DNA of 64,000 nucleotides, taken from the NCBI RefSeq assembly GCF_030345795.1, contig NZ_JAUALB010000001.1:548501-612500 (forward strand), in the 5' to 3' direction. The notes under the pieces were generated by a model. It had not been told where the DNA came from, searched no databases, and worked only from the letters and a program-made list of their open reading frames with translations. Both the position numbers and the translations under genes were made by a program. This DNA comes from Micromonospora sp. WMMA1363 (GTDB lineage: Bacteria; Actinomycetota; Actinomycetes; Mycobacteriales; Micromonosporaceae). Every line of letters starts with the position of its first letter. Position 1 is the stretch's first letter. This document shows positions 1-64,000 of this stretch, in pieces.

Positions 1-261
1 CCGATGGTGCAGGCCGACGCGCGTCGCGTCCGGGTGCGCAACGTGATCGGCTCGTACGAGCTGCCCTGGGAGGTCGTGCGGGGGGTCCGCTTCGACCGGG
101 GTGCGCCCTGGGCGAGCCTGGAACTGCACGACGACGACCTGCTGCCGATGGTGGCCCTCCAGGCCGCCGACAAGGAGCTGGCCGTCGAGGGGGTTCGGGC
201 GCTGCGCCGCCTGCACCAGGCCCATCTGACCGACCAGGCCGAGCGCACCCCCGGTCGCTGA
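1..261 (+). CDS. PH-domain protein, C-terminal part (cut by window edge)
   Basis: The frame is open from the window's first base to TGA at 259-261, so the gene starts upstream. An ATG at 4 is present but is probably internal. The visible residues (for example [17 protein letters not shown] and [17 protein letters not shown]) fit the small bacterial PH-like domain of actinobacterial membrane proteins, in which transmembrane helices normally come first; those would lie outside the window. No enzymatic motif is visible. Its role is unknown. The fit to the PH family is from the pattern only. Confidence 0.6.
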
Positions 262-426
262 CCCACCACCGCCCCGCTCGGTTCCACGGCAGGGGCCGCA
301 ACGCGCGGTCAAGGCGTGCGCTCCCGCAGCGGGCTCGGGTTCGGGTTCGGCTGCTCGCCTCGGATGCTGGACGACGTCCCCGGGAGGCTGGACCGGGCGG
401 GCCCGGGTCCTCTCCCGCCGCCCGGT

Positions 427-455
427 TTGGGGAGGCCGCGACGGGGGTGTAGTGT
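427..455 (+). promoter_or_regulatory. Candidate promoter of the infC operon
   Basis: TTGGGG at 427-432 and TAGTGT at 450-455 are separated by 17 bases, a sigma70-like arrangement. A start near 462 would give a leader of about 250 bases before infC. This is inferred from the match alone. Confidence 0.35.
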
Positions 456-654
456 TGTGGGGTCGACCAGGCTGTCCGCGGGTGCGCGGCGGTCATGAAA
501 GTGGAGCGCCCTGCTCCCACCCGAGTCGCCGCACCGGTGGCCGGGTCCGGTCATCGGTTCCGGGCACGTCCCGGTTCCGGATGCGCGATCCTGTGATCGT
601 GCCGACCGGTCGAGCGGGCCCTGGCATGTGCTGGGGCCTTCTGCTTTCCGGGGT

Positions 655-674
655 CGGCTCCCATCCGGGAGCCG
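655..674 (+). promoter_or_regulatory. Leader hairpin upstream of the infC ribosome-binding site
   Basis: A perfect 8-bp stem with a 4-base loop ends 30 bases before the GAGGAG ribosome-binding site. It is a candidate regulatory stem of the infC leader. It has no T-tract, so it is unlikely to be a simple terminator. Confidence 0.4.
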
Positions 675-715
675 CGGGGTCGGCCACGCAGGAAGAATCG
701 ACTCGAGGAGGCCCC

Positions 716-1345
716 ATCAGCGTCGAACCACGCGTGAACGAGCAGATCCGGGCACGTGAGGTCCGACTGGTCGGCCCTGAAGGTGAGCAGGTGGGCATCG
801 TCCCGCTGGAGCGCGCCCTTCAGCTGGCCGCGGACGTCGACCTGGACCTGGTCGAGGTTGCGCCGATGGCGCGCCCACCGGTGTGCAAGCTCATGGACTT
901 CGGCAAGTTCAAGTATGAGAGCGCACTGAAGGCGCGCGAAGCGCGGCGTAACCAGCAGCAGACCGTCATCAAGGAGATGAAGCTCCGGCCAAAGATCGAC
1001 CCGCACGACTACGAGACCAAGAAGGGTCACGTGGTGCGGTTCCTCAAGGCCGGCGACAAGGTCAAGGTGACGATCATGTTCCGCGGTCGGGAGCAGAGCC
1101 GCCCGGAGCTGGGGTACCGGCTCCTGCGCCGACTCGAGTCCGAGATCTCGGAGCTGGGGTACGTCGAGGCCGCGCCGAAGCAGGACGGCCGAAATATGAT
1201 CATGGTGCTTGCGCCGCACCGCGCCACCAAGGCCGCCGCCACGGCGGCCCGCGGTAGCGCACTGCCGCGGGGCGAGCGGGAATCCGGCGCCGCCGAGGCG
1301 CCGCCGGCCGAGGCGGCCGGGCCCGCCGGGAGCACCGGCGAGTAA
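716..1345 (+). CDS. infC: Translation initiation factor IF-3, rare ATC start
   Basis: IF-3 binds the 30S subunit, keeps it apart from 50S and checks the start codon during initiation. The protein is 209 residues. The N-terminal domain has the [20 protein letters not shown] opening and [15 protein letters not shown]; the C-terminal domain has [20 protein letters not shown] and [13 protein letters not shown]. The start is placed at ATC 716 because GAGGAG at 705-710 lies five bases upstream and IF-3 homology begins there; GTG 734 is the nearest ordinary codon but is badly spaced. The longer frame to 452 has no family likeness. infC is known to use AUU or AUC in many bacteria so that IF-3 represses its own synthesis. 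The last 30 residues are Ala/Glu/Pro-rich and not conserved. rpmI follows after 20 bases. Confidence 0.95.
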
Positions 1346-1365
1346 CAGGGGAGAAGACGTTCCAC

Positions 1366-1560
1366 ATGCCGAAGATGAAGAGCCACACCGGGATGGGTAA
1401 GCGCGTCCGGCTGACCGGCAAGGGCAAGGTCGTTGCCCAGCAGGCCGGCCTGCGTCACAACCTGGAGAAGAAGCCCTCCACCCGGACCCGCCGGCTGACC
1501 GGCACCGTCGAGCTGGCCAAGGCTGACGTGAAGCGCATCAAGAAGCTGCTCGGCCGCTGA
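1366..1560 (+). CDS. rpmI: 50S ribosomal protein L35
   Basis: This is a 64-residue basic protein of the large ribosomal subunit, with the family opening MPKMKSHTGMGKRVR and the NLEKKPSTRTRRL core, at the normal family length. GGGGAG about 12 bases ahead of ATG supports the start. It is the second gene of the infC-rpmI-rplT operon and probably shares its leader control. Nothing is unusual. Confidence 0.98.
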   Translation: MPKMKSHTGMGKRVRLTGKGKVVAQQAGLRHNLEKKPSTRTRRLTGTVELAKADVKRIKKLLGR

Positions 1561-1592
1561 CGCGCGCCACCTGAACCGACGAAGGAGTTGAG

Positions 1593-1985
1593 ATGGCACG
1601 CGTCAAGCGGGCTGTGAACGCCCAGAAGAAGCGCCGTACCCTGCTGGAGACCGCGAGCGGCTACCGCGGTCAGCGCTCCCGCCTGTACCGCAAGGCCAAG
1701 GAGCAGGTGCTGCACTCGATGCAGTACGCCTACCGGGACCGTCGCGACCGCAAGGGTGACTTCCGGCAGCTGTGGATCCAGCGGATCAACGCGGGCGCCC
1801 GCGCCAACGGGATGACCTACAACCGCCTGATCCAGGGACTGCGCCTGGCCGGCATCGAGGTCGACCGGAAGATCCTGGCCGACCTGGCCGTCAACGACGC
1901 CGCCGCGTTCGCGGCGATCGTCGAACTGGCCCGCGCCGCCGTGGCGGAGCAGGGCACCGGTGGCGCCGCGGCCCAGGCCGCCTGA
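1593..1985 (+). CDS. rplT: 50S ribosomal protein L20
   Basis: L20 binds 23S rRNA and is needed early in 50S assembly. The 130-residue protein opens [19 protein letters not shown], with [33 protein letters not shown] and [16 protein letters not shown] following in the family order. AAGGAG seven bases before ATG supports the start. The C-terminal 12 residues are Ala/Gly-rich and variable. In other bacteria L20 represses this operon through the infC leader, so the hairpins at 583-674 may be its target; that is inference. Confidence 0.98.
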
Positions 1986-2017
1986 CCACCGCCCACGGTC
2001 GGATCGAGGCGTCTCCC

Positions 2018-2908
2018 ATGCAGCCAGTACCGCGCGGGAGGCGCCTCGACGCCGTCTTGGGGCCGTTCACCCCGCGTACCCCGCGGGTCGTGGCCGCCCG
2101 CCGGCTTCAGCGCCGCCGCGACCGCGAGGCCACCGGCCGGTTCCTGACCGAGGGACCGCAGGCCGTCCGGGAAGCCCTCGCCCGGCCCCGCACGGTCCTG
2201 GAGCTCTTCGGCACGCCGGCGGCCCTCGACCGGTACTCGGATCTGGCCGCCCGGGCGGCCGCCGACGACGTTCCGGTCTCCGAGGTCACCGCGGAGGCGC
2301 TCGCCGCGCTCACCGAGACCGTCGCCCCGCAGGGCCTGGTAGCGGTGTGCCGGCACCTCGACGTGCCCCTGGACGCCGCCCTCGGGCGCCAGCCGCGGCT
2401 GGTCGCGGTCCTTGCCGGCATCCGCGACCCGGGTAACGCCGGCACCGTCCTGCGTACCGCCGACGCGGCCGGCGCGCAGACGGTCGTCTTCGCCGGCGAA
2501 GCCGTCGACCCCTACAACGGCAAGGCCGTGCGGGCGTCGGCCGGCAGCCTCTTCCACGTTGACGTGGTACGCGCGCCCGACTCCCTTGTGGTGGTCGGCG
2601 CGCTGCGGGCCGCCGGGCTCGCCGTGCTGGCCACCACCGGGTCCGGCGCGGCCGACCTGGACGACCTCGCCGACGCCGGCCGGCTGGTCGCTCCCACCGC
2701 GTGGCTTTTCGGCTCAGAGGCGCACGGGCTGCCCGAGGAACTGACCGCCGCCGCCGATGCCCGGGTCCGGGTGCCGCTGCACGGACGTGCCGAGAGCCTG
2801 AACCTGGCTGCGGCCGCGGCGGTGTGCCTGTACGCTTCAGCGAGAGCGCAGCGACGGCCGTCGAGTGGTCGCGCGGCCGAGACTGCAGGGGAGAGCAGCC
2901 GCCCATGA
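2018..2908 (+). CDS. SpoU/TrmH-family 2'-O RNA methyltransferase (TsnR-like)
   Basis: The predicted reaction is SAM-dependent 2'-O-methylation of rRNA. At 296 residues it shows the three knotted SPOUT motifs: IRDPGNAGTVLRTADAAGA (N, G and catalytic R), LFGSEAHGLP, and ESLNLAAAAAVCLYASA. The N-terminal part is the substrate-binding domain typical of 23S or tsnR-like methylases. ATG 2018 has GAGG at 2006-2009. TTG 2057 is an alternative and gives the shorter start common in relatives, but its purine tract is 15 bases away. The position just after rplT and before pheS matches other actinobacteria. Its stop overlaps the start of a small ORF (ATGA at 2905). Confidence 0.88.
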   Translation: MQPVPRGRRLDAVLGPFTPRTPRVVAARRLQRRRDREATGRFLTEGPQAVREALARPRTVLELFGTPAALDRYSDLAARAAADDVPVSEVTAEALAALTETVAPQGLVAVCRHLDVPLDAALGRQPRLVAVLAGIRDPGNAGTVLRTADAAGAQTVVFAGEAVDPYNGKAVRASAGSLFHVDVVRAPDSLVVVGALRAAGLAVLATTGSGAADLDDLADAGRLVAPTAWLFGSEAHGLPEELTAAADARVRVPLHGRAESLNLAAAAAVCLYASARAQRRPSSGRAAETAGESSRP

Positions 2909-2932
2909 ACGCGCCACGGCGTTCGTTTAGCC

Positions 2933-4181
<1,249 letters not shown>

Positions 4182-4184
4182 GTC

Positions 4185-6764
4185 ATGCGAGTTTCTGTCA
4201 GTTGGCTGCGCGAGCACGTCGACCTGCCGACCCACCTGGCCCCGGCCGATGTGGAGCAGGCTCTGGTGAACCTCGGCCTCGAGGTCGAGTCCATCGTGGA
4301 TTTGGGCGAGACGGTCACCGGGTCGCTGGTGGTGGGTGCGGTCCGCGAGATCGAGGAGCTGACCGGCTTCAAGAAGCCGATCCGGTTCTGCCTCGTCGAC
4401 GTGGGCGGCGCCAACGGCACCGGCGAACTCCAGGAGATCGTTTGCGGCGCGCGGAATTTCGCCGTCGGTGACCGGGTGGTGGTGATCCTGCCCGGCGGCG
4501 TGCTGCCCGGCAACTTCGCCATCGGGGCGCGCAAGACGTACGGGCGCAACTCCAGCGGCATGATCTGCTCGGCGAAGGAACTGGGTCTGGGCGACGACCA
4601 CGCGGGCATCATCGTGCTACCCGCGTCCAGCCCGGCCGAGCCGGGCGACGACGCCCGGCCGGCGGTCGGGCTCGACGACGTGGTGGTCGAGGTCGAGCTG
4701 ACCCCGGACCGCGGCTACCAGATGTCGGTGCGCGGCATCGCCCGCGAGCTGGCCCAAGCCCTCGGGGTGCCGTTCCGCGACCCGGGGCTCGCGCCCGCGC
4801 CGGGCGCGACCGAGCAGCCGGCGTACCCGGTCGAGGTGCGGGACCCGGTCGGTTGCGACCGGTTCGCCGCCCGGATGGTCCGCGGTGTCGACCCGGCCGC
4901 GCCGTCGCCCGCCTGGATGGTGCGGCGGCTCACCACCGCCGGGATCCGGAGCCTCTCGCTTCCGGTGGACATCACCAACTACGTGATGCTCGAGCTGGGT
5001 CAGCCGATGCACGCGTTCGACGCCGACCGGATCGCCGGCCCGCTGGTGGTTCGCCGTGCCGAGTCGGGCGAGAAGCTGACCACCCTGGACGGTGTCTCCC
5101 GGGCACTCGTCGGGGAGGACATGGTGATCTGCGACGCCGGGCTGCCGAACCCCGTCGCGGGTGACGGCGCCGGCGCCCCGATCTCGCTCGCCGCGGTGAT
5201 GGGTGGGGAGAACAGCGAGGTGGTCGGGGGCACCACGAACGTGCTCTTCGAGGCCGCCCACTGGGATCCGGTGACGGTCGGGCGCACCGCCCGCCGGCAC
5301 AAGCTGTTCAGCGAGGCCGCGAAGCGCTGGGAGCGGGGGGTCGATCCGGCGCTGCCGTTGGTCGCCATCGAGCGGGCGGTCCGGCTGCTGGTCGAACACG
5401 GCGGTGGCACCGCCGGTGCGGAGATCCTCGACATCGACCACGTGCCGCCCCGGACGCCGGTCACCATTCCGGCCGACCTGCCCAGTCGGCGGGTCGGGGT
5501 GGAGTATTCCCCGACCCGGGTGGGCGCCCTGCTGGAACAGGTGGGCTGTGCGGTCGTGGTTGGCGCGGACCGGCTCGCCGAGGACCCGGGCGAGGTGGGC
5601 GTCCCGGCCGGCGGCGTGGTGGCGTTGACCGTCACCCCGCCGACCTGGCGGCCGGACCTCACCGACCCGGCCGACCTGGTCGAGGAGGTGGTCCGCCTCG
5701 ACGGGTACGACAAGGTGCCGTCGGTGCTGCCGGTGGCGCCCGCCGGCCGGGGGTTGACCTGGCAGCAGCGACGCCGGCGGGCGGTCGCCCGGGCGCTCGC
5801 CGACCAGGGGTACGTCGAGGTGCTGGCGCAGCCGTTCGTCGCCCCCGAACTGGCCGACCTGCTCGGACTGTCGGCCGACGACCCGCGCCGGCATGCGGTC
5901 CGGCTGGCCAACCCGTTGTCGGAGGAGGAGCCGCTGCTGCGTACCACGCTGCTGGGCCCGCTGCTCGGCATGCTCCGGCGCAACCTCGGCCGGGGCCAGC
6001 GCGACCTCGCCCTGTACGAGATCGGCTCGGTTTTCCTCCCACGTCCGGACGCGGGTGTTCCACCGCGGATGGGGGTGGAACAGCGCCCGTCGGACGCGGT
6101 GTTCGCCGCCGCCGACGCGGTCCTGCCGGACCAGCCCCGGCACGTCGCCGTGGTGCTCGCCGGAGAGGTCGAGCAGACCGGCTGGTGGGGCGCGGGCCGC
6201 GCGGCCGGCTGGGCGGACGCCGTCCAGGCGGGTCGCGATGTCCTCGCCGTCGCCGGTGTCCCAGGCGGCCAGGTCACCGTGCGGGCTGCCGAGTACGCGC
6301 CCTGGCACCCCGGTCGGTGCGCGCAGCTGCTGGTCGGTGGCGCCGTCGTCGGGTACGCGGGCGAGCTGCATCCGGCGGTCGTCGCGGCGCTGGAGTTGCC
6401 GCGGCGCAGCTGCGCCATGGAGCTGAACCTGGACGCGGTGCCCGCCGCGCCGATGCTCCAGGCGCCGGCCGTCTCGTCGTTCCCGCCCGCGCTGATCGAT
6501 GTCGCCCTGGTCGTCGACGCGTCGGTCCCCGCAGCGCAGGTTCAGCAGGCGCTGGTCGAGGGCGCCGGCGAGCTGCTGGAGTCGGTCCGCCTGTTCGACG
6601 TGTACGCCGCCGAGCAGCTGGGGGCGGGCCGCCGGTCGCTGGCGTACAAGCTGACGTTCCGGGCGCCCGACCGCACGCTGACGGTGGAGGAGGCGGTGGC
6701 CGCCCGCGACGCGGCGGTGGCCCGCGCCGCCGAACGCCACGACGCCACCCTCCGCGGCGCCTGA
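4185..6764 (+). CDS. pheT: Phenylalanyl-tRNA synthetase beta subunit
   Basis: The beta chain of PheRS edits mischarged Tyr-tRNA-Phe and binds the tRNA. The protein is 859 residues, somewhat longer than the usual 790-830. In order it has an EMAP/OB-fold tRNA-binding domain (about 40-155, KKPIRFCLVDVGG and CGARNFAVGDRVVV), the B3/B4 editing domain (about 220-400, SLPVDITNYVMLELGQPMHA), B5 (TPPTWRPDLTDPADLVEEVV), the catalytic-like core and a C-terminal FDX-ACB domain (SSFPPALIDVALVVDAS and LTFRAPDRTLTVEE). The ribosome-binding site is weak (GGAG 4166-4169), so translation is probably coupled to the repeat-derived mini-ORF. A strong terminator follows. Confidence 0.97.
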   Translation: MRVSVSWLREHVDLPTHLAPADVEQALVNLGLEVESIVDLGETVTGSLVVGAVREIEELTGFKKPIRFCLVDVGGANGTGELQEIVCGARNFAVGDRVVVILPGGVLPGNFAIGARKTYGRNSSGMICSAKELGLGDDHAGIIVLPASSPAEPGDDARPAVGLDDVVVEVELTPDRGYQMSVRGIARELAQALGVPFRDPGLAPAPGATEQPAYPVEVRDPVGCDRFAARMVRGVDPAAPSPAWMVRRLTTAGIRSLSLPVDITNYVMLELGQPMHAFDADRIAGPLVVRRAESGEKLTTLDGVSRALVGEDMVICDAGLPNPVAGDGAGAPISLAAVMGGENSEVVGGTTNVLFEAAHWDPVTVGRTARRHKLFSEAAKRWERGVDPALPLVAIERAVRLLVEHGGGTAGAEILDIDHVPPRTPVTIPADLPSRRVGVEYSPTRVGALLEQVGCAVVVGADRLAEDPGEVGVPAGGVVALTVTPPTWRPDLTDPADLVEEVVRLDGYDKVPSVLPVAPAGRGLTWQQRRRRAVARALADQGYVEVLAQPFVAPELADLLGLSADDPRRHAVRLANPLSEEEPLLRTTLLGPLLGMLRRNLGRGQRDLALYEIGSVFLPRPDAGVPPRMGVEQRPSDAVFAAADAVLPDQPRHVAVVLAGEVEQTGWWGAGRAAGWADAVQAGRDVLAVAGVPGGQVTVRAAEYAPWHPGRCAQLLVGGAVVGYAGELHPAVVAALELPRRSCAMELNLDAVPAAPMLQAPAVSSFPPALIDVALVVDASVPAAQVQQALVEGAGELLESVRLFDVYAAEQLGAGRRSLAYKLTFRAPDRTLTVEEAVAARDAAVARAAERHDATLRGA

Positions 6765-6818
6765 ACAGTGGGGAAGGCCCCCTCTCGCGGCCATCCCGGT
6801 TCATCCCGCTGATCACCC

Positions 6819-6847
6819 GGCCCGCCCCGTTTCGTGCGGGGCGGGCC
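6819..6847 (+). terminator. Terminator after pheT
   Basis: GGCCCGCCCCG 6819-6829 pairs perfectly with CGGGGCGGGCC 6837-6847 around a 7-base loop, followed by TCTTT. The 11-bp GC stem with a short T-rich tail is a good intrinsic terminator separating pheST from the arg operon. Confidence 0.85.
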
Positions 6848-6883
6848 TCTTTGCCGGCTACCTGTCGGCATCCTCATCATTTA

Positions 6884-6901
6884 CATGCAGCAGATTGCAT
6901 G
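6884..6901 (+). promoter_or_regulatory. ARG box (ArgR operator) of the arginine operon
   Basis: CATGCA 6884-6889 and TGCATG 6896-6901 form a perfect inverted repeat with a 6-base spacer, 18 bp in all. This matches the size and TGCAT core of actinobacterial ARG boxes. It overlaps the proposed -35 element, so ArgR binding with arginine would block RNA polymerase. argR itself is the sixth gene of this operon. Confidence 0.75.
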
Positions 6902-6923
6902 ACCATGCGGTGGCTGTTAGTCT
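6895..6923 (+). promoter_or_regulatory. Candidate arg operon promoter
   Basis: TTGCAT 6895-6900 and TAGTCT 6918-6923 are 17 bases apart, giving transcription from about 6930 and a leader of some 20 bases. TATAGT at 6930-6935 is a possible alternative -10. The first choice places the ARG box over the -35 element. Confidence 0.5.
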
Positions 6924-6950
6924 TCTTCGTATAGTCATGCGGAGGTGAGT

Positions 6951-7952
6951 ATGGGAATCCGAGTCGCCGTCGCCGGGGCGAGCGGCTACGCCGGGGGCGA
7001 GCTGGTGCGCCTGGTCGCCGGGCACCCAGAGTTCGACCTGGTGTCCGCCACGGCGCACAGCCAGGCCGGGCACCGGCTCGACGCGGTGCACCCGCAGCTC
7101 ACCGGACTGGACCTGGTGCTCACCGGGACCGACCCGATGGCCCTGGCCGACGTGGACCTCGTCTTCCTGGCTCTGCCACACGGGGAGTCGGCGGCGCTCG
7201 CCGCCCAACTTCCCCCCGACGCGCGCATCGTCGACCTCGGTGCCGATCATCGCCTCGCCGACCCGTACGACTGGGCCAACTACTACGGTGGCACCCACGC
7301 CGGGCAGTGGACCTACGGCCTGCCCGAGCTGCCCGGCCAACGGGAGCACATCGCCGCCGCCACCCGGGTGGCGAACACCGGCTGCTACGCAGCCGCGGTC
7401 ACCCTGGCGCTCGCTCCGCTGATCGCCGCTGGTGCGGCCCAAGCCGAGGACGTGGTGGCGGTCGCCGCGTCCGGCGCCTCCGGCGCCGGCAGGACCGCCA
7501 AACCCCACCTGCTCGCCAGCGAGGTGATGGGGGACCTGTCGCCGTACCGGGTCGGCGCGCACCAGCACGTTCCGGAAATCAAGCAGGCCACCGGCGCGAC
7601 CAGCCTGTCGTTTACCCCGGTGCTCGCGCCGATGCCGCGCGGCATCCTGGCCACCGTGACCGCCGTACCCGCCCGCGGCGTCGACCCGCAGGCGGTGCTC
7701 GCCGAGGCGTACGCCGACGCGCCGTTCGTGCACGTGCTGCCCGAGGGACGGTGGCCGCACACCGCCGCCACGCTCGGCTCGAACTCCTGCCACCTGCAGG
7801 CCACGGTGGATGTCGACTCCCGCCGGATGATCGTGGTGAGCGCGCTGGACAACCTCGGCAAGGGTGCCGCCGGCCAGGCCGTGCAGAACGCCAACATCAT
7901 GTGCGGTCTGCCGGAGACGGCCGGTCTGTCGGTCTGGGGAACCACGCCGTGA
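6951..7952 (+). CDS. argC: N-acetyl-gamma-glutamyl-phosphate reductase
   Basis: Third step of arginine synthesis: NADPH-dependent reduction of N-acetylglutamyl phosphate to the semialdehyde. The protein is 333 residues. GASGYAGGELVRL near the N-terminus is the nucleotide-binding loop. VANTGCYAAAV holds the catalytic Cys. HQHVPEI and DNLGKGAAGQAVQN are conserved C-terminal motifs. ATG 6951 is preferred over GTG 6945 because GGAGG 6941-6945 is then five bases away instead of overlapping. First gene of argCJBDFRGH. Its stop overlaps the GTG of a 59-codon ORF (GTGA). Confidence 0.96.
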   Translation: MGIRVAVAGASGYAGGELVRLVAGHPEFDLVSATAHSQAGHRLDAVHPQLTGLDLVLTGTDPMALADVDLVFLALPHGESAALAAQLPPDARIVDLGADHRLADPYDWANYYGGTHAGQWTYGLPELPGQREHIAAATRVANTGCYAAAVTLALAPLIAAGAAQAEDVVAVAASGASGAGRTAKPHLLASEVMGDLSPYRVGAHQHVPEIKQATGATSLSFTPVLAPMPRGILATVTAVPARGVDPQAVLAEAYADAPFVHVLPEGRWPHTAATLGSNSCHLQATVDVDSRRMIVVSALDNLGKGAAGQAVQNANIMCGLPETAGLSVWGTTP

Positions 7953-8128
7953 GCACGAGGACCGTCGTCGCGACCGAAACCGCCACGGCGAGCGCGGGCG
8001 CCGCCGCGGCACGCGGCGTGGGCACCACCAGCTCGGCGTCGCTGAGTGAGGTGGGCGCGGTGGGCGCGGTGGGCGCGCTGAGCGAGGTGGGCGCGGTGGG
8101 CGCGCTGAGCGAGGTGGGCGCAGCGTGA
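7949..8128 (+). CDS. 59-residue orphan ORF between argC and argJ, repeat-derived
   Basis: GTG 7949 overlaps the argC stop and TGA 8126-8128 overlaps the argJ GTG, so the frame is coupled on both sides. The peptide opens MSTRTVVATETATASAGAAA and ends in repeats of SEVGAVGA type. At DNA level the 3' half (about 8042-8115) is an array of two 9-bp units, GTGGGCGCG and CTGAGCGAG, in the order BAAABAABA. The 5' end GTGAGC-CGAGGA resembles the junction repeat at 10230. No protein family is recognised. It is more likely an expanded junction element kept open to preserve translational coupling than a functional gene. Confidence 0.45.
   Translation: MSTRTVVATETATASAGAAAARGVGTTSSASLSEVGAVGAVGALSEVGAVGALSEVGAA
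8042..8118. repeat. Short tandem repeats (9-bp units) between argC and argJ
   Basis: Units GTGGGCGCG and CTGAGCGAG alternate, giving a 27-bp higher-order period. Because both units are 9 bases, length changes keep the reading frame. The first B copy is CTGAGTGAG and the last A copy ends in A. Confidence 0.9.
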
Positions 8129-9297
8129 GCGTCACGACTCCCCGGGGGTTCCGGGCAGCCGGAGTGGCCGCCGGGCTCAAGACCGGCGACGCGCCCGATG
8201 TCGCCCTCGTGGTCAACGACGGCCCGGACGCCGGCGTGGCCGGCGTCTTCACCGCCAACCGGGTCAAGGCCGCTCCGGTGCTCTGGACCCAGCAGGTTGT
8301 GCACGGCGGCGTGGTCCGGGCGGTGGTCCTCAACTCCGGTGGCGCCAACGCCTGCACCGGCCCGGGTGGCTTCCAGGACACCCACACCACCGCCGAGCAC
8401 GCCGCCACCGCGCTGACGGCGGCCAGCCCGCGGCTGATGCTCGGCCCGGGTGAGGTCGCGGTCTGTTCGACGGGCCTGATCGGGGAGCGGCTGCCCATGC
8501 ATCGGCTGCTTCCCGGCGTCCGCGACGCCGTCCGGGCGCTCGGCCGCGACGGAGGATCGGCCGCCGCCGAGGCGATCATGACCACCGACACCCGGCAGAA
8601 GAGCGCGGTGGCCCACGGCAGTGGCTGGATTGTGGGGGGCATGGCCAAGGGCGCGGGGATGCTCGCCCCGTCGCTGGCGACGATGCTCTGCGTGCTCACC
8701 ACCGACGCGGTCGCCGGGCCGGAGCTGCTGGACGCCGCGCTGCGGGCCGCCTGCCGGGTGACCTTCGACCGGATCGACTCCGACGGTTGCATGTCCACCA
8801 ACGACACGGTCTTGCTGCTGGCCAGCGGCGCGAGTGGTATCACCCCGACCGAGGCGGACCTGACCGCCGTGGTCACCGCCGCCGCTCACGACCTGGCGCA
8901 GCAGCTCATCGCCGACGCCGAGGGCGCCACCAAGCAGATCGCGATCGACGTGGTCGGGGCCGCGAGTGAGGACGACGCCGTCGAGGTGGGCCGCAGCGTT
9001 GCGCGTAACAGCCTGGTCAAGACCGCGCTGTTCGGCAACGACCCGAACTGGGGGCGGATCCTTGCCGCGGTTGGCACCGCCGCCGCGGTGTTCGAGCCGG
9101 ACGCGGTCGACGTGGCGGTCAACGGCGTGTGGGTCTGCCGAAGCGGGGCAGCCGCGGAGGACCGGTCGAAGGTCGACCTGTCCGGCCGGGACGTCACGAT
9201 CCGGATCGACCTACAGGCCGGCGGCGCCGCCGCGACCATCTGGACCAACGACCTGTCGCACGCGTACGTGCACGAGAACTCGGCGTACCCGACGTGA
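8125..9297 (+). CDS. argJ: Bifunctional ornithine acetyltransferase / N-acetylglutamate synthase
   Basis: ArgJ moves the acetyl group from N-acetylornithine to glutamate, closing the acetyl cycle, and may also make N-acetylglutamate from acetyl-CoA. The protein is 390 residues. [21 protein letters not shown] contains the self-cleavage site, before the Thr in LATML, that gives alpha and beta chains. GNDPNWGRI and the C-terminal [14 protein letters not shown] are also family features. It starts at GTG 8125 overlapping the stop of the preceding small ORF. Its own TGA is overlapped by GTG 9294, the first codon of another junction repeat. Confidence 0.96.
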
Positions 9298-9344
9298 GCG
9301 CGAACAACGCGACGGAGCGGGGTCCCGCGGTCGCGAAGGGAAAG
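9294..9344 (+). repeat. Degenerate junction repeat between argJ and argB
   Basis: GTGAGCGCG and the block CCCGCGGTCGCGAAGGG align with the full repeat at 10230. The copy is in frame with argB from GTG 9294, so initiation there by coupling would add 21 repeat-derived residues ([18 protein letters not shown] and so on) to ArgB. Confidence 0.6.
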
Positions 9345-9356
9345 ACGGGCACGGAC

Positions 9357-10348
9357 ATGAGCCTCACCACCGATCTCACCTGCGCCCAGGCCAAAGCCGC
9401 CACGTTGATCGAGGCGCTGCCCTGGCTGGCCCGTTACTCCGGCTCGACCGTCGTGGTCAAGTACGGCGGCAACGCGATGGTCGACCCGGAGCTGCAACGG
9501 GCGTTCGCCGCCGACATGGTGTTCCTGCGCTACGCTGGCCTGAAGCCCGTGGTGGTGCACGGCGGGGGCCCGCAGATCTCGGCGATGCTCGGCCGGCTCG
9601 GCATCAGCAGCGAGTTCCGGGGCGGCCTGCGGGTCACCACCGCCGAGGCGATGGACGTGGTCCGGATGGTGCTCGTCGGCCAGGTCGGCCGGGAACTGGT
9701 CGGGCTGATCAACGCGCACGGCCCGTTCGCCGTCGGCCTCTCCGGCGAGGACGCCGGCCTGTTCACCGCGGTGCGACGGCCCGCGTACGTCGACGGGCAA
9801 CCGATCGACGTCGGCCAGGTCGGCGACGTGGAGTCGGTGGACGTCTCAGCGGTCACCGACCTGATCGCGGCCGGCCGGATCCCGGTCATCTCGACCGTCG
9901 CGCCCGACGCCGACGGCGTGCTGCACAACCTCAACGCGGACACCGCCGCCGCCGCGCTCGCGGTCGCCCTGCAGGCTCGCAAGCTGGTTGTCCTCACCGA
10001 CGTGCCCGGCCTCTACACCGACTGGCCGGACACCGGCAGCCTGGTCAGCGAGATCAGCGCGGCCGAGTTGGCGAGGCTGCTGCCGTCCCTGGAGTCGGGC
10101 ATGGTTCCGAAGATGGAGGCCTGTCTGCGGGCGGTGCGTGGCGGGGTGCCCGCCGCGCACGTCGTCGACGGCCGCGTCGCCCACTCCACGCTGCTGGAGG
10201 TGTTCACGTCGGAAGGCTTCGGAACGATGGTCGTGAGCGCGAGGAGTGAGCTTGCGAGCCCCGCAGTCGCGAACGGGGAAGGTGTCGTGAGCGCGAGGAG
10301 TGAGCTTGCGAGCCCCGCAGTCGCGAACAGGGAAGGCACGGTCTCGTC

Positions 10349-10352
<4 letters not shown>
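9357..10352 (+). CDS. argB: Acetylglutamate kinase with repeat-extended C-terminus
   Basis: Second step of arginine synthesis: ATP-dependent phosphorylation of N-acetylglutamate, usually feedback-inhibited by arginine. Core motifs are [18 protein letters not shown], the [10 protein letters not shown] region and GMVPKMEAC. The enzyme homology ends at [13 protein letters not shown]. About 39 further residues then come from two 54-bp tandem repeats read as [16 protein letters not shown] and [16 protein letters not shown], so the product is 331 residues against about 290-300 usual. ATG 9357 is the conserved start but its purine tract (about 9335-9344) is distant; GTG 9294, overlapping the argJ stop, is in frame and could also be used. 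Stop and argD start overlap (ATGA). Confidence 0.93.
10230..10337 (+). repeat. Two 54-bp direct repeats fused to the end of argB
   Basis: Copies at 10230-10283 and 10284-10337 differ at two positions only. Each begins GTCGTGAGCGCGAGGAGTGA and is 18 codons long, so the reading frame is kept. Each also carries an internal GTGA. Degenerate relatives lie at 4140, 9294, 14323 and possibly 7949, all at gene junctions of this region. Confidence 0.9.
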
Positions 10353-13108
<2,756 letters not shown>

Positions 13109-13112
<4 letters not shown>

Positions 13113-14320
13113 CCGAGCGGGTCGTCCTGGCGTACTCGGGAGGGCTGGACACCTCCGTCGCCATTCCGTACCTGGCCGAGCAGACCGGTGCCGAGGTGAT
13201 CGCCGTGGCGGTCGACGTCGGGCAGGGCGGCGAGGACCTGAACGCGATCCGACAGCGCGCGCTGGACTGCGGCGCGGTGGAGTCCGAGGTGGTCGACGCG
13301 CGCGACGAGTTCGCCGCCGACTACTGCCTCCCGGCGATTCGCGCCAACGCCCTCTACATGGACCGCTATCCGCTGGTCTCCGCGCTGAGCCGGCCGCTGA
13401 TCGTCAAGCACCTGGTCGCCGCGGCCCGCAAGCACGGCGGCACCATCGTGTCGCACGGCTGCACGGGCAAGGGCAACGACCAGGTCCGCTTCGAGGTCGG
13501 CCTGGGCGCGCTCGCTCCCGACCTGAGGATCGTCGCACCGGCCCGGGACTTCGCCTGGACCCGGGACAAGGCCATCGCCTTCGCTGAGGAGAAGGGCCTG
13601 CCGATCGACGTGACCGCGAAGTCGCCGTATTCGATCGACCAGAACCTGTGGGGCCGCGCCGTGGAGACCGGCTTCCTGGAGAACATCTGGAATGGCCCGA
13701 TCGAGAACCTGTACGCGTACACCGCGGATCCGGCGCAGGAGCGTGACGCCGACGAGGTGGTCATCACCTTCGACGCCGGTAACCCGGTCGCGATCGACGG
13801 TGAGACGGTCACCCCGTACCAGGCGATCGTGGAACTGAACCGGCGGGCCGGCGCCCAGGGCGTCGGCCGGCTGGACATGGTGGAGGACCGCCTGGTCGGT
13901 ATCAAGAGCCGCGAGGTGTACGAGGCGCCGGGCGCGATCGCCCTGATCACCGCGCACCAGGAGTTGGAGGCGGTGACCGTCGAGCGGGACCTGGCCCGGT
14001 TCAAGCGCGGCGTGGACCAGCGCTGGGGCGAGCTGGTCTACGACGGTCTCTGGTTCTCGCCGCTGAAGGATGCGCTGGACGCCTTCGTCGCCGATGCGCA
14101 GCAGCGCGTCTCTGGCGAGGTGCGGCTCACCCTGCACGGCGGCCGGGCCACCGTCACCGGCCGGCGTTCCGAGGCGAGCCTGTACGACTTCGGTCTGGCC
14201 ACGTACGACACGGGTGATACCTTCGACCAGTCGCTCGCCAAGGGATTCGTGCAGCTGTGGGGCCTGCCCAGCAAGATGGCCGCAGCCCGGGACGCCCGGT
14301 TGGGTGGGTCGGAGTCTTGA
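13109..14320 (+). CDS. argG: Argininosuccinate synthase
   Basis: It condenses citrulline and aspartate using ATP, giving AMP and PPi. The protein is 403 residues. [17 protein letters not shown] is the PP-loop; [15 protein letters not shown] and [10 protein letters not shown] are citrulline- and aspartate-binding segments. It is the type I enzyme of about 400 residues. ATG overlaps the argR stop. A degenerate junction repeat fills the gap to argH. Confidence 0.97.
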
Positions 14321-14322
14321 CC

Positions 14323-14390
14323 GTGCGGGCGAGGGCGCGCAGTGAACAAGCGCCGCGAGTGAGCCCCGCAGTCGGGAGCGAAGGGTGAGC
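14323..14390 (+). repeat. Degenerate junction repeat between argG and argH
   Basis: The block GCGAGTGAGCCCCGCAGTCG shares the GAGTGAGC and CCCCGCAGTCG cores of the 10230 repeat, and the stretch ends GGGTGAGC, which supplies the GTG start of argH. Confidence 0.6.
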
Positions 14391-15863
14391 GCTGCAACAA
14401 TGGGCGGGGTGGACGACAAGAGCCTGACCGAGAATAGCGCCGTCACCAACCGGACGAGCCTGTGGGGAGGCCGGTTCGCCGGTGGCCCAGCCGAGGCCCT
14501 CGCGCGACTGTCGGTGAGCGTGCAGTTCGACTGGCGCCTGGCGCCGTACGACATCGCGGGATCCCGGGCGCATGCCCGGGTCCTGGCCGGTGCCGGACTG
14601 CTCGACCCGGAGGAACTGGGGCGGATCCTGGCCGCCCTGGACGACCTGGAGGCGGCCTGCGCCTCCGGGCAGTTCCGCCCCACGGTCGACGACGAGGACG
14701 TGCACACCGCCCTGGAACGCGGCCTGCTGGAGCGGCTCGGCAGCCTCGGCGGCAAGCTGCGTGCCGGGCGGTCCCGAAACGACCAGGTCGCCACCGACCT
14801 GCGGCTCTACCTGCGCGACCATGCTCGCGGTGTGGCCGCTCGGCTGGTCGAGCTGGCCGAGGCACTGGTCGAGCAGGCGGAGCGGCACGTGGACACCGCC
14901 GCGCCGGGCATGACGCACCTCCAGCACGCCCAGCCGGTCACCTTCGGGCACTGGCTGCTCGCCCACGTGCAGCCGCTCCTGCGTGACCTGGAACGGCTGC
15001 GTGACTGGGACCACCGCACCGCGATCAGCCCGCTCGGCGCCGGCGCGTTGGCCGGCTCGGGTCTGCCGTTGGACCCGGTGGCGGTCTCCAAGGAACTGGG
15101 CTTCCGGACGTCCTTCGCCAACTCGATGGACGCCGTCGCCGACCGGGACTTCGTCGCCGAGCTCCTCTTCTGCACCGCGCTGATCGGCGTGCACCTGTCC
15201 CGGCTCGGTGAGGAGGTGGTGCTCTGGACGTCGCAGGAGTTCGGCTGGGTCGAGCTGGACGACGCCTTCGCCACCGGTTCGTCGATCATGCCGCAGAAGA
15301 AGAACGCGGACATCGCCGAACTGGCCCGGGGCAAGTCCGGCCGGCTCGTCGGTGGCCTGATGAGCGTGCTCACCATGCTCAAGGGCCTGCCGATGACGTA
15401 CGACCGGGACATGCAGGAGGACAAGGAGCCGGCCTTCGACGCGGTCGACACCCTGGAGTTGCTGCTACCCGCGCTCGCCGGCATGGTTTCCACGATGACG
15501 GTCCGGGTCGACCGGTTGGTCGCTGCCGCGCCGGTCGGCTTCTCCCTCGCCACCGAGGTGGCCGACTGGCTGGTTCGCAAGGGTGTGCCGTTCCGCGACG
15601 CGCACGAGATCACCGGCAAGCTGGTGGCACTCTGCGTCGCCCGGGGCTGTGCCCTCGACGAGGTCTCCGACGGCGACCTGGCGGCGGTCAGCGAACACCT
15701 CGACCCGTCGGTGCGGGACGTGCTCTCGGTGCGCTCCGCCCTGGCGGCTCGGACCACGCCCGGCTCCACCGGCCCCGGCCCGGTCGCCGACCAGCTCGCG
15801 ACCGCTGCCGACCAGCTCGTCGGCTGGAAGGAGTGGGCGGCCGAGCGGGTCGTCCCCCGCTGA
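14385..15863 (+). CDS. argH: Argininosuccinate lyase
   Basis: Last step of the pathway: cleavage of argininosuccinate to arginine and fumarate. The protein is 492 residues from GTG 14385, with ATG 14400 as the alternative (487). The fumarase/ASL superfamily signature is GSSIMPQKKNADIAELARGK, with catalytic Ser in the SSIM loop. The LWGGRFAGG opening and MTHLQHAQPVTFGHWLLA are also diagnostic. The first 25 residues before LWGGRF are variable and partly repeat-derived. Last gene of the operon; no clear terminator follows at once. Confidence 0.95.
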   Translation: MSAATMGGVDDKSLTENSAVTNRTSLWGGRFAGGPAEALARLSVSVQFDWRLAPYDIAGSRAHARVLAGAGLLDPEELGRILAALDDLEAACASGQFRPTVDDEDVHTALERGLLERLGSLGGKLRAGRSRNDQVATDLRLYLRDHARGVAARLVELAEALVEQAERHVDTAAPGMTHLQHAQPVTFGHWLLAHVQPLLRDLERLRDWDHRTAISPLGAGALAGSGLPLDPVAVSKELGFRTSFANSMDAVADRDFVAELLFCTALIGVHLSRLGEEVVLWTSQEFGWVELDDAFATGSSIMPQKKNADIAELARGKSGRLVGGLMSVLTMLKGLPMTYDRDMQEDKEPAFDAVDTLELLLPALAGMVSTMTVRVDRLVAAAPVGFSLATEVADWLVRKGVPFRDAHEITGKLVALCVARGCALDEVSDGDLAAVSEHLDPSVRDVLSVRSALAARTTPGSTGPGPVADQLATAADQLVGWKEWAAERVVPR

Positions 15864-15956
15864 CCCGCCGCACGTTGCCCGGCCGCGGCTTTGGCGGTGG
15901 CGTCGGTGGCGTTGACCCTGGCTGGCGGTCAGCGCGTCGGAGAGGAGACATGTCGC

Positions 15957-16013
15957 GTCGGAGCGGTATTCCTGACAGGAATATCTATGCCTGCCAGGAA
16001 TACCGCTCCTGAC
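15957..16013. promoter_or_regulatory. Compound palindrome of CCTG-N-CAGG sites
   Basis: TATTCCTG 15967-15974 and CAGGAATA 15976-15983 form an 8-bp-arm palindrome centred at 15975. A second CCTG-C-CAGG site is centred at 15994, 19 bp away, and repeats CAGGAATA. Together they make a 15-bp-arm inverted repeat: GGAGCGGTATTCCTG 15960-15974 with CAGGAATACCGCTCC 15995-16009. Two operator-like sites about two helical turns apart suggest tandem binding of a dimeric regulator. A long RNA hairpin terminator after argH is the alternative, but no T-tract follows. Confidence 0.65.
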
Positions 16014-16088
16014 GGTCAGTGTGTCTTCGGACGGCTCACCGGCAACGGCCACCCACCGCCGTGGGGTCGGCCATCGCCGCAGGGCCGC

Positions 16089-16445
16089 TCACGCCGGGGG
16101 CCGCTCACGCTTCGGCAGCTTGGCCACCACCGCGTCGTACGAGGCGTCGACCGCCACGGTCAGCTCCTCGTCCTCGATCTCGCCGTCCAGGCGCAGCGTG
16201 TTCCACCCGGACCGGCCGATGTACGGCGACGGTTTCGCGTCGGCCGGGTACCGGTGGATCCACTCGTCGGCGACGTCCCGGCTCGGGCCGCACTTCACCC
16301 CGACCCTCGGCTCCCCATCGGGAGAGCCGAGAAAGGCGAAGATCCGGCTGCCCACCTTGACCACCTCGTCGCCCTCCCACGGCTGGTCGAGCCAGGCGCC
16401 CGACTTGCCCAGGCAGTATGCTCGCATCTCCTCGCGCTCCATCAC
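16089..16445 (-). CDS. MmcQ/YjbR-family protein
   Basis: A 118-residue protein with the family's opening AYCLGKSGAWLDQPWEGDEVV, a VKCGP segment and a WNTLRLDGEIEDEEL C-terminal segment. The family has a CyaY-like fold and is often called DNA-binding, but its biochemical role is not settled. Two Met codons lie near the start. It faces the argH end and the compound palindrome at 15957-16013, which lies beyond its stop. It is a single gene; no operon partner is evident. Confidence 0.85.
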   Translation of the reverse strand: MMEREEMRAYCLGKSGAWLDQPWEGDEVVKVGSRIFAFLGSPDGEPRVGVKCGPSRDVADEWIHRYPADAKPSPYIGRSGWNTLRLDGEIEDEELTVAVDASYDAVVAKLPKRERPPA

Positions 16446-16613
16446 ACCCTCCCGCCGGCCGGCTCACGTTCGCCCAGTCTCCTACGCTCGCCGTCGTGAA
16501 TCCCATCAGCTCACCGACGGGGTCGAGACGATCCCGCGCTGTTGCGCGGACCGGTAGGGCATCGACCGATTCGGGCACCTGATGCGGTCGGCCTCCGTCG
16601 GGTAGACCCGCCC

Positions 16614-17366
16614 TCAGATGCGGACCGCCACCGCCGCACCCGTCAGGGGCGCGGCGAGCCGGCCAAGCACGGTCCGGAGTCCGAGTCGCCAAGCGACCAC
16701 GCCAACCCCGACCGCCAGGGCGATGAACCCGGCTCGGCTCAGCGCCGCGCCGACCCCGGTCGGCATCAGGTAGACCGCCGCGGCGAGTAGCGGTGAGCGT
16801 GGCCGGGCCACCAGCGTCGCGAGTGCCAGCACCGCCAGCGCGGCGAGCAGTGCGGCAGCGGCATTGGGGTAGGTGAACAGCGAGGCGCCCCGCCAGAGCC
16901 GGCCCTCCACCGGTACGGCGAACCGGGACAGGTGTCCGGCCACTCCTGCCCAGCCGGTCAAACCCACCGCCGCACCGGCGACGATCAGGGTCTCGGCGAG
17001 CCGGATCCGGTGGGCTGTGGTGGCGTGGACGACCAGTGACGACGCCAGCCAGAAGCTGAGCAGCGTGGCCGCGTACCCCGCTGCGACGGGGTAGCTCTCC
17101 GCGGGCACCGCCCGTACCAGTGCCCAGGTCGCCAGCGTGGCACACGACAGGGCCAGCGGGCGCAGCAGCCGGGGCGGCCGGCGCCACAGCGCAGGTGTCA
17201 CCGCGGCGGCGAGGGTAGGCGTGAGCAGGAGGACCCGGCCCGGCGGGTAGTAGGCGCCCTGGGCCGCGATGCCGGCGGCCAGTGCGGTTGTCAGCAGTAC
17301 CACTCCAGCCGGCAGGCCACGTTCCACTATGGAACGTGGCCCGAGTCGCAGTGCGGTGCCTACCAT
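16614..17366 (-). CDS. Short membrane protein, possibly a truncated O-antigen ligase-type protein
   Basis: The protein is 250 residues with about seven hydrophobic segments. [20 protein letters not shown] and [12 protein letters not shown] resemble the first half of Wzy/O-antigen ligase proteins, which normally run to 400-600 residues and continue with the Wzy_C loop. Here the frame stops right after GAAVAVRI, and no continuation was seen in the other minus-strand frames. It could be a truncated gene or a distinct short family. A perfect 10-bp-arm hairpin lies in its first 50 bases. It is divergent from the DNA glycosylase gene. Confidence 0.5.
17317..17339. repeat. Perfect inverted repeat inside the start of the short membrane gene
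   Basis: CCACGTTCCA 17317-17326 and TGGAACGTGG 17330-17339 are separated by CTA. The stem would form in the mRNA 27-50 bases after the ATG at 17366, where it could hinder translation, or serve as an operator. Confidence 0.6.
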
Positions 17367-17458
17367 CGACCTCCCCCGCGTCGCCGTCCCCGAATGGGCT
17401 ACGGGGACTACACAAGGAGGCGGCAGGGGTGGTTGCGGTCGGGAAGGTAACGCCTGGC

Positions 17459-17502
17459 CCTATCCCTAGCCCGGGCGACCCACGTCACGGCCGGGATAGG
17501 GT
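17459..17502 (+). promoter_or_regulatory. Leaderless -10 with flanking inverted repeat before the glycosylase
   Basis: TAGGGT 17497-17502 lies seven bases before GTG 17510, the spacing of actinobacterial leaderless transcripts. CCTATCCC 17459-17466 and GGGATAGG 17493-17500 are perfect 8-bp arms, the right arm overlapping the -10. It may be an operator. Confidence 0.4.
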
Positions 17503-17509
17503 CTCAGCC

Positions 17510-18166
17510 GTGGTGGCGTACCCCGAACGACGGTTCGACGATCTCGCGCGGTTGGCCGACCTGCTCGTCGGGCCGGTCGTGCCGGCGGCGCGTGGCCTGC
17601 TCGGCGCCCGGCTCTGCGCCGGCGGGGTCAGCGTCCGGATCACCGAGGTCGAGGCGTACGCGGGCATGGCCGGCGACCCGCCCTCGCACGCCCACCGGGG
17701 GCGCACACCCCGCAACGCGGTGATGTTCGGCCCGGCCGGGCGCGCCTACGTCTACTTCACCTACGGCATGCACTGGTGCGTGAACGTGGTGACCGGGCCG
17801 GACGGGGAGGCGTCGGCGGTGCTGCTACGGGCCGGCGAGGTGGTCGAGGGTCTCGACGTGGCCCGGGCACGGCGGAGCGCCGTACGCCGGGACGCGGACC
17901 TCGCGCGCGGACCGGCCCGGCTCTGCGCGGCGCTGGGGATCGACAAGTCGGTGTACGGCCGCTACCTGCTCGGCGACGGGCCGGCGCGGCTGCGTCCGGC
18001 GGCCGATCCGGTTCCGGCGGAGGCGGTGAGCGCCGGCCCGCGCGTCGGGGTGACCGGCGCGCACGACGTGCCGTGGCGGTTCTGGATCGCCGGCGACCCG
18101 ACGGTCAGTGCCTACCGCCGCCACGTCCCCCGGCGGCGTGGTGCCGACCCGGACCGGCCGGCGTAG
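17510..18166 (+). CDS. mpg: DNA-3-methyladenine glycosylase, AAG/Mpg family
   Basis: It removes alkylated purines in base-excision repair. The protein is 218 residues. [33 protein letters not shown] (catalytic Glu in the first part), [18 protein letters not shown] and [14 protein letters not shown] follow the family order. GTG 17510 fits the family N-terminus and a leaderless promoter. An in-frame GTG 17429 with AAGGAGG nearby would add 27 residues, but that stretch has low third-position GC and no likeness. In other actinobacteria this gene sits near tyrS, so it is probably part of the old argH-tyrS order. Confidence 0.88.
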
Positions 18167-18577
18167 GAAGACACCCGGCAGGCCAGCGACGTCGTACGCG
18201 TACCGGGTCAGCACCGGACAGGCACTGCGGTGGATCCTTCGTCGGAGCAGCGCCATCCCTTGACCAGCCGGACAGCCTTGAGTCTGTGCTGACCAGCGCG
18301 TTGCTCCGACACCCGTGAACAGTCGCCGCACCTTGCCGCTGTCGAGTCATCAGCGGGGCGTGCGAAGTAGGCAGGCCCGGGGCGGGTGCTGGGCTCCGGC
18401 GCGGTCGACCCGAACGACGTGCGTCGTCCCCGCCCGCCTCGGCTGCCGTACGTGAACCAGGGAGCGACGTGAACTCGATCGCTGAGCGGGGGGCACCGCA
18501 GCGATGATCCATGTGACCGGAGAACGCCTCCATACACCTGCGCGGCAAGAGTCCACGGGGCTTGGCCGATTGGCAAT
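18167..18577. other. Gene-free stretch before the GntR gene
   Basis: About 410 bases. GTCGGAGCA 18241-18249 and TGCTCCGAC 18302-18310 are perfect 9-bp inverted arms around a 52-base gap, the only structure noticed. No coding segment with family likeness was found on either strand. Confidence 0.5.
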
Positions 18578-18594
18578 TGACATCTAACATGTCA
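18578..18594. promoter_or_regulatory. GntR-type operator over the regulator's start
   Basis: TGACATCTAACATGTCA is an inverted repeat (TGACAT, 5-base spacer, ATGTCA) that overlaps the proposed ATG of the GntR gene at 18589. FadR-subfamily regulators bind such palindromes, so self-repression is likely. It also includes a TTGACA at 18577-18582. Confidence 0.6.
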
Positions 18595-19281
18595 GTTGTG
18601 GATCTCAAAGCGGTGGGCCGGACCCTCCTGCGTGACCAGGCGTACGCCGCCATCAGGTCGGCGATCGTCGCCGGGACGCTCGCGCCCGGCCAGGTGGTGC
18701 GCGACCGGGACCTCGCCGAGCGGCTGGGCTTCTCCCGGGCGCCCGTCCGCGACGCCCTCGCCCGGCTCGCCGACGAGGGGCTGGTCGAGTCCAAGCCGCA
18801 GAGCCACACCCGGGTCACGCCGCTGATCCTGCGCGACGTCCGCGACGCCCTGGTCGTCGTGCGGACGATGCACGAGGTGGCGGCCCGCGCGGCGGTGCAC
18901 CGGCTGAGCCCGGCCGACCTCGACACGATGCGCGCGGCCAACACCGAGTTCGCCCGGGCCGTGCGCGCAGGCGACGTGGAGCGCGCGCTGACCGCCGACG
19001 ACAGCCTGCACGACGTTCTCGTGGTGGCCGGCGGCAACCGGGCGGTCGCCGCCACGATCGACCGCTACACCCCGCTCATCCGCCGACTCGAGCGGCAGCG
19101 GTTCGGGACCGTGCCCGGCGAGGGATCGATCCGCCGGCACGAGGCGCTGATCCAGGCGTGCGCGGCCCGCGACCCGGGCGCCGCCACCGAGATCACCGCC
19201 ACCATCTGGTCGAGCCTCGACGAGATCCTGCGCGCCGACGTCCAGCCGCTGTCCGACGAGCTTTCCGAGGAGACGCCATGA
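18589..19281 (+). CDS. GntR-family (FadR/FCD) regulator, likely control of acdS
   Basis: The protein is 230 residues. The N-terminal winged helix (about 10-80) contains [36 protein letters not shown] and [13 protein letters not shown]. The C-terminal all-helical FCD domain has the metal/ligand pattern with D and H residues ([29 protein letters not shown]). ATG 18589 is chosen from homology ([18 protein letters not shown] opens normally). There is no ribosome-binding site, and a palindrome covers the start. TTG/GTG codons just downstream are alternatives. The gene overlaps acdS by ATGA, so the two are co-transcribed. The effector may be ACC or another amino acid; that is inference. Confidence 0.85.
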
Positions 19282-20303
19282 CCCCCACGCTCGACTCCTT
19301 CGCCCGGTACCCGCTGCTGTTCGGCCCGTCGCCGGTGCACCCGCTGGAGCGGCTCACCGCGCACCTCGGCGGCGCCCAGGTGTGGGCCAAGCGGGAGGAC
19401 TGCAACTCCGGCATCGCGTTCGGCGGCAACAAGACCCGCAAGCTGGAGTACCTGGTCGCCGAGGCGCTCGCGCGGGGCTGCGACACGCTGGTCTCGATCG
19501 GCGGCGTGCAGTCAAACCACACCCGGCAGGTCGCGGCCGTGGCGGCCCGGGCGGGGCTGCGCTGCGTCCTGGTCCAGGAGAGCTGGGTGGACTGGCCGGA
19601 CGCGGTCTACGACAAGGTCGGCAACATCCTGCTGTCCCGCCTGGCCGGGGCGGACGTCCGGCTGGTGCGCGCGGGCTTCGGCATCGGCTTCAAGGAGAGC
19701 TGGCAGCGGGCACTCCGGGAAATCGAGGAGGCCGGCGGGAAGCCGTACGCGATCCCGGCCGGCGCCTCCGACCACCGCCTCGGCGGCCTCGGCTTCGGCC
19801 GGTGGGCGTACGAGGTGGCCGAGCAGGAGCGCGAGCTGGGGGTCTTCTTCGACACCATCGTCGTCTGCTCGGTGACCGGCAGCACCCAGGCCGGCATGAT
19901 CGCCGGCTTCGCCGCCCTTGCGGCGGCCGGCGGTCGGCCCCGCCGGGTCATCGGCGTCGACGGCTCCGCCAAGCCGGCGGAGACCCGGGACCAGGTGGCC
20001 CGGATCGCCCGCGGCACCGCCGCCCTCATCGGGCTCGACCGACCGCTGACCGACGACGAGATCATCCTGGATGACCGCTACCACGCCGGCACGTACGGCA
20101 TCCCCGACGAGCGCACGCTCGACGCGATGCGGACCGCCGCGCGGACGGAGGGGATGATCACCGACCCGGTGTACGAGGGGAAGTCGATGGCCGGCCTCGT
20201 CGACCTGGTCGGCACCGGTGAGATCGGCCGGGACTCGACCGTGCTCTACGCGCACCTCGGCGGCCAGCCCGCGCTGAACGGCTACAGCGCGCTGTTCTCC
20301 TGA
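19278..20303 (+). CDS. acdS: 1-aminocyclopropane-1-carboxylate deaminase
   Basis: This PLP enzyme opens ACC, the plant ethylene precursor, to 2-oxobutyrate and ammonia. The protein is 341 residues, close to the characterised 338. [20 protein letters not shown] holds the PLP Lys. [20 protein letters not shown] and [12 protein letters not shown] follow. [10 protein letters not shown] keeps the Tyr-Glu pair and [14 protein letters not shown] the Leu that separate true ACC deaminases from D-cysteine desulfhydrases. ATG overlaps the GntR stop. Its presence suggests a plant-associated lifestyle. Confidence 0.92.
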
Positions 20304-20331
20304 GGCCGGTCACTCCAGTGAGCGGCGCGTC

Positions 20332-20412
20332 ATGCAGTTCGGGGTCTTCACCGTTGGTGACATCACGGTCGACCCGACCAACGGTCGGGAGCCGACGGAG
20401 CGTGAGCGGTCA
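20332..20412 (+). pseudogene. 5' remnant of an LLM-class flavin-dependent oxidoreductase
   Basis: ATG 20332 opens MQFGVFTVGDITVDPTNGRE, which continues as PTERER. This is the characteristic start of luciferase-like monooxygenases (MQFGVFTVGD-x-T-x-DP-T-GR-x-PTE). The likeness ends about residue 27 and the frame runs into unrelated sequence over the end of the next gene, stopping near 20500. It is best read as the stub left after deletion of most of a gene. Recognition rests on pattern memory of the family. Confidence 0.6.
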
Positions 20413-20436
20413 GCGCGTGTGCTCGACCAGCCCCGG

Positions 20437-21279
20437 TCAGCGTGCCTGCCGGTACGGGTGGGCCACCAGCACCGGGCAGTGAGCGTGCTGCACCAGTGAC
20501 TGGCTTACCGAGCCGAGCAACATCCCGGTGAAACCGCCCCGCCCCCGGGTGCCCACCACCACCAGACCGGCTCCGCCGCTCGCCTCGATCAGCGCCGACT
20601 CGGGCTTGTCGGCCCGCAGCAGCCGGACCGTGACGGTCAGCCCGGGGTGGCTTCCCCGGGTGGCCGCGACGGCTGTGTCGAGCAGCGCCTGGGTCTCCGC
20701 CGGACCTTCCTCGCCCGGTGCACGCACGTGCACGAGCACCAGCTCGACCTCCCGCCGGGCGGCCTCGTCGGCGGCGTACCCGACGGCCAGTTCGGCCCCC
20801 TCGGAGCCGTCCACCCCGACCAGCACCGGACCCTGGACTGGGATCGGCTCCTCGGCGGGGCGCACCACCAGCACCGGGCAGCGTGCGTGGGCCGCGACCT
20901 GGGCGCCCACCGAGCCGAGCAGCAGCCCGCCGAAACCACCGAGACCCCGGCTGCCCACCACCACCAGCTCCGCCCGGCGTGACTCCTCGACCAGGGTGGC
21001 GCCCGGACCCCCGGCGATCTGGCGCACCTCGACGTTCAGCCCCGGCCACCGGCCGACCAGGTCTGCCGCCGTCTGATCGAGCATCTTCCGGGCTTCCTCG
21101 CTTGGCGCGGGAATGCCCATCTCGTACGGGTTGATCGGGATGCCGTACCCGAGCGGATGCAGATAGCCGTGTACCAGGTGCAGCGGGCATGTCCGCAGCA
21201 CAGCGGCCCGGGCGGCGTGCTCCGCCGCCACCAGGCTCGACGGTGATCCGTCCACTCCTGCCACGACGGGTCGGTTCAT
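20437..21279 (-). CDS. Universal stress protein, two UspA domains
   Basis: The protein is 280 residues. Each half has the UspA nucleotide-binding pattern G-2x-G-9x-G-S/T: GSRGLGGFGGLLLGSVGAQV in domain 1 and GTRGRGGFTGMLLGSVSQSL in domain 2, each followed by CPVLVV or CPVLVA. Tandem-domain Usp proteins are typical of actinobacterial dormancy or hypoxia regulons. GGAGGG before ATG 21279 supports the start. A weak box GGGTCACCGTCCC at 21351-21363 lies about 78 bases upstream, similar in placement to better boxes in the neighbours. ATP binding and cytoplasmic location are predicted. Confidence 0.93.
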   Translation of the reverse strand: MNRPVVAGVDGSPSSLVAAEHAARAAVLRTCPLHLVHGYLHPLGYGIPINPYEMGIPAPSEEARKMLDQTAADLVGRWPGLNVEVRQIAGGPGATLVEESRRAELVVVGSRGLGGFGGLLLGSVGAQVAAHARCPVLVVRPAEEPIPVQGPVLVGVDGSEGAELAVGYAADEAARREVELVLVHVRAPGEEGPAETQALLDTAVAATRGSHPGLTVTVRLLRADKPESALIEASGGAGLVVVGTRGRGGFTGMLLGSVSQSLVQHAHCPVLVAHPYRQAR

Positions 21280-21459
21280 TCGGCGGCCCTCCAGATGCGA
21301 TCAGGTGCCATTGTCGGCGCGATGCCGCCGACCGAGGAGTATTTCCCGGTGGGTCACCGTCCCGAACGTCACACCGGGGTCGCCGACTGCTCGCCGCCGA
21401 GCGGTACCTGGCGCGCGCCGCCGCGGTCAGGCGACCCGGTGCGCGGGGCGCGGCGATCG

Positions 21460-22347
21460 TCAGGAGGTAGCGTGGTGCCGCACGACGACCAGCGGGCAGT
21501 GCGCGTGGTGCAGGATGGCGTGGCTGACCGAGCCGAGCAGCAAGCCGCCGAGGGCGCCACGACCGCGGGCGCCGACCACCACCAGCTGGGCCGCCTTCGA
21601 CTCCTCGACCAGCACCCGCGCTGGGGAGCCCCGTACCAGTCGATGCCGCACCGGGACCTGAGGGTAGCGCTCGGCGAACCCGGCGATCGACTCGGCGAGG
21701 GTCCGCTCCTCCTCCGCGCCGAACGCGTCGAGGTCGTACACCAGGGGCAGGATGTCGCCGGGGCCGACCGGGGCGGGGTACAGCCAGGCGTGCACCGCGA
21801 CCAGCGGGGCTTCCCGGCGGGCCGCATGGTCGAACGCGAAGCCAATCGCCTCGGTGGACAGCTCCGAGCCGTCCACGCCGACCACGACCGGACCGTCGGC
21901 GCGCGGCTCACCCCGTAGCACCAGCACGGGGCACTCCGCGCTGGCGGAGACCTGCACGGTGACCGACCCGAGCAACAGCCCGGCGAAGCCACCCAGGCCC
22001 CGGTGTCCCAGCACCATCAGCGCCGCCCCCCGGGACTCGGCCACCAGCACCGGGGTCGGCGCGCCGTCGACCACGACGCCGGTGATCCGCAGGTCGGGGG
22101 CGACCTTGCGGGCCTGCTCGACGGCCTCCGTGACGTATTGCTCGGCCTGGTTGCGCAGGCCGGCGGTGACCGGGGCGCCCGGGACCGGGGTCAGCGGGGC
22201 GCCGGTCAGCGGCCAGATGAAGGCGTGCACCACCCGCAGGGAGCGCTGCCGGTACTCCGCCTCCCGCGCCGCCAACCGGACCGCGTCCAGCGCTGCGGCG
22301 GAACCGTCCACACCGACCACGATCGGGGCACCGGTGTTGATCGTCAT
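21460..22347 (-). CDS. Universal stress protein, two UspA domains (second copy)
   Basis: The protein is 295 residues, paralogous to the adjacent Usp. Domain 1 has [19 protein letters not shown] and GHRGLGGFAGLLLGSVTVQV; domain 2 has VVVGVDGSELSTEAIGFAF and GARGRGALGGLLLGSVSHAI. ATG 22347 has GAAGGAGG seven bases upstream. A box GGGCCGTTGGTCCC at 22423-22436 is centred 82 bases upstream of the start and is the best regulator-site candidate of the region. Confidence 0.93.
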   Translation of the reverse strand: MTINTGAPIVVGVDGSAAALDAVRLAAREAEYRQRSLRVVHAFIWPLTGAPLTPVPGAPVTAGLRNQAEQYVTEAVEQARKVAPDLRITGVVVDGAPTPVLVAESRGAALMVLGHRGLGGFAGLLLGSVTVQVSASAECPVLVLRGEPRADGPVVVGVDGSELSTEAIGFAFDHAARREAPLVAVHAWLYPAPVGPGDILPLVYDLDAFGAEEERTLAESIAGFAERYPQVPVRHRLVRGSPARVLVEESKAAQLVVVGARGRGALGGLLLGSVSHAILHHAHCPLVVVRHHATS

Positions 22348-22422
22348 GACGTCCTCCTTCGGCTCGCCCTCCAGCCTGCCGGCCCGAGGGCGCGCCGGTC
22401 AGGGGCGGGCGTCCCGGGCCTC

Positions 22423-22436
22423 GGGCCGTTGGTCCC
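22423..22436. promoter_or_regulatory. DevR/OsdR-type box upstream of usp
   Basis: GGGCCGTTGGTCCC, an imperfect palindrome of GGGNCC/GGNCCC type. It matches at 13 of 14 positions the box at 25200-25213 read on the minus strand. Confidence 0.6.
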
Positions 22437-22445
22437 GAGCCTGGC

Positions 22446-22528
22446 CCCACCGTGCCTGTGCCGTGGCGGGACGGGAGGGACGGGAGGGGAGAGGATGGGC
22501 GGGGATGGGCGGGGATGGGCGGGGATGG
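22446..22528. repeat. G-run tract with 10-bp tandem repeats
   Basis: The + strand has many GGG/GGGG runs spaced by 1-6 bases. The last 40 bases are four copies of a 10-bp unit (GGGGATGGGC; first and last imperfect). It lies between the usp promoter and the stop of the ATPase gene. It could fold into a G-quadruplex in DNA; the minus-strand RNA is C-rich. Confidence 0.7.
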
Positions 22529-25093
22529 TCAGCGGGCGGCGGTGCGGCGGGTCAGGCGCAGGACCAGGCCCGGCAGGACACTGACCGCGGCGCAGGCGAC
22601 CAGGTCCACGGCGCCCAGCGGCTCGGTGCCGAGCAGCTCGCGCAGCGGGGGCAGCAGCACCCCGGCGACCTGGAGCAGCGCCGAGACGGCAACCGCGACC
22701 GGCAGCGCGAGGTTGCCGTGCCGGGTACCGGGCGGGCGGGACGCCCGGACGGCCAGCGCCACGCCGAGCTGGGCCAGCCCGAGCACCACGAACACCACCG
22801 ACTGCCAGGGCCGGTCGGCCCATCCGGCGGCCACGCCGGCACCGAGCACCACGGCCGCGATCAGCCCGCCGGTGACCAGCACGTCGCGGCCGAGGCCGGC
22901 GCCGAGCACCGACTCGGCGGGGGAGCGGGGCGTTCGCCGCATCGTGCCCGGCTCGGCCGGCTCGGCGCCCAGCGCCACCCCCGGCACGCCGTGGGTGAGC
23001 AGGTTGACCCAGAGGATCTGCGCCGGCAGCAGCGGTACGGCCAGCCCGAACAGCGGCCCGAGCAGCATCACCGCGATCTCGGCGACCCCGCCGGAGAGGG
23101 CGTACCGCAGGAACCGGCGGATGTTGTCGTAGATTCGGCGGCCTTCGCCGATCGCGGCGCCCACGGTGGACAGATCGTCGTCGACGAGAACCAGGTCGGC
23201 GGCCTGCCGGGCCACCTCGGTGCCACCGCCCATCGCCACGCCGATGTCGGCGCGGCGCAGTGCCGGTGCGTCGTTCACCCCGTCGCCGGTCATCGCCACC
23301 ACCTGCCCCCGGGCTTGCAGACCGGCGATGATGTCGAGCTTCTGGTCCGGCTGGGTCCGGGCGTACACCCGGGTGTCGGGGTGCGCGTCGGCCAGGTCGT
23401 CGTCGTCGCCGCGGGCGAGCGGGTCGCCGTCCCGCCAGAGCCCGAGCTGGCCGCCGATCGCGGCGGCGGTCGCCGGGTGGTCGCCGGTGACGAGCAGCAG
23501 CCGCACGCCGGCGGCGTCGAAGTCAGCGGCGATGTCCGACGCCTGCGCGCGCAGCGGATCGCCGACGGCGACCAGACCCGCCGGGCGCAGCCCGACCGGC
23601 CGGGCCGGGTCGGCGGGCGGGTCGCCGACGATCGCGGAGGCGACGGCGAGCACCCGCAGCCCCTCGGCGGCGAGCCGGCGCGCGGCGGCGGTCAGCTCGG
23701 CGACCTCCGGGTCGTCCGCGTCGACCAGCGGCGCAGCGAGCACGTTCTCCGGCGCGCCCTTGCAGACCACCAGGTGTCGTCCGTCGCACGAGCGGTGCAC
23801 CGTGGTCATCCGGCGCAGGTCCTGGTCGAACGGGTGCTCGGCGATCCGCGGCCAGGCGGCCCGGGTGACCCCCGGGTCCAGGCCGCACCGGGCGGCGAAG
23901 GCCACCAGCGCCGCTTCCAGGGGATCGCCGACAGCCGTCCAGTCCGGCCGCTCCGCGGTGGGTGGGGCGAGGGCGGCGTCGTTGCAGAGCAGCCCGGCCC
24001 GCGCCAGCCGGCGTAGCTCGTCCGGCACGGCCACCGGCTCACCCCGGTGGTGCACCGCCCCGTACGGCGCGTACCCGGTGCCGGTGACCCGGTAACGGGA
24101 ACCGTCCGAGGTGACCGCGTGCTGCACCGCCATCCTGCCCTCGGTCAGTGTCCCGGTCTTGTCGGAGGCGACGACGGTGACCGAGCCGAGTGTCTCCACC
24201 GCGTGCAGCCGACGGGGAATGGCGCGCGCACCGGCCATCCGGCGGGCGCCCAGCGCGAGGGCGAGCGTCACCACCGCTGGCAGGGACTCCGGCACCGCCG
24301 CAACCACCAGGCTGACCGCGGTGACGGCCATGTCCACCACGGGCCGGCCACCGAGCACGCCGATGATGAAGACCAGGCCGGAGAGGAGCACCGCGGCCAG
24401 CCCGAGGACCCGCCCGAGCGTGCCCAGCCGTCGCTGCAACGGGGTGGCGGCGGGTCGGGTCGCCGCGACGAGGGTGGTGATCCGGCCGAGCGCGCTGGCC
24501 GCTCCGGTACGGACGGCGACTCCGCCGGCCCGGCCGGTGGTGACCACCGTGCCCGCGCTGGCCTCCTCGCCCTCGGTGCGGACGACCGGCACGGACTCGC
24601 CGGTCAGCGCGGACTCGTCCACGCTCAGCCGGGCGGTGTCGGTGAGGAGCAGATCGGCGGGGACCACGTCGCCGGCCTCGACCCGGACCACATCGCCCAC
24701 GACGACGTCGGCGGCGGGCAGGATCACGTCCCGGCCGTCCCGGACCACCCGGGCGGTGGGCGCGGCCAGCTGATCGAGGGCGGCGATGGCGCGGTCGGCG
24801 CGGACCTCCTGGACCACGCCGATCGCCGTGTTGACGAGTACGACCAGCACGATCACGGCGGTGTCTGGGTAGTCGCGCAGCATTGTGGTGACCACGGCGG
24901 CCGCGAGCAGCAGCGCCACCAGCGGATCGGTGAGCTGGTGCAGCACCCGAGTGGCCAGGTGCCGGCGGGGCGGCGCGACGGAGGAATTCGGCCCGTCCGA
25001 CCGGAGCCGCGCGGCGGCCTCCGCCGAGGTCAGGCCGGTCGGTGCCGCCGGTGTCGAGGCGAGTTTCGTGATCGTGCGTACGCCCTCGGCCAC
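22529..25093 (-). CDS. P2-type cation-transporting ATPase (CtpF/Ca-ATPase-like)
   Basis: Membrane pump driven by ATP, probably for Ca2+ or Mn2+. The protein is 854 residues. In order: an N-terminal cation ATPase region, LTGES actuator loop near residue 165, VAAVPESLPAVVTLAL in M4 (PESLP instead of PEGLP), DKTGTLTEG with phosphorylated Asp near 311, nucleotide-binding domain, TGDGVNDAPALRRADIGVAM near 605, then M5-M10. GTG 25093 is chosen because GGAGGG lies about six bases before it and ITKLASTPAAPTGLTSAEAA starts the family's N-domain; the longer frame to 25207 is not family-like. The neighbouring Usp genes recall usp-ctpF pairs in mycobacterial DosR regulons. Confidence 0.92.
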   Translation of the reverse strand: MAEGVRTITKLASTPAAPTGLTSAEAAARLRSDGPNSSVAPPRRHLATRVLHQLTDPLVALLLAAAVVTTMLRDYPDTAVIVLVVLVNTAIGVVQEVRADRAIAALDQLAAPTARVVRDGRDVILPAADVVVGDVVRVEAGDVVPADLLLTDTARLSVDESALTGESVPVVRTEGEEASAGTVVTTGRAGGVAVRTGAASALGRITTLVAATRPAATPLQRRLGTLGRVLGLAAVLLSGLVFIIGVLGGRPVVDMAVTAVSLVVAAVPESLPAVVTLALALGARRMAGARAIPRRLHAVETLGSVTVVASDKTGTLTEGRMAVQHAVTSDGSRYRVTGTGYAPYGAVHHRGEPVAVPDELRRLARAGLLCNDAALAPPTAERPDWTAVGDPLEAALVAFAARCGLDPGVTRAAWPRIAEHPFDQDLRRMTTVHRSCDGRHLVVCKGAPENVLAAPLVDADDPEVAELTAAARRLAAEGLRVLAVASAIVGDPPADPARPVGLRPAGLVAVGDPLRAQASDIAADFDAAGVRLLLVTGDHPATAAAIGGQLGLWRDGDPLARGDDDDLADAHPDTRVYARTQPDQKLDIIAGLQARGQVVAMTGDGVNDAPALRRADIGVAMGGGTEVARQAADLVLVDDDLSTVGAAIGEGRRIYDNIRRFLRYALSGGVAEIAVMLLGPLFGLAVPLLPAQILWVNLLTHGVPGVALGAEPAEPGTMRRTPRSPAESVLGAGLGRDVLVTGGLIAAVVLGAGVAAGWADRPWQSVVFVVLGLAQLGVALAVRASRPPGTRHGNLALPVAVAVSALLQVAGVLLPPLRELLGTEPLGAVDLVACAAVSVLPGLVLRLTRRTAAR

Positions 25094-25199
25094 TCTGGCC
25101 CCTCCGGTCCTGCGCGGTGCGCCTCCGGCGGCACACCATCCCGCCTCCAGCCTGGTTCGCGTCGGCCGGTGTGGGCAGGGGCGGAGCTCCCCGCGGATC

Positions 25200-25213
25200 G
25201 GGACCAACGACCC
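25200..25213. promoter_or_regulatory. DevR/OsdR-type box upstream of the P-type ATPase
   Basis: GGGACCAACGACCC on the + strand, read as GGGTCGTTGGTCCC toward the gene, centred about 113 bases before GTG 25093. It differs from the usp box by one base. Confidence 0.6.
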
Positions 25214-25245
25214 TCCCGCTCAGGATCGTGGACCGCGTCGGACGG

Positions 25246-27330
25246 CTACGTGCCGCTGCCGGCGGGCTGGTCGGCGCGGTGGTCGTCACCGGGCCGCCGG
25301 GCCATCGGCGGAGCCGCCGTGCCGCCGGCCCGCCGGCGGTCGAGCCGTTCCCACCCCGACCGGACGGCCAGCACCGCCACCACCGCGGGCAGGACCAGGC
25401 CGTACGCCGCGCCGAGGTACTGACCGGCGACGAACCCGTATTCGTCGGGTTGCAGCGGCATGTGGCCGACCCAGTCGAGTGTCCAGACCGCGAGTCCCAC
25501 GGCGATCACCACCAGGGCGGCGGTGGCGGCCACCGGTCCGGCCACCGTGCGGGGCAGCGACGCCGTCAGCACCACCGCCGCCAGCAGCGCCACCTGGAGA
25601 GCCATGGTCAGGTCGACGATGCCGAGCGGGTAGTGGAGGGACTCCCACATCTCGAGCGTCAGTGCGTTGGCCAACGACAGCCGGGGCAGCACCACGACCA
25701 TCCCGATCCCGGCCGCGACGACGCCCGCCACCCACCACCTGTTGACCGCGACGGCACCGTACCGGTGCAGCACCACTGCCACCAGGGTGAGCGTCGCCAA
25801 CGTCAGCGGCACGACGGCCCACGGCTCGGCGAGCAGGCTGAGCACGATGCGCGGCGCGGCCAGCGGCCCGCACCCCACCGGTGAGAACCGGCACCCCAGC
25901 TTCTGCTCGACCAGCCAGCCGGTCACCTCCCAGATCAGTTGGAGGAGCGCGACACCCGCCAGCACGGCGACCGGCAGCAGGACGGCACGGGCGAGCCCGC
26001 CCGGTGCCGACCGGCCGGCCAGGGCGGTGAGCCACCAGCACAGCACGATCGCGCCCGAGACACACACCACCAGACCCGTCACCAGCGGTGGGCCCTGGTG
26101 CGGCGGTGCGCCGCCAGATGCGGTGGTGGGAACGAGCGCGGGGTACGGGGCCAGGTACATCCCGGCGAGCAGGGCGACGCCGAACACCGCCCCGGCCAGC
26201 GCTGGCCGGGGCGGGCGACCGGCGAGCCGCCGTGCCTGGGCGTCCCGCCAACTGCCCAGGGCGAGGAAGACGCCCACCGGGACCGCGGACAGCGCCACGA
26301 TCGACAGGGACAGCCATGGTGTGGCGTCCGGCCGGGGCCGATCGAGGAGATCGGCGGCGAGCAGCAGGTCGACCAGGAGCTGACTGTTGGCGAGCACGAC
26401 CGCGGTGAACAGCCCGGCACCGAACAGCTGGCCCAGCGGCAGGGCCAACACCATCCGGTCGTCCGCGAGCCCGGCGAGCCGGGCGGCTGCGGTCGGGTGC
26501 CGGGCGAGCAGTCGCTCACGTAGCCCGCGCGGGCGTTCCCGGCCGGCGTGCAGGGCGGCCCGGAGGCCGCCCGGCGTGCCAGCGGCGGCCCGCAGGTCCG
26601 CCTCGTGCTCGCGGGCCCGGAAGAACGCCCGGACCACCAGCTCCGCGACGACCGCGAGCAGCACTGCCCGGAGCGCCACCCCGACCGCCGTACCGGCCGG
26701 GATCGGCTGCGCTGACCAGATCTGCTGGGCAAGCAGGAGCAGCGCGGTGAGCAGTGCGCTCGCCCGGGTGCTGATCCGCAGCGAGGTGGCGAACTGCAAC
26801 CGGAGCAGGTCCAGATTCTGCACGTGGGCCAGCTCGTGCCGGAGCACCGCCTCGAGGACCTGCCGGCCGGCCGGCCCCTTGGCGGGCAGGGTCAGCAGCT
26901 CCGGTCCGAGGGCCACGTACGGCTTCGCGCCGGTGCCGCCGGTGAACGCCCGCCGGCCCAGCCACGGTCCGAGAACCACCTCGACCGGCACGGGTAGCCG
27001 GACCGACGGCAACACCTCGCCGACGACGTCCACCGCCGCCGGGAACACCGCCTTGTCCAGCGGCCGGGTCCGCCGCCGGTGCCACCGGGACAGCCACAGG
27101 AACATGACCGCCCCGGGAATGATCATGATGTTGAAAGTCATCTGGAGGGTGTTGACCATGCTGGAGCAGGGGTGGGTGAGGATGTCCCCCAGGCCGCAGC
27201 CAGGTGGCACGAGGAGCGTCCCCGCCGACAACGTCGCCAGCAGCGCCGCCGTGCTGAACACCAGCGCGGCGAGGGGCAACAGCAGGAAGCCGGTGTCGGC
27301 GGGCCGACCGACCCGCGCGTCGCCGGTCAC
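25246..27330 (-). CDS. M48-like peptidase with many membrane segments
   Basis: The protein is 694 residues. Two hydrophobic segments come first (about 15-40 and 62-80), then a catalytic domain with HELAH at 165-169 inside LRHELAHVQNLDLLRL, the M48 zinc site. After that come at least ten further hydrophobic stretches to the C-terminus, far longer than plain HtpX (about 290). Zinc proteolysis at the membrane is predicted; substrate unknown. The fused multi-pass region has no recognised family. GTG start overlaps the stop of the 159-residue gene upstream, so the two form an operon. Confidence 0.7.
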   Translation of the reverse strand: MTGDARVGRPADTGFLLLPLAALVFSTAALLATLSAGTLLVPPGCGLGDILTHPCSSMVNTLQMTFNIMIIPGAVMFLWLSRWHRRRTRPLDKAVFPAAVDVVGEVLPSVRLPVPVEVVLGPWLGRRAFTGGTGAKPYVALGPELLTLPAKGPAGRQVLEAVLRHELAHVQNLDLLRLQFATSLRISTRASALLTALLLLAQQIWSAQPIPAGTAVGVALRAVLLAVVAELVVRAFFRAREHEADLRAAAGTPGGLRAALHAGRERPRGLRERLLARHPTAAARLAGLADDRMVLALPLGQLFGAGLFTAVVLANSQLLVDLLLAADLLDRPRPDATPWLSLSIVALSAVPVGVFLALGSWRDAQARRLAGRPPRPALAGAVFGVALLAGMYLAPYPALVPTTASGGAPPHQGPPLVTGLVVCVSGAIVLCWWLTALAGRSAPGGLARAVLLPVAVLAGVALLQLIWEVTGWLVEQKLGCRFSPVGCGPLAAPRIVLSLLAEPWAVVPLTLATLTLVAVVLHRYGAVAVNRWWVAGVVAAGIGMVVVLPRLSLANALTLEMWESLHYPLGIVDLTMALQVALLAAVVLTASLPRTVAGPVAATAALVVIAVGLAVWTLDWVGHMPLQPDEYGFVAGQYLGAAYGLVLPAVVAVLAVRSGWERLDRRRAGGTAAPPMARRPGDDHRADQPAGSGT

Positions 27331-27806
27331 CCGGCCGCCTCCGGACCGTCCAGCAGCAGCGCGCCGACCACCGCGTCAGCGATCGCCCCGGCCAGTTCCG
27401 GCTCGACGCCCAGGGCAACGGCCCGTCCGGCCGCCACCGCATGGACCTCGGCCAGTTGCTCCCGGCTCCACCCGGTGGCCGGCGGCGGGGCCACCGCCGG
27501 GTGGCGGCGCAGCGCGCCGAACATCCGGCGGGTGGCCCGGCCACCAAGCTGTTCCAACTCGCCCTCGGCGCCCCGCAGCAGCGCGGCCACGACGCCCGCG
27601 CAGACCAGCGTCACCACCGGGGTCACGGTGGTGACCGCCTCCACGACTCCGAACTGAAGGTGGTCCCCCTCGGTGGACTCGTCCACCCCGGTCAGGTACG
27701 GCCCGGCGAGCAGCTCGAAAGCCGGCAGTTCCTCGGGTGCGAGTCGGGACACCACCGCGCGGGCCAGGGCAGCGGTGTGGTCGTTCGATGCGGACGGACG
27801 CAGCAT
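27327..27806 (-). CDS. Unknown 159-residue protein paired with the M48 peptidase
   Basis: No family recognised. The sequence opens MLRPSASNDHTAALARAV, has ELPAFELLAGPYL, one hydrophobic stretch around residues 57-80 (VVEAVTTVTPVVTLVCAGVV) and a soluble C-terminal half. It is the first gene of a two-gene unit; its stop overlaps the peptidase start. The acidic N-terminal part and the conserved pairing suggest a partner or regulator of the peptidase, which is inference. The region upstream lacks the box seen at the neighbouring promoters. Confidence 0.6.
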   Translation of the reverse strand: MLRPSASNDHTAALARAVVSRLAPEELPAFELLAGPYLTGVDESTEGDHLQFGVVEAVTTVTPVVTLVCAGVVAALLRGAEGELEQLGGRATRRMFGALRRHPAVAPPPATGWSREQLAEVHAVAAGRAVALGVEPELAGAIADAVVGALLLDGPEAAG

Positions 27807-27857
27807 GCTTCAGTCGTAGCGAACGGAATCGATCGTTGCCACAGCGAACTTTGTCCG

Positions 27858-27983
27858 CTATCCGTCCCCCGAGCGGACTACCAGCTCGTCGATCTCCAGC
27901 CGGCCGATGCGTAGCTCCCTGACCACCGCCTGCCGGATCGCCAGCCGCCCGATCGCCAGAATCGAGAATCGCGGTCGGGACGC
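27858..27983 (-). pseudogene. Possible remnant of a small repeat-strand protein
   Basis: Between two stops the minus strand reads 41 codons with a regular beta-like pattern, LAIGRLAIRQAVVRELRIGR then LEIDELVV. There is no ATG, GTG or ribosome-binding site at its beginning (only an internal GTG). Similar GRL-x-V-x-x-L repeats close several actinobacterial small proteins. It may be the tail of a decayed gene. Confidence 0.3.
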
Positions 27984-27992
27984 TCACCTCGC

Positions 27993-30653
27993 TCACCGGG
28001 AGTCGGCGGTGTCGCCGGTCGGCCGCGCGGCGGCCCGGCCGGCGGCCAGCCGGGCGATCGGCAGCCGGTACGGCGAGCAGGAGACGTAGTCCAGCCCGAC
28101 CTCGGCGAAAAAGGCGATCGACTCCGGGTCGCCGCCGTGCTCCCCGCACACGCCGATCGTGAGGTCGGGGCGGGCCGCCCGCCCCTCGGCGACGGCGAGC
28201 CGGACCAGGCGCCCCACCCCGGCCGCGTCGACCGTCTCGAACGGGGAGACGGTGAGGATCCCGCGCTCCAGGTAGGTGCCGACGAACGAGGCCTCCACGT
28301 CGTCCCGGGAGAACGCCCAGGTGGTCTGGGTCAAATCGTTCGTGCCGAACGAGAAGAAGTGTGCTTCGCGGGCAAGGTCCCCGGCGGTCAGCGCCGCGCG
28401 GGGCGTCTCGACCATCGTGCCGACGGGGATGGGTGGGGCGTCCGGCACGGTGGCGAGGACCTCGTCGATCTCGGCGCGGACCGTGGCCAGTTCCCGAACG
28501 TCGTCGACCAGCGGCACCATGATCTCCGGCCGGGGATCACCCCCGTCGCGGGCCCGCTGCGCGGCGGCCTCGGCGAGCGCCCGGACCTGCATGGCGAACA
28601 GCCCGGGAAGGACCAGGCCGAGCCGCACGCCGCGCAGCCCGAGCATCGGGTTGGCCTCGTGCATCCGGCGGACGGCGGCCAGCAGGGTGGCGTCCCGTCC
28701 CGGGTCCTGGTCGAGCGCCTCCGCGCGGGCCACCAGCGCGGCCAGGTCGGACAGCGGTGGCAGGAACTCGTGTAGCGGTGGGTCGAGCAGCCGGACGGTC
28801 ACCGGCAGCCCGTCCATCGCGGCGAGGATCTCGACGAAGTCCGCCCGCTGCACGGGCAGCAGCGCGGTCAGGGTATCCGACCGTTCCGCCGGTCCGTCGG
28901 CGAGAATCAGCCGCTCCACCAGCTCCCGCCGCTCACCGAGGAACATGTGCTCGGTGCGGCACAGCCCGATCCCGGCCGCCCCGTGGGCGCGGGCCCGCGC
29001 CGCGTCGGCGGGCGTGTCGGCGTTGGCGCGCACGCCCACCCGACGTACCGCGTCGGCGTGCTGGAGCAGCCGGTCCACGGCCGCCACCAGCCGGTCGGAC
29101 TCCGGGGTCAGCTCACCGGCGAGGTATCGGGCGACGGGGGAGGGTGCCACCGGCACCGCGCCGGGGTAGACCGCGCCGGTGGTGCCGTCGATGGAGATCA
29201 CGTCGCCGGCCCGGAACACCCGGTCGCCGACGCTGAACTCGCCGCGTCCGGCGTCGATGCGCAGCGCCTCGGCCCCGCAGACGCAGGTCCGCCCCATGCC
29301 CCTGGCGACCACTGCGGCATGCGACGTCTTTCCACCGCGGGCGGTGAGCACGCCGGTCGCGGCGATCATGCCGGGCAGGTCGTCGGGGTTGGTCTCCTGC
29401 CGGACCAGGATCACCGGCACGTCCGCCGCGACCGCGGCCGCCGAGTCGAACACGACCGCGCCGACCGCGGCCCCTGGGGAAGCGCCGACTCCGGTGGTCA
29501 GCGGCGGCGGCGCTACCGACCGGTCGAAGGCCGGGAACATCAGCTGGGTCAGCTGCGCGCCGTCGACCCGGTGCAGCGCCTCGTCGATCGTGATCAACCC
29601 TTCGTCCACGAGCTGGGCGGCGATCGTGAACGCCGCGGCCGGGGTTCGCTTGCCGACCCGGGTCTGCAACATCCACAGCCGGCCCCGTTCGATGGTGAAC
29701 TCAACGTCGCACAGGTCCCGGTAGTGCCGCTCCAGGACGCTCATGATCCGCACCAGCTCGCCGAAGCTCGCCGGGTCGATCCGCTCCAACTCGGCCAGCG
29801 GCACCGTGTTGCGGATGCCGGCCACCACGTCCTCGCCCTGTGCGTCGGCGAGGTAGTCGCCGTACACGCCGGGCTCGCCGGTGGCTGGGTCGCGGGTGAA
29901 CGCCACACCGGTGCCCGAGTCCGCGCCAAGGTTCCCGAAGACCATCGCCATCACGTTGACCGCGGTGCCCAGGTCGTCCGGGATGTGCTCGCGCCGCCGG
30001 TAGAGCACCGCCCGTTCGGCGTTCCATGACTCGAAGACCGCGCGGATGGCCAGGTAGAGCTGCTCGTGCGGGGCCTGCGGGAAGTCGTGGCCGACGCGCG
30101 CGGCGTACACCTTCTTGTACGTGTCGACCAGCGCCCGCAGCGCCACCGCGTCCGGCCCCGCCGGCCCGGCCGCGGTGCGGACCACCGCCAGTTCCCGCTC
30201 GAAATACTCGGCCGGCACCCCGTGTACCGTCCGCCCGAACATCTGGATCAACCGACGGTACGAGTCCCAGGCGAAGCGTTCGTCGCCGGTCCGCGCGGCC
30301 AACCCCGCCACCGTGGCGTCGTTGAGGCCGATGTCGAGGATCGTCTCCATCATCCCGGGCATCGAGTACCGGCCGCCGGAGCGGACCGCGAGCAGCAGCG
30401 GGTCGTGCGGATCACCGAGTGGCCGGCCCAGCCGTACCTCGATCTCCCGCAGATGCGCGTTGACCTCGTCGAAGAGCCCGACCGGCGGTCGGCCGTCGGC
30501 GAGGTACGCCCGGCAGGCGTCGGTACTGACGGTGAAGCCGGGCGGCACCGGCAGCCCGAGCCGGGTCATCTCCGCCAGGTTTGCGCCCTTGCCGCCGAGC
30601 AGGTCGACCTTGCTTCGGTCACCCTCGATGAAGTCGTAGACGTATCGCGTCAT
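27993..30653 (-). CDS. ppdK: Pyruvate, phosphate dikinase
   Basis: It interconverts pyruvate + ATP + Pi and PEP + AMP + PPi. The protein is 886 residues, the normal size. The N-terminal ATP-grasp domain starts YDFIEGDRSKVDLLGGKGAN; the central swivelling domain has GGKTSHAAVVARGMGRTCVC with the phosphorylated His; the C-terminal TIM barrel has FGTNDLTQTTWAFSRDD and IGVCGEHGGDP with the catalytic Cys. ATG 30653 has GGAGGAGG about nine bases upstream; the longer frame to 31013 is spurious. A box GGGCCAGAGGTCCC at 30751-30764 lies about 104 bases upstream. In Streptomyces a ppdK belongs to the DevR/OsdR-linked dormancy cluster, which fits the neighbours here. Confidence 0.96.
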   Translation of the reverse strand: MTRYVYDFIEGDRSKVDLLGGKGANLAEMTRLGLPVPPGFTVSTDACRAYLADGRPPVGLFDEVNAHLREIEVRLGRPLGDPHDPLLLAVRSGGRYSMPGMMETILDIGLNDATVAGLAARTGDERFAWDSYRRLIQMFGRTVHGVPAEYFERELAVVRTAAGPAGPDAVALRALVDTYKKVYAARVGHDFPQAPHEQLYLAIRAVFESWNAERAVLYRRREHIPDDLGTAVNVMAMVFGNLGADSGTGVAFTRDPATGEPGVYGDYLADAQGEDVVAGIRNTVPLAELERIDPASFGELVRIMSVLERHYRDLCDVEFTIERGRLWMLQTRVGKRTPAAAFTIAAQLVDEGLITIDEALHRVDGAQLTQLMFPAFDRSVAPPPLTTGVGASPGAAVGAVVFDSAAAVAADVPVILVRQETNPDDLPGMIAATGVLTARGGKTSHAAVVARGMGRTCVCGAEALRIDAGRGEFSVGDRVFRAGDVISIDGTTGAVYPGAVPVAPSPVARYLAGELTPESDRLVAAVDRLLQHADAVRRVGVRANADTPADAARARAHGAAGIGLCRTEHMFLGERRELVERLILADGPAERSDTLTALLPVQRADFVEILAAMDGLPVTVRLLDPPLHEFLPPLSDLAALVARAEALDQDPGRDATLLAAVRRMHEANPMLGLRGVRLGLVLPGLFAMQVRALAEAAAQRARDGGDPRPEIMVPLVDDVRELATVRAEIDEVLATVPDAPPIPVGTMVETPRAALTAGDLAREAHFFSFGTNDLTQTTWAFSRDDVEASFVGTYLERGILTVSPFETVDAAGVGRLVRLAVAEGRAARPDLTIGVCGEHGGDPESIAFFAEVGLDYVSCSPYRLPIARLAAGRAAARPTGDTADSR

Positions 30654-30750
30654 GGTGAAGGCCTCCTCCACTACCGCCAGGAACGTCGTCCCCTTTCGTT
30701 GGTAGCCCTGGCCCGGGGTGCGCCGGCAGGGCCGGAGGCCGAGGTCGACC

Positions 30751-30764
30751 GGGCCAGAGGTCCC
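30751..30764. promoter_or_regulatory. DevR/OsdR-type box between ppdK and the GNAT gene
   Basis: GGGCCAGAGGTCCC, same GGGCC-N4-GGTCCC frame as the usp box. It sits about 104 bases before ppdK and 78 bases before the divergent GNAT gene, so it could act on either. Confidence 0.55.
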
Positions 30765-30798
30765 GGGTCCGGGCCGGACATACCTCGGGCCGGGCCGG

Positions 30799-30827
30799 TG
30801 GACGCCGCTGACGGCATGGCCTATCCT
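30799..30827 (+). promoter_or_regulatory. Leaderless promoter of the GNAT gene
   Basis: TGGACG 30799-30804 and TATCCT 30822-30827, spacer 17, with ATG eight bases after the -10. The mRNA would start at or next to the ATG. Confidence 0.6.
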
Positions 30828-30835
30828 CGACGTCG

Positions 30836-31333
30836 ATGACCGCCGACCTGCGCCTGCGCCCCGTCCACGACGGTGACCTGCCGCTGTTCTTCGCCCACCT
30901 GCAGGACGCCGAGGCCAACTGGATGGCCGCGTTCGGCCCGGCGGATCCGGGCGACCGAGTCGTGTTCGACGCGCACTGGCGTCGGGTCCGCGACGACCCG
31001 GCCGTGGTGCCACGCACGGTGGTCGTCGGCGGTGACGTGGTCGGACACGTGATCGCGTTCCCGGCCGGCGACTGCACCGAGGTCAGCTACTGGATCGACC
31101 CGCGCCGCTGGGGTCGGGGGTACGCCACCGGCGCGCTCACCGAACTGCTCGCCGAGGTGTCGCACCGGCCGGTGCACGCCCGCGTAGCCAAGGACAACCG
31201 TGCCTCGCTCGCCGTGCTACGCAAGTGCGGCTTCGTCGTCACCGGCGAGGACCGCGGGTACGCTCAGGGGCGCGGCGCCGAGGTGGCGGAGTGGGTCCTG
31301 GAACTCTCCGGGCCGGCCCCGCTAGCGGCCTGA
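30836..31333 (+). CDS. GNAT-family N-acetyltransferase
   Basis: The protein is 165 residues of the RimJ/RimL-like GNAT type. LRLRPVHDGDLPLFFAHLQD opens the fold. SYWIDPRRWGRGYATGALTE carries the acetyl-CoA loop (R-G-x-G-x-A with W-G-R-G-Y-A). NRASLAVLRKCGFVVTGED is the C-terminal motif. Substrate unknown. ATG 30836 follows a leaderless promoter. The next gene starts 26 bases later with its own leaderless -10. Confidence 0.9.
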   Translation: MTADLRLRPVHDGDLPLFFAHLQDAEANWMAAFGPADPGDRVVFDAHWRRVRDDPAVVPRTVVVGGDVVGHVIAFPAGDCTEVSYWIDPRRWGRGYATGALTELLAEVSHRPVHARVAKDNRASLAVLRKCGFVVTGEDRGYAQGRGAEVAEWVLELSGPAPLAA

Positions 31334-31359
31334 CCTGGGCAGGCACTACCCTCGCCGGA

Positions 31360-31983
31360 GTGAACTGGCTGGAATTGATTGGCTGGACCGGCTCTGCGGT
31401 GCTGGTCTGGTCGTTGCTGCAGACCCGCATCCTCCGGCTGCGCGCGGTGAACCTGCTCGGCTGCCTCATCCTCATCGGGTACAACGTCGCGATTCAGGTG
31501 TGGCCGATGGTCGGACTGAACGTGGTGCTTGCGGTGATCAACGTGTGGTATCTGCGCCGCATGCTGGCGACCCGCCACGACGAGGCCACCTACCAGGTGG
31601 TCGAGGTGGGCGTCGACGACCAGTTCCTGGCCCACACGCTCCAGGTGCACGCCGCGGAGATCGCTCGCTTCAACCCCGGTTTCGCGCTGCGGTCGGAGGG
31701 GGAGCGGTCCGCGTTCGTCGTCATGAAGTCCGACGAGGTGGTCGGGGTGGTGCTGTCCCACGCCGAGCCCGGTGGCGTCGCCCAGGTCGATCTCGACTAC
31801 GTGACCCGCAGGTTCCGCGACTTCACCCCCGGCGAGTTCGTGTTCCGGCGCAGCCGGCTCTTCACCGACCGCGGGTTCCGTCGGGTGGTCAGCCCACCCG
31901 GCATGGTCGCCCCCTACTACCACCGGCTCGGCTTCCGCCGGCAGGGCGACGCGTACGTGCTGGATTTGCCCGCCACCGTGTAG
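31360..31983 (+). CDS. Membrane protein, YgjV-like N-terminus with acyltransferase-like tail
   Basis: The protein is 207 residues. Three hydrophobic segments fill residues 3-68 (WLELIGWTGSAVLVWSLLQT and VGLNVVLAVINVWYLRRML), as in YgjV-type inner membrane proteins. After residue 80 a soluble domain follows with FVVMKSDEVVGVVLSH and PPGMVAPYYHRLGFRRQGDA, which looks like a GNAT fold (YYxRLGF near the end). GTG 31360 lies seven bases after TACCCT 31347-31352, a leaderless arrangement. Function unknown; the fusion suggests a membrane-tethered acyltransferase. Confidence 0.6.
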   Translation: MNWLELIGWTGSAVLVWSLLQTRILRLRAVNLLGCLILIGYNVAIQVWPMVGLNVVLAVINVWYLRRMLATRHDEATYQVVEVGVDDQFLAHTLQVHAAEIARFNPGFALRSEGERSAFVVMKSDEVVGVVLSHAEPGGVAQVDLDYVTRRFRDFTPGEFVFRRSRLFTDRGFRRVVSPPGMVAPYYHRLGFRRQGDAYVLDLPATV

Positions 31984-32153
31984 CGGATTCCACAACGACG
32001 GCAACGGACCTCGCCACCTCGCCTACCGGGAGGACGTCGTATGCCGGCCGAAAGCCCAGCCGCCGAGCCGCCTGGGCGGGGCGTCGCAACCGGGTTGATC
32101 GATGCCGTGTGGACAGGTCACCACGGCGGATGGCGCTTTGCGCGGCCCGGACC

Positions 32154-32159
32154 TAAGCT
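32154..32159 (+). promoter_or_regulatory. -10 element of a leaderless transcript before lhgO
   Basis: TAAGCT lies seven bases before ATG 32167; TGGCGC 32131-32136 is a weak -35 at 17 bases. It would drive the 22-codon ORF and lhgO together. Confidence 0.4.
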
Positions 32160-32166
32160 CGCCCCC

Positions 32167-32235
32167 ATGATTGTCTCCAGGAAGCCGGCGGCCTCCGTCC
32201 GTGCGCGTCTCCGGCCGCAGCCACCCAGGCACTGA
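32167..32235 (+). CDS. 22-residue leader ORF before lhgO
   Basis: ATG 32167 to TGA 32233-32235. The peptide opens MIVSRKPAASVRARLRP and is rich in Arg and Pro (five Arg, five Pro). The stop is three bases before the lhgO GTG, and lhgO has no ribosome-binding site of its own, so the ORF probably delivers ribosomes to lhgO or senses translation speed on Arg/Pro codons. No known leader family is recognised. Confidence 0.45.
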   Translation: MIVSRKPAASVRARLRPQPPRH

Positions 32236-32238
32236 CCC

Positions 32239-33447
32239 GTGGCAGAACGCATTGGCGTGATCGGCGGTGGAATCGTCGGTCTGGCGGTCGCCCGCGAACT
32301 GGCCGCGACCGCGGAGGTGGTCGTGGTGGAGAAGGAAGGCGAGGTCGCGCGGCACCAGACCGGGCACAACAGCGGTGTCGCCCATGCCGGTCTCTACTAC
32401 CCGCCCGGTTCCTTGAAGGCCGAGCTGTGCCGGCGCGGGCGCGAACTGCTGTCCGCCTACTGCCGCGAGCGGGGACTGCCGTATCTCGAGTGCGGTAAGT
32501 TGCTGATCGCCCGCGACGAGCGGGAAGTGCGCGCACTGCGGGAGATCGAGCGCCGCGCCCAGGCGAACCAGGTACCCGGCCTCCGCTGGCTGGAGGGTTC
32601 GGAGATTCCGTCCGTCGAGCCGCACGCCCACGGGCTGGCGGCACTGCACTCACCGAAGACCGCCATCGTCGACTTCCCGGCCGTCGCCCGGGCCCTGGCC
32701 GACGACGTGTGCGCGGCCGGCGGTGAGGTCCGGCTCAGCTTCGCGGTCACCGGGATCCGGACCGACCGCTCGCCCGGGCGTGCGCCAGAGGTACTCGTAC
32801 GTGCTTCGGACGGCGCGGAGCTCAGGGTGGACCGGCTCGTCGTCTGCGCCGGGCTGCAGTCGGACCGGATGAGTCGCCTGGCCGGCGACGAGCCCGGTCC
32901 GGCGATCGTGCCGTTCCGCGGCGAGTACTACCGACTGCGGGCCGACAAGAACCACCTCGTGCGAGGCATGATCTACCCGGTGCCGGATCCCCGCTACCCG
33001 TTCCTCGGCGTCCACCTGACCCGGACGGTCGGTGGCGACGTCGAGGTGGGCCCGAACGCGGTGCTGGCGCTGGCACGGGAGGACTACGACGGACGCACCG
33101 TCAACGTTCGCGACGTGTGGGAGACGGTCCGCTGGCGCGGCTTCCGGCGGTTGGCCCGACAGCACTGGCGGGCCGGTGTGCGCGAGCTCCACGGCAGTCT
33201 GTCCCGGCGGGCCTTCGCCGCCGCGGCGGCGACCTACGTGCGCGGACTCACCCCAGCGGACGTCGAGCGGGCAGGAGTCGGTGTCCGCGCCCAGGCGGTC
33301 GACGTGGACGGATCCATGGTGGACGATTTCCGGATCCATCACCTCGGTCCGGTGGTCGCTGTTCGCAACGCACCATCCCCCGCAGCCACCTCCGCCCTTG
33401 CCATCGGCCCGTACATCGCCGACCGGGTGGCCGGCAGTCGTTCGTGA
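32239..33447 (+). CDS. lhgO: L-2-hydroxyglutarate oxidase
   Basis: FAD enzyme oxidising L-2-hydroxyglutarate to 2-oxoglutarate, passing electrons onward, often to the membrane quinone pool. The protein is 402 residues, the YgaF/LhgO length. IGVIGGGIVGLAVARELAA is the dinucleotide-binding loop; HQTGHNSGVAHAGLYYPPGS, PFRGEYYRL and GAPYI-like SALAIGPYIADRV close to the C-terminus are family features. GTG 32239 follows a coupled 22-codon ORF. The next gene is 33 bases downstream. Confidence 0.9.
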   Translation: MAERIGVIGGGIVGLAVARELAATAEVVVVEKEGEVARHQTGHNSGVAHAGLYYPPGSLKAELCRRGRELLSAYCRERGLPYLECGKLLIARDEREVRALREIERRAQANQVPGLRWLEGSEIPSVEPHAHGLAALHSPKTAIVDFPAVARALADDVCAAGGEVRLSFAVTGIRTDRSPGRAPEVLVRASDGAELRVDRLVVCAGLQSDRMSRLAGDEPGPAIVPFRGEYYRLRADKNHLVRGMIYPVPDPRYPFLGVHLTRTVGGDVEVGPNAVLALAREDYDGRTVNVRDVWETVRWRGFRRLARQHWRAGVRELHGSLSRRAFAAAAATYVRGLTPADVERAGVGVRAQAVDVDGSMVDDFRIHHLGPVVAVRNAPSPAATSALAIGPYIADRVAGSRS

Positions 33448-33480
33448 GGCAGTCCCCGTCGTTTCAGGCACAGGAGAGCC

Positions 33481-34146
33481 ATGACCGACCGCAGCGTGAT
33501 CAACATTCTGTTCCACGGGATTGGTACGCCGCGCCGTGAGCTGGAGCCGGGTGAGGGTCGTTACTGGGTGAGCGTTGACCGGTTCCACGCGATCCTCGAC
33601 GAGGTCGTCTCCTGGCCCCAGGTGCGACTCAGCTTCGACGACGGCAACGCCTCGGACCTCGAGGTGGGGCTACCCGCCCTGCTCGACCGGCAGGTGAGGG
33701 CCACCTTTTTCATCATCGCCGGCCGGTTGGGTGAGCCCGGCAGCGTGGACGACGACGGTGTCCGGGAACTAGGGCGGCACGGGATGCCGGTGGGCAGTCA
33801 CGGCATGTGGCACCGTCCGTGGCGTGGCCTCACCCGCGAGGAGGCTACCGAGGAGTTCCACACGGCTCGGGACCGGCTCGCCGAGCTTGTCGGCGAGCCG
33901 GTCGACCAGGCCGCCTGCCCCCTCGGCCGGTATGATCGCGCGGTCCTCTCCCGGTTGAGGGCAGCGGGCTACACGCGGGTCTTCACCAGCGATCGGCGTC
34001 CGGCCCGGGCCGGCGCGTGGCTGCAGCCGCGGTACAGCGTCCGGGCGGAGGACACCGCCGAGAGCTTGCGCGACATCGTCTTCGGGCCGGGGCTGCTCGG
34101 CCGGGCCCGCTCCAGCGCGGTGGGGCTGGTCAAGCGCTGGCGTTAG
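33481..34146 (+). CDS. Polysaccharide deacetylase (NodB-type) family protein
   Basis: The protein is 221 residues. VRLSFDDGNASDLEVGLPAL holds the NodB Asp-Asp pair, and GSHGMWHRPW carries the His-x-x-x-His metal ligands. ATFFIIAGRLGEPG is the strand typical of carbohydrate esterase family 4. No signal peptide is seen, so it may act in the cytoplasm on precursors or be an atypical secreted form. ACAGGAGAG precedes ATG 33481. It lies at the edge of the surface-glycan locus and ends at a strong terminator. Confidence 0.85.
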   Translation: MTDRSVINILFHGIGTPRRELEPGEGRYWVSVDRFHAILDEVVSWPQVRLSFDDGNASDLEVGLPALLDRQVRATFFIIAGRLGEPGSVDDDGVRELGRHGMPVGSHGMWHRPWRGLTREEATEEFHTARDRLAELVGEPVDQAACPLGRYDRAVLSRLRAAGYTRVFTSDRRPARAGAWLQPRYSVRAEDTAESLRDIVFGPGLLGRARSSAVGLVKRWR

Positions 34147-34152
34147 CGCGCC

Positions 34153-34188
34153 GAGTCGACGTTCCGGCGCGAGCCGGGACGTCGACTC
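34153..34188. terminator. Bidirectional terminator between deacetylase and glycosyltransferase genes
   Basis: GAGTCGACGT 34153-34162 pairs with ACGTCGACTC 34179-34188; the stem continues inward for six more pairs (one G-T) to a GCGA tetraloop at 34169-34172. The genes are convergent, and the GT2 stop codon overlaps its edge. Confidence 0.75.
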
Positions 34189-35149
34189 ACGGCCTGGCGC
34201 CGATCGCGGGCCGCCGGTCGCCGGGCGGGCCGGGTACCTCCCGCAGCGTCGCCGGGCTCAACAGGCCCTTCACCGCTGCCCGGCTGGTCGGGCTGCCCAG
34301 GGCGGCCCGACTGAGTTCCCGCAGCAGGATCGCCGCCCAGTACGCGGCTGTGGCCGGCCGTCCGTGCCGGCGCCGGTAGAGGCGCACCTTGTTGAGGGTC
34401 AGCAGCCGCCACAGCCAGGGCGCCGCCCGCGAGTCACCGCCGATGTGGGTGGCGTGGGCGGCGGGGGCCAGCCGGGTCTTGAAGCCGGCGTCGCGGGCCC
34501 GCAGTGCGAAGTCCGTCTCCTCCGAGTAGAGGAAGAACGACTCGTCCCATGGCGCGCATGCCGCCCAGCAGCGCCCGCCAATCAGCATGGCGGAGCCGAC
34601 CGCCCAGTCCGACGACGTTTCCCGCCCGTACGTGTCGGGGTCGGTGACCGTTTCGCCGAGTAACGGGAAGCGGCCCGCCCGTTCGGCGCCGAGGAAGGCG
34701 TCACCGAGCGTACGCAGCACGGTGGGCTCACGTCGCAGGGTGTGCTCGGGGGTGCCGTCCGCCATGGTCACCAGGGGCACCACGATTCCGCCGTCGCCGC
34801 GGTGCAGCAGGTCGAGCAGGAGCCGGCCGCAGCCCGGCGCGAGCCGGATGTCCGGGTTGAGAATGAACACCGCGGTGAAGGGTTCCGCGGCGGCCACGGC
34901 CGCGTTGATGCCGGCCGAGTAGCCGCCGTTGCGGCCGGTCTCGACGACGCGCGCGTCGGGCATGAGCCGTCGGACCAGGCCGGCGGTACCGTCCGATGAG
35001 TTGTTGTCGGCCACCGTGAGATGCCAGCGCACGCCGGCGAGCCCGGGGCCGAGGGAGTCCAGCAGATCCGGTACGACGGCAGCGCTGTTGTAGGTGACGA
35101 CGATGACGGCGACGAGATCGTCGGACCCGGGTACCGGCGCGGTGGTCAC
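34187..35149 (-). CDS. Glycosyltransferase family 2 (rhamnosyltransferase-like)
   Basis: The protein is 320 residues of GT-A fold. VAVIVVTYNSAAVVPDLLDS opens the domain, TVADNNSSDGTAGLVRR follows, and AVFILNPDIRLAPGCGRLLL carries the NPD (DXD-like) metal motif. FLYSEETDFALRARDAG is typical of rhamnosyl/WcaA-like enzymes. It likely adds a sugar to the lipid-linked repeat unit at the inner membrane face. ATG overlaps the stop of the GT upstream. Last gene of a three-GT operon on the minus strand. Confidence 0.9.
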   Translation of the reverse strand: MTTAPVPGSDDLVAVIVVTYNSAAVVPDLLDSLGPGLAGVRWHLTVADNNSSDGTAGLVRRLMPDARVVETGRNGGYSAGINAAVAAAEPFTAVFILNPDIRLAPGCGRLLLDLLHRGDGGIVVPLVTMADGTPEHTLRREPTVLRTLGDAFLGAERAGRFPLLGETVTDPDTYGRETSSDWAVGSAMLIGGRCWAACAPWDESFFLYSEETDFALRARDAGFKTRLAPAAHATHIGGDSRAAPWLWRLLTLNKVRLYRRRHGRPATAAYWAAILLRELSRAALGSPTSRAAVKGLLSPATLREVPGPPGDRRPAIGARP

Positions 35150-36255
35150 GTAGTCTGCGCTCCTCGTGCGGACCGGTCGGGCGCCGCGGGGTTGCGGTAG
35201 GTCTGGTAGATGCTGGCGAGGTCGGCCCGCAGGCCGTCCGCATGGTATTCCGAGCGGATCCGTTCGGCCGCCGCGTGTCCGGCTGCCACGAGCGTCGAAG
35301 GATCCTCCTGGTAGCGCCGTAGTGCCCGCTCGACGGCGACGGCGTACCCCAGCAGGTCACCCTCGGCGACCGGTGCGCAGTACCGGGGGTCGAAGAAGTC
35401 CCGCCCGGCGAGGCCGGTGAAGCCGACGACGTAGGCGCCGCTCGCCATCGCCTCGGCCGGCGGCAGGCCGAACCCCTCACGTTCGCTGAAGCTGAGGAAG
35501 ACCGCGCAACTCCGCAGCGCCTCAGCGGTCTGCGCCTCGGTCAGCCCGTCGATCGGCACGAGTTCCCAACCGGCCAGCACGCCGCGGGATCGCAGGATGT
35601 GCAGCAGCTGCTCCTGCTCGGCGGCGCGGCGGCGGGGCATGTGACCGATCCGTGGGGCGGCCGGGCGTGCCGGCGGGTGGAATACCTGCGCGTCGACCAC
35701 CACCCGGGCCAGGTGCACGTCGAGGTCAGGGAAGGCGTGGCGAAGCAGTGCGGCGTTGTCCCGGGAGACCGTGACCAGCGCCTCGATGCCGGGGCAGTCC
35801 CGGTACGGGGCGCCGGCCGCGGTGCCGTCGACGGGCACCTCGGCGAAGGTGTGGTAGGCGTTCTGGTTGAAGACCAGCTTCCGGACGGGCGCGGGCAGCC
35901 GGTCCAGCCCCGGGCCGAAGTACTCGGGCACCACCAACAGGTCGGACGGACCGAGCGTCACGTCCCCGGCTGCGGCCACCCGGGTGTCGTTGGCGAACCA
36001 CTCGGCTCGGAAGCCCGGCCGGGCGTGCAGCACCGCGGCGGGGATTCCCGACTCGTTGAGGAGGTCCACGTGGCGGTAGAGGTTGCGGATGCCGCCACTG
36101 GGCTTGTCATCGTCGGGGCTGAGGTAGTAGACGACGCCCGGTCCGGGGCGGCTCTCGTCGTACCGCACCGGCGGGGGAGTGCGTCGCCGTAGTTCCCGCG
36201 CGTGACCGATCCGCCGGAGTCGGTCCTGGCCCGCCCGCTTCACCGCGGCGATCAC
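35146..36255 (-). CDS. Glycosyltransferase, GT-B fold
   Basis: The protein is 369 residues. VVYYLSPDDDKPSGGIRNLY is an N-terminal Rossmann start, and SEREGFGLPPAEAMASGAYV is the donor-binding E-x7-E motif region. It is similar to glycosyltransferases annotated as WsaF-like or GT4, though the acceptor is unknown. It overlaps the next gene by ATGA on both sides. It works with the neighbours in building the polysaccharide. Confidence 0.85.
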   Translation of the reverse strand: MIAAVKRAGQDRLRRIGHARELRRRTPPPVRYDESRPGPGVVYYLSPDDDKPSGGIRNLYRHVDLLNESGIPAAVLHARPGFRAEWFANDTRVAAAGDVTLGPSDLLVVPEYFGPGLDRLPAPVRKLVFNQNAYHTFAEVPVDGTAAGAPYRDCPGIEALVTVSRDNAALLRHAFPDLDVHLARVVVDAQVFHPPARPAAPRIGHMPRRRAAEQEQLLHILRSRGVLAGWELVPIDGLTEAQTAEALRSCAVFLSFSEREGFGLPPAEAMASGAYVVGFTGLAGRDFFDPRYCAPVAEGDLLGYAVAVERALRRYQEDPSTLVAAGHAAAERIRSEYHADGLRADLASIYQTYRNPAAPDRSARGAQTT

Positions 36256-37451
36256 GACGAGTGCTCGGAGGCAGGGGCCGGCTCCGCCCGGACGGTGGGC
36301 TGCGCCGTACCGCCGGGCAGCGGCACCACCCGGCGCCAGACGTCGAGATAGGCGGCTGCCTGGTGCTCCCAGGCCAGGACCGAGGTGAACCGTTCCCGGG
36401 CGATCGCCCGCATCTGCGCCAGTCCGCGTTCGTCGTCGAGCAACTCGTCCATCGCCTTGGCGAACTCGTCCGCGTCACCGGTCGAGACATACCGCCCGGC
36501 CGCATCGGCCGTGCGGCGGGTCTCCAGCAGGTCGACCGCGACCACCGGCAGACCGCGGGCCAGGTACTCCACGGTCTTGGCCATGGTGGACAGGTTCGTC
36601 ATGTCGCTGTGGATGTCCGGTTGGATACCGAGGGTGGCGCCGCGCAGGAGCGCGTCGACCTCCGGGGCCTGAAGCCACCCGGTGAAGCGGACCACGTCGG
36701 CGAGCCCACGTTCGTCGACCATGCTGCGCAGCCCGGGAAGACGCTCACCGTCGCCGGCGATGACCATCTCCCAGTCGTCCCGTCCGCGGAGGGCGGCGAG
36801 CCGCTCGGCTGCCAGCACGGCGCGGTCCACGTGATCCTGCTCGTTGATCACGCCGACGTAGACGATCCGCTTGCCGCCGGTGGCGTCGGCGCTGGTCGGA
36901 GTAGCGATCTCGCTGGCCGCGGGCCCGTTGCGGACGACCGTCACCCGCTCGGGCGGGCATCCGCCCCGGGTCAGCGCGATCTGCCGGTACGACTCGTTGG
37001 TGGCGACGACCTCGCTGGCGAACCGCATGGAGAGTCGCTCGAACCAGGTGAGGAACCTCGTGATGAAGGGGCGCGGAGCAGCCGTCTTGCAGGCGTACAA
37101 CTCCGGGCTGAGATCGTGGTGGTCGAAGATCCAGCCCCGGCCGGTCACGCGCATCACCAGGGCGAGTGGCCAGAACACGTCCGGCGGGTTGCAGACCTGG
37201 GCGGCCACCACCCGGTGCCGCACGACCAGCACAGCGAGGTGCCAGGCGACCCAGAGGAACGCCCAGGCGAATTCGCTCGCACCTGTTCCGCTGCCATGGA
37301 CGCTCCCTTCGGCGGCCGGTCGGCCGTCGTCGTAGCCAGGTTCTGTCGTGCCGCCGGCGGTGCGGCGGCGGCGAGGAGCGATGGTCGCTCCGTCACGATC
37401 GTGGAATCGGGGACTGACAACATCCCCCGTTGGTATCGAGCCGTCTGTCAA
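36252..37451 (-). CDS. Glycosyltransferase GT4, N-terminal domain apparently lost
   Basis: The protein is 399 residues. The C-terminal Rossmann half is complete: GKRIVYVGVINEQDHVDRAV, VIAGDGERLPGLRSMV, TMAKTVEYLARGLPVVAVDL. The N-terminal half starts only at EFAWAFLWVAWHLAVLVV; the usual first strands and glycine-rich loop (about 70-90 residues) are missing. They are replaced by about 60 low-complexity residues rich in Arg, Gly and Pro. No continuation was seen in the other frames. It may be inactive, or started elsewhere. It is first in the three-GT minus-strand operon, next to an AT-richer intergenic region. Confidence 0.65.
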   Translation of the reverse strand: MTDGSIPTGDVVSPRFHDRDGATIAPRRRRTAGGTTEPGYDDGRPAAEGSVHGSGTGASEFAWAFLWVAWHLAVLVVRHRVVAAQVCNPPDVFWPLALVMRVTGRGWIFDHHDLSPELYACKTAAPRPFITRFLTWFERLSMRFASEVVATNESYRQIALTRGGCPPERVTVVRNGPAASEIATPTSADATGGKRIVYVGVINEQDHVDRAVLAAERLAALRGRDDWEMVIAGDGERLPGLRSMVDERGLADVVRFTGWLQAPEVDALLRGATLGIQPDIHSDMTNLSTMAKTVEYLARGLPVVAVDLLETRRTADAAGRYVSTGDADEFAKAMDELLDDERGLAQMRAIARERFTSVLAWEHQAAAYLDVWRRVVPLPGGTAQPTVRAEPAPASEHSS

Positions 37452-37654
37452 CCCGCCGACTGATTGATCGGTAAGTTAGAAATACCACCTCTCGACCCGG
37501 TTTGAAGTATCGGCCGGGTGTGCTTCTTTTCTTGCCAAAGGGCCGCCGGCGCGGTGACACTTGCGGGTACCCGTAGCATCGTGTCCGCGTCCGTCTCGCC
37601 GCGTGCCGAGTGCGGCGTGACCTTTTCTCGCCCGAACCTCGGCAAGGGGATGTA
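37452..37654. other. AT-richer divergent promoter region of the polysaccharide locus
   Basis: About 200 bases between divergent operons, with clearly more A/T (37460-37540) than anywhere nearby. GGGTACCC 37565-37572 is a palindrome flanked by GACAC 37556-37560 and GTGTC 37581-37585. TAGCAT 37574-37579 is a possible -10 for the + strand operon. No gene seen. Confidence 0.4.
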
Positions 37655-38632
37655 GTGGACCTCTGGGACATGACCAAGCTGCTCTTCCGGCGCTGGCGCA
37701 TCTCCCTGCCGCTCCTGCTGACCGTCCTCGTCCTGGTTGGTGTGGCGAGCCAGACGGTGAAGCCGGACTACAGCGCGAAGGCGCACATCCAGCTGATCCC
37801 GCCACCGGTGGTCACCCTCCCGGATGGGCAGCAGAAGCCGATCAAGAATCCCTGGTTCGACCTCGGCTATGTGGCGCTGGGCAACGCCGCGATGATCGAC
37901 GTGACCCGGCAGTCCGTGCTCAAGCAGATGGTGGCGGACGGTCTGTCCGACAACGTCACCGTCACGATGGACCGCGTTCCCCTGTTCGAGATCGAGACGG
38001 TGGGCAACTCCCCGGAACAGGCGACGGCCACCGCCCAGCGGATGCTCGCGCTGATCAGTGAGGCGGTCGCCGGACGGCAGGCCTCGCTGCAGGTAGCGGA
38101 GAGCGATCTGATCACGACGCTCGCGATCGACGACGGCACCGAGGTCGAGGTCCAGAACTCCAAGCTCATGCGGGTGATGGTCGTGGCGCTGGGTGCCGGA
38201 CTGCTGTTCACGGCCGGGGTGACGGTCGCCGTGGACGCCTGGCTGCGCCGACGGGCCCGGCGCCGGACGGAGACCGGGACCGGTTCGGCGGACGCCGAGG
38301 CGGAGGCCGGTGCCCGACCCGCCACGGCCAGTCCTTCCGCCGCGCCCTTCGACGGCGAGATCACGCAGGTGGTGGGGAAGGTGCCCCGGGTGGGGCCCAG
38401 CCCGGCGGTAGGGGCTTCCGCGCCGCGAGTGGCTCCGCAGCCGACCGAGGTGCCGACGAGTGATCGGGGCGGGCAGCAGCCCTGGCGGGACCGCCCCGCC
38501 GGGGACCAGCCCGCCCGCCGGACCGACCCCGATCCGCGCCGTCCGGCGTCGGCGTCGGCCGACGCGACCGTCGTCCTCCCCGTGTCCCACTCCACCACCT
38601 GGCCACGTGGGGGCAGGGCCGACAGGTCGTGA
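37655..38632 (+). CDS. Wzz-like chain-length / polysaccharide co-polymerase protein
   Basis: The protein is 325 residues. Two membrane helices bracket a periplasm-side domain: LLLTVLVLVGVASQTV (about 15-35) and MVVALGAGLLFTAGVTVAVD (about 170-190). DYSAKAHIQLIPP after the first helix is the Wzz start. The C-terminal 130 residues are Pro/Arg/Ala-rich and presumably cytoplasmic, without a Walker-type kinase. GTG 37655 has AAGGGGA four bases upstream. First gene of the + strand operon; likely sets glycan chain length with the Wzy next door. Confidence 0.75.
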   Translation: MDLWDMTKLLFRRWRISLPLLLTVLVLVGVASQTVKPDYSAKAHIQLIPPPVVTLPDGQQKPIKNPWFDLGYVALGNAAMIDVTRQSVLKQMVADGLSDNVTVTMDRVPLFEIETVGNSPEQATATAQRMLALISEAVAGRQASLQVAESDLITTLAIDDGTEVEVQNSKLMRVMVVALGAGLLFTAGVTVAVDAWLRRRARRRTETGTGSADAEAEAGARPATASPSAAPFDGEITQVVGKVPRVGPSPAVGASAPRVAPQPTEVPTSDRGGQQPWRDRPAGDQPARRTDPDPRRPASASADATVVLPVSHSTTWPRGGRADRS

Positions 38633-40011
38633 CCGCGACCGCGTACCATCCCGTCGATCTCGAGCCGTCGCTCCTGACCCACGGCACGTACAGCATTCGC
38701 CGCCGCCGGTCCCGGCTGGACGTCTCGACGCTGCTGGGCGTCACCGTCGTCCTACTCTACGTCCTGCCGGGCACGCTGATCGTGCCCAACCTGACCTACG
38801 CGGGCCGCCCGGCGCTGCTCGTGGCGATGCTGCTCTTCGCCTGGTGGTGCCTGGCCCGGCTCAATCCGAGGCTGCTGCTCATGGGACCGCAGCCGATCCG
38901 GTGGGTGCTCTGTGTCTATCTGGTAGCCCACCTCCTGTCGTACCTCGCCGGTCTGATGCGCGGTCTACCGAGCCAGGAAGCGAACGCCCAGGACTTCGCG
39001 ATGCTGCAGCTGTTCGAGTTCCTCGGCATCGCGCTGATCGCCGCCGACGGGATCCGTAACTGGGACCGGCTCAACCGGGTCCTGCGGGTGGCGGTGTGGT
39101 GTAGCGGGTTCATGGCGATCGTGGGCATCCTCCAGGCTGTCTTCAAGTACGACGTCTCGGCGCACCTGGTGATCCCCGGCCTGGAGGTCAAGGGCGGCCT
39201 GGCGGGCTTTGGCCAGCGGGGGGACGAGGGGCAGTTCCGGGTGGCCGGAACCACCGTCCACTACATCGAGTACAGCGCGGTCATGGCGATGATGGTGCCC
39301 TTCGCCATCCACGTGGCCCGGTTCGCGCCGCAGAAGGGTCATCGGCGGCTGGCCGCGGTGTGCGCGATGCTCGCGGCCGTCGCGAACCCGATGTCGATCT
39401 CCCGCACCGGCATCGTCGCGCTTGCACTGGCCCTGCTCGTCATGGTGCCCATCTGGTCGTGGCGGCTGCGGTACACGTTCCTCTTCCTCGGCGCCGGCGC
39501 CGTGATGGCGATCACGCTGCTCAAGCCGGGCGTGCTCGGCACGCTCAAGGCGATGTTCCTGAACGTGGGCGTCGACCCGAGCATCGAGGGCCGGACGAAC
39601 GACTACGATCTGGTGTCGCACTTCTTCGGCCAGCGGCCCTGGCTGGGGCGGGGGCCCAGGACGCTGCTCGACCACCCGGTACACGACACCATCCTGGACA
39701 ACCAGTGGCTCTATACCCTGGTGACAGGTGGCGTCCTCGGCGTGCTCGCGCTGCTCGCGGTGCACGTGGTCAGCATCGTGCTCGCCGTGATCGCGTTCCG
39801 TCGGGCCACCCGGGACGAGGACCGACACCTCTGCGTGGCCCTCATCTCGGCCCAGGTGGTGGCCGTGGTGGTCGGTGGCACCTTCGACTCGCTCTACTAC
39901 ACGACCTTCGCCATGAGCCTGGCCCTCTTCGTGGGCCTCAGCGGCGCGGTGTGGCGGTTGACCCACCCCGCCCGCATTATCCGTACCTCGACCGTCCGGG
40001 GACTCGATTGA
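38629..40011 (+). CDS. O-antigen ligase / polymerase family membrane protein
   Basis: The protein is 460 residues with about ten membrane segments. The Wzy_C-type region includes IEYSAVMAMMVPFAIHVARF, NPMSISRTGIVALALALLV and the external loop FGQRPWLGRGPRTLLDHPVH. It should polymerise or ligate undecaprenyl-linked repeats outside the membrane. GTG 38629 overlaps the Wzz stop (GTGA) and its TGA is overlapped by a TTG for the next gene. Confidence 0.88.
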   Translation: MTATAYHPVDLEPSLLTHGTYSIRRRRSRLDVSTLLGVTVVLLYVLPGTLIVPNLTYAGRPALLVAMLLFAWWCLARLNPRLLLMGPQPIRWVLCVYLVAHLLSYLAGLMRGLPSQEANAQDFAMLQLFEFLGIALIAADGIRNWDRLNRVLRVAVWCSGFMAIVGILQAVFKYDVSAHLVIPGLEVKGGLAGFGQRGDEGQFRVAGTTVHYIEYSAVMAMMVPFAIHVARFAPQKGHRRLAAVCAMLAAVANPMSISRTGIVALALALLVMVPIWSWRLRYTFLFLGAGAVMAITLLKPGVLGTLKAMFLNVGVDPSIEGRTNDYDLVSHFFGQRPWLGRGPRTLLDHPVHDTILDNQWLYTLVTGGVLGVLALLAVHVVSIVLAVIAFRRATRDEDRHLCVALISAQVVAVVVGGTFDSLYYTTFAMSLALFVGLSGAVWRLTHPARIIRTSTVRGLD

Positions 40012-40850
40012 CCAGCATCATCATTGCCGCGCACAACGAGGCCGCCGTCCTCGACCGCTGCCTCGACAGAGTGCTGCGCGACACCGCCGTCGCGGATCCG
40101 GCGCAGGTGATTGTCGTAGCCAACGGTTGTACGGACGACACGGCGGCGGTGGCCCGGCGCCGCGGCGTCACCGTCGTCGAGTTGGCAGAGCCGGGTAAGG
40201 CCGCAGCCCTCAACGCCGGTGACGCCATCGCGACCAGCTATCCGCGCGTCTACCTGGACGCCGACGTGGTGCTCGACGAGGGCGGCATCCACGTGCTGGC
40301 CCGGGAAGTGGAGCGCACGGGCGCGCTCGCCGCCGTTCCGACCCGTCGGATGGAGTTGTCCGGACGCTCGCCGGCGGTGCGCGCCTACTACACCATCCAC
40401 TCCCGACTGCCCGCCGTCGTCGGCGGTCTGTATGGCCGAGGTGTGATCGCCCTTTCCCGGCAGGGACGGGCGAGGTTCGGGCGGTTTCCCGAGGAGACCG
40501 CCGATGACCTCTTTCTCGACTCGCTCTTCGTCGAGCGGGAACGGCTCGTCGTGACGTCGGTGACCGTACGGGTGGCGGCACCCATGCGTGTCGGCGACCT
40601 GGTCCGTCGTCTCGTCCGGGTCCGCGCCGGCAACGCCGCGTTGCGCGACGCTCTGCCCGGGGTCCGCCGTTCGCGTCAGAGTTCCTGGCTGACGGATGTG
40701 GTGCTCCGCGCCCCCTGGTTGTCCCCGGCCGCCGTCTGCTACGTGACGATTACTCTCCTGGCCGAGCGAGGTGCCCGCCGAGCGCGGCGAACGGGCCGGA
40801 TCGCCTGGGCCCATGACCGATCGAGTCGGACCACCGGTGGAAAAGCCTGA
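40008..40850 (+). CDS. Glycosyltransferase family 2, TTG start
   Basis: The protein is 280 residues. TSIIIAAHNEAAVLDRCLDR and VIVVANGCTDDTAAVARRRG open a GT-A fold, and RVYLDADVVLDEGGIHVLAR has the DADV metal motif. PEETADDLFLDSLF is the later acidic motif. A C-terminal hydrophobic stretch (WLSPAAVCYVTITLLAERGA) may anchor it. TTG 40008 overlaps the stop of the ligase/polymerase gene (TTGA); the longer frame upstream is antisense-like shadow coding. Confidence 0.88.
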   Translation: MTSIIIAAHNEAAVLDRCLDRVLRDTAVADPAQVIVVANGCTDDTAAVARRRGVTVVELAEPGKAAALNAGDAIATSYPRVYLDADVVLDEGGIHVLAREVERTGALAAVPTRRMELSGRSPAVRAYYTIHSRLPAVVGGLYGRGVIALSRQGRARFGRFPEETADDLFLDSLFVERERLVVTSVTVRVAAPMRVGDLVRRLVRVRAGNAALRDALPGVRRSRQSSWLTDVVLRAPWLSPAAVCYVTITLLAERGARRARRTGRIAWAHDRSSRTTGGKA

Positions 40851-41020
40851 CCGGTCGTGGGGGCGGAACAGTCCCATATCGTGGGGCGTGCTCTCGCCGG
40901 GCGGCGCTAGGCTCGTGCCTCGGCCGATTGGCCAGTCGATTGGGCCAGCCGAGCGGGCCGGCGCCGACCGGTGGTGCATCCAGCCGACCGGCCGGCACCG
41001 AACGTAGCAGACCGGCGGCG

Positions 41021-41056
41021 TTGAGTACAGGTTGGCGCGGAATACTTTCGAGGGAG
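41021..41056 (+). promoter_or_regulatory. Possible promoter and ribosome-binding site of the DUF4082 gene
   Basis: TTGAGT 41021-41026 and TACTTT 41043-41048 are 16 bases apart. GAGGGAG 41050-41056 is seven bases before GTG 41064. The predicted start would fall close to the ribosome-binding site, so one of the two calls may be off. Confidence 0.3.
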
Positions 41057-41063
41057 CAGCGTC

Positions 41064-44000
41064 GTGAACGGAGAGCAGGGGCGGATCGCCGGTCGCGGCG
41101 TCGCGTCAGTGTGGTCCACAGTGCGTGCACGCCGTGGGTTCCTGACGCGCCGCGCGACGGGTGCGCTCGCGCTCGTCGTGGCGGTCGCGGCAGGCGCGTT
41201 CGTGGCCCCCGGTTCGGCTCAGGCTGATCCGTGTAACCCGGTGGTCAACCCGGTCGTCTGTGAGAACAGCAAACCGGGCACCCCGGCCTCGGCGTGGGAC
41301 GTGGACGGCAGTGGCGATCCGTCGATCCAGGGGTTCGCGACGGACATCAGCGTCAACGCGGGACAGCGAGTCGATTTCAAGATCAAGACCGACGCGGCGG
41401 CGTACATCATCGACATCTACCGGCTCGGCTGGTACGGCGGTGACGGAGCTCGCAAGGTCGCGAGCGTCGACCCCTCGGCGCCGTTGCCGCAAACGCAGCC
41501 CGACTGCATCACCGACGCCGCCACCGCGCTGTTCGACTGCGGCAACTGGGCGGTCTCCGCCTCCTGGACCGTGCCCTCGACCGTGGTCTCCGGCGTCCAC
41601 ATCGCCCGGCTGCAGCGTACCGACACCGGCGGGAACAGCCACATCACCTTCGTCGTGCGGCAGGACGTCAGTACCTCCGACGTCTTCTTCCAGACCTCCG
41701 ACGCGACGTGGCACGCCTACAACAAGTACGGGGGCTCCGACTTCTACTCCGGCGGTGGCTCGGCCGGCCGCGCCTACAAGGTCAGCTACAACCGCCCCTT
41801 CGCCACCCGCAACAGCGTAGAACGGCGAGACTTCCTCTTCGGCGCCGAGTACCCGATGATCCGCTTCCTGGAGCGCAACGGGTACGACGTCAGCTACACC
41901 ACGAACGTCGACAGCGACCGGCGTGGCGAGCTGATCAAGAACCACAAGATCTTCCTCTCGGTGGGCCACGACGAGTACTGGTCGGGCGCCCAGCGGCAGA
42001 ATGTCGAGGCCGCCCGGGACGCCGGCACCCACCTCGCCTTCTTCAGCGGCAACTCGATCTACTGGAAGACCCGCTGGGAGCCGAGCAAGGACGGCAGCGA
42101 CACCGCCTACCGCACCCTCGTCTCCTACAAGGAGACCTGGGCCGAAGCGAAGATCGACCCGTCGAGTGCGTGGACCGGCACCTGGCGGGACCCGCGGTTC
42201 AGCCCCCCGTCCGACGGTGGGCGGCCGGAGAACGAGCTGATGGGCACCATGTTCATGGTCAACGACGGTGACCTCGCGTTGACCGTGCAGGCCGAGGAGG
42301 GCAGGTACCGCCTCTGGCGCAACACCGACCTCACCTCGCTGCCGGCCGGAACGTCCGCCACCCTCGCTCCGCACACGGTGGGTTACGAGTCGGACGAGGA
42401 CCTGGACAACGGCTTCCGGCCACCGGGTCTGATCCGGCTCTCCACGACCACCGGCGAGGTGCCGCAGGTGCTGCAGGACTTCGGCAACAAGGTCGCCCCC
42501 GGCACGACCACCCACCACCTCACCCTGTACCGCGCGGCCAGCGGTGCCCTGGTCTTCGGTGCCGGCACCATCCAGTACACCTGGGGCCTGGACGCGGTAC
42601 ACGACGGGCAGGCCACCCCGACCGACAGCCGGATGCAGCAGGCCGTCATCAACCTCTTCGCCGACATGGGTGTCCAGCCGGGCACCCTGATGACCGGCCT
42701 GGTGGCCGCTACCGCGTCGACCGACGGCACGGCGCCGACGGTTACGATCTCCACGCCGGCGGCGGGGGCAACGGTGGCCCGGGGCGGTGAGGTGACGCTT
42801 ACCGGCACCGCCAGCGACGTCGGCGGACGCGTCGCCGGGGTGGAGGTCTCCACGGACGACGGCGCGAGCTGGCACCCGGCGACCGGCACCACGTCCTGGT
42901 CGTACACCTTCTACGCGGCGGGCCTGAGCTCCCAGGTGGTGCGCGTCCGGGCCATCGACGACAGCGTCAACATCGGCACCCCGGCCACCCGGGAGTTCCC
43001 GCTCACCGGCCCGAACACGCTCTTCGGCCAGCGGGTGCCGAAGCGGCCCGCGGTGGCCGACGGCGCCGCGGTGGAGCTTGGCGTTCGGTTCACCCCGCAG
43101 ACCGACGGGTACGTCACCGGCGTCCGCTTCTACAAGGGAACCGGCAACACCGGCACCCACCTGGGTCGACTGTGGACCAAGTCAGGTCAGCTGCTGGCCG
43201 ACGGCACGTTCGCCGACGAGACGGCCAGCGGCTGGCAGAGCCTCAGCTTCGGCTCGCCCGTGCCGGTGACCGCCGGGGTCACCTACGTCGCGTCGTACTT
43301 CGCGCCGAACGGTAGCTACGCCGGCGACGACTGGTTCTTCACCAGCGACTGGACGAGCGGTCCGCTCACCGCGCCGCAGTCGGCCGCCGGTGGTGGCAAC
43401 GGCCTGTTCCGGTACGGGGGCTCGGGTGGCTTCCCGAACGAGACGTACGGTGCGGCCAACTACTACGTGGACGTCACCTTCGCGGTCAGCGCCGGCCTAC
43501 CGCCGGTCGTCACCTCCACCACCCCGACCGACGGCTCCGGCGACGTTCCGGTCGACAGCACGCCCTCGGCCGTCTTCTCGAAGGCGTTGGACCCCGCCAC
43601 GGTCTCCTTCACGCTGACCAAGGATGACACCCCGGTCGCCGGGACCAGCGCCTACGACGGGGCCCTGAAGAAGGTGACATTCACCCCGTCGGCCGCGCTG
43701 GACCCGTCGACCAGCTACACCGCCACGGTCACCGCCTCCGACGCCGAGGGCCGGTCGGGAAACGCCACCTGGTCGTTCTTCACCGCGCTCGACACCGAGC
43801 TGCACACCCTCTTTCCGCCGGACGCGGTCCCGGCGACGCCGGCGCACAACGACGCCAACGCGGTCGAGTTGGGCGTGACGTTCCAGCCGCGGGTCGACGG
43901 CCGGGTGGTCGGCATCCGCTTCTACCAGGGGCCGGGCAACACCGGCAGCCATCCGGTGACGCTGTGGTCCGCGGCTGGTACCCCGCTGCGCACCGTCACC

Positions 44001-44768
44001 CTGCCGAGCACGACCGCCGTGGGATGGCGTACCGCCTACTTCGCCAGCCCGCTCAACGTGGCGACGGGGACGAACTACGTGGCCTCCTACTTCGCGCCCG
44101 ACGGCTTCTACCCCGGCGACAACGGATACTTCGCCAACACCCAGACGGTCGGGCCGCTGGCGGCGCCGGGCGGTAGCAACGGTGTGTACCGCTACGGCGG
44201 GAGCGGTTTTCCCAACCAGTCCTACGCGTCGACGAACTACTGGGTGGACCCGCTCTTCCTGACCGACGAGGAGGTCGACCCCGGACCGCCGCCGCCTGGG
44301 GCACACGGGATCTTCGCCGTGACCGACGTCCCGCAGACCGCGAACTGGGACGACAACGCCGCCGTCGAGCTGGGGATGCGGTTCGTCCCGGCCGTCGACG
44401 GGCAGGTCTACGGTGTTCGGTTCTACAAGGGGCCGGGCAACACCGGCCCGCACACCGGTTCGCTCTGGTCCCCGGGCGGTAGGCGGTTGAGCACCGTGAC
44501 CTTCAGCGACGAGACCGCGTCAGGGTGGCAGACCGCGTACTTCCCGGCCGCCGTTGCGGTGAGCGCGGGTCAGCAGTACGTCATCTCCTACCACACCACC
44601 GTCGGGCAGTACGCGGTTACCGGTGGCGGTCTGGCCAGCCCGCGCACTGTCGGGCAGCTGACCGTACCGGCCTCGGGCGCGACCTACCGTTACGGTTCCG
44701 GGGACGGGTATCCGTCCTCGTCGTCGAGCGCGAACTACTGGGTCGATCTGGTGTTCGCTCCGTACTGA
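41064..44768 (+). CDS. Tat-exported DUF4082 multi-domain surface protein
   Basis: The protein is 1234 residues. RARRGFLTRRATGALALVVA is a twin-arginine signal with RRGFLT, cleaved near AQA at 54. Residues about 70-545 resemble the C-terminal domain of the N,N-dimethylformamidase beta subunit family (AAYIIDIYRLGWYGGDGARK, LSVGHDEYWSG). An Ig-like domain follows (about 556-650), then DUF4082 repeats at about 650-808, 913-1066 and 1080-1234. A Big_5-like Ig domain lies at about 813-910. Each DUF4082 starts near AAVELG-x-RF and ends in NYWVD or NYYVD. Likely binds or modifies the glycan outside the cell; activity unknown. Confidence 0.8.
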   Translation: MNGEQGRIAGRGVASVWSTVRARRGFLTRRATGALALVVAVAAGAFVAPGSAQADPCNPVVNPVVCENSKPGTPASAWDVDGSGDPSIQGFATDISVNAGQRVDFKIKTDAAAYIIDIYRLGWYGGDGARKVASVDPSAPLPQTQPDCITDAATALFDCGNWAVSASWTVPSTVVSGVHIARLQRTDTGGNSHITFVVRQDVSTSDVFFQTSDATWHAYNKYGGSDFYSGGGSAGRAYKVSYNRPFATRNSVERRDFLFGAEYPMIRFLERNGYDVSYTTNVDSDRRGELIKNHKIFLSVGHDEYWSGAQRQNVEAARDAGTHLAFFSGNSIYWKTRWEPSKDGSDTAYRTLVSYKETWAEAKIDPSSAWTGTWRDPRFSPPSDGGRPENELMGTMFMVNDGDLALTVQAEEGRYRLWRNTDLTSLPAGTSATLAPHTVGYESDEDLDNGFRPPGLIRLSTTTGEVPQVLQDFGNKVAPGTTTHHLTLYRAASGALVFGAGTIQYTWGLDAVHDGQATPTDSRMQQAVINLFADMGVQPGTLMTGLVAATASTDGTAPTVTISTPAAGATVARGGEVTLTGTASDVGGRVAGVEVSTDDGASWHPATGTTSWSYTFYAAGLSSQVVRVRAIDDSVNIGTPATREFPLTGPNTLFGQRVPKRPAVADGAAVELGVRFTPQTDGYVTGVRFYKGTGNTGTHLGRLWTKSGQLLADGTFADETASGWQSLSFGSPVPVTAGVTYVASYFAPNGSYAGDDWFFTSDWTSGPLTAPQSAAGGGNGLFRYGGSGGFPNETYGAANYYVDVTFAVSAGLPPVVTSTTPTDGSGDVPVDSTPSAVFSKALDPATVSFTLTKDDTPVAGTSAYDGALKKVTFTPSAALDPSTSYTATVTASDAEGRSGNATWSFFTALDTELHTLFPPDAVPATPAHNDANAVELGVTFQPRVDGRVVGIRFYQGPGNTGSHPVTLWSAAGTPLRTVTLPSTTAVGWRTAYFASPLNVATGTNYVASYFAPDGFYPGDNGYFANTQTVGPLAAPGGSNGVYRYGGSGFPNQSYASTNYWVDPLFLTDEEVDPGPPPPGAHGIFAVTDVPQTANWDDNAAVELGMRFVPAVDGQVYGVRFYKGPGNTGPHTGSLWSPGGRRLSTVTFSDETASGWQTAYFPAAVAVSAGQQYVISYHTTVGQYAVTGGGLASPRTVGQLTVPASGATYRYGSGDGYPSSSSSANYWVDLVFAPY

Positions 44769-44770
44769 CA

Positions 44771-44808
44771 ACCGGCGGCGCGGGGTCGTGTGGTCCCGCG
44801 CCGCCGGT
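44771..44808 (+). terminator. Terminator after the DUF4082 gene
   Basis: ACCGGCGGCGCGGG 44771-44784 pairs perfectly with CCCGCGCCGCCGGT 44795-44808 around a 10-base loop, three bases after the stop codon. Confidence 0.8.
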
Positions 44809-44865
44809 CGTCCGGTGACCTGACAGTCCGGCGGTACCCGCCGGGCGGCTCGAAGTGGGGGAGAA

Positions 44866-46089
44866 GTGCGACTGCTCGTCGGCCTGCACCATCTGGAGCT
44901 CGGGGGCAGTCAGCTCAACGCCCTGGATCTCGCGGTCAGCGTCCGGAACCAGGGCCACGAGGTGGCAATATTCGGCAACTACCGGGACGAGCCCGGCCCG
45001 ATGGTGGCCCTCGCCCGGAAGGCGGGACTGCCGGTGATCGCGGTACGGCACCGGGCCGAGCGCCTGGGGCGTACCGTGCCGGTCCGGCCGGGGTTGTCCC
45101 GCGCGTTGACTCGGGCCGTCCGCGAATTCCGGGCCGACCTCGTGCACGCGTACGAGTACTCGGTGGCCCTCGACGCCTTCTACGGCCCGCACCTGCGCCT
45201 GGGTACGCCGGTGGTCACGACCGTGTACGGCATGCGGGTGCCTCGCTGGATGCCCCGTTACGGCGGCCTCGTCGTCGGCACCGCACAACTGGAGGCGGAG
45301 GTGGCCGCGTTCCGGCCACGGCCGACGTTGATCGAGCCTCCGGTCAACACGGACGTCGACGACCCGGCGGTGGTTGACGGCCTCCCGTTCCGTGCCCGCC
45401 ATGGCATCGGTCCGGACGAGATCGTGATCGGCGTGGTCTCCCGACTCGAGCCGGACATGAAGGCGGAGGGGGTGCTGCGGGCGATCCGCGCGCTGCGGCT
45501 GCTCGACGACGAACGGCTGCGGTTGGTGGTGACCGGTGGGGGCCCCTCCTATCCGGAGGTGGCGGCCGAGGCGGAGCGTGTGAACGCGGCGCTGCGCCGT
45601 CCGGCGGTGGTGCTGACCGGTCCGATGGACGATCCACGTGGGGCGTACGCGGCCGCGGACATCGCGCTGGGCATGGGCGGGTCCGCGTTGCGGGCGATGG
45701 CCTTCGCGCGTCCCCTCGTGGTGCTCGGGATCCGGGGTTTCTCCCGGACCTGCGCCCCAGAGACGATCGACTACTTCCTCCGCTGGGGCTTCTACGGCAT
45801 CGCCGACGGCGACCTGGATCCGGCCCCGCTGGCGGCACAGATCGGTGAGCTGGTCGGCGACCGGCGTCTCCGCGTCGAGCGCGGTGACTGGGGACGGCGA
45901 CTGGTCCTGAGCCGGTTCAGCCTGAAGGCGGCCACCCAGACCCTGGACGAGGTCTACGCCGAGGCGCTGCGGCATCGGCCCGGGTCGGGGGCCCGGCTGC
46001 GGGAGGGCTTGCGGGTGGCCGGGCACAAGGGTGTGGCCGACCTGCTGCCCACCGCGGCCCGCCAGCGGATCCGACGGATGCTCGGGTGA
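44866..46089 (+). CDS. Glycosyltransferase family 4
   Basis: The protein is 407 residues. LLVGLHHLELGGSQLNALDL is the N-terminal Rossmann opening with the GGSQ loop typical of GT4. VIGVVSRLEPDMKAEGVLRA begins the donor domain. GGSALRAMAFARPLVVLG replaces the usual E-x7-E stretch, with the first Glu not obvious. GTG 44866 has GGGGGAG very close (two bases). The stop overlaps the flippase start. Confidence 0.85.
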   Translation: MRLLVGLHHLELGGSQLNALDLAVSVRNQGHEVAIFGNYRDEPGPMVALARKAGLPVIAVRHRAERLGRTVPVRPGLSRALTRAVREFRADLVHAYEYSVALDAFYGPHLRLGTPVVTTVYGMRVPRWMPRYGGLVVGTAQLEAEVAAFRPRPTLIEPPVNTDVDDPAVVDGLPFRARHGIGPDEIVIGVVSRLEPDMKAEGVLRAIRALRLLDDERLRLVVTGGGPSYPEVAAEAERVNAALRRPAVVLTGPMDDPRGAYAAADIALGMGGSALRAMAFARPLVVLGIRGFSRTCAPETIDYFLRWGFYGIADGDLDPAPLAAQIGELVGDRRLRVERGDWGRRLVLSRFSLKAATQTLDEVYAEALRHRPGSGARLREGLRVAGHKGVADLLPTAARQRIRRMLG

Positions 46090-47543
46090 GCGTCGAGGAG
46101 CGTCCCGCCCCGGTGGCCGAGCGGCCGGCCTTCTTCGCGAAGGCGGCCCGGGCCCTGGGTTGGAGCATGGCGAGCACCATCATCAACCGGCTCAGCACAC
46201 TCGCCATCGGCATCGCGCTGGCCCGGATCCTCGGCCCGGACGCTTTCGGCACGTTCGCAGTGGCCCTGGTGGTTCTGCTGGCGGTGCTGAGCTTCAACGA
46301 GTTGGGGGTGAGCCTGGCGATCGTGCGGTGGCCCGGTGACCCTCGGGAGATCGCGCCGACGGTGGCTACGCTGTCGGTGCTCACCAGCACGCTCGTCTAT
46401 GGCGGGCTCTTCCTCGGGGCGCCGCTGCTCGCCCGGGTGCTCGGCGATCCCGGTTCGACCGCGGTCATCCGGATCCTGGGGCTGAGCGTCATCGTCAGCG
46501 GCCTCGTGGCGACGCCCGTGGCGCTGCTGCAACGCGCGTTCCGCCAGGACCGGAAGGCGGTGGCCGACCTGGTGACGAACTGGACCAGTGCGCTCGCGTC
46601 GATCGGCCTGGCGCTGGCCGGCAACGGGGCGATGAGCCTGGCGCTGGGGCAGCTCGCCGGCTCGCTCGCCGGGGCGGTTCTTTTCGGCATCTTCGCGCCG
46701 CAGGGGCTGCGGTTCGGATTCGATCCGGCGAAGGCTCGCGCGCTGCTCCGCTTCGGGCTGCCGCTCGCCGGGTCCAGCATCGTCTTGTTCGCCACCACCA
46801 ACCTTGATCGGGTCGTGGTCGGTGCCACGCTCGGTCCGACCGCACTCGGGTACTACGTGCTCGCGCTCCAGCTCGCCACCTGGCCGGTAACCGTCTTCTC
46901 GCAGCCGGTCCGGGCGGTGGTGCCGGCCGCGCTGGCCCGGCTGCACGACGATCCGCCGGCGATGCGCCGGTCGTTCCTCGCCGCGGTCGCCCTGCTCGGA
47001 TCCGTCACGCTGCCGGCGTGCCTGCTGCTCGCGGCGGCGTCGGACGCCCTGATCCGCTTCCTCTACGGCGACGTCTGGCAACCGGCGGCGGGGGTGCTCC
47101 TGTGGCTGGGGCCGCTGGCGGCGCTGCGCATCCTGTTCGAACTCTGCTACGACTACTTCGTGGTGATCGCCGACACCCGCGTGGTGCTGAACGTCCAGGT
47201 GGTCTGGTTCGTGGTGCTGCTGCCCTCCCTGTATGCGGCGGGCACGCTGGCTGGGCTCCAGGCCGCCGCGGCGGTCCAGTTCGCGGTCGCCCTGCTGGTG
47301 ATCTTCCCGTTGTACCTCACCGCGCTGCGCCGGGCGGGGATTCGGACCCTGTCGGTCGCCGCGCGGCTGGGTCCGCCGCTGCTCGGTGCCGTCGCGGTCG
47401 TGCTCGTTGCCCTGCTGATGGCCCGGGCCGGCGCGATCGACCTGGTGGTGCTTGCGGTGGCCGGGGTCACCACGCTTGCCGCGATCGGTCTGCTCGGCTA
47501 TCGGCTGCGGGGCGTGATCCGCGAACTCAAGACGGTCGGCTAG
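46086..47543 (+). CDS. Wzx-type oligosaccharide flippase
   Basis: The protein is 485 residues with about 12-14 membrane segments, MATE/MVF-like polysaccharide exporter family. SMASTIINRLSTLAIGIALA opens the first helix with FGTFAVALVVLLAVLSFNEL; LGYYVLALQLATWPVTVF is characteristic. It should flip the undecaprenyl-linked repeat for the Wzy enzyme. GTG 46086 overlaps the upstream GT stop. A strong bidirectional terminator overlaps its stop codon. Confidence 0.92.
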   Translation: MSVEERPAPVAERPAFFAKAARALGWSMASTIINRLSTLAIGIALARILGPDAFGTFAVALVVLLAVLSFNELGVSLAIVRWPGDPREIAPTVATLSVLTSTLVYGGLFLGAPLLARVLGDPGSTAVIRILGLSVIVSGLVATPVALLQRAFRQDRKAVADLVTNWTSALASIGLALAGNGAMSLALGQLAGSLAGAVLFGIFAPQGLRFGFDPAKARALLRFGLPLAGSSIVLFATTNLDRVVVGATLGPTALGYYVLALQLATWPVTVFSQPVRAVVPAALARLHDDPPAMRRSFLAAVALLGSVTLPACLLLAAASDALIRFLYGDVWQPAAGVLLWLGPLAALRILFELCYDYFVVIADTRVVLNVQVVWFVVLLPSLYAAGTLAGLQAAAAVQFAVALLVIFPLYLTALRRAGIRTLSVAARLGPPLLGAVAVVLVALLMARAGAIDLVVLAVAGVTTLAAIGLLGYRLRGVIRELKTVG

Positions 47544-47571
47544 GCGGCGGGCGCTCGTCGCCCGCCGCCTA
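47541..47571. terminator. Bidirectional terminator after the flippase
   Basis: TAGGCGGCGGGCG 47541-47553 pairs perfectly with CGCCCGCCGCCTA 47559-47571 around loop CTCGT. The stem includes the flippase stop and serves the convergent beta-helix gene too. Confidence 0.85.
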
Positions 47572-47585
47572 ACCGTTGTCTCGGG

Positions 47586-48758
47586 TCAGCGGCAGCGGTT
47601 GAGCGCAGTCACCTCGCCGAGGACGCGGCCCGTGGCCCAGTCGTACGTGACCGTGGCGTTCCCGCTCCAGGTGCCGATCTTCCGGCAGTCCACGTCGATC
47701 GGGCCGTAGCCGTACGAATCATGGACGATCTTGTTGCCGGTGATGGCGGGGAACCAGCCGCCGGTGGCCCGCAGCGAGTAGCTCCCGCCGGCCAGCAGGT
47801 TGTCGCGGATCGTCCCGCCGTCGTTGCGCTGGTCCGGGATGAAGACCGGTGCGGTGGGGCAGTCGTCGAGGCGCTGGTCGATGGTGTTGTGGCGGAGGAC
47901 CACGCTCGGGCCGTGGTAGCTCTGCACGCCGTCGCCGTGCGGGTCCACGGTGCGGCACATTCCCGGTGGAACGGCGAGTCGGGCGTAGGAGTCCTCGATG
48001 GTCACGGGTGCCGCGCCCGGGTAGTCCTTGCCGGCGACCCGCCAGCCCTCCATCCGGTTGATCACCTTGCAGCGGCGGCAGGTGTAGTTCGCCACCCCGA
48101 ACGCGTACAGCTGGTCGGTGGAGAATTCCTCGCCGGGCGGGTTGACCACCTCGGAGTCCTCGATGAGGAGCGGGCCGTGGACCCGGTTGCCGAGGAAGTT
48201 GTCCACCGTGCCGTACAGCCGGGTGCGGCGGATGACGACGTTCTCAGCTTTGACCAGGATGCTGCCGGTGACCAGGTGATCCTCCAGCACCGTGCCGGCC
48301 CGGGTGATGACCAGGTCTCCCTGGTGCCGCACCCTCGGCGTCCAGCCCGCCGGCACCCCCGTGCAGGCGGCGGTGGGGTAGCGCGGCAACGCGCAGCCGC
48401 CGCCCGTGCTCGGGGACGGCGTGGGGCTGGGCGTCGGGGTCGTCGGCGACGAGGTGGGGGCCGGGGTCGTCGGTGACGAGGTGGGCGTCGGTGACGAGGT
48501 GGGCGTCGGGGCCGGCGTGGAGGGGTGGGTCTTCGTCGGTTTCGGGCGGGGCGACCGGTGGCGCCGCCGGTCGTGCCAGCTTCCGTGGCCCTGTGGGGCC
48601 GGCGTCCGAGCCGTCGCGCCGGAGCGCGTCTCCGCCGGCCGTTGATGGCTCGCCGCGGACGAGCCCACGGCCAGCACACCGGACGCCGCGAGCATCGCCG
48701 CCAGGGCGCCGACGACGGCGAGCCGTCGGCTCTGACGTGACCCGCTTCTGGGCATCAT
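47586..48758 (-). CDS. Secreted right-handed beta-helix protein (A)
   Basis: The protein is 390 residues. A signal peptide (about 1-35, LAVVGALAAMLAASGVLAVG) is followed by a Pro/Thr/Ser linker (about 70-120) and a domain of short repeats such as GTVLEDHLVTGSILVKAENV, VIRRTRLYGTVDNF and LLIEDSEVVNPPG. These read as stacked beta-helix rungs of the pectate-lyase-like kind. It shares this pattern with the protein at 53172-54236, also in this locus. Glycan binding or cleavage outside the cell is possible; no catalytic residues are assigned. GAGGAG supports ATG 48758. Confidence 0.75.
   Translation of the reverse strand: MMPRSGSRQSRRLAVVGALAAMLAASGVLAVGSSAASHQRPAETRSGATARTPAPQGHGSWHDRRRHRSPRPKPTKTHPSTPAPTPTSSPTPTSSPTTPAPTSSPTTPTPSPTPSPSTGGGCALPRYPTAACTGVPAGWTPRVRHQGDLVITRAGTVLEDHLVTGSILVKAENVVIRRTRLYGTVDNFLGNRVHGPLLIEDSEVVNPPGEEFSTDQLYAFGVANYTCRRCKVINRMEGWRVAGKDYPGAAPVTIEDSYARLAVPPGMCRTVDPHGDGVQSYHGPSVVLRHNTIDQRLDDCPTAPVFIPDQRNDGGTIRDNLLAGGSYSLRATGGWFPAITGNKIVHDSYGYGPIDVDCRKIGTWSGNATVTYDWATGRVLGEVTALNRCR
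48440..48515. repeat. In-frame 18-24 bp repeats coding the Pro/Thr linker
   Basis: Variants of GTCGGTGACGAGGTGGG recur three times, encoding the SSPTTPAPT-like linker on the minus strand. It is a likely length-variable minisatellite. Confidence 0.6.
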
Positions 48759-49199
48759 GGTCCACTCCTCACAGTCCTGGGTCGCGCGGCGCGCGCCGCG
48801 GCTCCGATCGGTTGCGTCGTCGTGGCGACGCCGGCTGGGGTGGCGGGGAAGAACGGGAAGGCCGGCACGGAATCCGGTTGGGGTGGGAGTACCCGCGACC
48901 GTCGGGTGGTGGCCGGCCGGCCGGGCAGGTTACGGGCGACGACTGACGGATTTCCGGCAGGGCTGCGGCCCCACGCTGGCGACACGAGGTATCGTCGCCG
49001 GGGCCCCCTGCCGGACCGGCCGCCCGGCTGGATCGGGCCACGCCCGGTCGGGGCCGCATACGTCGGACGTTCGAGGGAGCCTGCGGTGGTAGACCGGAGC
49101 TGGTTCGGCGGTCCGCCGTGGGCTGTCCGCTCCGCTGACGACCCGCATCGCGTCGGGCACCGGCGGTGCCGTCGCCCTGCCCCGGGTCGGACGACCTGA
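48759..49199. other. Gene-free stretch between beta-helix gene A and the acyltransferase gene
   Basis: These 441 bases separate divergent genes. No gene-like frame with family likeness is seen. TATCGT 48990-48995 is a possible -10 for the rightward operon but has no good -35. Confidence 0.4.
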
Positions 49200-50060
49200 A
49201 TGGGGATCCGGATCGAGCCCATCACCGGGTCGCAGGTGAGAGCGGCGGGACAATTCCTTCATACCCACCTTAACGGTCAAGTCCCCGTGGAGGCATGGGT
49301 ACGCGCGGTCGACGTGCCCTGGAAGGTGGACGCGCCGAACCACGGCATGATGCTGGTCTCCGACGGCGGCGAGGTGGTCGGTGTGTTGCTCGCCTTCTAT
49401 TCCGAGCGTATGGTGACCGGCCAGGCGGAGCGGTTCTGCAACCTCGGTGCCTGGTGCGTGCTGCCCGAGTTCCGGTTCCACAGCCTCAAGCTACTCAGGG
49501 CGCTGCTGGCCCAGCCCGGCTACCACTTCACTGACCTCTCACCGAGTGGCAACGTGGTGCCGATCAACACCCGGCTGGGTTTCTGCTTCCTGGAGACCAG
49601 CACCGTGCTGGTGCCGAACCTGCCCTGGCCTTCGCTGCCGGGCCGGCGCGTCGTCAGCGCGGATCCGGAGGTGATCCGGCGGACGCTCACCGGGCCCGAC
49701 CTGGAGCGTTACCTCGACCACGCGGACGCCCCGGCCGCCAGGCACGTCGTCCTGGTCGACGGCGACCAGTGGTGCCACGTCGTCTTTCGTCGCGACCGCC
49801 GCAAGCGGCTGCCACTGTTCGGGTCGATCCTGTACGTCAGCAACCCACAGCTGTTCCACCGGATGCACCGGATGCTGCTTCGCCACCTACTGCTACGCCA
49901 CGGCGTGGTCGCCACCCTCGCGGAGCTGCGGGTGGTCGGCCGGCGCCCGTCGCTGTCGGTCCTGCTCCCGGACACCCGGCGCAAGATGTTCCGCAGCGAC
50001 AGCCTCGACCCCGACGACATCGACTACCTCTACAGCGAACTGGTCTGCCTCAACTGGTGA
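49200..50060 (+). CDS. GNAT-like acyltransferase of the carrier-protein module
   Basis: The protein is 286 residues. MGIRIEPITGSQVRAAGQFL and GMMLVSDGGEVVGVLLAFYS resemble a GNAT fold. CNLGAWCVLPEFRFHSLKLL would be the acyl-donor loop region and NTRLGFCFLETSTVLVPNLP the late strand. The C-terminal 120 residues have no recognised family. It is the first gene of the unit with the ligase, decarboxylase and ACP. The best guess is that it transfers an acyl group from the ACP to a sugar. Start from ATG 49200; ribosome-binding site weak. Confidence 0.6.
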   Translation: MGIRIEPITGSQVRAAGQFLHTHLNGQVPVEAWVRAVDVPWKVDAPNHGMMLVSDGGEVVGVLLAFYSERMVTGQAERFCNLGAWCVLPEFRFHSLKLLRALLAQPGYHFTDLSPSGNVVPINTRLGFCFLETSTVLVPNLPWPSLPGRRVVSADPEVIRRTLTGPDLERYLDHADAPAARHVVLVDGDQWCHVVFRRDRRKRLPLFGSILYVSNPQLFHRMHRMLLRHLLLRHGVVATLAELRVVGRRPSLSVLLPDTRRKMFRSDSLDPDDIDYLYSELVCLNW

Positions 50061-50093
50061 CCAGATGCCCGGACGAGAGAGACTAACCCCACA

Positions 50094-51653
50094 ATGCGCA
50101 CTCACCTTCACGAGCTCGTCGCGGACGCGGCCGCTCGGCGGGGCGGCGCCCCCGCGCTCACCTACAAGGACGACACGGTCAGCTATGCGCAGCTCTGGCA
50201 GGGCGTGGCCGCGGTGGGCGCGGGTCTGGTCCGGCTCGGTGTCGAGCGCGGCGACCGGGTGGCCGTCTGGACCGAGAAGCGGATCGAGGCGGTCGAGGCC
50301 ATGTTCGGTGCCTCCGCCGCCGGTGGCGTTTTCGTGCCGGTCAACCCGCTGCTGCGGCCCCGGCAGGTCGGCTACATCCTGGCCGACTGCGCGGTCCGGG
50401 TGCTGGTCACCACTCCGGAGCGGTACGCGCTGCTCCGTGCGGAGTTGGAGCAGGTCAAGTCGGTCGAGCACGTGGTCCTGATCGGCGGGGGGCGCGCGGG
50501 GAGCGATCGGCAGACGGTGACCGTCTGGTCGATGCTGCGTGACGGTGATCCGCTCGGGTCCACCGGCACCGGCATCGACGTGGACATGGCGGCGATCCTC
50601 TACACCTCCGGCAGCACCGGCCGACCGAAGGGAGTGGTGCTCTCGCACCGCAACCTGCTCGCCGGGGCGGCGAGCGTCAGTAGCTACCTGGCGAACTCCG
50701 CCGACGACGTGATCCTGGCCGCGCTGCCGCTCAGCTTCGACGCCGGCTTCAGCCAGCTCACCACCGCCTTCACCGTCGGCGCCCACGTGGTGCTGATGAA
50801 CTATCTGCTCCCGGGGGACGTGGTGCGGCTGTGCGCCCGGCACCGCGTCACCGGGCTCACCTGCGTGCCGCCCCTGTGGCTGCAACTGGCGGACCAGCCA
50901 TGGCCGGAGGAGGCCAGCACCCATCTGCGGTATTTCGCGAACACCGGTGGGCGGATGCCGAAGGCCACCCTGGAGCGGCTGCGTGGCACCTTCCCGAACG
51001 CGCTGCCGTACCTGATGTACGGGCTGACCGAGGCGTTCCGCTCGACCTACCTCGACCCGTCGGAGGTGGACCGCCGGCCCGACTCGATCGGCAGGGCGAT
51101 CCCCAACGCGGAGATCCTGGTGATCCGCCCCGACGGCACGCCCTGCGAGCCGGGGGAGGAGGGCGAACTGGTGCACCGCGGCGCGCTGGTCGCCCTCGGC
51201 TACTGGAACGATCCGGCGCGGACGGCGCAGCGGTTCCGTCCGGCGCCCGGACGGGACGGGCAACTGCTCCCCGAGCCGGCGGTCTGGTCCGGCGACACCG
51301 TCGTGCGGGACGAGGAGGGGTACCTCTACTTCGTCGGACGGATCGACGACATGATCAAGACGTCCGGATACCGGGTGAGCCCCACCGAGATCGAGGAGGT
51401 CGTCTACGACAGCGGCCTCGCCCGCGACGCGGTGGCGCTCGGCCGGCCCGATCCGAAGCTCGGGCAGCGGGTGGTCCTGGTCGTCAGCCCTCCCGACGGC
51501 GCCGAGGTCGACCGAACGGCCCTACTCGCGGTCCTGAAGCGGGAGCTGCCGCCGTACATGCTGCCCCGGGAGATCGTGGTGCGGCCCACGCTGCCCCGAT
51601 CGCCGAACGGTAAGTTCGACCGGAACCTGCTACGCCAGGAGTTGACCTCGTGA
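50094..51653 (+). CDS. AMP-forming acyl-CoA/ACP ligase, exosortase A-associated type
   Basis: The protein is 519 residues of the ANL superfamily. AAILYTSGSTGRPKGVVLSH is the P-loop, MYGLTEAFRSTYLDP the A5 region, YFVGRIDDMIKTSGYRVSPT the A8 hinge, and PRSPNGKFDRN holds the catalytic Lys. The order ligase-decarboxylase-ACP matches the exosortase A-linked genes (TIGR03098/TIGR03099 type) of Gram-negative bacteria, but no exosortase is seen here. It probably adenylates a carboxylic acid or amino acid and loads the ACP at 52893. GTGA overlap with the decarboxylase. Confidence 0.85.
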   Translation: MRTHLHELVADAAARRGGAPALTYKDDTVSYAQLWQGVAAVGAGLVRLGVERGDRVAVWTEKRIEAVEAMFGASAAGGVFVPVNPLLRPRQVGYILADCAVRVLVTTPERYALLRAELEQVKSVEHVVLIGGGRAGSDRQTVTVWSMLRDGDPLGSTGTGIDVDMAAILYTSGSTGRPKGVVLSHRNLLAGAASVSSYLANSADDVILAALPLSFDAGFSQLTTAFTVGAHVVLMNYLLPGDVVRLCARHRVTGLTCVPPLWLQLADQPWPEEASTHLRYFANTGGRMPKATLERLRGTFPNALPYLMYGLTEAFRSTYLDPSEVDRRPDSIGRAIPNAEILVIRPDGTPCEPGEEGELVHRGALVALGYWNDPARTAQRFRPAPGRDGQLLPEPAVWSGDTVVRDEEGYLYFVGRIDDMIKTSGYRVSPTEIEEVVYDSGLARDAVALGRPDPKLGQRVVLVVSPPDGAEVDRTALLAVLKRELPPYMLPREIVVRPTLPRSPNGKFDRNLLRQELTS

Positions 51654-52873
51654 CCAACCACCCCGCCGCGGCCTTCCACCGCGACGCCGGCCGGCTCGCC
51701 GTGGGCGGCGTACCGGTCGACCGCCTCGCCGAGCGCGTCGGCGGCACGCCGTTCTTCGCGTACGACCGCCGGCTGCTCACCCGGCGGGTGGAGCTCCTGC
51801 GCGCCACGCTGCCGCGGGAGATCCAGCTCAGCTACGCGGTGAAGGCGAACCCGATGCCGGCCGTGGTGCAGCACCTCGCCGGCTTGGTGGACTCCCTCGA
51901 CGTCGCCTCCGCCCTGGAGATGCGTACCGCCCTCGACACGCCGACGCCGCCGCAGCGAGTCAGCTTCGCCGGCCCGGGCAAGACCGACGCGGAGCTGCGC
52001 CAAGCCATCGCGGCGGGCGTGACCATCGAGATGGAGTCCGAGAACGAGGCAGACCGCGTCGCCGCCCTGGGCCGCCGGCTCGGGCTCCGGCCGCGTGTCG
52101 CGGTGCGGGTCAACCCGGACTTCGCCGTCAAGGGCTCGGGCATGCGCCTCGGCGGTGGCCCGCAGCAGTTCGGGGTGGACTCCGAGCGGGTTCCCGCCCT
52201 GTTGAAGGAACTCGCGAACGCCGACGTCGAGTTCCTCGGCTTCCACGTCTTCGCCGGCTCGCAGAACCTGCGTGCCGACAGCCTCTGCGAGGCGCAGCGA
52301 CGCACCGTCGATTTGGTGCTCCGGCTGGCCGAGGAGTCCGGGCTGCCGGTGCGCTACCTCAACCTGGGCGGCGGCTTCGGCATCCCGTACACCGACCGCG
52401 ACGAGCCGCTGGACCTCGCAGCGGTCGGGGCGAACCTCACCGACCTGGTACGGGGTCCGATCCGGCAGGGGCTGCCCGAGGCGCGGATCGTGATCGAACT
52501 CGGTCGTTACATCGTCGGCGAGTGCGGCGTGTACGTCACCCGTGTGGTCGACCGGAAGGTCTCCCGCGGCCGAACGTACCTGGTGGTGGATGGCGGACTG
52601 CACCACCAACTCGCCGCCTCCGGCAACTTCGGTCAGGTGATCCGCCGTAACTACCCGATCGCGGTGGCGGAACGGATCGACGCCGAGCCGGCCGAGACGG
52701 TGACCGTCGTCGGGTGCCTCTGCACCCCGCTGGACCTGCTCGGGGACGCGGTGACACTGCCCCGGGCGGACGTCGGGGATCTCGTCGTCCTGTTCCAGGC
52801 CGGTGCCTACGGCCGCACCGCCAGCCCGACCGCCTTCCTCAGCCACCCGGCCCCGGCCGAGGTGCTGGTCTGA
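51650..52873 (+). CDS. Type III-fold PLP decarboxylase (Orn/DAP decarboxylase family)
   Basis: The protein is 407 residues. LSYAVKANPMPAVVQHLAG holds the PLP Lys, FLGFHVFAGSQNLRADS follows, NLGGGFGIPYTDRDE is the phosphate loop, IVIELGRYIVGECGVYVT the barrel end, and VVGCLCTPLDLLGD with VLFQAGAYGRTASP the C-terminal domain. This pattern matches exosortase A-associated decarboxylases and BtrK-like enzymes. It may decarboxylate an amino acid held on the carrier protein rather than free lysine precursor; that is inference. GTG 51650 overlaps the ligase stop. Confidence 0.85.
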   Translation: MTNHPAAAFHRDAGRLAVGGVPVDRLAERVGGTPFFAYDRRLLTRRVELLRATLPREIQLSYAVKANPMPAVVQHLAGLVDSLDVASALEMRTALDTPTPPQRVSFAGPGKTDAELRQAIAAGVTIEMESENEADRVAALGRRLGLRPRVAVRVNPDFAVKGSGMRLGGGPQQFGVDSERVPALLKELANADVEFLGFHVFAGSQNLRADSLCEAQRRTVDLVLRLAEESGLPVRYLNLGGGFGIPYTDRDEPLDLAAVGANLTDLVRGPIRQGLPEARIVIELGRYIVGECGVYVTRVVDRKVSRGRTYLVVDGGLHHQLAASGNFGQVIRRNYPIAVAERIDAEPAETVTVVGCLCTPLDLLGDAVTLPRADVGDLVVLFQAGAYGRTASPTAFLSHPAPAEVLV

Positions 52874-52892
52874 TCGCCCAGAAGGAGAAACT

Positions 52893-53156
52893 GTGGACGT
52901 CACGCACGTGGAAACCCTCGACGAGGTCCGGGAGGTCGTGGTCTCGGTGCTCGGCATCGAGGACCGGGCGGCCACGCTGGACGCCTCGACGCCGCTGCTG
53001 GAGAGCCTGCCGGAGTTGGACTCGATGGCGGTCCTCGAGTTGGTCGCGGCGCTCGAGGAGCGGTTCGGCTTCACCGTCGACGACGGCGACGTGACCGCCG
53101 AACTCTTCGAGACGCTCGGCAGCCTCTCCCGCTTCGTCGCCGACCGTCGGCCGTAA
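52893..53156 (+). CDS. Acyl carrier protein
   Basis: The protein is 87 residues, acidic, a four-helix carrier. LPELDSMAVLELVAALEERF includes the phosphopantetheine Ser in DSM (usual DSL). GTG 52893 is chosen because GAAGGAG lies five bases upstream; longer frames are not family-like. It follows the decarboxylase by 19 bases. The dedicated carrier ties the ligase and decarboxylase into one assembly unit for a glycan substituent. Confidence 0.85.
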   Translation: MDVTHVETLDEVREVVVSVLGIEDRAATLDASTPLLESLPELDSMAVLELVAALEERFGFTVDDGDVTAELFETLGSLSRFVADRRP

Positions 53157-53171
53157 CCGGCGATCCGGACG

Positions 53172-54236
53172 GTGCGGCAGTTTAAGGAGCCGACCCCCGT
53201 CGGTGGCCCCGACACCCCGCGCGCGCGGCGCCGGTCGGTGGCTATCGCGCTGGCCCTGGCGCTGGCCGCGGCCTGCGTCGGCGGCGTGGTCGCGGTGGTT
53301 CGGCAGGCCGGTACGGATGCGGACCGGGTCGCCGCGACGGACGCGACCCCGAGCGCGTCGGCGGCGAGCGGATCACCGGGTCCCGCGACGTCTACGGCGT
53401 CGCCACCTGCCAGCGAGCGGCTGGGTGCCCGGCCCACCCGGTCGGCCGCCACCGCGTTGACGGGCTTCCCGGCGGCCGGCAACACCGGGGTACGCGCCGG
53501 CGTACGGCTCGGAGGGTACTCGGGCCCATGCACGATCACCCGAGCCGACACCGTGATCGACCGTCGGCACGTCCGCTGCTCGCTGGTGATCAAGGCGGCG
53601 AACGTGGTGATCAGGTCCAGCCGGGTCGACGGCACTATCCGACTGGAGGGTGAGCGTCACTCGCTGCGTATCGAGGACTCCGAAGTCGACGGCGGGCAGG
53701 CGTACGAACATACCGTGGGCTTCGAGAACCTCACCGTGCTGCGATCGGAGATCCGGGGTGGGCAGACCAGCGTCAATTGCTACCGCAACTGCCTCATCCA
53801 GGACTCCTGGCTACACGGCCAGTACCTGCCCGACGGCGAGGACTGGCACCTCAACGCCTTCCTGTCCAACGGTGGCAGTGACATCCGGCTGGTCCACAAC
53901 ACCCTGGCCTGTGACCGGCCCGGCAACGCCAGTGGCGGCGGCTGCACCGCCAACGCCTCCATCTTCGGCGACTTCGGACCGAACGCGAACTACATCATCC
54001 GGGACAACCTCTTCGTCGCTTCCGACCAGATGTCCTACTGCTTCTACGGCGGCTTCGACGAGAAGAAGACCTACGGGACGCAGGTCAGCGGGATCGTGGT
54101 CACCGGCAACGTCTTCCAGCGCGGCGACAACCGCAAGTGCGGCTCGTACGGGCCGGTGACCTCCTACGCCGACTCCGCGCCCGGCAACACGTGGCGGGAC
54201 AACGTGTGGAGCGACGGCGAGCCGCTGGCCCCCTGA
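53172..54236 (+). CDS. Secreted right-handed beta-helix protein (B)
   Basis: The protein is 354 residues. A signal or anchor helix lies at about 22-45 (SVAIALALALAAACVGGVVA), then a Ser/Thr/Ala-rich segment. The beta-helix domain has TITRADTVIDRRHVRCSLVI, KAANVVIRSSRVDGTIRLEG and SLRIEDSEVDGGQ, a direct parallel of protein A's rungs. Cys pairs (CYRNCLIQ) suggest disulphides. GTG 53172 follows the ACP by 15 bases, so it is likely co-transcribed with the carrier-protein module, which suggests it handles that modified glycan. No catalytic residues assigned. Confidence 0.75.
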   Translation: MRQFKEPTPVGGPDTPRARRRSVAIALALALAAACVGGVVAVVRQAGTDADRVAATDATPSASAASGSPGPATSTASPPASERLGARPTRSAATALTGFPAAGNTGVRAGVRLGGYSGPCTITRADTVIDRRHVRCSLVIKAANVVIRSSRVDGTIRLEGERHSLRIEDSEVDGGQAYEHTVGFENLTVLRSEIRGGQTSVNCYRNCLIQDSWLHGQYLPDGEDWHLNAFLSNGGSDIRLVHNTLACDRPGNASGGGCTANASIFGDFGPNANYIIRDNLFVASDQMSYCFYGGFDEKKTYGTQVSGIVVTGNVFQRGDNRKCGSYGPVTSYADSAPGNTWRDNVWSDGEPLAP

Positions 54237-54248
54237 GGTTGGTCGGGG

Positions 54249-55295
54249 TCAGCGGACCACCGCCGGCGACCAGGCGTCGGCAACCAGCAGACGCGGCTGC
54301 CCGCCGCCGTCGGCCGGGAGAGCCCAGATGTCGCTGGAGGCCGAGGCCGCATCCGTCCGAGGTAGTCCGTACAGCACCGTGTCGTCGTCGAGCCACTCGA
54401 CCTGGTCGTCCACGCTGCGGGTCTCGCTCAACAGCGTCTCCGTCCGGGTCACCAGGTCGTACACCGCCAGCCGCCAGCGGCCCGGCGGCAGGTCACCGTG
54501 CTTCTTGAAGGCGATCCGGGACCCGTCCGGCGACAGCGACGGGCATTCGACGTCCTCCCGCAGCGCGGTGACCCGGCGCGCGGCGAGACTCCCCTCGACC
54601 AGCCAGGTCCTGCCGCCGAAGGCGGCGGTGGCGTAGAAGCGGTCGTCGTCGGCGAACGTGACGCCCCACAGGTTCCGGTCCACGGCGGTCACCACCTCGC
54701 CGCCGACGATGAGTTCGAACTGTTCGATGTCACCGACGACCTCGCCGTCGACCCGGGTCACCACCGTCCGGGTGGAGAACTGCCCGGGGCTGGCGTACGA
54801 GTCGCCGTGGACGAAGGTCGTGGTGGCGACCAGTGAGCCGTCGCGGGACAGTCGGGCTCGGCTCGGCAGCCCGACGAGCGGCAGGTCGCGTCGGGGCGTC
54901 CAGTCGGGGCCGAGAACCTGTGCCTGGTACGTGGTCACGAGTCCCCGGTCCGCCGAGATGCAGACCGCATCGCCCCGGGTCGCGTGGACCCGCTCACAGG
55001 ACACCCCGGCGATCGCTCGCGGCCCGGCGCTGGCAGAGAGCGGGACCATCGCCACCCGGCCGTAGTCGGTACCCAGGGCGGTGTTGCGGAAGACCAGGTG
55101 CGGCCCGCTCCGGACCGCGGCCACGTCGTCGCGGGTCGATGCGCCGGTCGCCGTCGCCCGCGCCGTCACCAGGTCCTGTCGCGCCTGCCAGACGTAGCCG
55201 CCCGCGCCCCCGGTGGCGACCAGTAACACGGCCGCCAGCACCGCCAGCCGCGCCCGTGGACCGAGCACCCTCACCCGGTCGCCGCGCGGGTTCAC
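54249..55295 (-). CDS. Membrane-anchored beta-propeller (TolB-like) protein
   Basis: The protein is 348 residues. One N-terminal helix (LAVLAAVLLVATGGAGGYVW, about 17-36) serves as signal or anchor. The rest has WD40/TolB-like blades such as CPSLSPDGSRIAFKKHGD and DIWALPADGGGQPRLLVADA. GTG 55295 overlaps the MFS stop, so the pair are co-transcribed. Function unknown; a sensor or binding role for the exported product is possible. Confidence 0.75.
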   Translation of the reverse strand: MNPRGDRVRVLGPRARLAVLAAVLLVATGGAGGYVWQARQDLVTARATATGASTRDDVAAVRSGPHLVFRNTALGTDYGRVAMVPLSASAGPRAIAGVSCERVHATRGDAVCISADRGLVTTYQAQVLGPDWTPRRDLPLVGLPSRARLSRDGSLVATTTFVHGDSYASPGQFSTRTVVTRVDGEVVGDIEQFELIVGGEVVTAVDRNLWGVTFADDDRFYATAAFGGRTWLVEGSLAARRVTALREDVECPSLSPDGSRIAFKKHGDLPPGRWRLAVYDLVTRTETLLSETRSVDDQVEWLDDDTVLYGLPRTDAASASSDIWALPADGGGQPRLLVADAWSPAVVR

Positions 55296-56584
55296 GCCGG
55301 CACCTCGTCGGCGCGGGCCTGGTTGGGGACGTCCGCGGCCGGAGGATCGCTGCCACGCAGCAGCCAGGCGGCGATCGGCACCGCCGCGGCGAGGAGGGCG
55401 GCGAAGACCAGCAACGCCCGCTGCGGTCCCTGCCCGCTCCAGAGCAGCCCGAACAGGACGGATGCCGTGAACCGCGCCAGGGCCACCGTGGTCTGGGCGG
55501 CCGCGATCCCGCTGCCCCGGGCGGCGGGTGCCAACAGCCGGCTCACCAGGGCCGCGAGCACGCCGTCGGTGGCGGCGTAGAAGGTTCCCAGCAGCAGCAG
55601 GACCGCGACGGTGAGACCGATACCGCCCCCGGGCAGCGCCGCGAGTAGATAGCCGCCCAGCAGGGCGAGGTGACCGGCGACCAGCACGCGGCCCCGCCCG
55701 ATCCGGTCGGCCAGCCGGCCCAGCGGGATGGCCAGCGCCAGGTAGGCGACGTTGGTTCCCACGTAGAGCAGCGGGAAGTAGCGGGCTGCGAAGCCGTCCC
55801 GGTCCTGGAGGGCCAGGTAGAGGAAGCCGTCACCGACGGTCAGGAGGCCGAGCAGGGCAGCAGCCAGCAGCGGCCGCCGTAGCCGCCGTCCGGTGACCTC
55901 CGCGACCACCTGCCGCAGGCCGGTGCGGGCGGCGCCGACCGCGGTCGGCAGGTTCGGAACGAACAGCACCAACACCGCCACGCCGGCGACCGCGAAGGCG
56001 AACGAGACGACGAAGATGGAGTCGTAGCCGCCGGGCACAGCCGCGAGTAGGGCGAAGGCGACGAGCGGGCCGAGGGCGGCGCCGAGGGTGTCCAGCGCCC
56101 GGTGTACGCCGAACGCCCGCCCCAACATCTCCGGCCGCGACGCGGCGGCGATCAGGGCATCCCGCGGCGCGGTGCGCAGGCCCTTGCCCAACCGGTCGGC
56201 GGTGACCACCGCGGTGACCGCCGCGAAGCCCGCCGCCGGCAGCATCGCCAGGCGGCTCAGCGCTGACCCGGCGTACCCCGCCACCGCCACCCACTTGGGT
56301 CGCTGGCCCCGGTCGCCGGCGTAGCCCCCAGCGATCCGCACCAAGGCGCTGACGCCCTGGTAGACGCCGTCCAGGAAGCCGTACGCGATGGGGCTGAGGC
56401 CGACCACGGCGGTGAGGTAGAGCGGCAGGACCGCGGCCACCATCTCCGACGAGACGTCGGTGAGCAGACTGACCGTGCCGAGCAGCACCACGGTCCCGGT
56501 GACGCCGCGCACGCCGATACGGGCCCGGCTCGCATCAGAGCCGCCTGGCCGGTCCCGCAACGTCACGTACACCCGAAACTCCAT
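55292..56584 (-). CDS. MFS transporter
   Basis: The protein is 430 residues with 12 predicted helices. SLLTDVSSEMVAAVLPLYLT in helix 1 and ADRLGKGLRTAPRDALIAAA in the helix 4-5 loop match the MFS group of drug or sugar exporters with an R-x-P-R-D-A signature. Substrate unknown. It is translationally coupled with the beta-propeller gene and lies between the glycan module and the amino-sugar operon. Confidence 0.88.
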   Translation of the reverse strand: MEFRVYVTLRDRPGGSDASRARIGVRGVTGTVVLLGTVSLLTDVSSEMVAAVLPLYLTAVVGLSPIAYGFLDGVYQGVSALVRIAGGYAGDRGQRPKWVAVAGYAGSALSRLAMLPAAGFAAVTAVVTADRLGKGLRTAPRDALIAAASRPEMLGRAFGVHRALDTLGAALGPLVAFALLAAVPGGYDSIFVVSFAFAVAGVAVLVLFVPNLPTAVGAARTGLRQVVAEVTGRRLRRPLLAAALLGLLTVGDGFLYLALQDRDGFAARYFPLLYVGTNVAYLALAIPLGRLADRIGRGRVLVAGHLALLGGYLLAALPGGGIGLTVAVLLLLGTFYAATDGVLAALVSRLLAPAARGSGIAAAQTTVALARFTASVLFGLLWSGQGPQRALLVFAALLAAAVPIAAWLLRGSDPPAADVPNQARADEVPA

Positions 56585-56647
56585 CCCGGGCCGGCTCCGC
56601 CGGGCCGCCCGGCTACGGCCCTGATCGCCGTCGTCCTGTCGAGGACC

Positions 56648-57769
56648 TCAGTGCGCCAGCGCGGCGGCCAGCGCGGCCACGACCGCCTCCTGCTGGTCGG
56701 CGGTGATCTGCGGGTAGATCGGCAGGGACAGCAGCTCCGGCGCGCTCCGCTCCGCGTTCGGGAAGGCACCCTCGGAGTGGCCGAGGCCGGCGAAGGCCGG
56801 TGTCCGGTGCACCGGCACCGGATAGTGGATCGCCGCCCCGATGCCCGCCGCGCTGAGCCGGGCCACCACCTGGTCCCGGCGGGCCGCGGTGCCGTCACCG
56901 GGAATCCGGACGCAGTAGATGTGCCACACGTGCTCGTTGCCGGGCAGGGTCACCGGGCGGATCACGTCGACCGACTCCAGCAACGCGTCGTAGCGGGCCG
57001 CGGCGGCCCGACGCTGCGCGTTCCAGGTGGCCAGCCGGGCCAGCTTGGCGCGCAGCACCACCGCCTGGAGACCGTCCAGCCGGCTGTTCACGCCGATCAC
57101 GTCGTGCACGTACTTCGTCAGACCGCCGTGGCTGCCCAGCGTGCGGACCGCCGTGGCGAGGTCGGCGTCGGCGGCCACCACGGCGCCGGCGTCGCCGTAC
57201 GCCCCCAGGTTCTTGCCGGGGTAGAAGCTCGTCGCCGCGATGCCGTCCACTCCGGCGCCGCGCCCGTGCCGCGTGGCGCCCTGGCACTGCGCGGCGTCCT
57301 CGACGATGGCGATCTCGCGCCCGGCCACGCCGGCCCGCAGCCGCTCCACCGGCGCGAGCTGGCCGTAGAGGTGCACCGGGATGATCGCCCGCGTTGCGGG
57401 CGTGACCGCGGCGAGCGCCGCGCCGACGTCCAACAGATACGAGTCGGACTCGCAGTCGACCAGCACCGGTCGCGCGCCGGCCCGGGCGACCGCCTCGGCG
57501 GTGGCGATGAAGGTGTTCGCCGGCAGGACCACCTCGGTGCCGGGCCCGACGCCGACGGCGCGCAGCGCAAGCTCGAGCGCGTCGGTGCCGTTGGCCACCC
57601 CCACACAGTGCCGCACACCGCTGAACGCGGCGTACTCCCGTTCGAACGCGGCCACCTCGGCGCCGCCGACGAAGGCGGTGTCGGCGATGACCCGTTTGAA
57701 ACCGGCCTCCACCTCCTCCGCGACCTCCGCGTGCGCGGCGGCGAGGTCGACGAGCGGAACTCCCGGCAT
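56648..57769 (-). CDS. DegT/DnrJ/EryC1/StrS aminotransferase (sugar), copy 1
   Basis: The protein is 373 residues. It makes an amino-sugar nucleotide from a keto-sugar using PLP. VPLVDLAAAHAEVAEEVEAG, GVANGTDALELALRAVGVGP, EDAAQCQGATRHGRG and SFYPGKNLGAYGDAGAVV with the PLP Lys are all visible. Its type resembles WecE/FdtB-like 3-amino sugar enzymes. ATG 57769 is chosen because GGGGAG precedes it by six bases. Last gene of the five-gene minus-strand operon. Confidence 0.92.
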   Translation of the reverse strand: MPGVPLVDLAAAHAEVAEEVEAGFKRVIADTAFVGGAEVAAFEREYAAFSGVRHCVGVANGTDALELALRAVGVGPGTEVVLPANTFIATAEAVARAGARPVLVDCESDSYLLDVGAALAAVTPATRAIIPVHLYGQLAPVERLRAGVAGREIAIVEDAAQCQGATRHGRGAGVDGIAATSFYPGKNLGAYGDAGAVVAADADLATAVRTLGSHGGLTKYVHDVIGVNSRLDGLQAVVLRAKLARLATWNAQRRAAAARYDALLESVDVIRPVTLPGNEHVWHIYCVRIPGDGTAARRDQVVARLSAAGIGAAIHYPVPVHRTPAFAGLGHSEGAFPNAERSAPELLSLPIYPQITADQQEAVVAALAAALAH

Positions 57770-57771
57770 GA

Positions 57772-58545
57772 CTAGCTCCCCACAACCTTCGGTACGGCAA
57801 CTTCTTGCAGTGACGCCAGCGCGGACACCGGCTCCGGTCGCGCATCCCACCCGTCGGGTGCCGGCGCGGTGCGAGGTGTGCCCGCCGGCGCCGGCAGCCC
57901 GGCGGTGCGCAGGCGGCGGGCCGGGTTGCCGGCCCAGATCTCGCCGTCCGGTACGTCGCGCAGGACAACCGAACCCATCCCGACGAGTGACCCCGCACCG
58001 ACCGTCACACCCTCGCGGACGAGGGCACCCGCGCCGACGTACGCGCCCCGGCGTAGCGTCGCGCCACCACCGAGGCGAACCCCGGATGCGATGGTCACGT
58101 GGTCGGACACCTGGTCGTCATGGGTGAGCACGACGTGCGGCATGACCGCGACGTGCTCGCCGACGGTCACGTCCGCCGTGAGCACCACGCCGGCGAGCAG
58201 GACCGAGCCGGGACCGAGGACGCTCCCGGCGCCGACGTCCGCGGTCGGATGAACGATCGTGGCGTACCGCTCCACCGGTAGGCCGAGCCGCTCCACGATC
58301 CGCTGCCGCGCCACGTAGTTGCGGGGATTTCCCACGCAGACGACGACCTGTGTCCCGGACATCCCGGCCAACGCGTCGGTGCCGCCGAGGATCGGCAGGC
58401 CGGCCCGGGTGACGCCGTGCAGCGCGGGGTCGTCGTCGAGGAACCCGCGCAGCCGCCATCTCGGCTGGACGCCGTTGACCGCGCACACCGCCGCGGCGGT
58501 CTCCCGCGCGAACCCGCCCGCGCCGACGATGACGAGATCCCGCAT
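57772..58545 (-). CDS. NeuD/PglD-family sugar O/N-acyltransferase
   Basis: The protein is 257 residues. An N-terminal PglD-type Rossmann part (LVIVGAGGFARETAAAVCAV) is followed by left-handed hexapeptide repeats (about 95-210, IVHPTADVGAGSVLGPGSVL, GVRLGGGATLRRGAYVGAGA). It likely acetylates the amino group made by the adjacent aminotransferase. ATG 58545 overlaps the upstream stop by one base, and it ends two bases before the next gene's ATG. Confidence 0.9.
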   Translation of the reverse strand: MRDLVIVGAGGFARETAAAVCAVNGVQPRWRLRGFLDDDPALHGVTRAGLPILGGTDALAGMSGTQVVVCVGNPRNYVARQRIVERLGLPVERYATIVHPTADVGAGSVLGPGSVLLAGVVLTADVTVGEHVAVMPHVVLTHDDQVSDHVTIASGVRLGGGATLRRGAYVGAGALVREGVTVGAGSLVGMGSVVLRDVPDGEIWAGNPARRLRTAGLPAPAGTPRTAPAPDGWDARPEPVSALASLQEVAVPKVVGS

Positions 58546-59681
58546 CAGCCGGCCAGCTTGCGCAGCACGCCGGCGACGTGGTCCTGGTCGTCCTCGGTCA
58601 GCGCGTGGTGCAGCGGCAGGATCAGTGAGTCGCGGGTCAGCCGCTCGGTCACGGGTAGCGGCGCGGGCGTCACATCGGCGTACGCCGGTTCCAGGTGGGC
58701 GGCCATGATGCCGCGCCGGGCCGACACGCCGACCGCGGCCAGCTCTGCGAGCACCTCGTCGCGGCCCACTCCGTACTCCCGGTCGATCAGCACCCAGAAC
58801 GACTGGAAGTTGGTCTCGCCGTACTCCGGGTCGTGGACCGGCACCAAACCGTCGATGTCCGCGAGTAGCTCGTGGTAGCGCGCCGCCAGGAGCCGCCGGT
58901 GCCGCACGAGCTCCGCGAGCCGGCCGAGCTGCACCAGTCCGATGGCCGCCTGGATGTCAGTCATCCGGTAGTTGAAGGCGGTCTCCAGATAGGCCTCCAG
59001 CACCGGTTGGGCGCTGGCGTGGCGTTCGGCGGCGGAGACGTTCATCCCGTGCTCGCGCAACCGGCGGAGCCGGGCGGCCCACTCCGGGTCGTCGACCGTG
59101 ACCATCCCACCCTCGCCGGTCGTCAGCAGCTTGCGCGGGTGGAACGACCAGGCAGAGATGGTGGAGCCGGCGCCTACCGGCCGCCCGTACGCCGTCGAGC
59201 CGGCGGCGCAGGCGGCGTCCTCGATGAGCGGCACCCCCCAGCGGCCGGCGGCTTCCCGCAGCGCGGCGACGTCGAACGGCACCCCACCCTGGTGCACGGC
59301 GATCACGGCCCGGGTGCGGGTGGTCCGGACGGCGTCGACGGTCGCGACCGTCAGGTTACCCGTGGCGAGATCGACATCGGCGAAGACCGGGGTCGCTCCG
59401 ACGTAGCGCACCGCGTTGGCGGTGGCGATGAAGGAGAACGACGGCACGATCACCTCGTCGCCCGGGCCGATGTCCAGCACGACCAGCGCCAGGTGTAACG
59501 CGGTGGTGCAGGAGCTGACTGCCACCCCATGACCGGCGCCGACCCGCGCGGCGAACTCCTGCTCGAAGCGCGCCACCCGCGGCCCCTGGGCCACCCAGCC
59601 CGACCGCACCGCGTCCGCGGCGGCCTGCGCCTCCTCCTCACCGAGCTGTGGGATCATGACCGGGATCCGTTTGGTGCTCAC
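58545..59681 (-). CDS. DegT/DnrJ/EryC1/StrS aminotransferase, copy 2
   Basis: The protein is 378 residues. RIPVMIPQLGEEEAQAAADA, SGWVAQGPRVARFEQEFAAR, AVSSCTTALHLALVVLDIGP, EDAACAAGSTAYGRPVG and SAWSFHPRKLLTTGEGGMVT (PLP Lys) are visible. It belongs to a different branch from copy 1, so two different amino groups or sugars may be made. GTG 59681 start. Confidence 0.92.
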   Translation of the reverse strand: MSTKRIPVMIPQLGEEEAQAAADAVRSGWVAQGPRVARFEQEFAARVGAGHGVAVSSCTTALHLALVVLDIGPGDEVIVPSFSFIATANAVRYVGATPVFADVDLATGNLTVATVDAVRTTRTRAVIAVHQGGVPFDVAALREAAGRWGVPLIEDAACAAGSTAYGRPVGAGSTISAWSFHPRKLLTTGEGGMVTVDDPEWAARLRRLREHGMNVSAAERHASAQPVLEAYLETAFNYRMTDIQAAIGLVQLGRLAELVRHRRLLAARYHELLADIDGLVPVHDPEYGETNFQSFWVLIDREYGVGRDEVLAELAAVGVSARRGIMAAHLEPAYADVTPAPLPVTERLTRDSLILPLHHALTEDDQDHVAGVLRKLAG

Positions 59682-59742
59682 CGGCCGCGCCTCTCAACTG
59701 CGATGACGGGGCGTGGTCGCCCGCCTATCGTGTTCCGTCCGG

Positions 59743-60708
59743 TCACCTTTCGGCCCGCCACCAGTCGACCAGCCCCCGCAGCCCCTCGTGCAGGCCGATC
59801 TCGGCCCGGAAGCCCAGCTTGTCGGCGGCGGCGGCGGTGTCGGCCAGCCGGCGGGTGACCCCGTTGACCGCACGGGCCGGACCGAATTCGGGTGCCAGGT
59901 CGGACTTCATCACCTCGCTGAGCGCGTGGGCCAGCCCACGCAGGCTGGTCTCGGTGCCGCTGGCGACGTTGAACACCTCGTCGGTGACGTCCGCCTGGGC
60001 GGCCAGGATGTTGGCGCGGGCGATGTCGGCGACGTGGACGAAGTCCATCGTCTGCCGGCCGTCTCCGAGGATCAGCGGGGGCCGGCCCGACTCGATCCGC
60101 TCCATCCAGCGGATGAGCACCTCCGTGTAGAGGCCGTGGATGTCCATCCGCGGGCCGTACACGTTGAAGTAGCGCAGGGCGACGTAGTCCAGGCCGTACA
60201 TGCTGTGGAAGCTGCGCAGCACACCCTCGTTGAACGCCTTCGCCGCGCCGTAGAACGTGTCGTTGTGGTACGGGTGGTGCCGTTCGGTCGTCGGGAACTC
60301 GTCGGCGAGTCCGTAGACCGAGGCCGACGAGGATAGGATGACCTTGCGGACCTTCGCGGCGACCGCCGCCTCCAAAACGTTGAACGTGCCGTCAACCAGC
60401 ACCTCGTTGGCCAGCCGGGGTTCCTCGGCGCACTGGGTGATGCGGATCGCGGCCAGGTGGAAGACCAGGTCCTTGCCCCGGGTCAGTTCGTGCACGAGTC
60501 CGACGTCCCGGATGTCGCCCTCGACGAGACGGACACTGCCCTGCGGCAGGGATCGGACGAGGTTCTCCCGCCGCCCACGAACGAGGTTGTCGAGGACGAC
60601 CACCTCGGTCGCGCCACCGGCGACCAACTCGTCCACCACGTGGGAGCCGATCGTGCCCGCCCCGCCAGTTACCAGGGCGCGCGCCCCGGCGATCTCCACT
60701 GCGCTCAT
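59743..60708 (-). CDS. NAD-dependent sugar epimerase/dehydratase
   Basis: The protein is 321 residues of the extended SDR family. ALVTGGAGTIGSHVVDELVA is the NAD loop and YNDTFYGAAKAFNEGVLRSF has the catalytic Y-x3-K. It is UDP-glucose 4-epimerase-like in sequence (RYFNVYGPRMDIHGLYTEVL). ATG 60708 is preferred to TTG 60726. It feeds nucleotide sugar to the two aminotransferases downstream. Confidence 0.9.
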   Translation of the reverse strand: MSAVEIAGARALVTGGAGTIGSHVVDELVAGGATEVVVLDNLVRGRRENLVRSLPQGSVRLVEGDIRDVGLVHELTRGKDLVFHLAAIRITQCAEEPRLANEVLVDGTFNVLEAAVAAKVRKVILSSSASVYGLADEFPTTERHHPYHNDTFYGAAKAFNEGVLRSFHSMYGLDYVALRYFNVYGPRMDIHGLYTEVLIRWMERIESGRPPLILGDGRQTMDFVHVADIARANILAAQADVTDEVFNVASGTETSLRGLAHALSEVMKSDLAPEFGPARAVNGVTRRLADTAAAADKLGFRAEIGLHEGLRGLVDWWRAER

Positions 60709-60748
60709 GCCAGCAGTCCACTCCAATCCGTGCCCATGCCTCGCCCGG

Positions 60749-61828
60749 TCACGCCTCGGCCCACGTGTTGAGGTCGACCAGTCTGCCGCCGTCGGCGAGG
60801 CTACGGGAAGCCGCCTCCAGCGCGGCGATCACCCGCAGACCGGACCGGCCGTCGGTGAGTGACGGGGTGCCGCTGCGGATGGATCGAGCGTACTCCTCGA
60901 CCATGGTCCGCAGTGCCTCCCGTTCGGTGAGCGCCGGGGCGACCATGTCGCCCGAGCGATACGACACCAGCATGTCGCGGCGCTGGTCGTCGCCGAGTTC
61001 CTCGGTCGACGCCACGTCCACCCCGCGATCAAAGATGGAGAGCCGCTGGCTGGGGTTGAGGTCGTCCCAGACCAACGTGCGCTTGGAGCCACCGATGATC
61101 GTGGTTCGGATCTTCACCGGGGAGAGCCAGTTGACGTGGATGTGTGCGATCGCACCGGTGTTCAGCTGCAGCGTCAGGTAGGCGACGCAGGCCCGGCCCG
61201 CGCCGATCCGGTCCGCGCCGTGCGCGGCCACCGCGACCGGAGCCACGCCGGGCGGGAGGACGAAGTCGAGAATCGACAGATCGTGCGGGGCGAGATCCCA
61301 CATCACGTCGATGTCGCGCTGAACCAGCCCCAGATTGATCCGTACGGAGTCGAGGTACTGCAACTCGCCGAGTTCTCCGGCGTGTAGGAGATCGCGGATG
61401 CGTAGCACCGCCGGTGTGTAGCAGTAGGTGTGGTCGCACATCAGCGACAGGCCGCGACGCGCCGCCTCCGCCACCAGCGTACGCCCCTGCGCGACGTTGG
61501 CCGCCAACGGCTTTTCCACGAGTACGTGCTTTCCGGCCCGCAGCGCCGCCATCGCCACCTCAAGGTGGGTGCCGGCCGGCGTGGCGACGGCGACGGCCTG
61601 CACCGTTTCGTCGGCGAGTACCGCGGCGAGGTCGTTGGTCGCCCGGACCGTCGAGTAGCCGCCGAGAACCCGCTCGGCCCGGCTCACGTCGAGGTCGCAG
61701 AGCCAACGCAGCCGAAACTCGGTGGAGGCTTGGAAGTTGCGAACGAGATTCGGACCCCAGTAACCGGCGCCGACGACGGCCACGCCGATCGGCTCGTCGA
61801 CGGCAACGTGCGTTGAATTCACGGACAT
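60749..61828 (-). CDS. Gfo/Idh/MocA-family oxidoreductase (WbpB-like)
   Basis: The protein is 359 residues. IGVAVVGAGYWGPNLVRNFQ is the NAD loop, HVLVEKPLAANVAQGR carries the EKP motif, and MWDLAPHDLSILDFVL follows. With the aminotransferases and acetyltransferase, the set resembles the WbpB-WbpE-WbpD route to acetamido sugars, though other sugar routes are possible. ATG 61828. First gene of the operon; a 46-base tandem repeat lies just upstream. Confidence 0.9.
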   Translation of the reverse strand: MSVNSTHVAVDEPIGVAVVGAGYWGPNLVRNFQASTEFRLRWLCDLDVSRAERVLGGYSTVRATNDLAAVLADETVQAVAVATPAGTHLEVAMAALRAGKHVLVEKPLAANVAQGRTLVAEAARRGLSLMCDHTYCYTPAVLRIRDLLHAGELGELQYLDSVRINLGLVQRDIDVMWDLAPHDLSILDFVLPPGVAPVAVAAHGADRIGAGRACVAYLTLQLNTGAIAHIHVNWLSPVKIRTTIIGGSKRTLVWDDLNPSQRLSIFDRGVDVASTEELGDDQRRDMLVSYRSGDMVAPALTEREALRTMVEEYARSIRSGTPSLTDGRSGLRVIAALEAASRSLADGGRLVDLNTWAEA

Positions 61829-61832
61829 CCGT

Positions 61833-61878
61833 TTCGATAGACAGGACAGGGCGCGTTCGATCGGCAGGACAGGCCGCG
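61833..61878. repeat. 23-bp tandem direct repeat upstream of the amino-sugar operon
   Basis: Two adjacent 23-bp copies (61833-61855, 61856-61878) share TTCGAT, CAGGACAGG and CGCG, differing at a few bases. They sit four bases or more upstream of the ATG in the leader or promoter of the operon. They could be a tandem operator or slippage product. Confidence 0.55.
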
Positions 61879-62094
61879 TTCGCTGAGGGATGGGTCAGTC
61901 CGGCAAGGTATCGAGATCGCCACCGGCAACGCCAGAGCACTGACGGATTTCCAGCAGTGCCGCCGGGGTCGACCGACCATTCGGTTCGTCCACCATCTCC
62001 GGGCGGCCCATGTCGGGTACTGCGTCAGCTTGCCAACATCGGCCTTGTCGACGGAGGTCCACCGTCGTCACCCCGAACGAGCCGCTACCCGGCC

Positions 62095-62490
62095 TCAGCC
62101 AGCAGCCGGATAGAGGTTCTGGAGGCGAACCTGACCGTGCGCGACCAGGTGCCCGTCGATGTCGGTGATCTCTACCTGCCAGAGCTGCTGGCTGCGGCCC
62201 CGATGCATGGGAGTGCCGACAGCGGTCAGTTCCCCGTCCCGGACCGCACGGAGGAAGTCGGTCTGGTTGGCGACGCCGACCACGCGCCCCCGGTCGCCCA
62301 ACCACAGCGCCCCGCCGACGCTGGCCGCGGTCTCGACGACCGAACAGTACACGCCGCCGTGCTGGATTCCGAACGGCTGGTGCAGCTCCGGGTGGACCTG
62401 CCACCGGATGACCACCCGGTCCGCGTCCACCTCGTCGAACTTCAGGCCGAGCAGCGCCGCGAAACCACCCGACAGGTCCGGCTCACCCAC
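62095..62490 (-). CDS. PaaI-family hotdog thioesterase
   Basis: The protein is 131 residues. HPELHQPFGIQHGGVYCSVV with the HGG loop and TDFLRAVRDGELTAVGTPMH match acyl-CoA thioesterases of the PaaI/YbgC group. GTG 62490 has AAGGAGG six bases upstream, an excellent match. The gene is divergent from tyrS. Substrate unknown. Confidence 0.9.
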   Translation of the reverse strand: MGEPDLSGGFAALLGLKFDEVDADRVVIRWQVHPELHQPFGIQHGGVYCSVVETAASVGGALWLGDRGRVVGVANQTDFLRAVRDGELTAVGTPMHRGRSQQLWQVEITDIDGHLVAHGQVRLQNLYPAAG

Positions 62491-62585
62491 GGGAAACCTC
62501 CTTGGTAGTCGACAGACGGCCAGCGTAGCGGGCACCGGGACCGGCAAACCCGGTACGGTTGCCCCCCGGTCATGGGGGAGAATCA

Positions 62586-63899
62586 GTGTCCGTGACCGAC
62601 ACCAGCCTTCCGCCGTCCGGGCGGGACACACTCTTCGACGACCTGCGGTGGCGGGGCCTGGTTCAGGACTCCACCGGCCTCGACGAGCTGCGCGCGTTGC
62701 TCGACCGGCCCGGGACGGCCTTCTATGTGGGCTTCGACCCGACCGCGCCGAGCCTGCACGTCGGCCATCTCATGCAGGTCACCACCGCCCGGCGGCTTCA
62801 GCTCGCCGGCCACCGGCCGCTGCTGCTGGTGGGCGGGGCGACCGGGCAGATCGGCGACCCGAAGGAGAGCGCCGAGCGCACCCTGAACCCGCCCGAGGTG
62901 GTGGCCGGCTGGGTCGCCCGAATCCGTGCGCAGCTGGCGCCCTTCGTGTCGTACGAAGGGGCCGACGCCGCGCAGCTGGTCAACAACCTGGACTGGACCG
63001 GCGAGATGTCGGTGGTCGAGTTCCTGCGTGACGTCGGCAAGCACTTCCCGGTCAACAAGATGCTGGCCCGCGAGGTGGTCAGGGCCCGGTTGGAGAGCGG
63101 GATCAGCTTCACCGAGTTCAGCTACCAGCTGCTCCAGGCCCACGACTTCTTCGAGCTGCACCGCCGGCACGGCTGCCAACTCCAGTTCGGCGGTTCCGAC
63201 CAGTGGGGCAACATCACCGCCGGCGTCGACTACATCCGCCGCCGGGGCGCCGGGCCGGTGGAGGCCTTCACCACGCCGCTGGTCACCAAGGCGGACGGCA
63301 CGAAATTCGGCAAGACCGAGGGCGGTGCCGTCTGGCTCGACCCGGAGCTGACCAGCCCGTACGCGTTCTACCAGTTCTGGGTGAACGTGGACGACCGGGA
63401 TGTGGGTCGGTACCTGCGCTTCTTCAGCTTCCGGTCCCGGGAGGAACTGGAGGCGCTGGAGAAGGAGACCGCGGAGCGGCCGGCCGCCCGTGCCGCCCAG
63501 CGGGCGCTGGCCGAGGAGCTGACCACCCTTGTGCACGGCGAACGGGAGATGGCCCAGGTGGTCGCGGCGAGCCAGGCACTTTTCGGACGGGGCTCGCTGG
63601 CAGAGCTGGCGCCGGCGACGTTGCGGGCGGCGCTCGCGGAAGCCGGGATGGTGTACGTCGACGAGCTGCCCGATGTGGCCGGGTTACTGAAGGAGTCCGG
63701 CCTGGTGCCGAGCATGAAGGAGGCCCGGCGGGTGATCGCCGAGGGCGGCGCCTACGTCAACAACATCCGGGTCACCGCGGCGGAGGTCATGGTGACACCG
63801 GCCGACCTGCTGCACGGCCGTTACCTGGTGCTGCGTCGCGGAAAGCGGTCGTTCGCCGGGGTTGAGCTACGTGGAGACAGGGAAACGTCGAGAGTGTGA
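62586..63899 (+). CDS. tyrS: Tyrosyl-tRNA synthetase
   Basis: Class I synthetase charging tRNA-Tyr. The protein is 437 residues. PTAPSLHVGHLMQVTTARRL is the HIGH region, QFGGSDQWGNITAGVDYI the tyrosine pocket, and KFGKTEGGAVWLD the KMSKS-equivalent (KFGKT). The C-terminal S4-like RNA-binding domain has ARRVIAEGGAYVNN. GTG 62586 is chosen because GGGGGAG lies five bases upstream. In other actinobacteria tyrS lies near argH and before an rRNA operon, which fits the region after it here. Confidence 0.97.
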   Translation: MSVTDTSLPPSGRDTLFDDLRWRGLVQDSTGLDELRALLDRPGTAFYVGFDPTAPSLHVGHLMQVTTARRLQLAGHRPLLLVGGATGQIGDPKESAERTLNPPEVVAGWVARIRAQLAPFVSYEGADAAQLVNNLDWTGEMSVVEFLRDVGKHFPVNKMLAREVVRARLESGISFTEFSYQLLQAHDFFELHRRHGCQLQFGGSDQWGNITAGVDYIRRRGAGPVEAFTTPLVTKADGTKFGKTEGGAVWLDPELTSPYAFYQFWVNVDDRDVGRYLRFFSFRSREELEALEKETAERPAARAAQRALAEELTTLVHGEREMAQVVAASQALFGRGSLAELAPATLRAALAEAGMVYVDELPDVAGLLKESGLVPSMKEARRVIAEGGAYVNNIRVTAAEVMVTPADLLHGRYLVLRRGKRSFAGVELRGDRETSRV

Positions 63900-63911
63900 T
63901 CGGGGACGCGT

Positions 63912-63939
63912 CCGGCGGATTTGACGATCACTCCGCCGG
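63912..63939. promoter_or_regulatory. Inverted repeat around the -35 of the rrn-like promoter
   Basis: CCGGCGGA 63912-63919 and TCCGCCGG 63932-63939 are perfect 8-bp arms that flank and enclose TTGACG at 63921-63926. It may be the tyrS terminator that merged with the next promoter. Confidence 0.6.
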
Positions 63940-63950
63940 GCGCGTAACTT
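63921..63950 (+). promoter_or_regulatory. Strong promoter, probably of an rRNA operon beyond the window
   Basis: TTGACG 63921-63926 and TAACTT 63945-63950 are 18 bases apart. The bases that follow are AC/GAA-rich with no coding frame, as in rrn leaders. An rRNA operon just downstream is inferred from the tyrS-rrn order of some actinobacteria. Confidence 0.5.
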
Positions 63951-64000
63951 TCTCTCTGCCACCGCGGAACGGACGAAACAGGGCGAAAGACCTGGAAGGC

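Follow-up and report, generated by a model that had tools for sequence, protein, structure and literature searches.

A four-gene cassette in a polysaccharide locus of Micromonospora sp. WMMA1363 encodes, on balance probably, part of a cytosolic acyl-swap module that would convert aspartate to beta-alanyl-acyl carrier protein (ACP) and put the beta-alanyl group on a bared amino sugar of a surface polysaccharide. The window, the whole stretch of 64,000 nucleotides that was analysed, carries the four genes on the + strand with small gaps between them: a tandem-GNAT-fold acyltransferase (286 aa; 49200..50060), an AMP-forming aminoacyl-carrier ligase (50094..51653), a type III PLP decarboxylase (51650..52873), and an ACP (87 aa; 52893..53156; PF00550, E 3.3e-9). 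The ORFs of the ligase and decarboxylase share 4 bases. The initial annotation had described these four genes in a row, and all are present where it placed them. A start of the ACP gene at 52803 falls within the decarboxylase gene, and translation likely begins with the GTG at 52893, preceded by AGAAGGAG; the Ser of its motif ELDSM is presumed to be the phosphopantetheine site. The cassette is kept in relatives (taken as the best 80 of 520 confirmed stretches) from several actinobacterial orders and from Rhizobiales, a conservation that excludes chance.

Glycosyltransferase, flippase, and polymerase genes surround the cassette in the window and in relatives. In the window, these include two GT4-like glycosyltransferases, a family-less protein, and a Wzy/O-antigen-ligase-like protein (35146..40011), followed on the + strand by a secreted DMFA2_C/DUF4082/Big protein, a GT4 glycosyltransferase, and a MOP flippase (41064..47543). 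On the other side and on the - strand (54249..61828) are a PD40 protein, an MFS transporter, two DegT aminotransferases, a NeuD-type acetyltransferase, an epimerase, and a Gfo/Idh oxidoreductase, labeled an amino-sugar pathway. The two flanking secreted proteins had been called beta-helix proteins, a label left unconfirmed, as neither has a Pfam match.

Scores of the ligase against TIGR03098 (752.5 bits; curated cut-off of 592.35) and of the decarboxylase against TIGR03099 (592.4 bits; cut-off of 478.45) make both enzymes members of these exosortase-associated families, as the initial annotation had supposed, and not of ordinary fatty-acid or diaminopimelate (DAP) clades. The decarboxylase is the one TIGR03099 member above cut-off in the genome. 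Family scores and the ranking of PDB matches rule out both an ordinary fatty-acid ligase and an ordinary DAP decarboxylase: the decarboxylase scores 249.5 bits against LysA (TIGR01048), under the cut-off of 297.9, and its closest solved relative is BtrK of butirosin biosynthesis (249 bits), compared to 156 bits for the best DAP decarboxylase. In DAP decarboxylases, the Glu following the active-site Cys has a role. Such a Glu is present in the DAP decarboxylase 2p3e, whereas alignments show Thr at this position in BtrK, in the decarboxylase of the window (Cys358-Thr359), and in 91 of 91 decarboxylase rows, of which two, L028 and L060, come from a single contig, both kept as rows here as well as in the pocket alignment and decarboxylase tree.

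The butirosin ligase BtrJ is an ATP-grasp enzyme with another fold. As a model for the ligase, it was dropped for VinN (3wv4, 3wvn), the best PDB match of the substrate lobe; at full length, linear gramicidin synthase scores higher than VinN (252.6 bits, summed over three stretches, versus 191.7 bits). Residues D216, T284, and R316 align with Asp230, Ser299, and Arg331 of VinN, with Ser replaced by Thr at one position. In VinN, these are the positions proposed to hold beta-methyl-aspartate. Among aligned ligase rows, the Asp is found in 81 of 82 (the remaining row is incomplete, with a gap there), Thr or Ser in 82 of 82, and the Arg in 82 of 82, and all three of D, T, and R are kept in all 120 listed (of 7,999 scored) homologues of the Burkholderia ligase. 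The chemistry had been likened to that of BtrJ-BtrK-BtrI, and this holds for the decarboxylase, which is nearest to BtrK, but not for the ligase. Because the ligase resembles VinN and not BtrJ, conversion of aspartate to beta-alanine is likelier than that of glutamate to GABA, and the cassette product is likely beta-alanyl-ACP, made from aspartate. Pocket residues do not for certain separate aspartate from 3-methyl-aspartate or glutamate.

Excerpts of two papers describe VinN-type enzymes as loading L-aspartate via its beta-carboxyl, after which a PLP enzyme makes beta-alanine on the carrier, and report L-aspartate loading and on-carrier formation of beta-alanine in vitro for AfcQ/AfcP/AfcK (PMC7756342, PMC12186527). 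We attempted to locate AfcQ through its published Arg311 and Lys503, and rejected the candidates: where the R-to-K spacing fits among the 120 listed homologues, the residue that this numbering would put first is not Met. AfcQ is therefore at most a putative member of TIGR03098. A search of the family of G474 (195 genomes) did not find the afc genes either, with matches of at most 58% identity.

The acyltransferase has no Pfam or NCBIfam match at E ≤ 0.001, NodA models included, and a PDB sequence search yielded nothing up to E 10. Its AlphaFold model has a mean pLDDT of 88.7, and tandem GNATs are among the best structural matches, which bears out in the predicted model the GNAT-like assignment that structural comparison was to check. 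Among the closest tandem GNATs, N-myristoyltransferases are tied within ∼1 Z with glucosamine N-acetyltransferases. No hydrophobic window of the protein is above threshold. Across 396 genomes of the phylum, scoring the best six or fewer first-look candidates per genome, the GNAT is present in three: that of the window, G143, and G030. The first two are also the only ones of the 396 with TIGR03099 above cut-off. In G030, the GNAT gene overlaps an ACP gene, on a 9.5 kb contig with no match to the ligase or decarboxylase. The GNAT was not found in 22 phylum genomes with a sister trio that scores below cut-off.

A cytosolic CE4 deacetylase linked to the GNAT cassette, usually beside a single GT2 glycosyltransferase, is new here. 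In the window, this polysaccharide deacetylase (221 aa; 33481..34146, + strand) matches PF01522 with 74 bits (cut-off of 23.1) and adjoins a GT2 gene on the - strand (34187..35149; PF00535, 49.1 bits). CE4 enzymes have metal-binding Asp-His-His motifs, and the FDD and HGxxH residues of the deacetylase are conserved in at least 95% of 33 rows. The protein has no hydrophobic segment and is proposed to bare the amine on a sugar. The two genes sit 14–15 kb upstream of the cassette and are not co-operonic with it, and the system probably extends to them. In 26 of 29 loci holding both, among the best 80 of 520, the gap between GT2 and deacetylase genes is 170 bases or less.

Linkage of the deacetylase to the GNAT recurs across genomes. 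With relatives again taken as the best 80 of 520, it is found at E < 1e-40 in 36 of 42 GNAT genomes and within 20 kb in 34 of 42; the 42 are from 45 GNAT loci with L088, L089, and L095 left out, loci which themselves show the deacetylase. Among the GNAT genomes tested, it was not found in G420, G443, and G445, three mycobacterial genomes have a weak match of about 1e-12, and in G396 and G413 it is on a different contig from the cassette. Of loci without a GNAT, eight of 11 were tested (all except L048, L064, and L079), with a strong deacetylase somewhere in three of eight genomes and within 20 kb in one of eight. Only one of the 396 phylum genomes, that of the window, has the deacetylase at E < 1e-40, with the best seven or fewer first-look candidates scored per genome. 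Because only the best few candidates per genome were scored, a miss is possible in both phylum controls.

The best 80 of 520 stretches, not a random sample, comprise 47 actinobacterial, eight rhizobial, and 24 proteobacterial loci and one labeled Melainabacteria. GNAT, ligase, decarboxylase, and ACP genes occur together in 35 of 47 actinobacterial and all eight rhizobial loci, counting the best tblastn match per gene per locus within 6 kb and contigs that end early as misses. In seven of the eight rhizobial loci, the order is GNAT-ligase-decarboxylase-ACP-GT2-deacetylase. An exosortase had been reported as absent from the window, and a PF09721 search of the whole genome agrees, with a sole match of 15.1 bits (E 0.03) that has stops inside. 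In the same set of 80, one of 56 non-proteobacterial genomes exceeds the PF09721 cut-off (30.5 bits) and three have matches below it, versus 22 of 24 proteobacterial genomes at E < 1e-50, one weak, and one without a match. On these profile searches, absence of an exosortase is the rule for the whole actinobacterial-rhizobial branch.

Proteobacterial relatives have other proteins in the places of the GNAT and CE4 deacetylase. The TIGR03019 FemAB transferase and TIGR03006 deacetylase are in 22 of 24 proteobacterial genomes, lie within 300 bases of each other in 21 of 22 with both, and at E ≤ 1e-20 neither is found in any of 26 GNAT-cassette relatives (all among the best 80 of 520). Proteobacterial XrtA EPS loci share with the cassette a ligase and decarboxylase of the same two families and commonly have a deacetylase-transferase pair in their genomes, and one locus, L110, has an ACP and GNAT-superfamily proteins nearby. 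In contrast, the cassette is without an exosortase, its tandem GNAT replaces the FemAB, and its deacetylase is of a different subfamily than TIGR03006. Comparison of the GNAT profile of the window to the FemAB of L110 gave no kinship (hhalign probability 0.9%).

The module for which we argue would begin with the ligase adenylating L-aspartate on its side-chain carboxyl and loading it on the ACP. The decarboxylase would remove the alpha-carboxyl on the carrier, giving beta-alanyl-ACP, the CE4 deacetylase and neighboring GT2 would take the acetyl off an N-acetylated sugar in the nascent glycan, and the tandem GNAT would transfer beta-alanyl from the ACP to the bared sugar amine. The repeat unit would now carry a free primary amine and would then be flipped and polymerised. 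Of this model, the sequences show directly to which families the proteins belong, which pocket residues they keep, what fold is predicted, and how the genes are linked; substrate, order of steps, acceptor, and effect on charge are inferred. The initial annotation had proposed that the GNAT puts an amine-bearing acyl group from the ACP on the polysaccharide, and this is supported in part, by the family scores, kinship to BtrK, overlap of GNAT and ACP genes in G030, and co-occurring deacetylase.

The same module could act on another amino acid, yielding 4-aminobutyryl-ACP from glutamate loaded through its distal carboxyl, as for butirosin, or 3-aminoisobutyryl-ACP from 3-methyl-aspartate. BtrK, the closest solved decarboxylase, uses iso-glutamyl-ACP and VinN accepts 3-methyl-aspartate (excerpts of PMC7756342 and PMC11284099, respectively), but this is unlikely: the substrate lobe is VinN-like, and passages on AfcQ, called VinN-type, have it activating L-aspartate, as is proposed for BolO (PMC7756342, PMC12186527). 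Rather less likely still, the amino acid loaded on the carrier serves to start a small molecule, a polyketide or peptide, and the position in a glycan locus is incidental. In a quick version of the decarboxylase tree, with an arbitrary root and long outgroup branches, one subgroup within the same clade consists of six decarboxylases that lie outside glycan-type loci, which means that a glycan is not the necessary destination of the carrier product. Inspection of N-termini by eye pointed to ketosynthase-like proteins in five of these six loci, and a Burkholderia member is among two proteins with weak ketosynthase III matches and a relative of acyl-CoA dehydrogenases. Yet the GNAT is absent from all six and the deacetylase is within 20 kb in none of five tested (L064 left out), whereas in the window and in cassette relatives the cassette is set among glycosyltransferase, flippase, and polymerase genes. 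The genome of L068 has a strong deacetylase copy on another contig.

It is also improbable that the acceptor of the GNAT is not a sugar but the amine of beta-alanyl-ACP itself (which would be capped), a lipid, or a protein. N-myristoyltransferases are among its structural matches, in the near tie noted above, but none of these acceptors needs the locus-specific deacetylase that accompanies the GNAT. That the trio serves a diverged exosortase system elsewhere in the genome, as in Proteobacteria, is very improbable: its families are named after exosortase A, but the genome has no credible PF09721 match, and non-proteobacterial and proteobacterial relatives differ sharply in the searches above.

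The beta-alanyl module we favor has known counterparts. VinN-VinO-VinL (vicenistatin), AfcQ-AfcP-AfcK, and BolO-BolN-BolC each have, in the excerpts describing them, a VinN-type adenylation enzyme, a PLP decarboxylase, and a free-standing carrier, and BolN is called BtrK-like there (PMC7756342, PMC12186527, PMC11284099). These systems feed polyketide or peptide assembly, whereas here the setting is that of polysaccharide loci, where a GNAT and deacetylase are encoded alongside. With BtrK-BtrI, the likeness is to the closest solved decarboxylase. A further parallel is NodC-NodB-NodA, which likewise combine a glycosyltransferase, a deacetylase, and N-acyl transfer from an ACP. NodC is a chitin synthase. 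For Nod factors, NodB deacetylates and NodA N-acylates from ACP, according to a passage in PMC5080398. The GNAT may, by analogy, work like NodA; having no Pfam match, it shows no NodA kinship by sequence. Unlike in Nod factors, the group transferred would be a short aminoacyl and the product is probably a polymer.

To our knowledge, the function of the TIGR03098/TIGR03099 pair, a named companion of exosortase A that many Gram-negative bacteria carry, is unexplained, and no paper text found in the open-licence literature names these families. Here, the pair stands without an exosortase, with aspartate indicated as substrate and beta-alanyl-ACP as product, and is linked to the deacetylation and acylation of a sugar. 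We tentatively extend this to EPS loci generally, where the trio of TIGR03098, TIGR03099, and ACP might provide beta-alanyl-ACP to N-acylate an amino sugar that a cytosolic deacetylase from the same locus has bared, with a tandem GNAT as transferase in actinobacteria and rhizobia and the TIGR03019 FemAB in exosortase A loci. If true, the logic of Nod factors places primary amines on surface polysaccharides, explains the pair in exosortase A loci, and bears on many biofilm and floc polysaccharides. Primary amines would make such a polysaccharide cationic or zwitterionic, with possible consequences for adhesion, flocculation, and immune recognition.

Four plus-strand genes lie in a row and encode a putative 286-aa acyltransferase (49200-50060; tandem GNAT fold in an AlphaFold model, hereafter the GNAT), an AMP-forming ligase (50094-51653), a PLP decarboxylase (51650-52873), and an ACP (52893-53156). 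The ligase and decarboxylase genes overlap by 4 bases. Their products score 752.5 bits to TIGR03098 and 592.4 bits to TIGR03099, respectively, both above the curated cut-offs, and the match of the decarboxylase to the LysA model is below that model's own cut-off. The four-gene module of the initial annotation is real. Its ACP gene is present in the row, but the listed frame opens inside the decarboxylase gene and the likely start is a GTG at 52893. Glycosyltransferases, a Wzy-like protein, and a MOP flippase flank the cassette and amino-sugar genes are downstream. The host genome is actinobacterial (6.48 Mb).

Other features of the window lie outside the cassette. A 1234-aa protein (41064-44768) has an N-terminal hydrophobic stretch, DMFA2_C, three DUF4082 stretches, and Big domains; its relatives recur in many cassette loci and it could act on glycan amide groups. 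A PD40 protein and an MFS transporter adjoin each other at 54249-56584, and many of the actinobacterial cassette loci keep this pair. Within a coding frame (26164-26258), ARAGORN calls a tRNA whose anticodon has four bases (cgcc); the call is probably false.

The comparison drew on the 80 best related loci out of 520 confirmed stretches; the closest of them to the window are from one Micromonospora and another Micromonosporaceae strain. The 47 actinobacterial loci of this set include 37 with the GNAT, 42 with the ligase, and 43 with the ACP; the three occur together within 6 kb in 35 of them and in 8 of 8 rhizobial loci. The 24 proteobacterial loci have the ligase in 21 cases, the ACP in 10, and the GNAT in none. 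Copies of the ligase and decarboxylase are also in plasmid records of Sinorhizobium meliloti and Aureimonas. In S. meliloti, a hypothetical protein is followed by the ligase, decarboxylase, ACP, GT2, and deacetylase; this order, with the GNAT first, recurs in 7 of 8 rhizobial genome loci, L056 being the exception. In a quick decarboxylase tree, one starred clade (99) unites actinobacterial and rhizobial sequences and leaves out the exosortase type of the proteobacterial loci. Nine of 10 rhizobial rows group together (98) amid actinobacterial rows, at an unstarred fork with support 87; this nesting would fit lateral transfer. Two related loci, L093 and L094, have a second, divergent ligase and decarboxylase (11.4-17.5 kb; 38-39% identity to those of the window) on the opposite strand, adjoining an exosortase-type pair. 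Loci L006, L016, and others of f18 have a sister trio in one family of the phylum, whose scores of about 407-424 bits fall short of the TIGR03099 cut-off; the trio of L006 is directly adjoined by a FemAB protein.

The absence of an exosortase, as initially annotated, holds across the genome, where the sole PF09721 match (15.1 bits) contains stops. An exosortase reaches E<1e-50 in 22 of the 24 proteobacterial genomes behind the same 80 stretches; of the remaining two, one has a weak match and the other none. Across the other 56 genomes, one match, of 30.5 bits, exceeds the cut-off and three are below it, so absence is the rule of a branch rather than a peculiarity of this strain.

A deacetylase is probably a partner of the cassette. 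This CE4 enzyme (33481-34146; PF01522, 74 bits; no hydrophobic segment), whose FDD and HGxxH residues are conserved in 95% or more of 33 rows, adjoins a GT2 gene (34187-35149). Among the 29 loci with both matches, 26 have them separated by no more than 170 bases. For the 45 GNAT loci, 42 genomes were tested; the subfamily is found at E<1e-40 in 36 and within 20 kb of the decarboxylase in 34 (median 3.6 kb). It is on a different contig in two and absent from three; the neighboring match in three mycobacterial genomes is only a weak relative. Of eight genomes without the GNAT, one has it within 20 kb and three have it anywhere. In a somewhat weaker control, scoring at most seven first-look candidates per genome, only the window's own among 396 phylum genomes reached this threshold, and the best match in the other 34 with any was 1.1e-18.

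Genomes with exosortase A have the same carrier module and likewise combine a deacetylase and a transferase of the GNAT superfamily, but both come from different families. TIGR03019 FemAB and TIGR03006 deacetylase are each in 22 of 24 proteobacterial versus 0 of 26 GNAT-cassette genomes tested; of the 22 genomes that have the two genes, 21 have them within 300 bases of each other. The FemAB protein of L110, a proteobacterial exosortase A locus, also matches the GNAT domain PF13480. Two more PF13480 proteins are near the ACP of L110.

Full-length, the ligase best matches linear gramicidin synthase (252.6 bits summed over three stretches; VinN, 191.7); for the substrate lobe by itself, the best match is VinN. 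In the lobe alignment (chain offset 16), VinN Asp230, Ser299, and Arg331, proposed to hold beta-methyl-aspartate, correspond to D216, T284, and R316. Across 82 rows, D is present in 81 (the other is truncated, with a gap), T or S in 82, and R in 82; D, T, and R are in 120 of 120 homologues of a Burkholderia ligase among the matches listed. For the decarboxylase, the closest match is BtrK (249 bits, versus 156 for the best DAP decarboxylase), and the two share a Thr after the active-site Cys, which is present in 91 of 91 rows. AfcQ is described as activating L-Asp and loading it onto AfcK, where AfcP decarboxylates it to beta-alanine (PMC12186527). Conversion of Asp to beta-alanyl-ACP is the most likely chemistry; Glu or 3-methyl-Asp is less likely.

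The simplest account is a cytosolic acyl swap, in which an N-acetyl sugar would be deacetylated and the bared sugar N-acylated from beta-alanyl-ACP, with substrates and acceptor predicted. Nod-factor synthesis, described as deacetylation by NodB and acyl transfer from ACP by NodA (PMC5080398), is the precedent. Against the swap are the 14-15 kb between deacetylase and cassette in the window, the three GNAT genomes lacking the deacetylase, and a nested, starred subgroup of six TIGR03099-like decarboxylases in the quick tree (L059, L064, L068, L069, L077, and L078). These lie at around 10 kb in their loci (3.4 kb in L064, 4.7 kb in L077). Ketosynthase-like proteins, judged by eye, are in five of these loci, all but L059; the carrier product probably also has ends beyond glycan acylation. 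The subgroup may supply beta-alanyl polyketide starters; L069 and L077 also have ligase and ABC-transporter-like genes. L064, labelled Melainabacteria, groups with actinobacteria and may be misbinned. In Burkholderia, the ligase scores 700.1 bits to TIGR03098 and the decarboxylase, 56% identical to the window's, 559.2 bits to TIGR03099, both above the cut-offs; the genes neighbor proteins with weak matches to ketosynthase III and a relative of acyl-CoA dehydrogenase. The Burkholderia cenocepacia locus (L124:9692-20947), which also has a LuxR-type regulator, is perhaps an uncharacterised small-molecule cluster. In a small genome, L161:3600-6470 has a GNAT and ACP but no ligase or decarboxylase match; upstream are two genes that look alpha/beta-hydrolase-like by eye, and perhaps a carrier of this kind bears a different acyl group there.

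The initial reading is mostly borne out and sharpened. Its main value is that the unexplained ligase-decarboxylase pair of exosortase A loci gains a testable chemistry.
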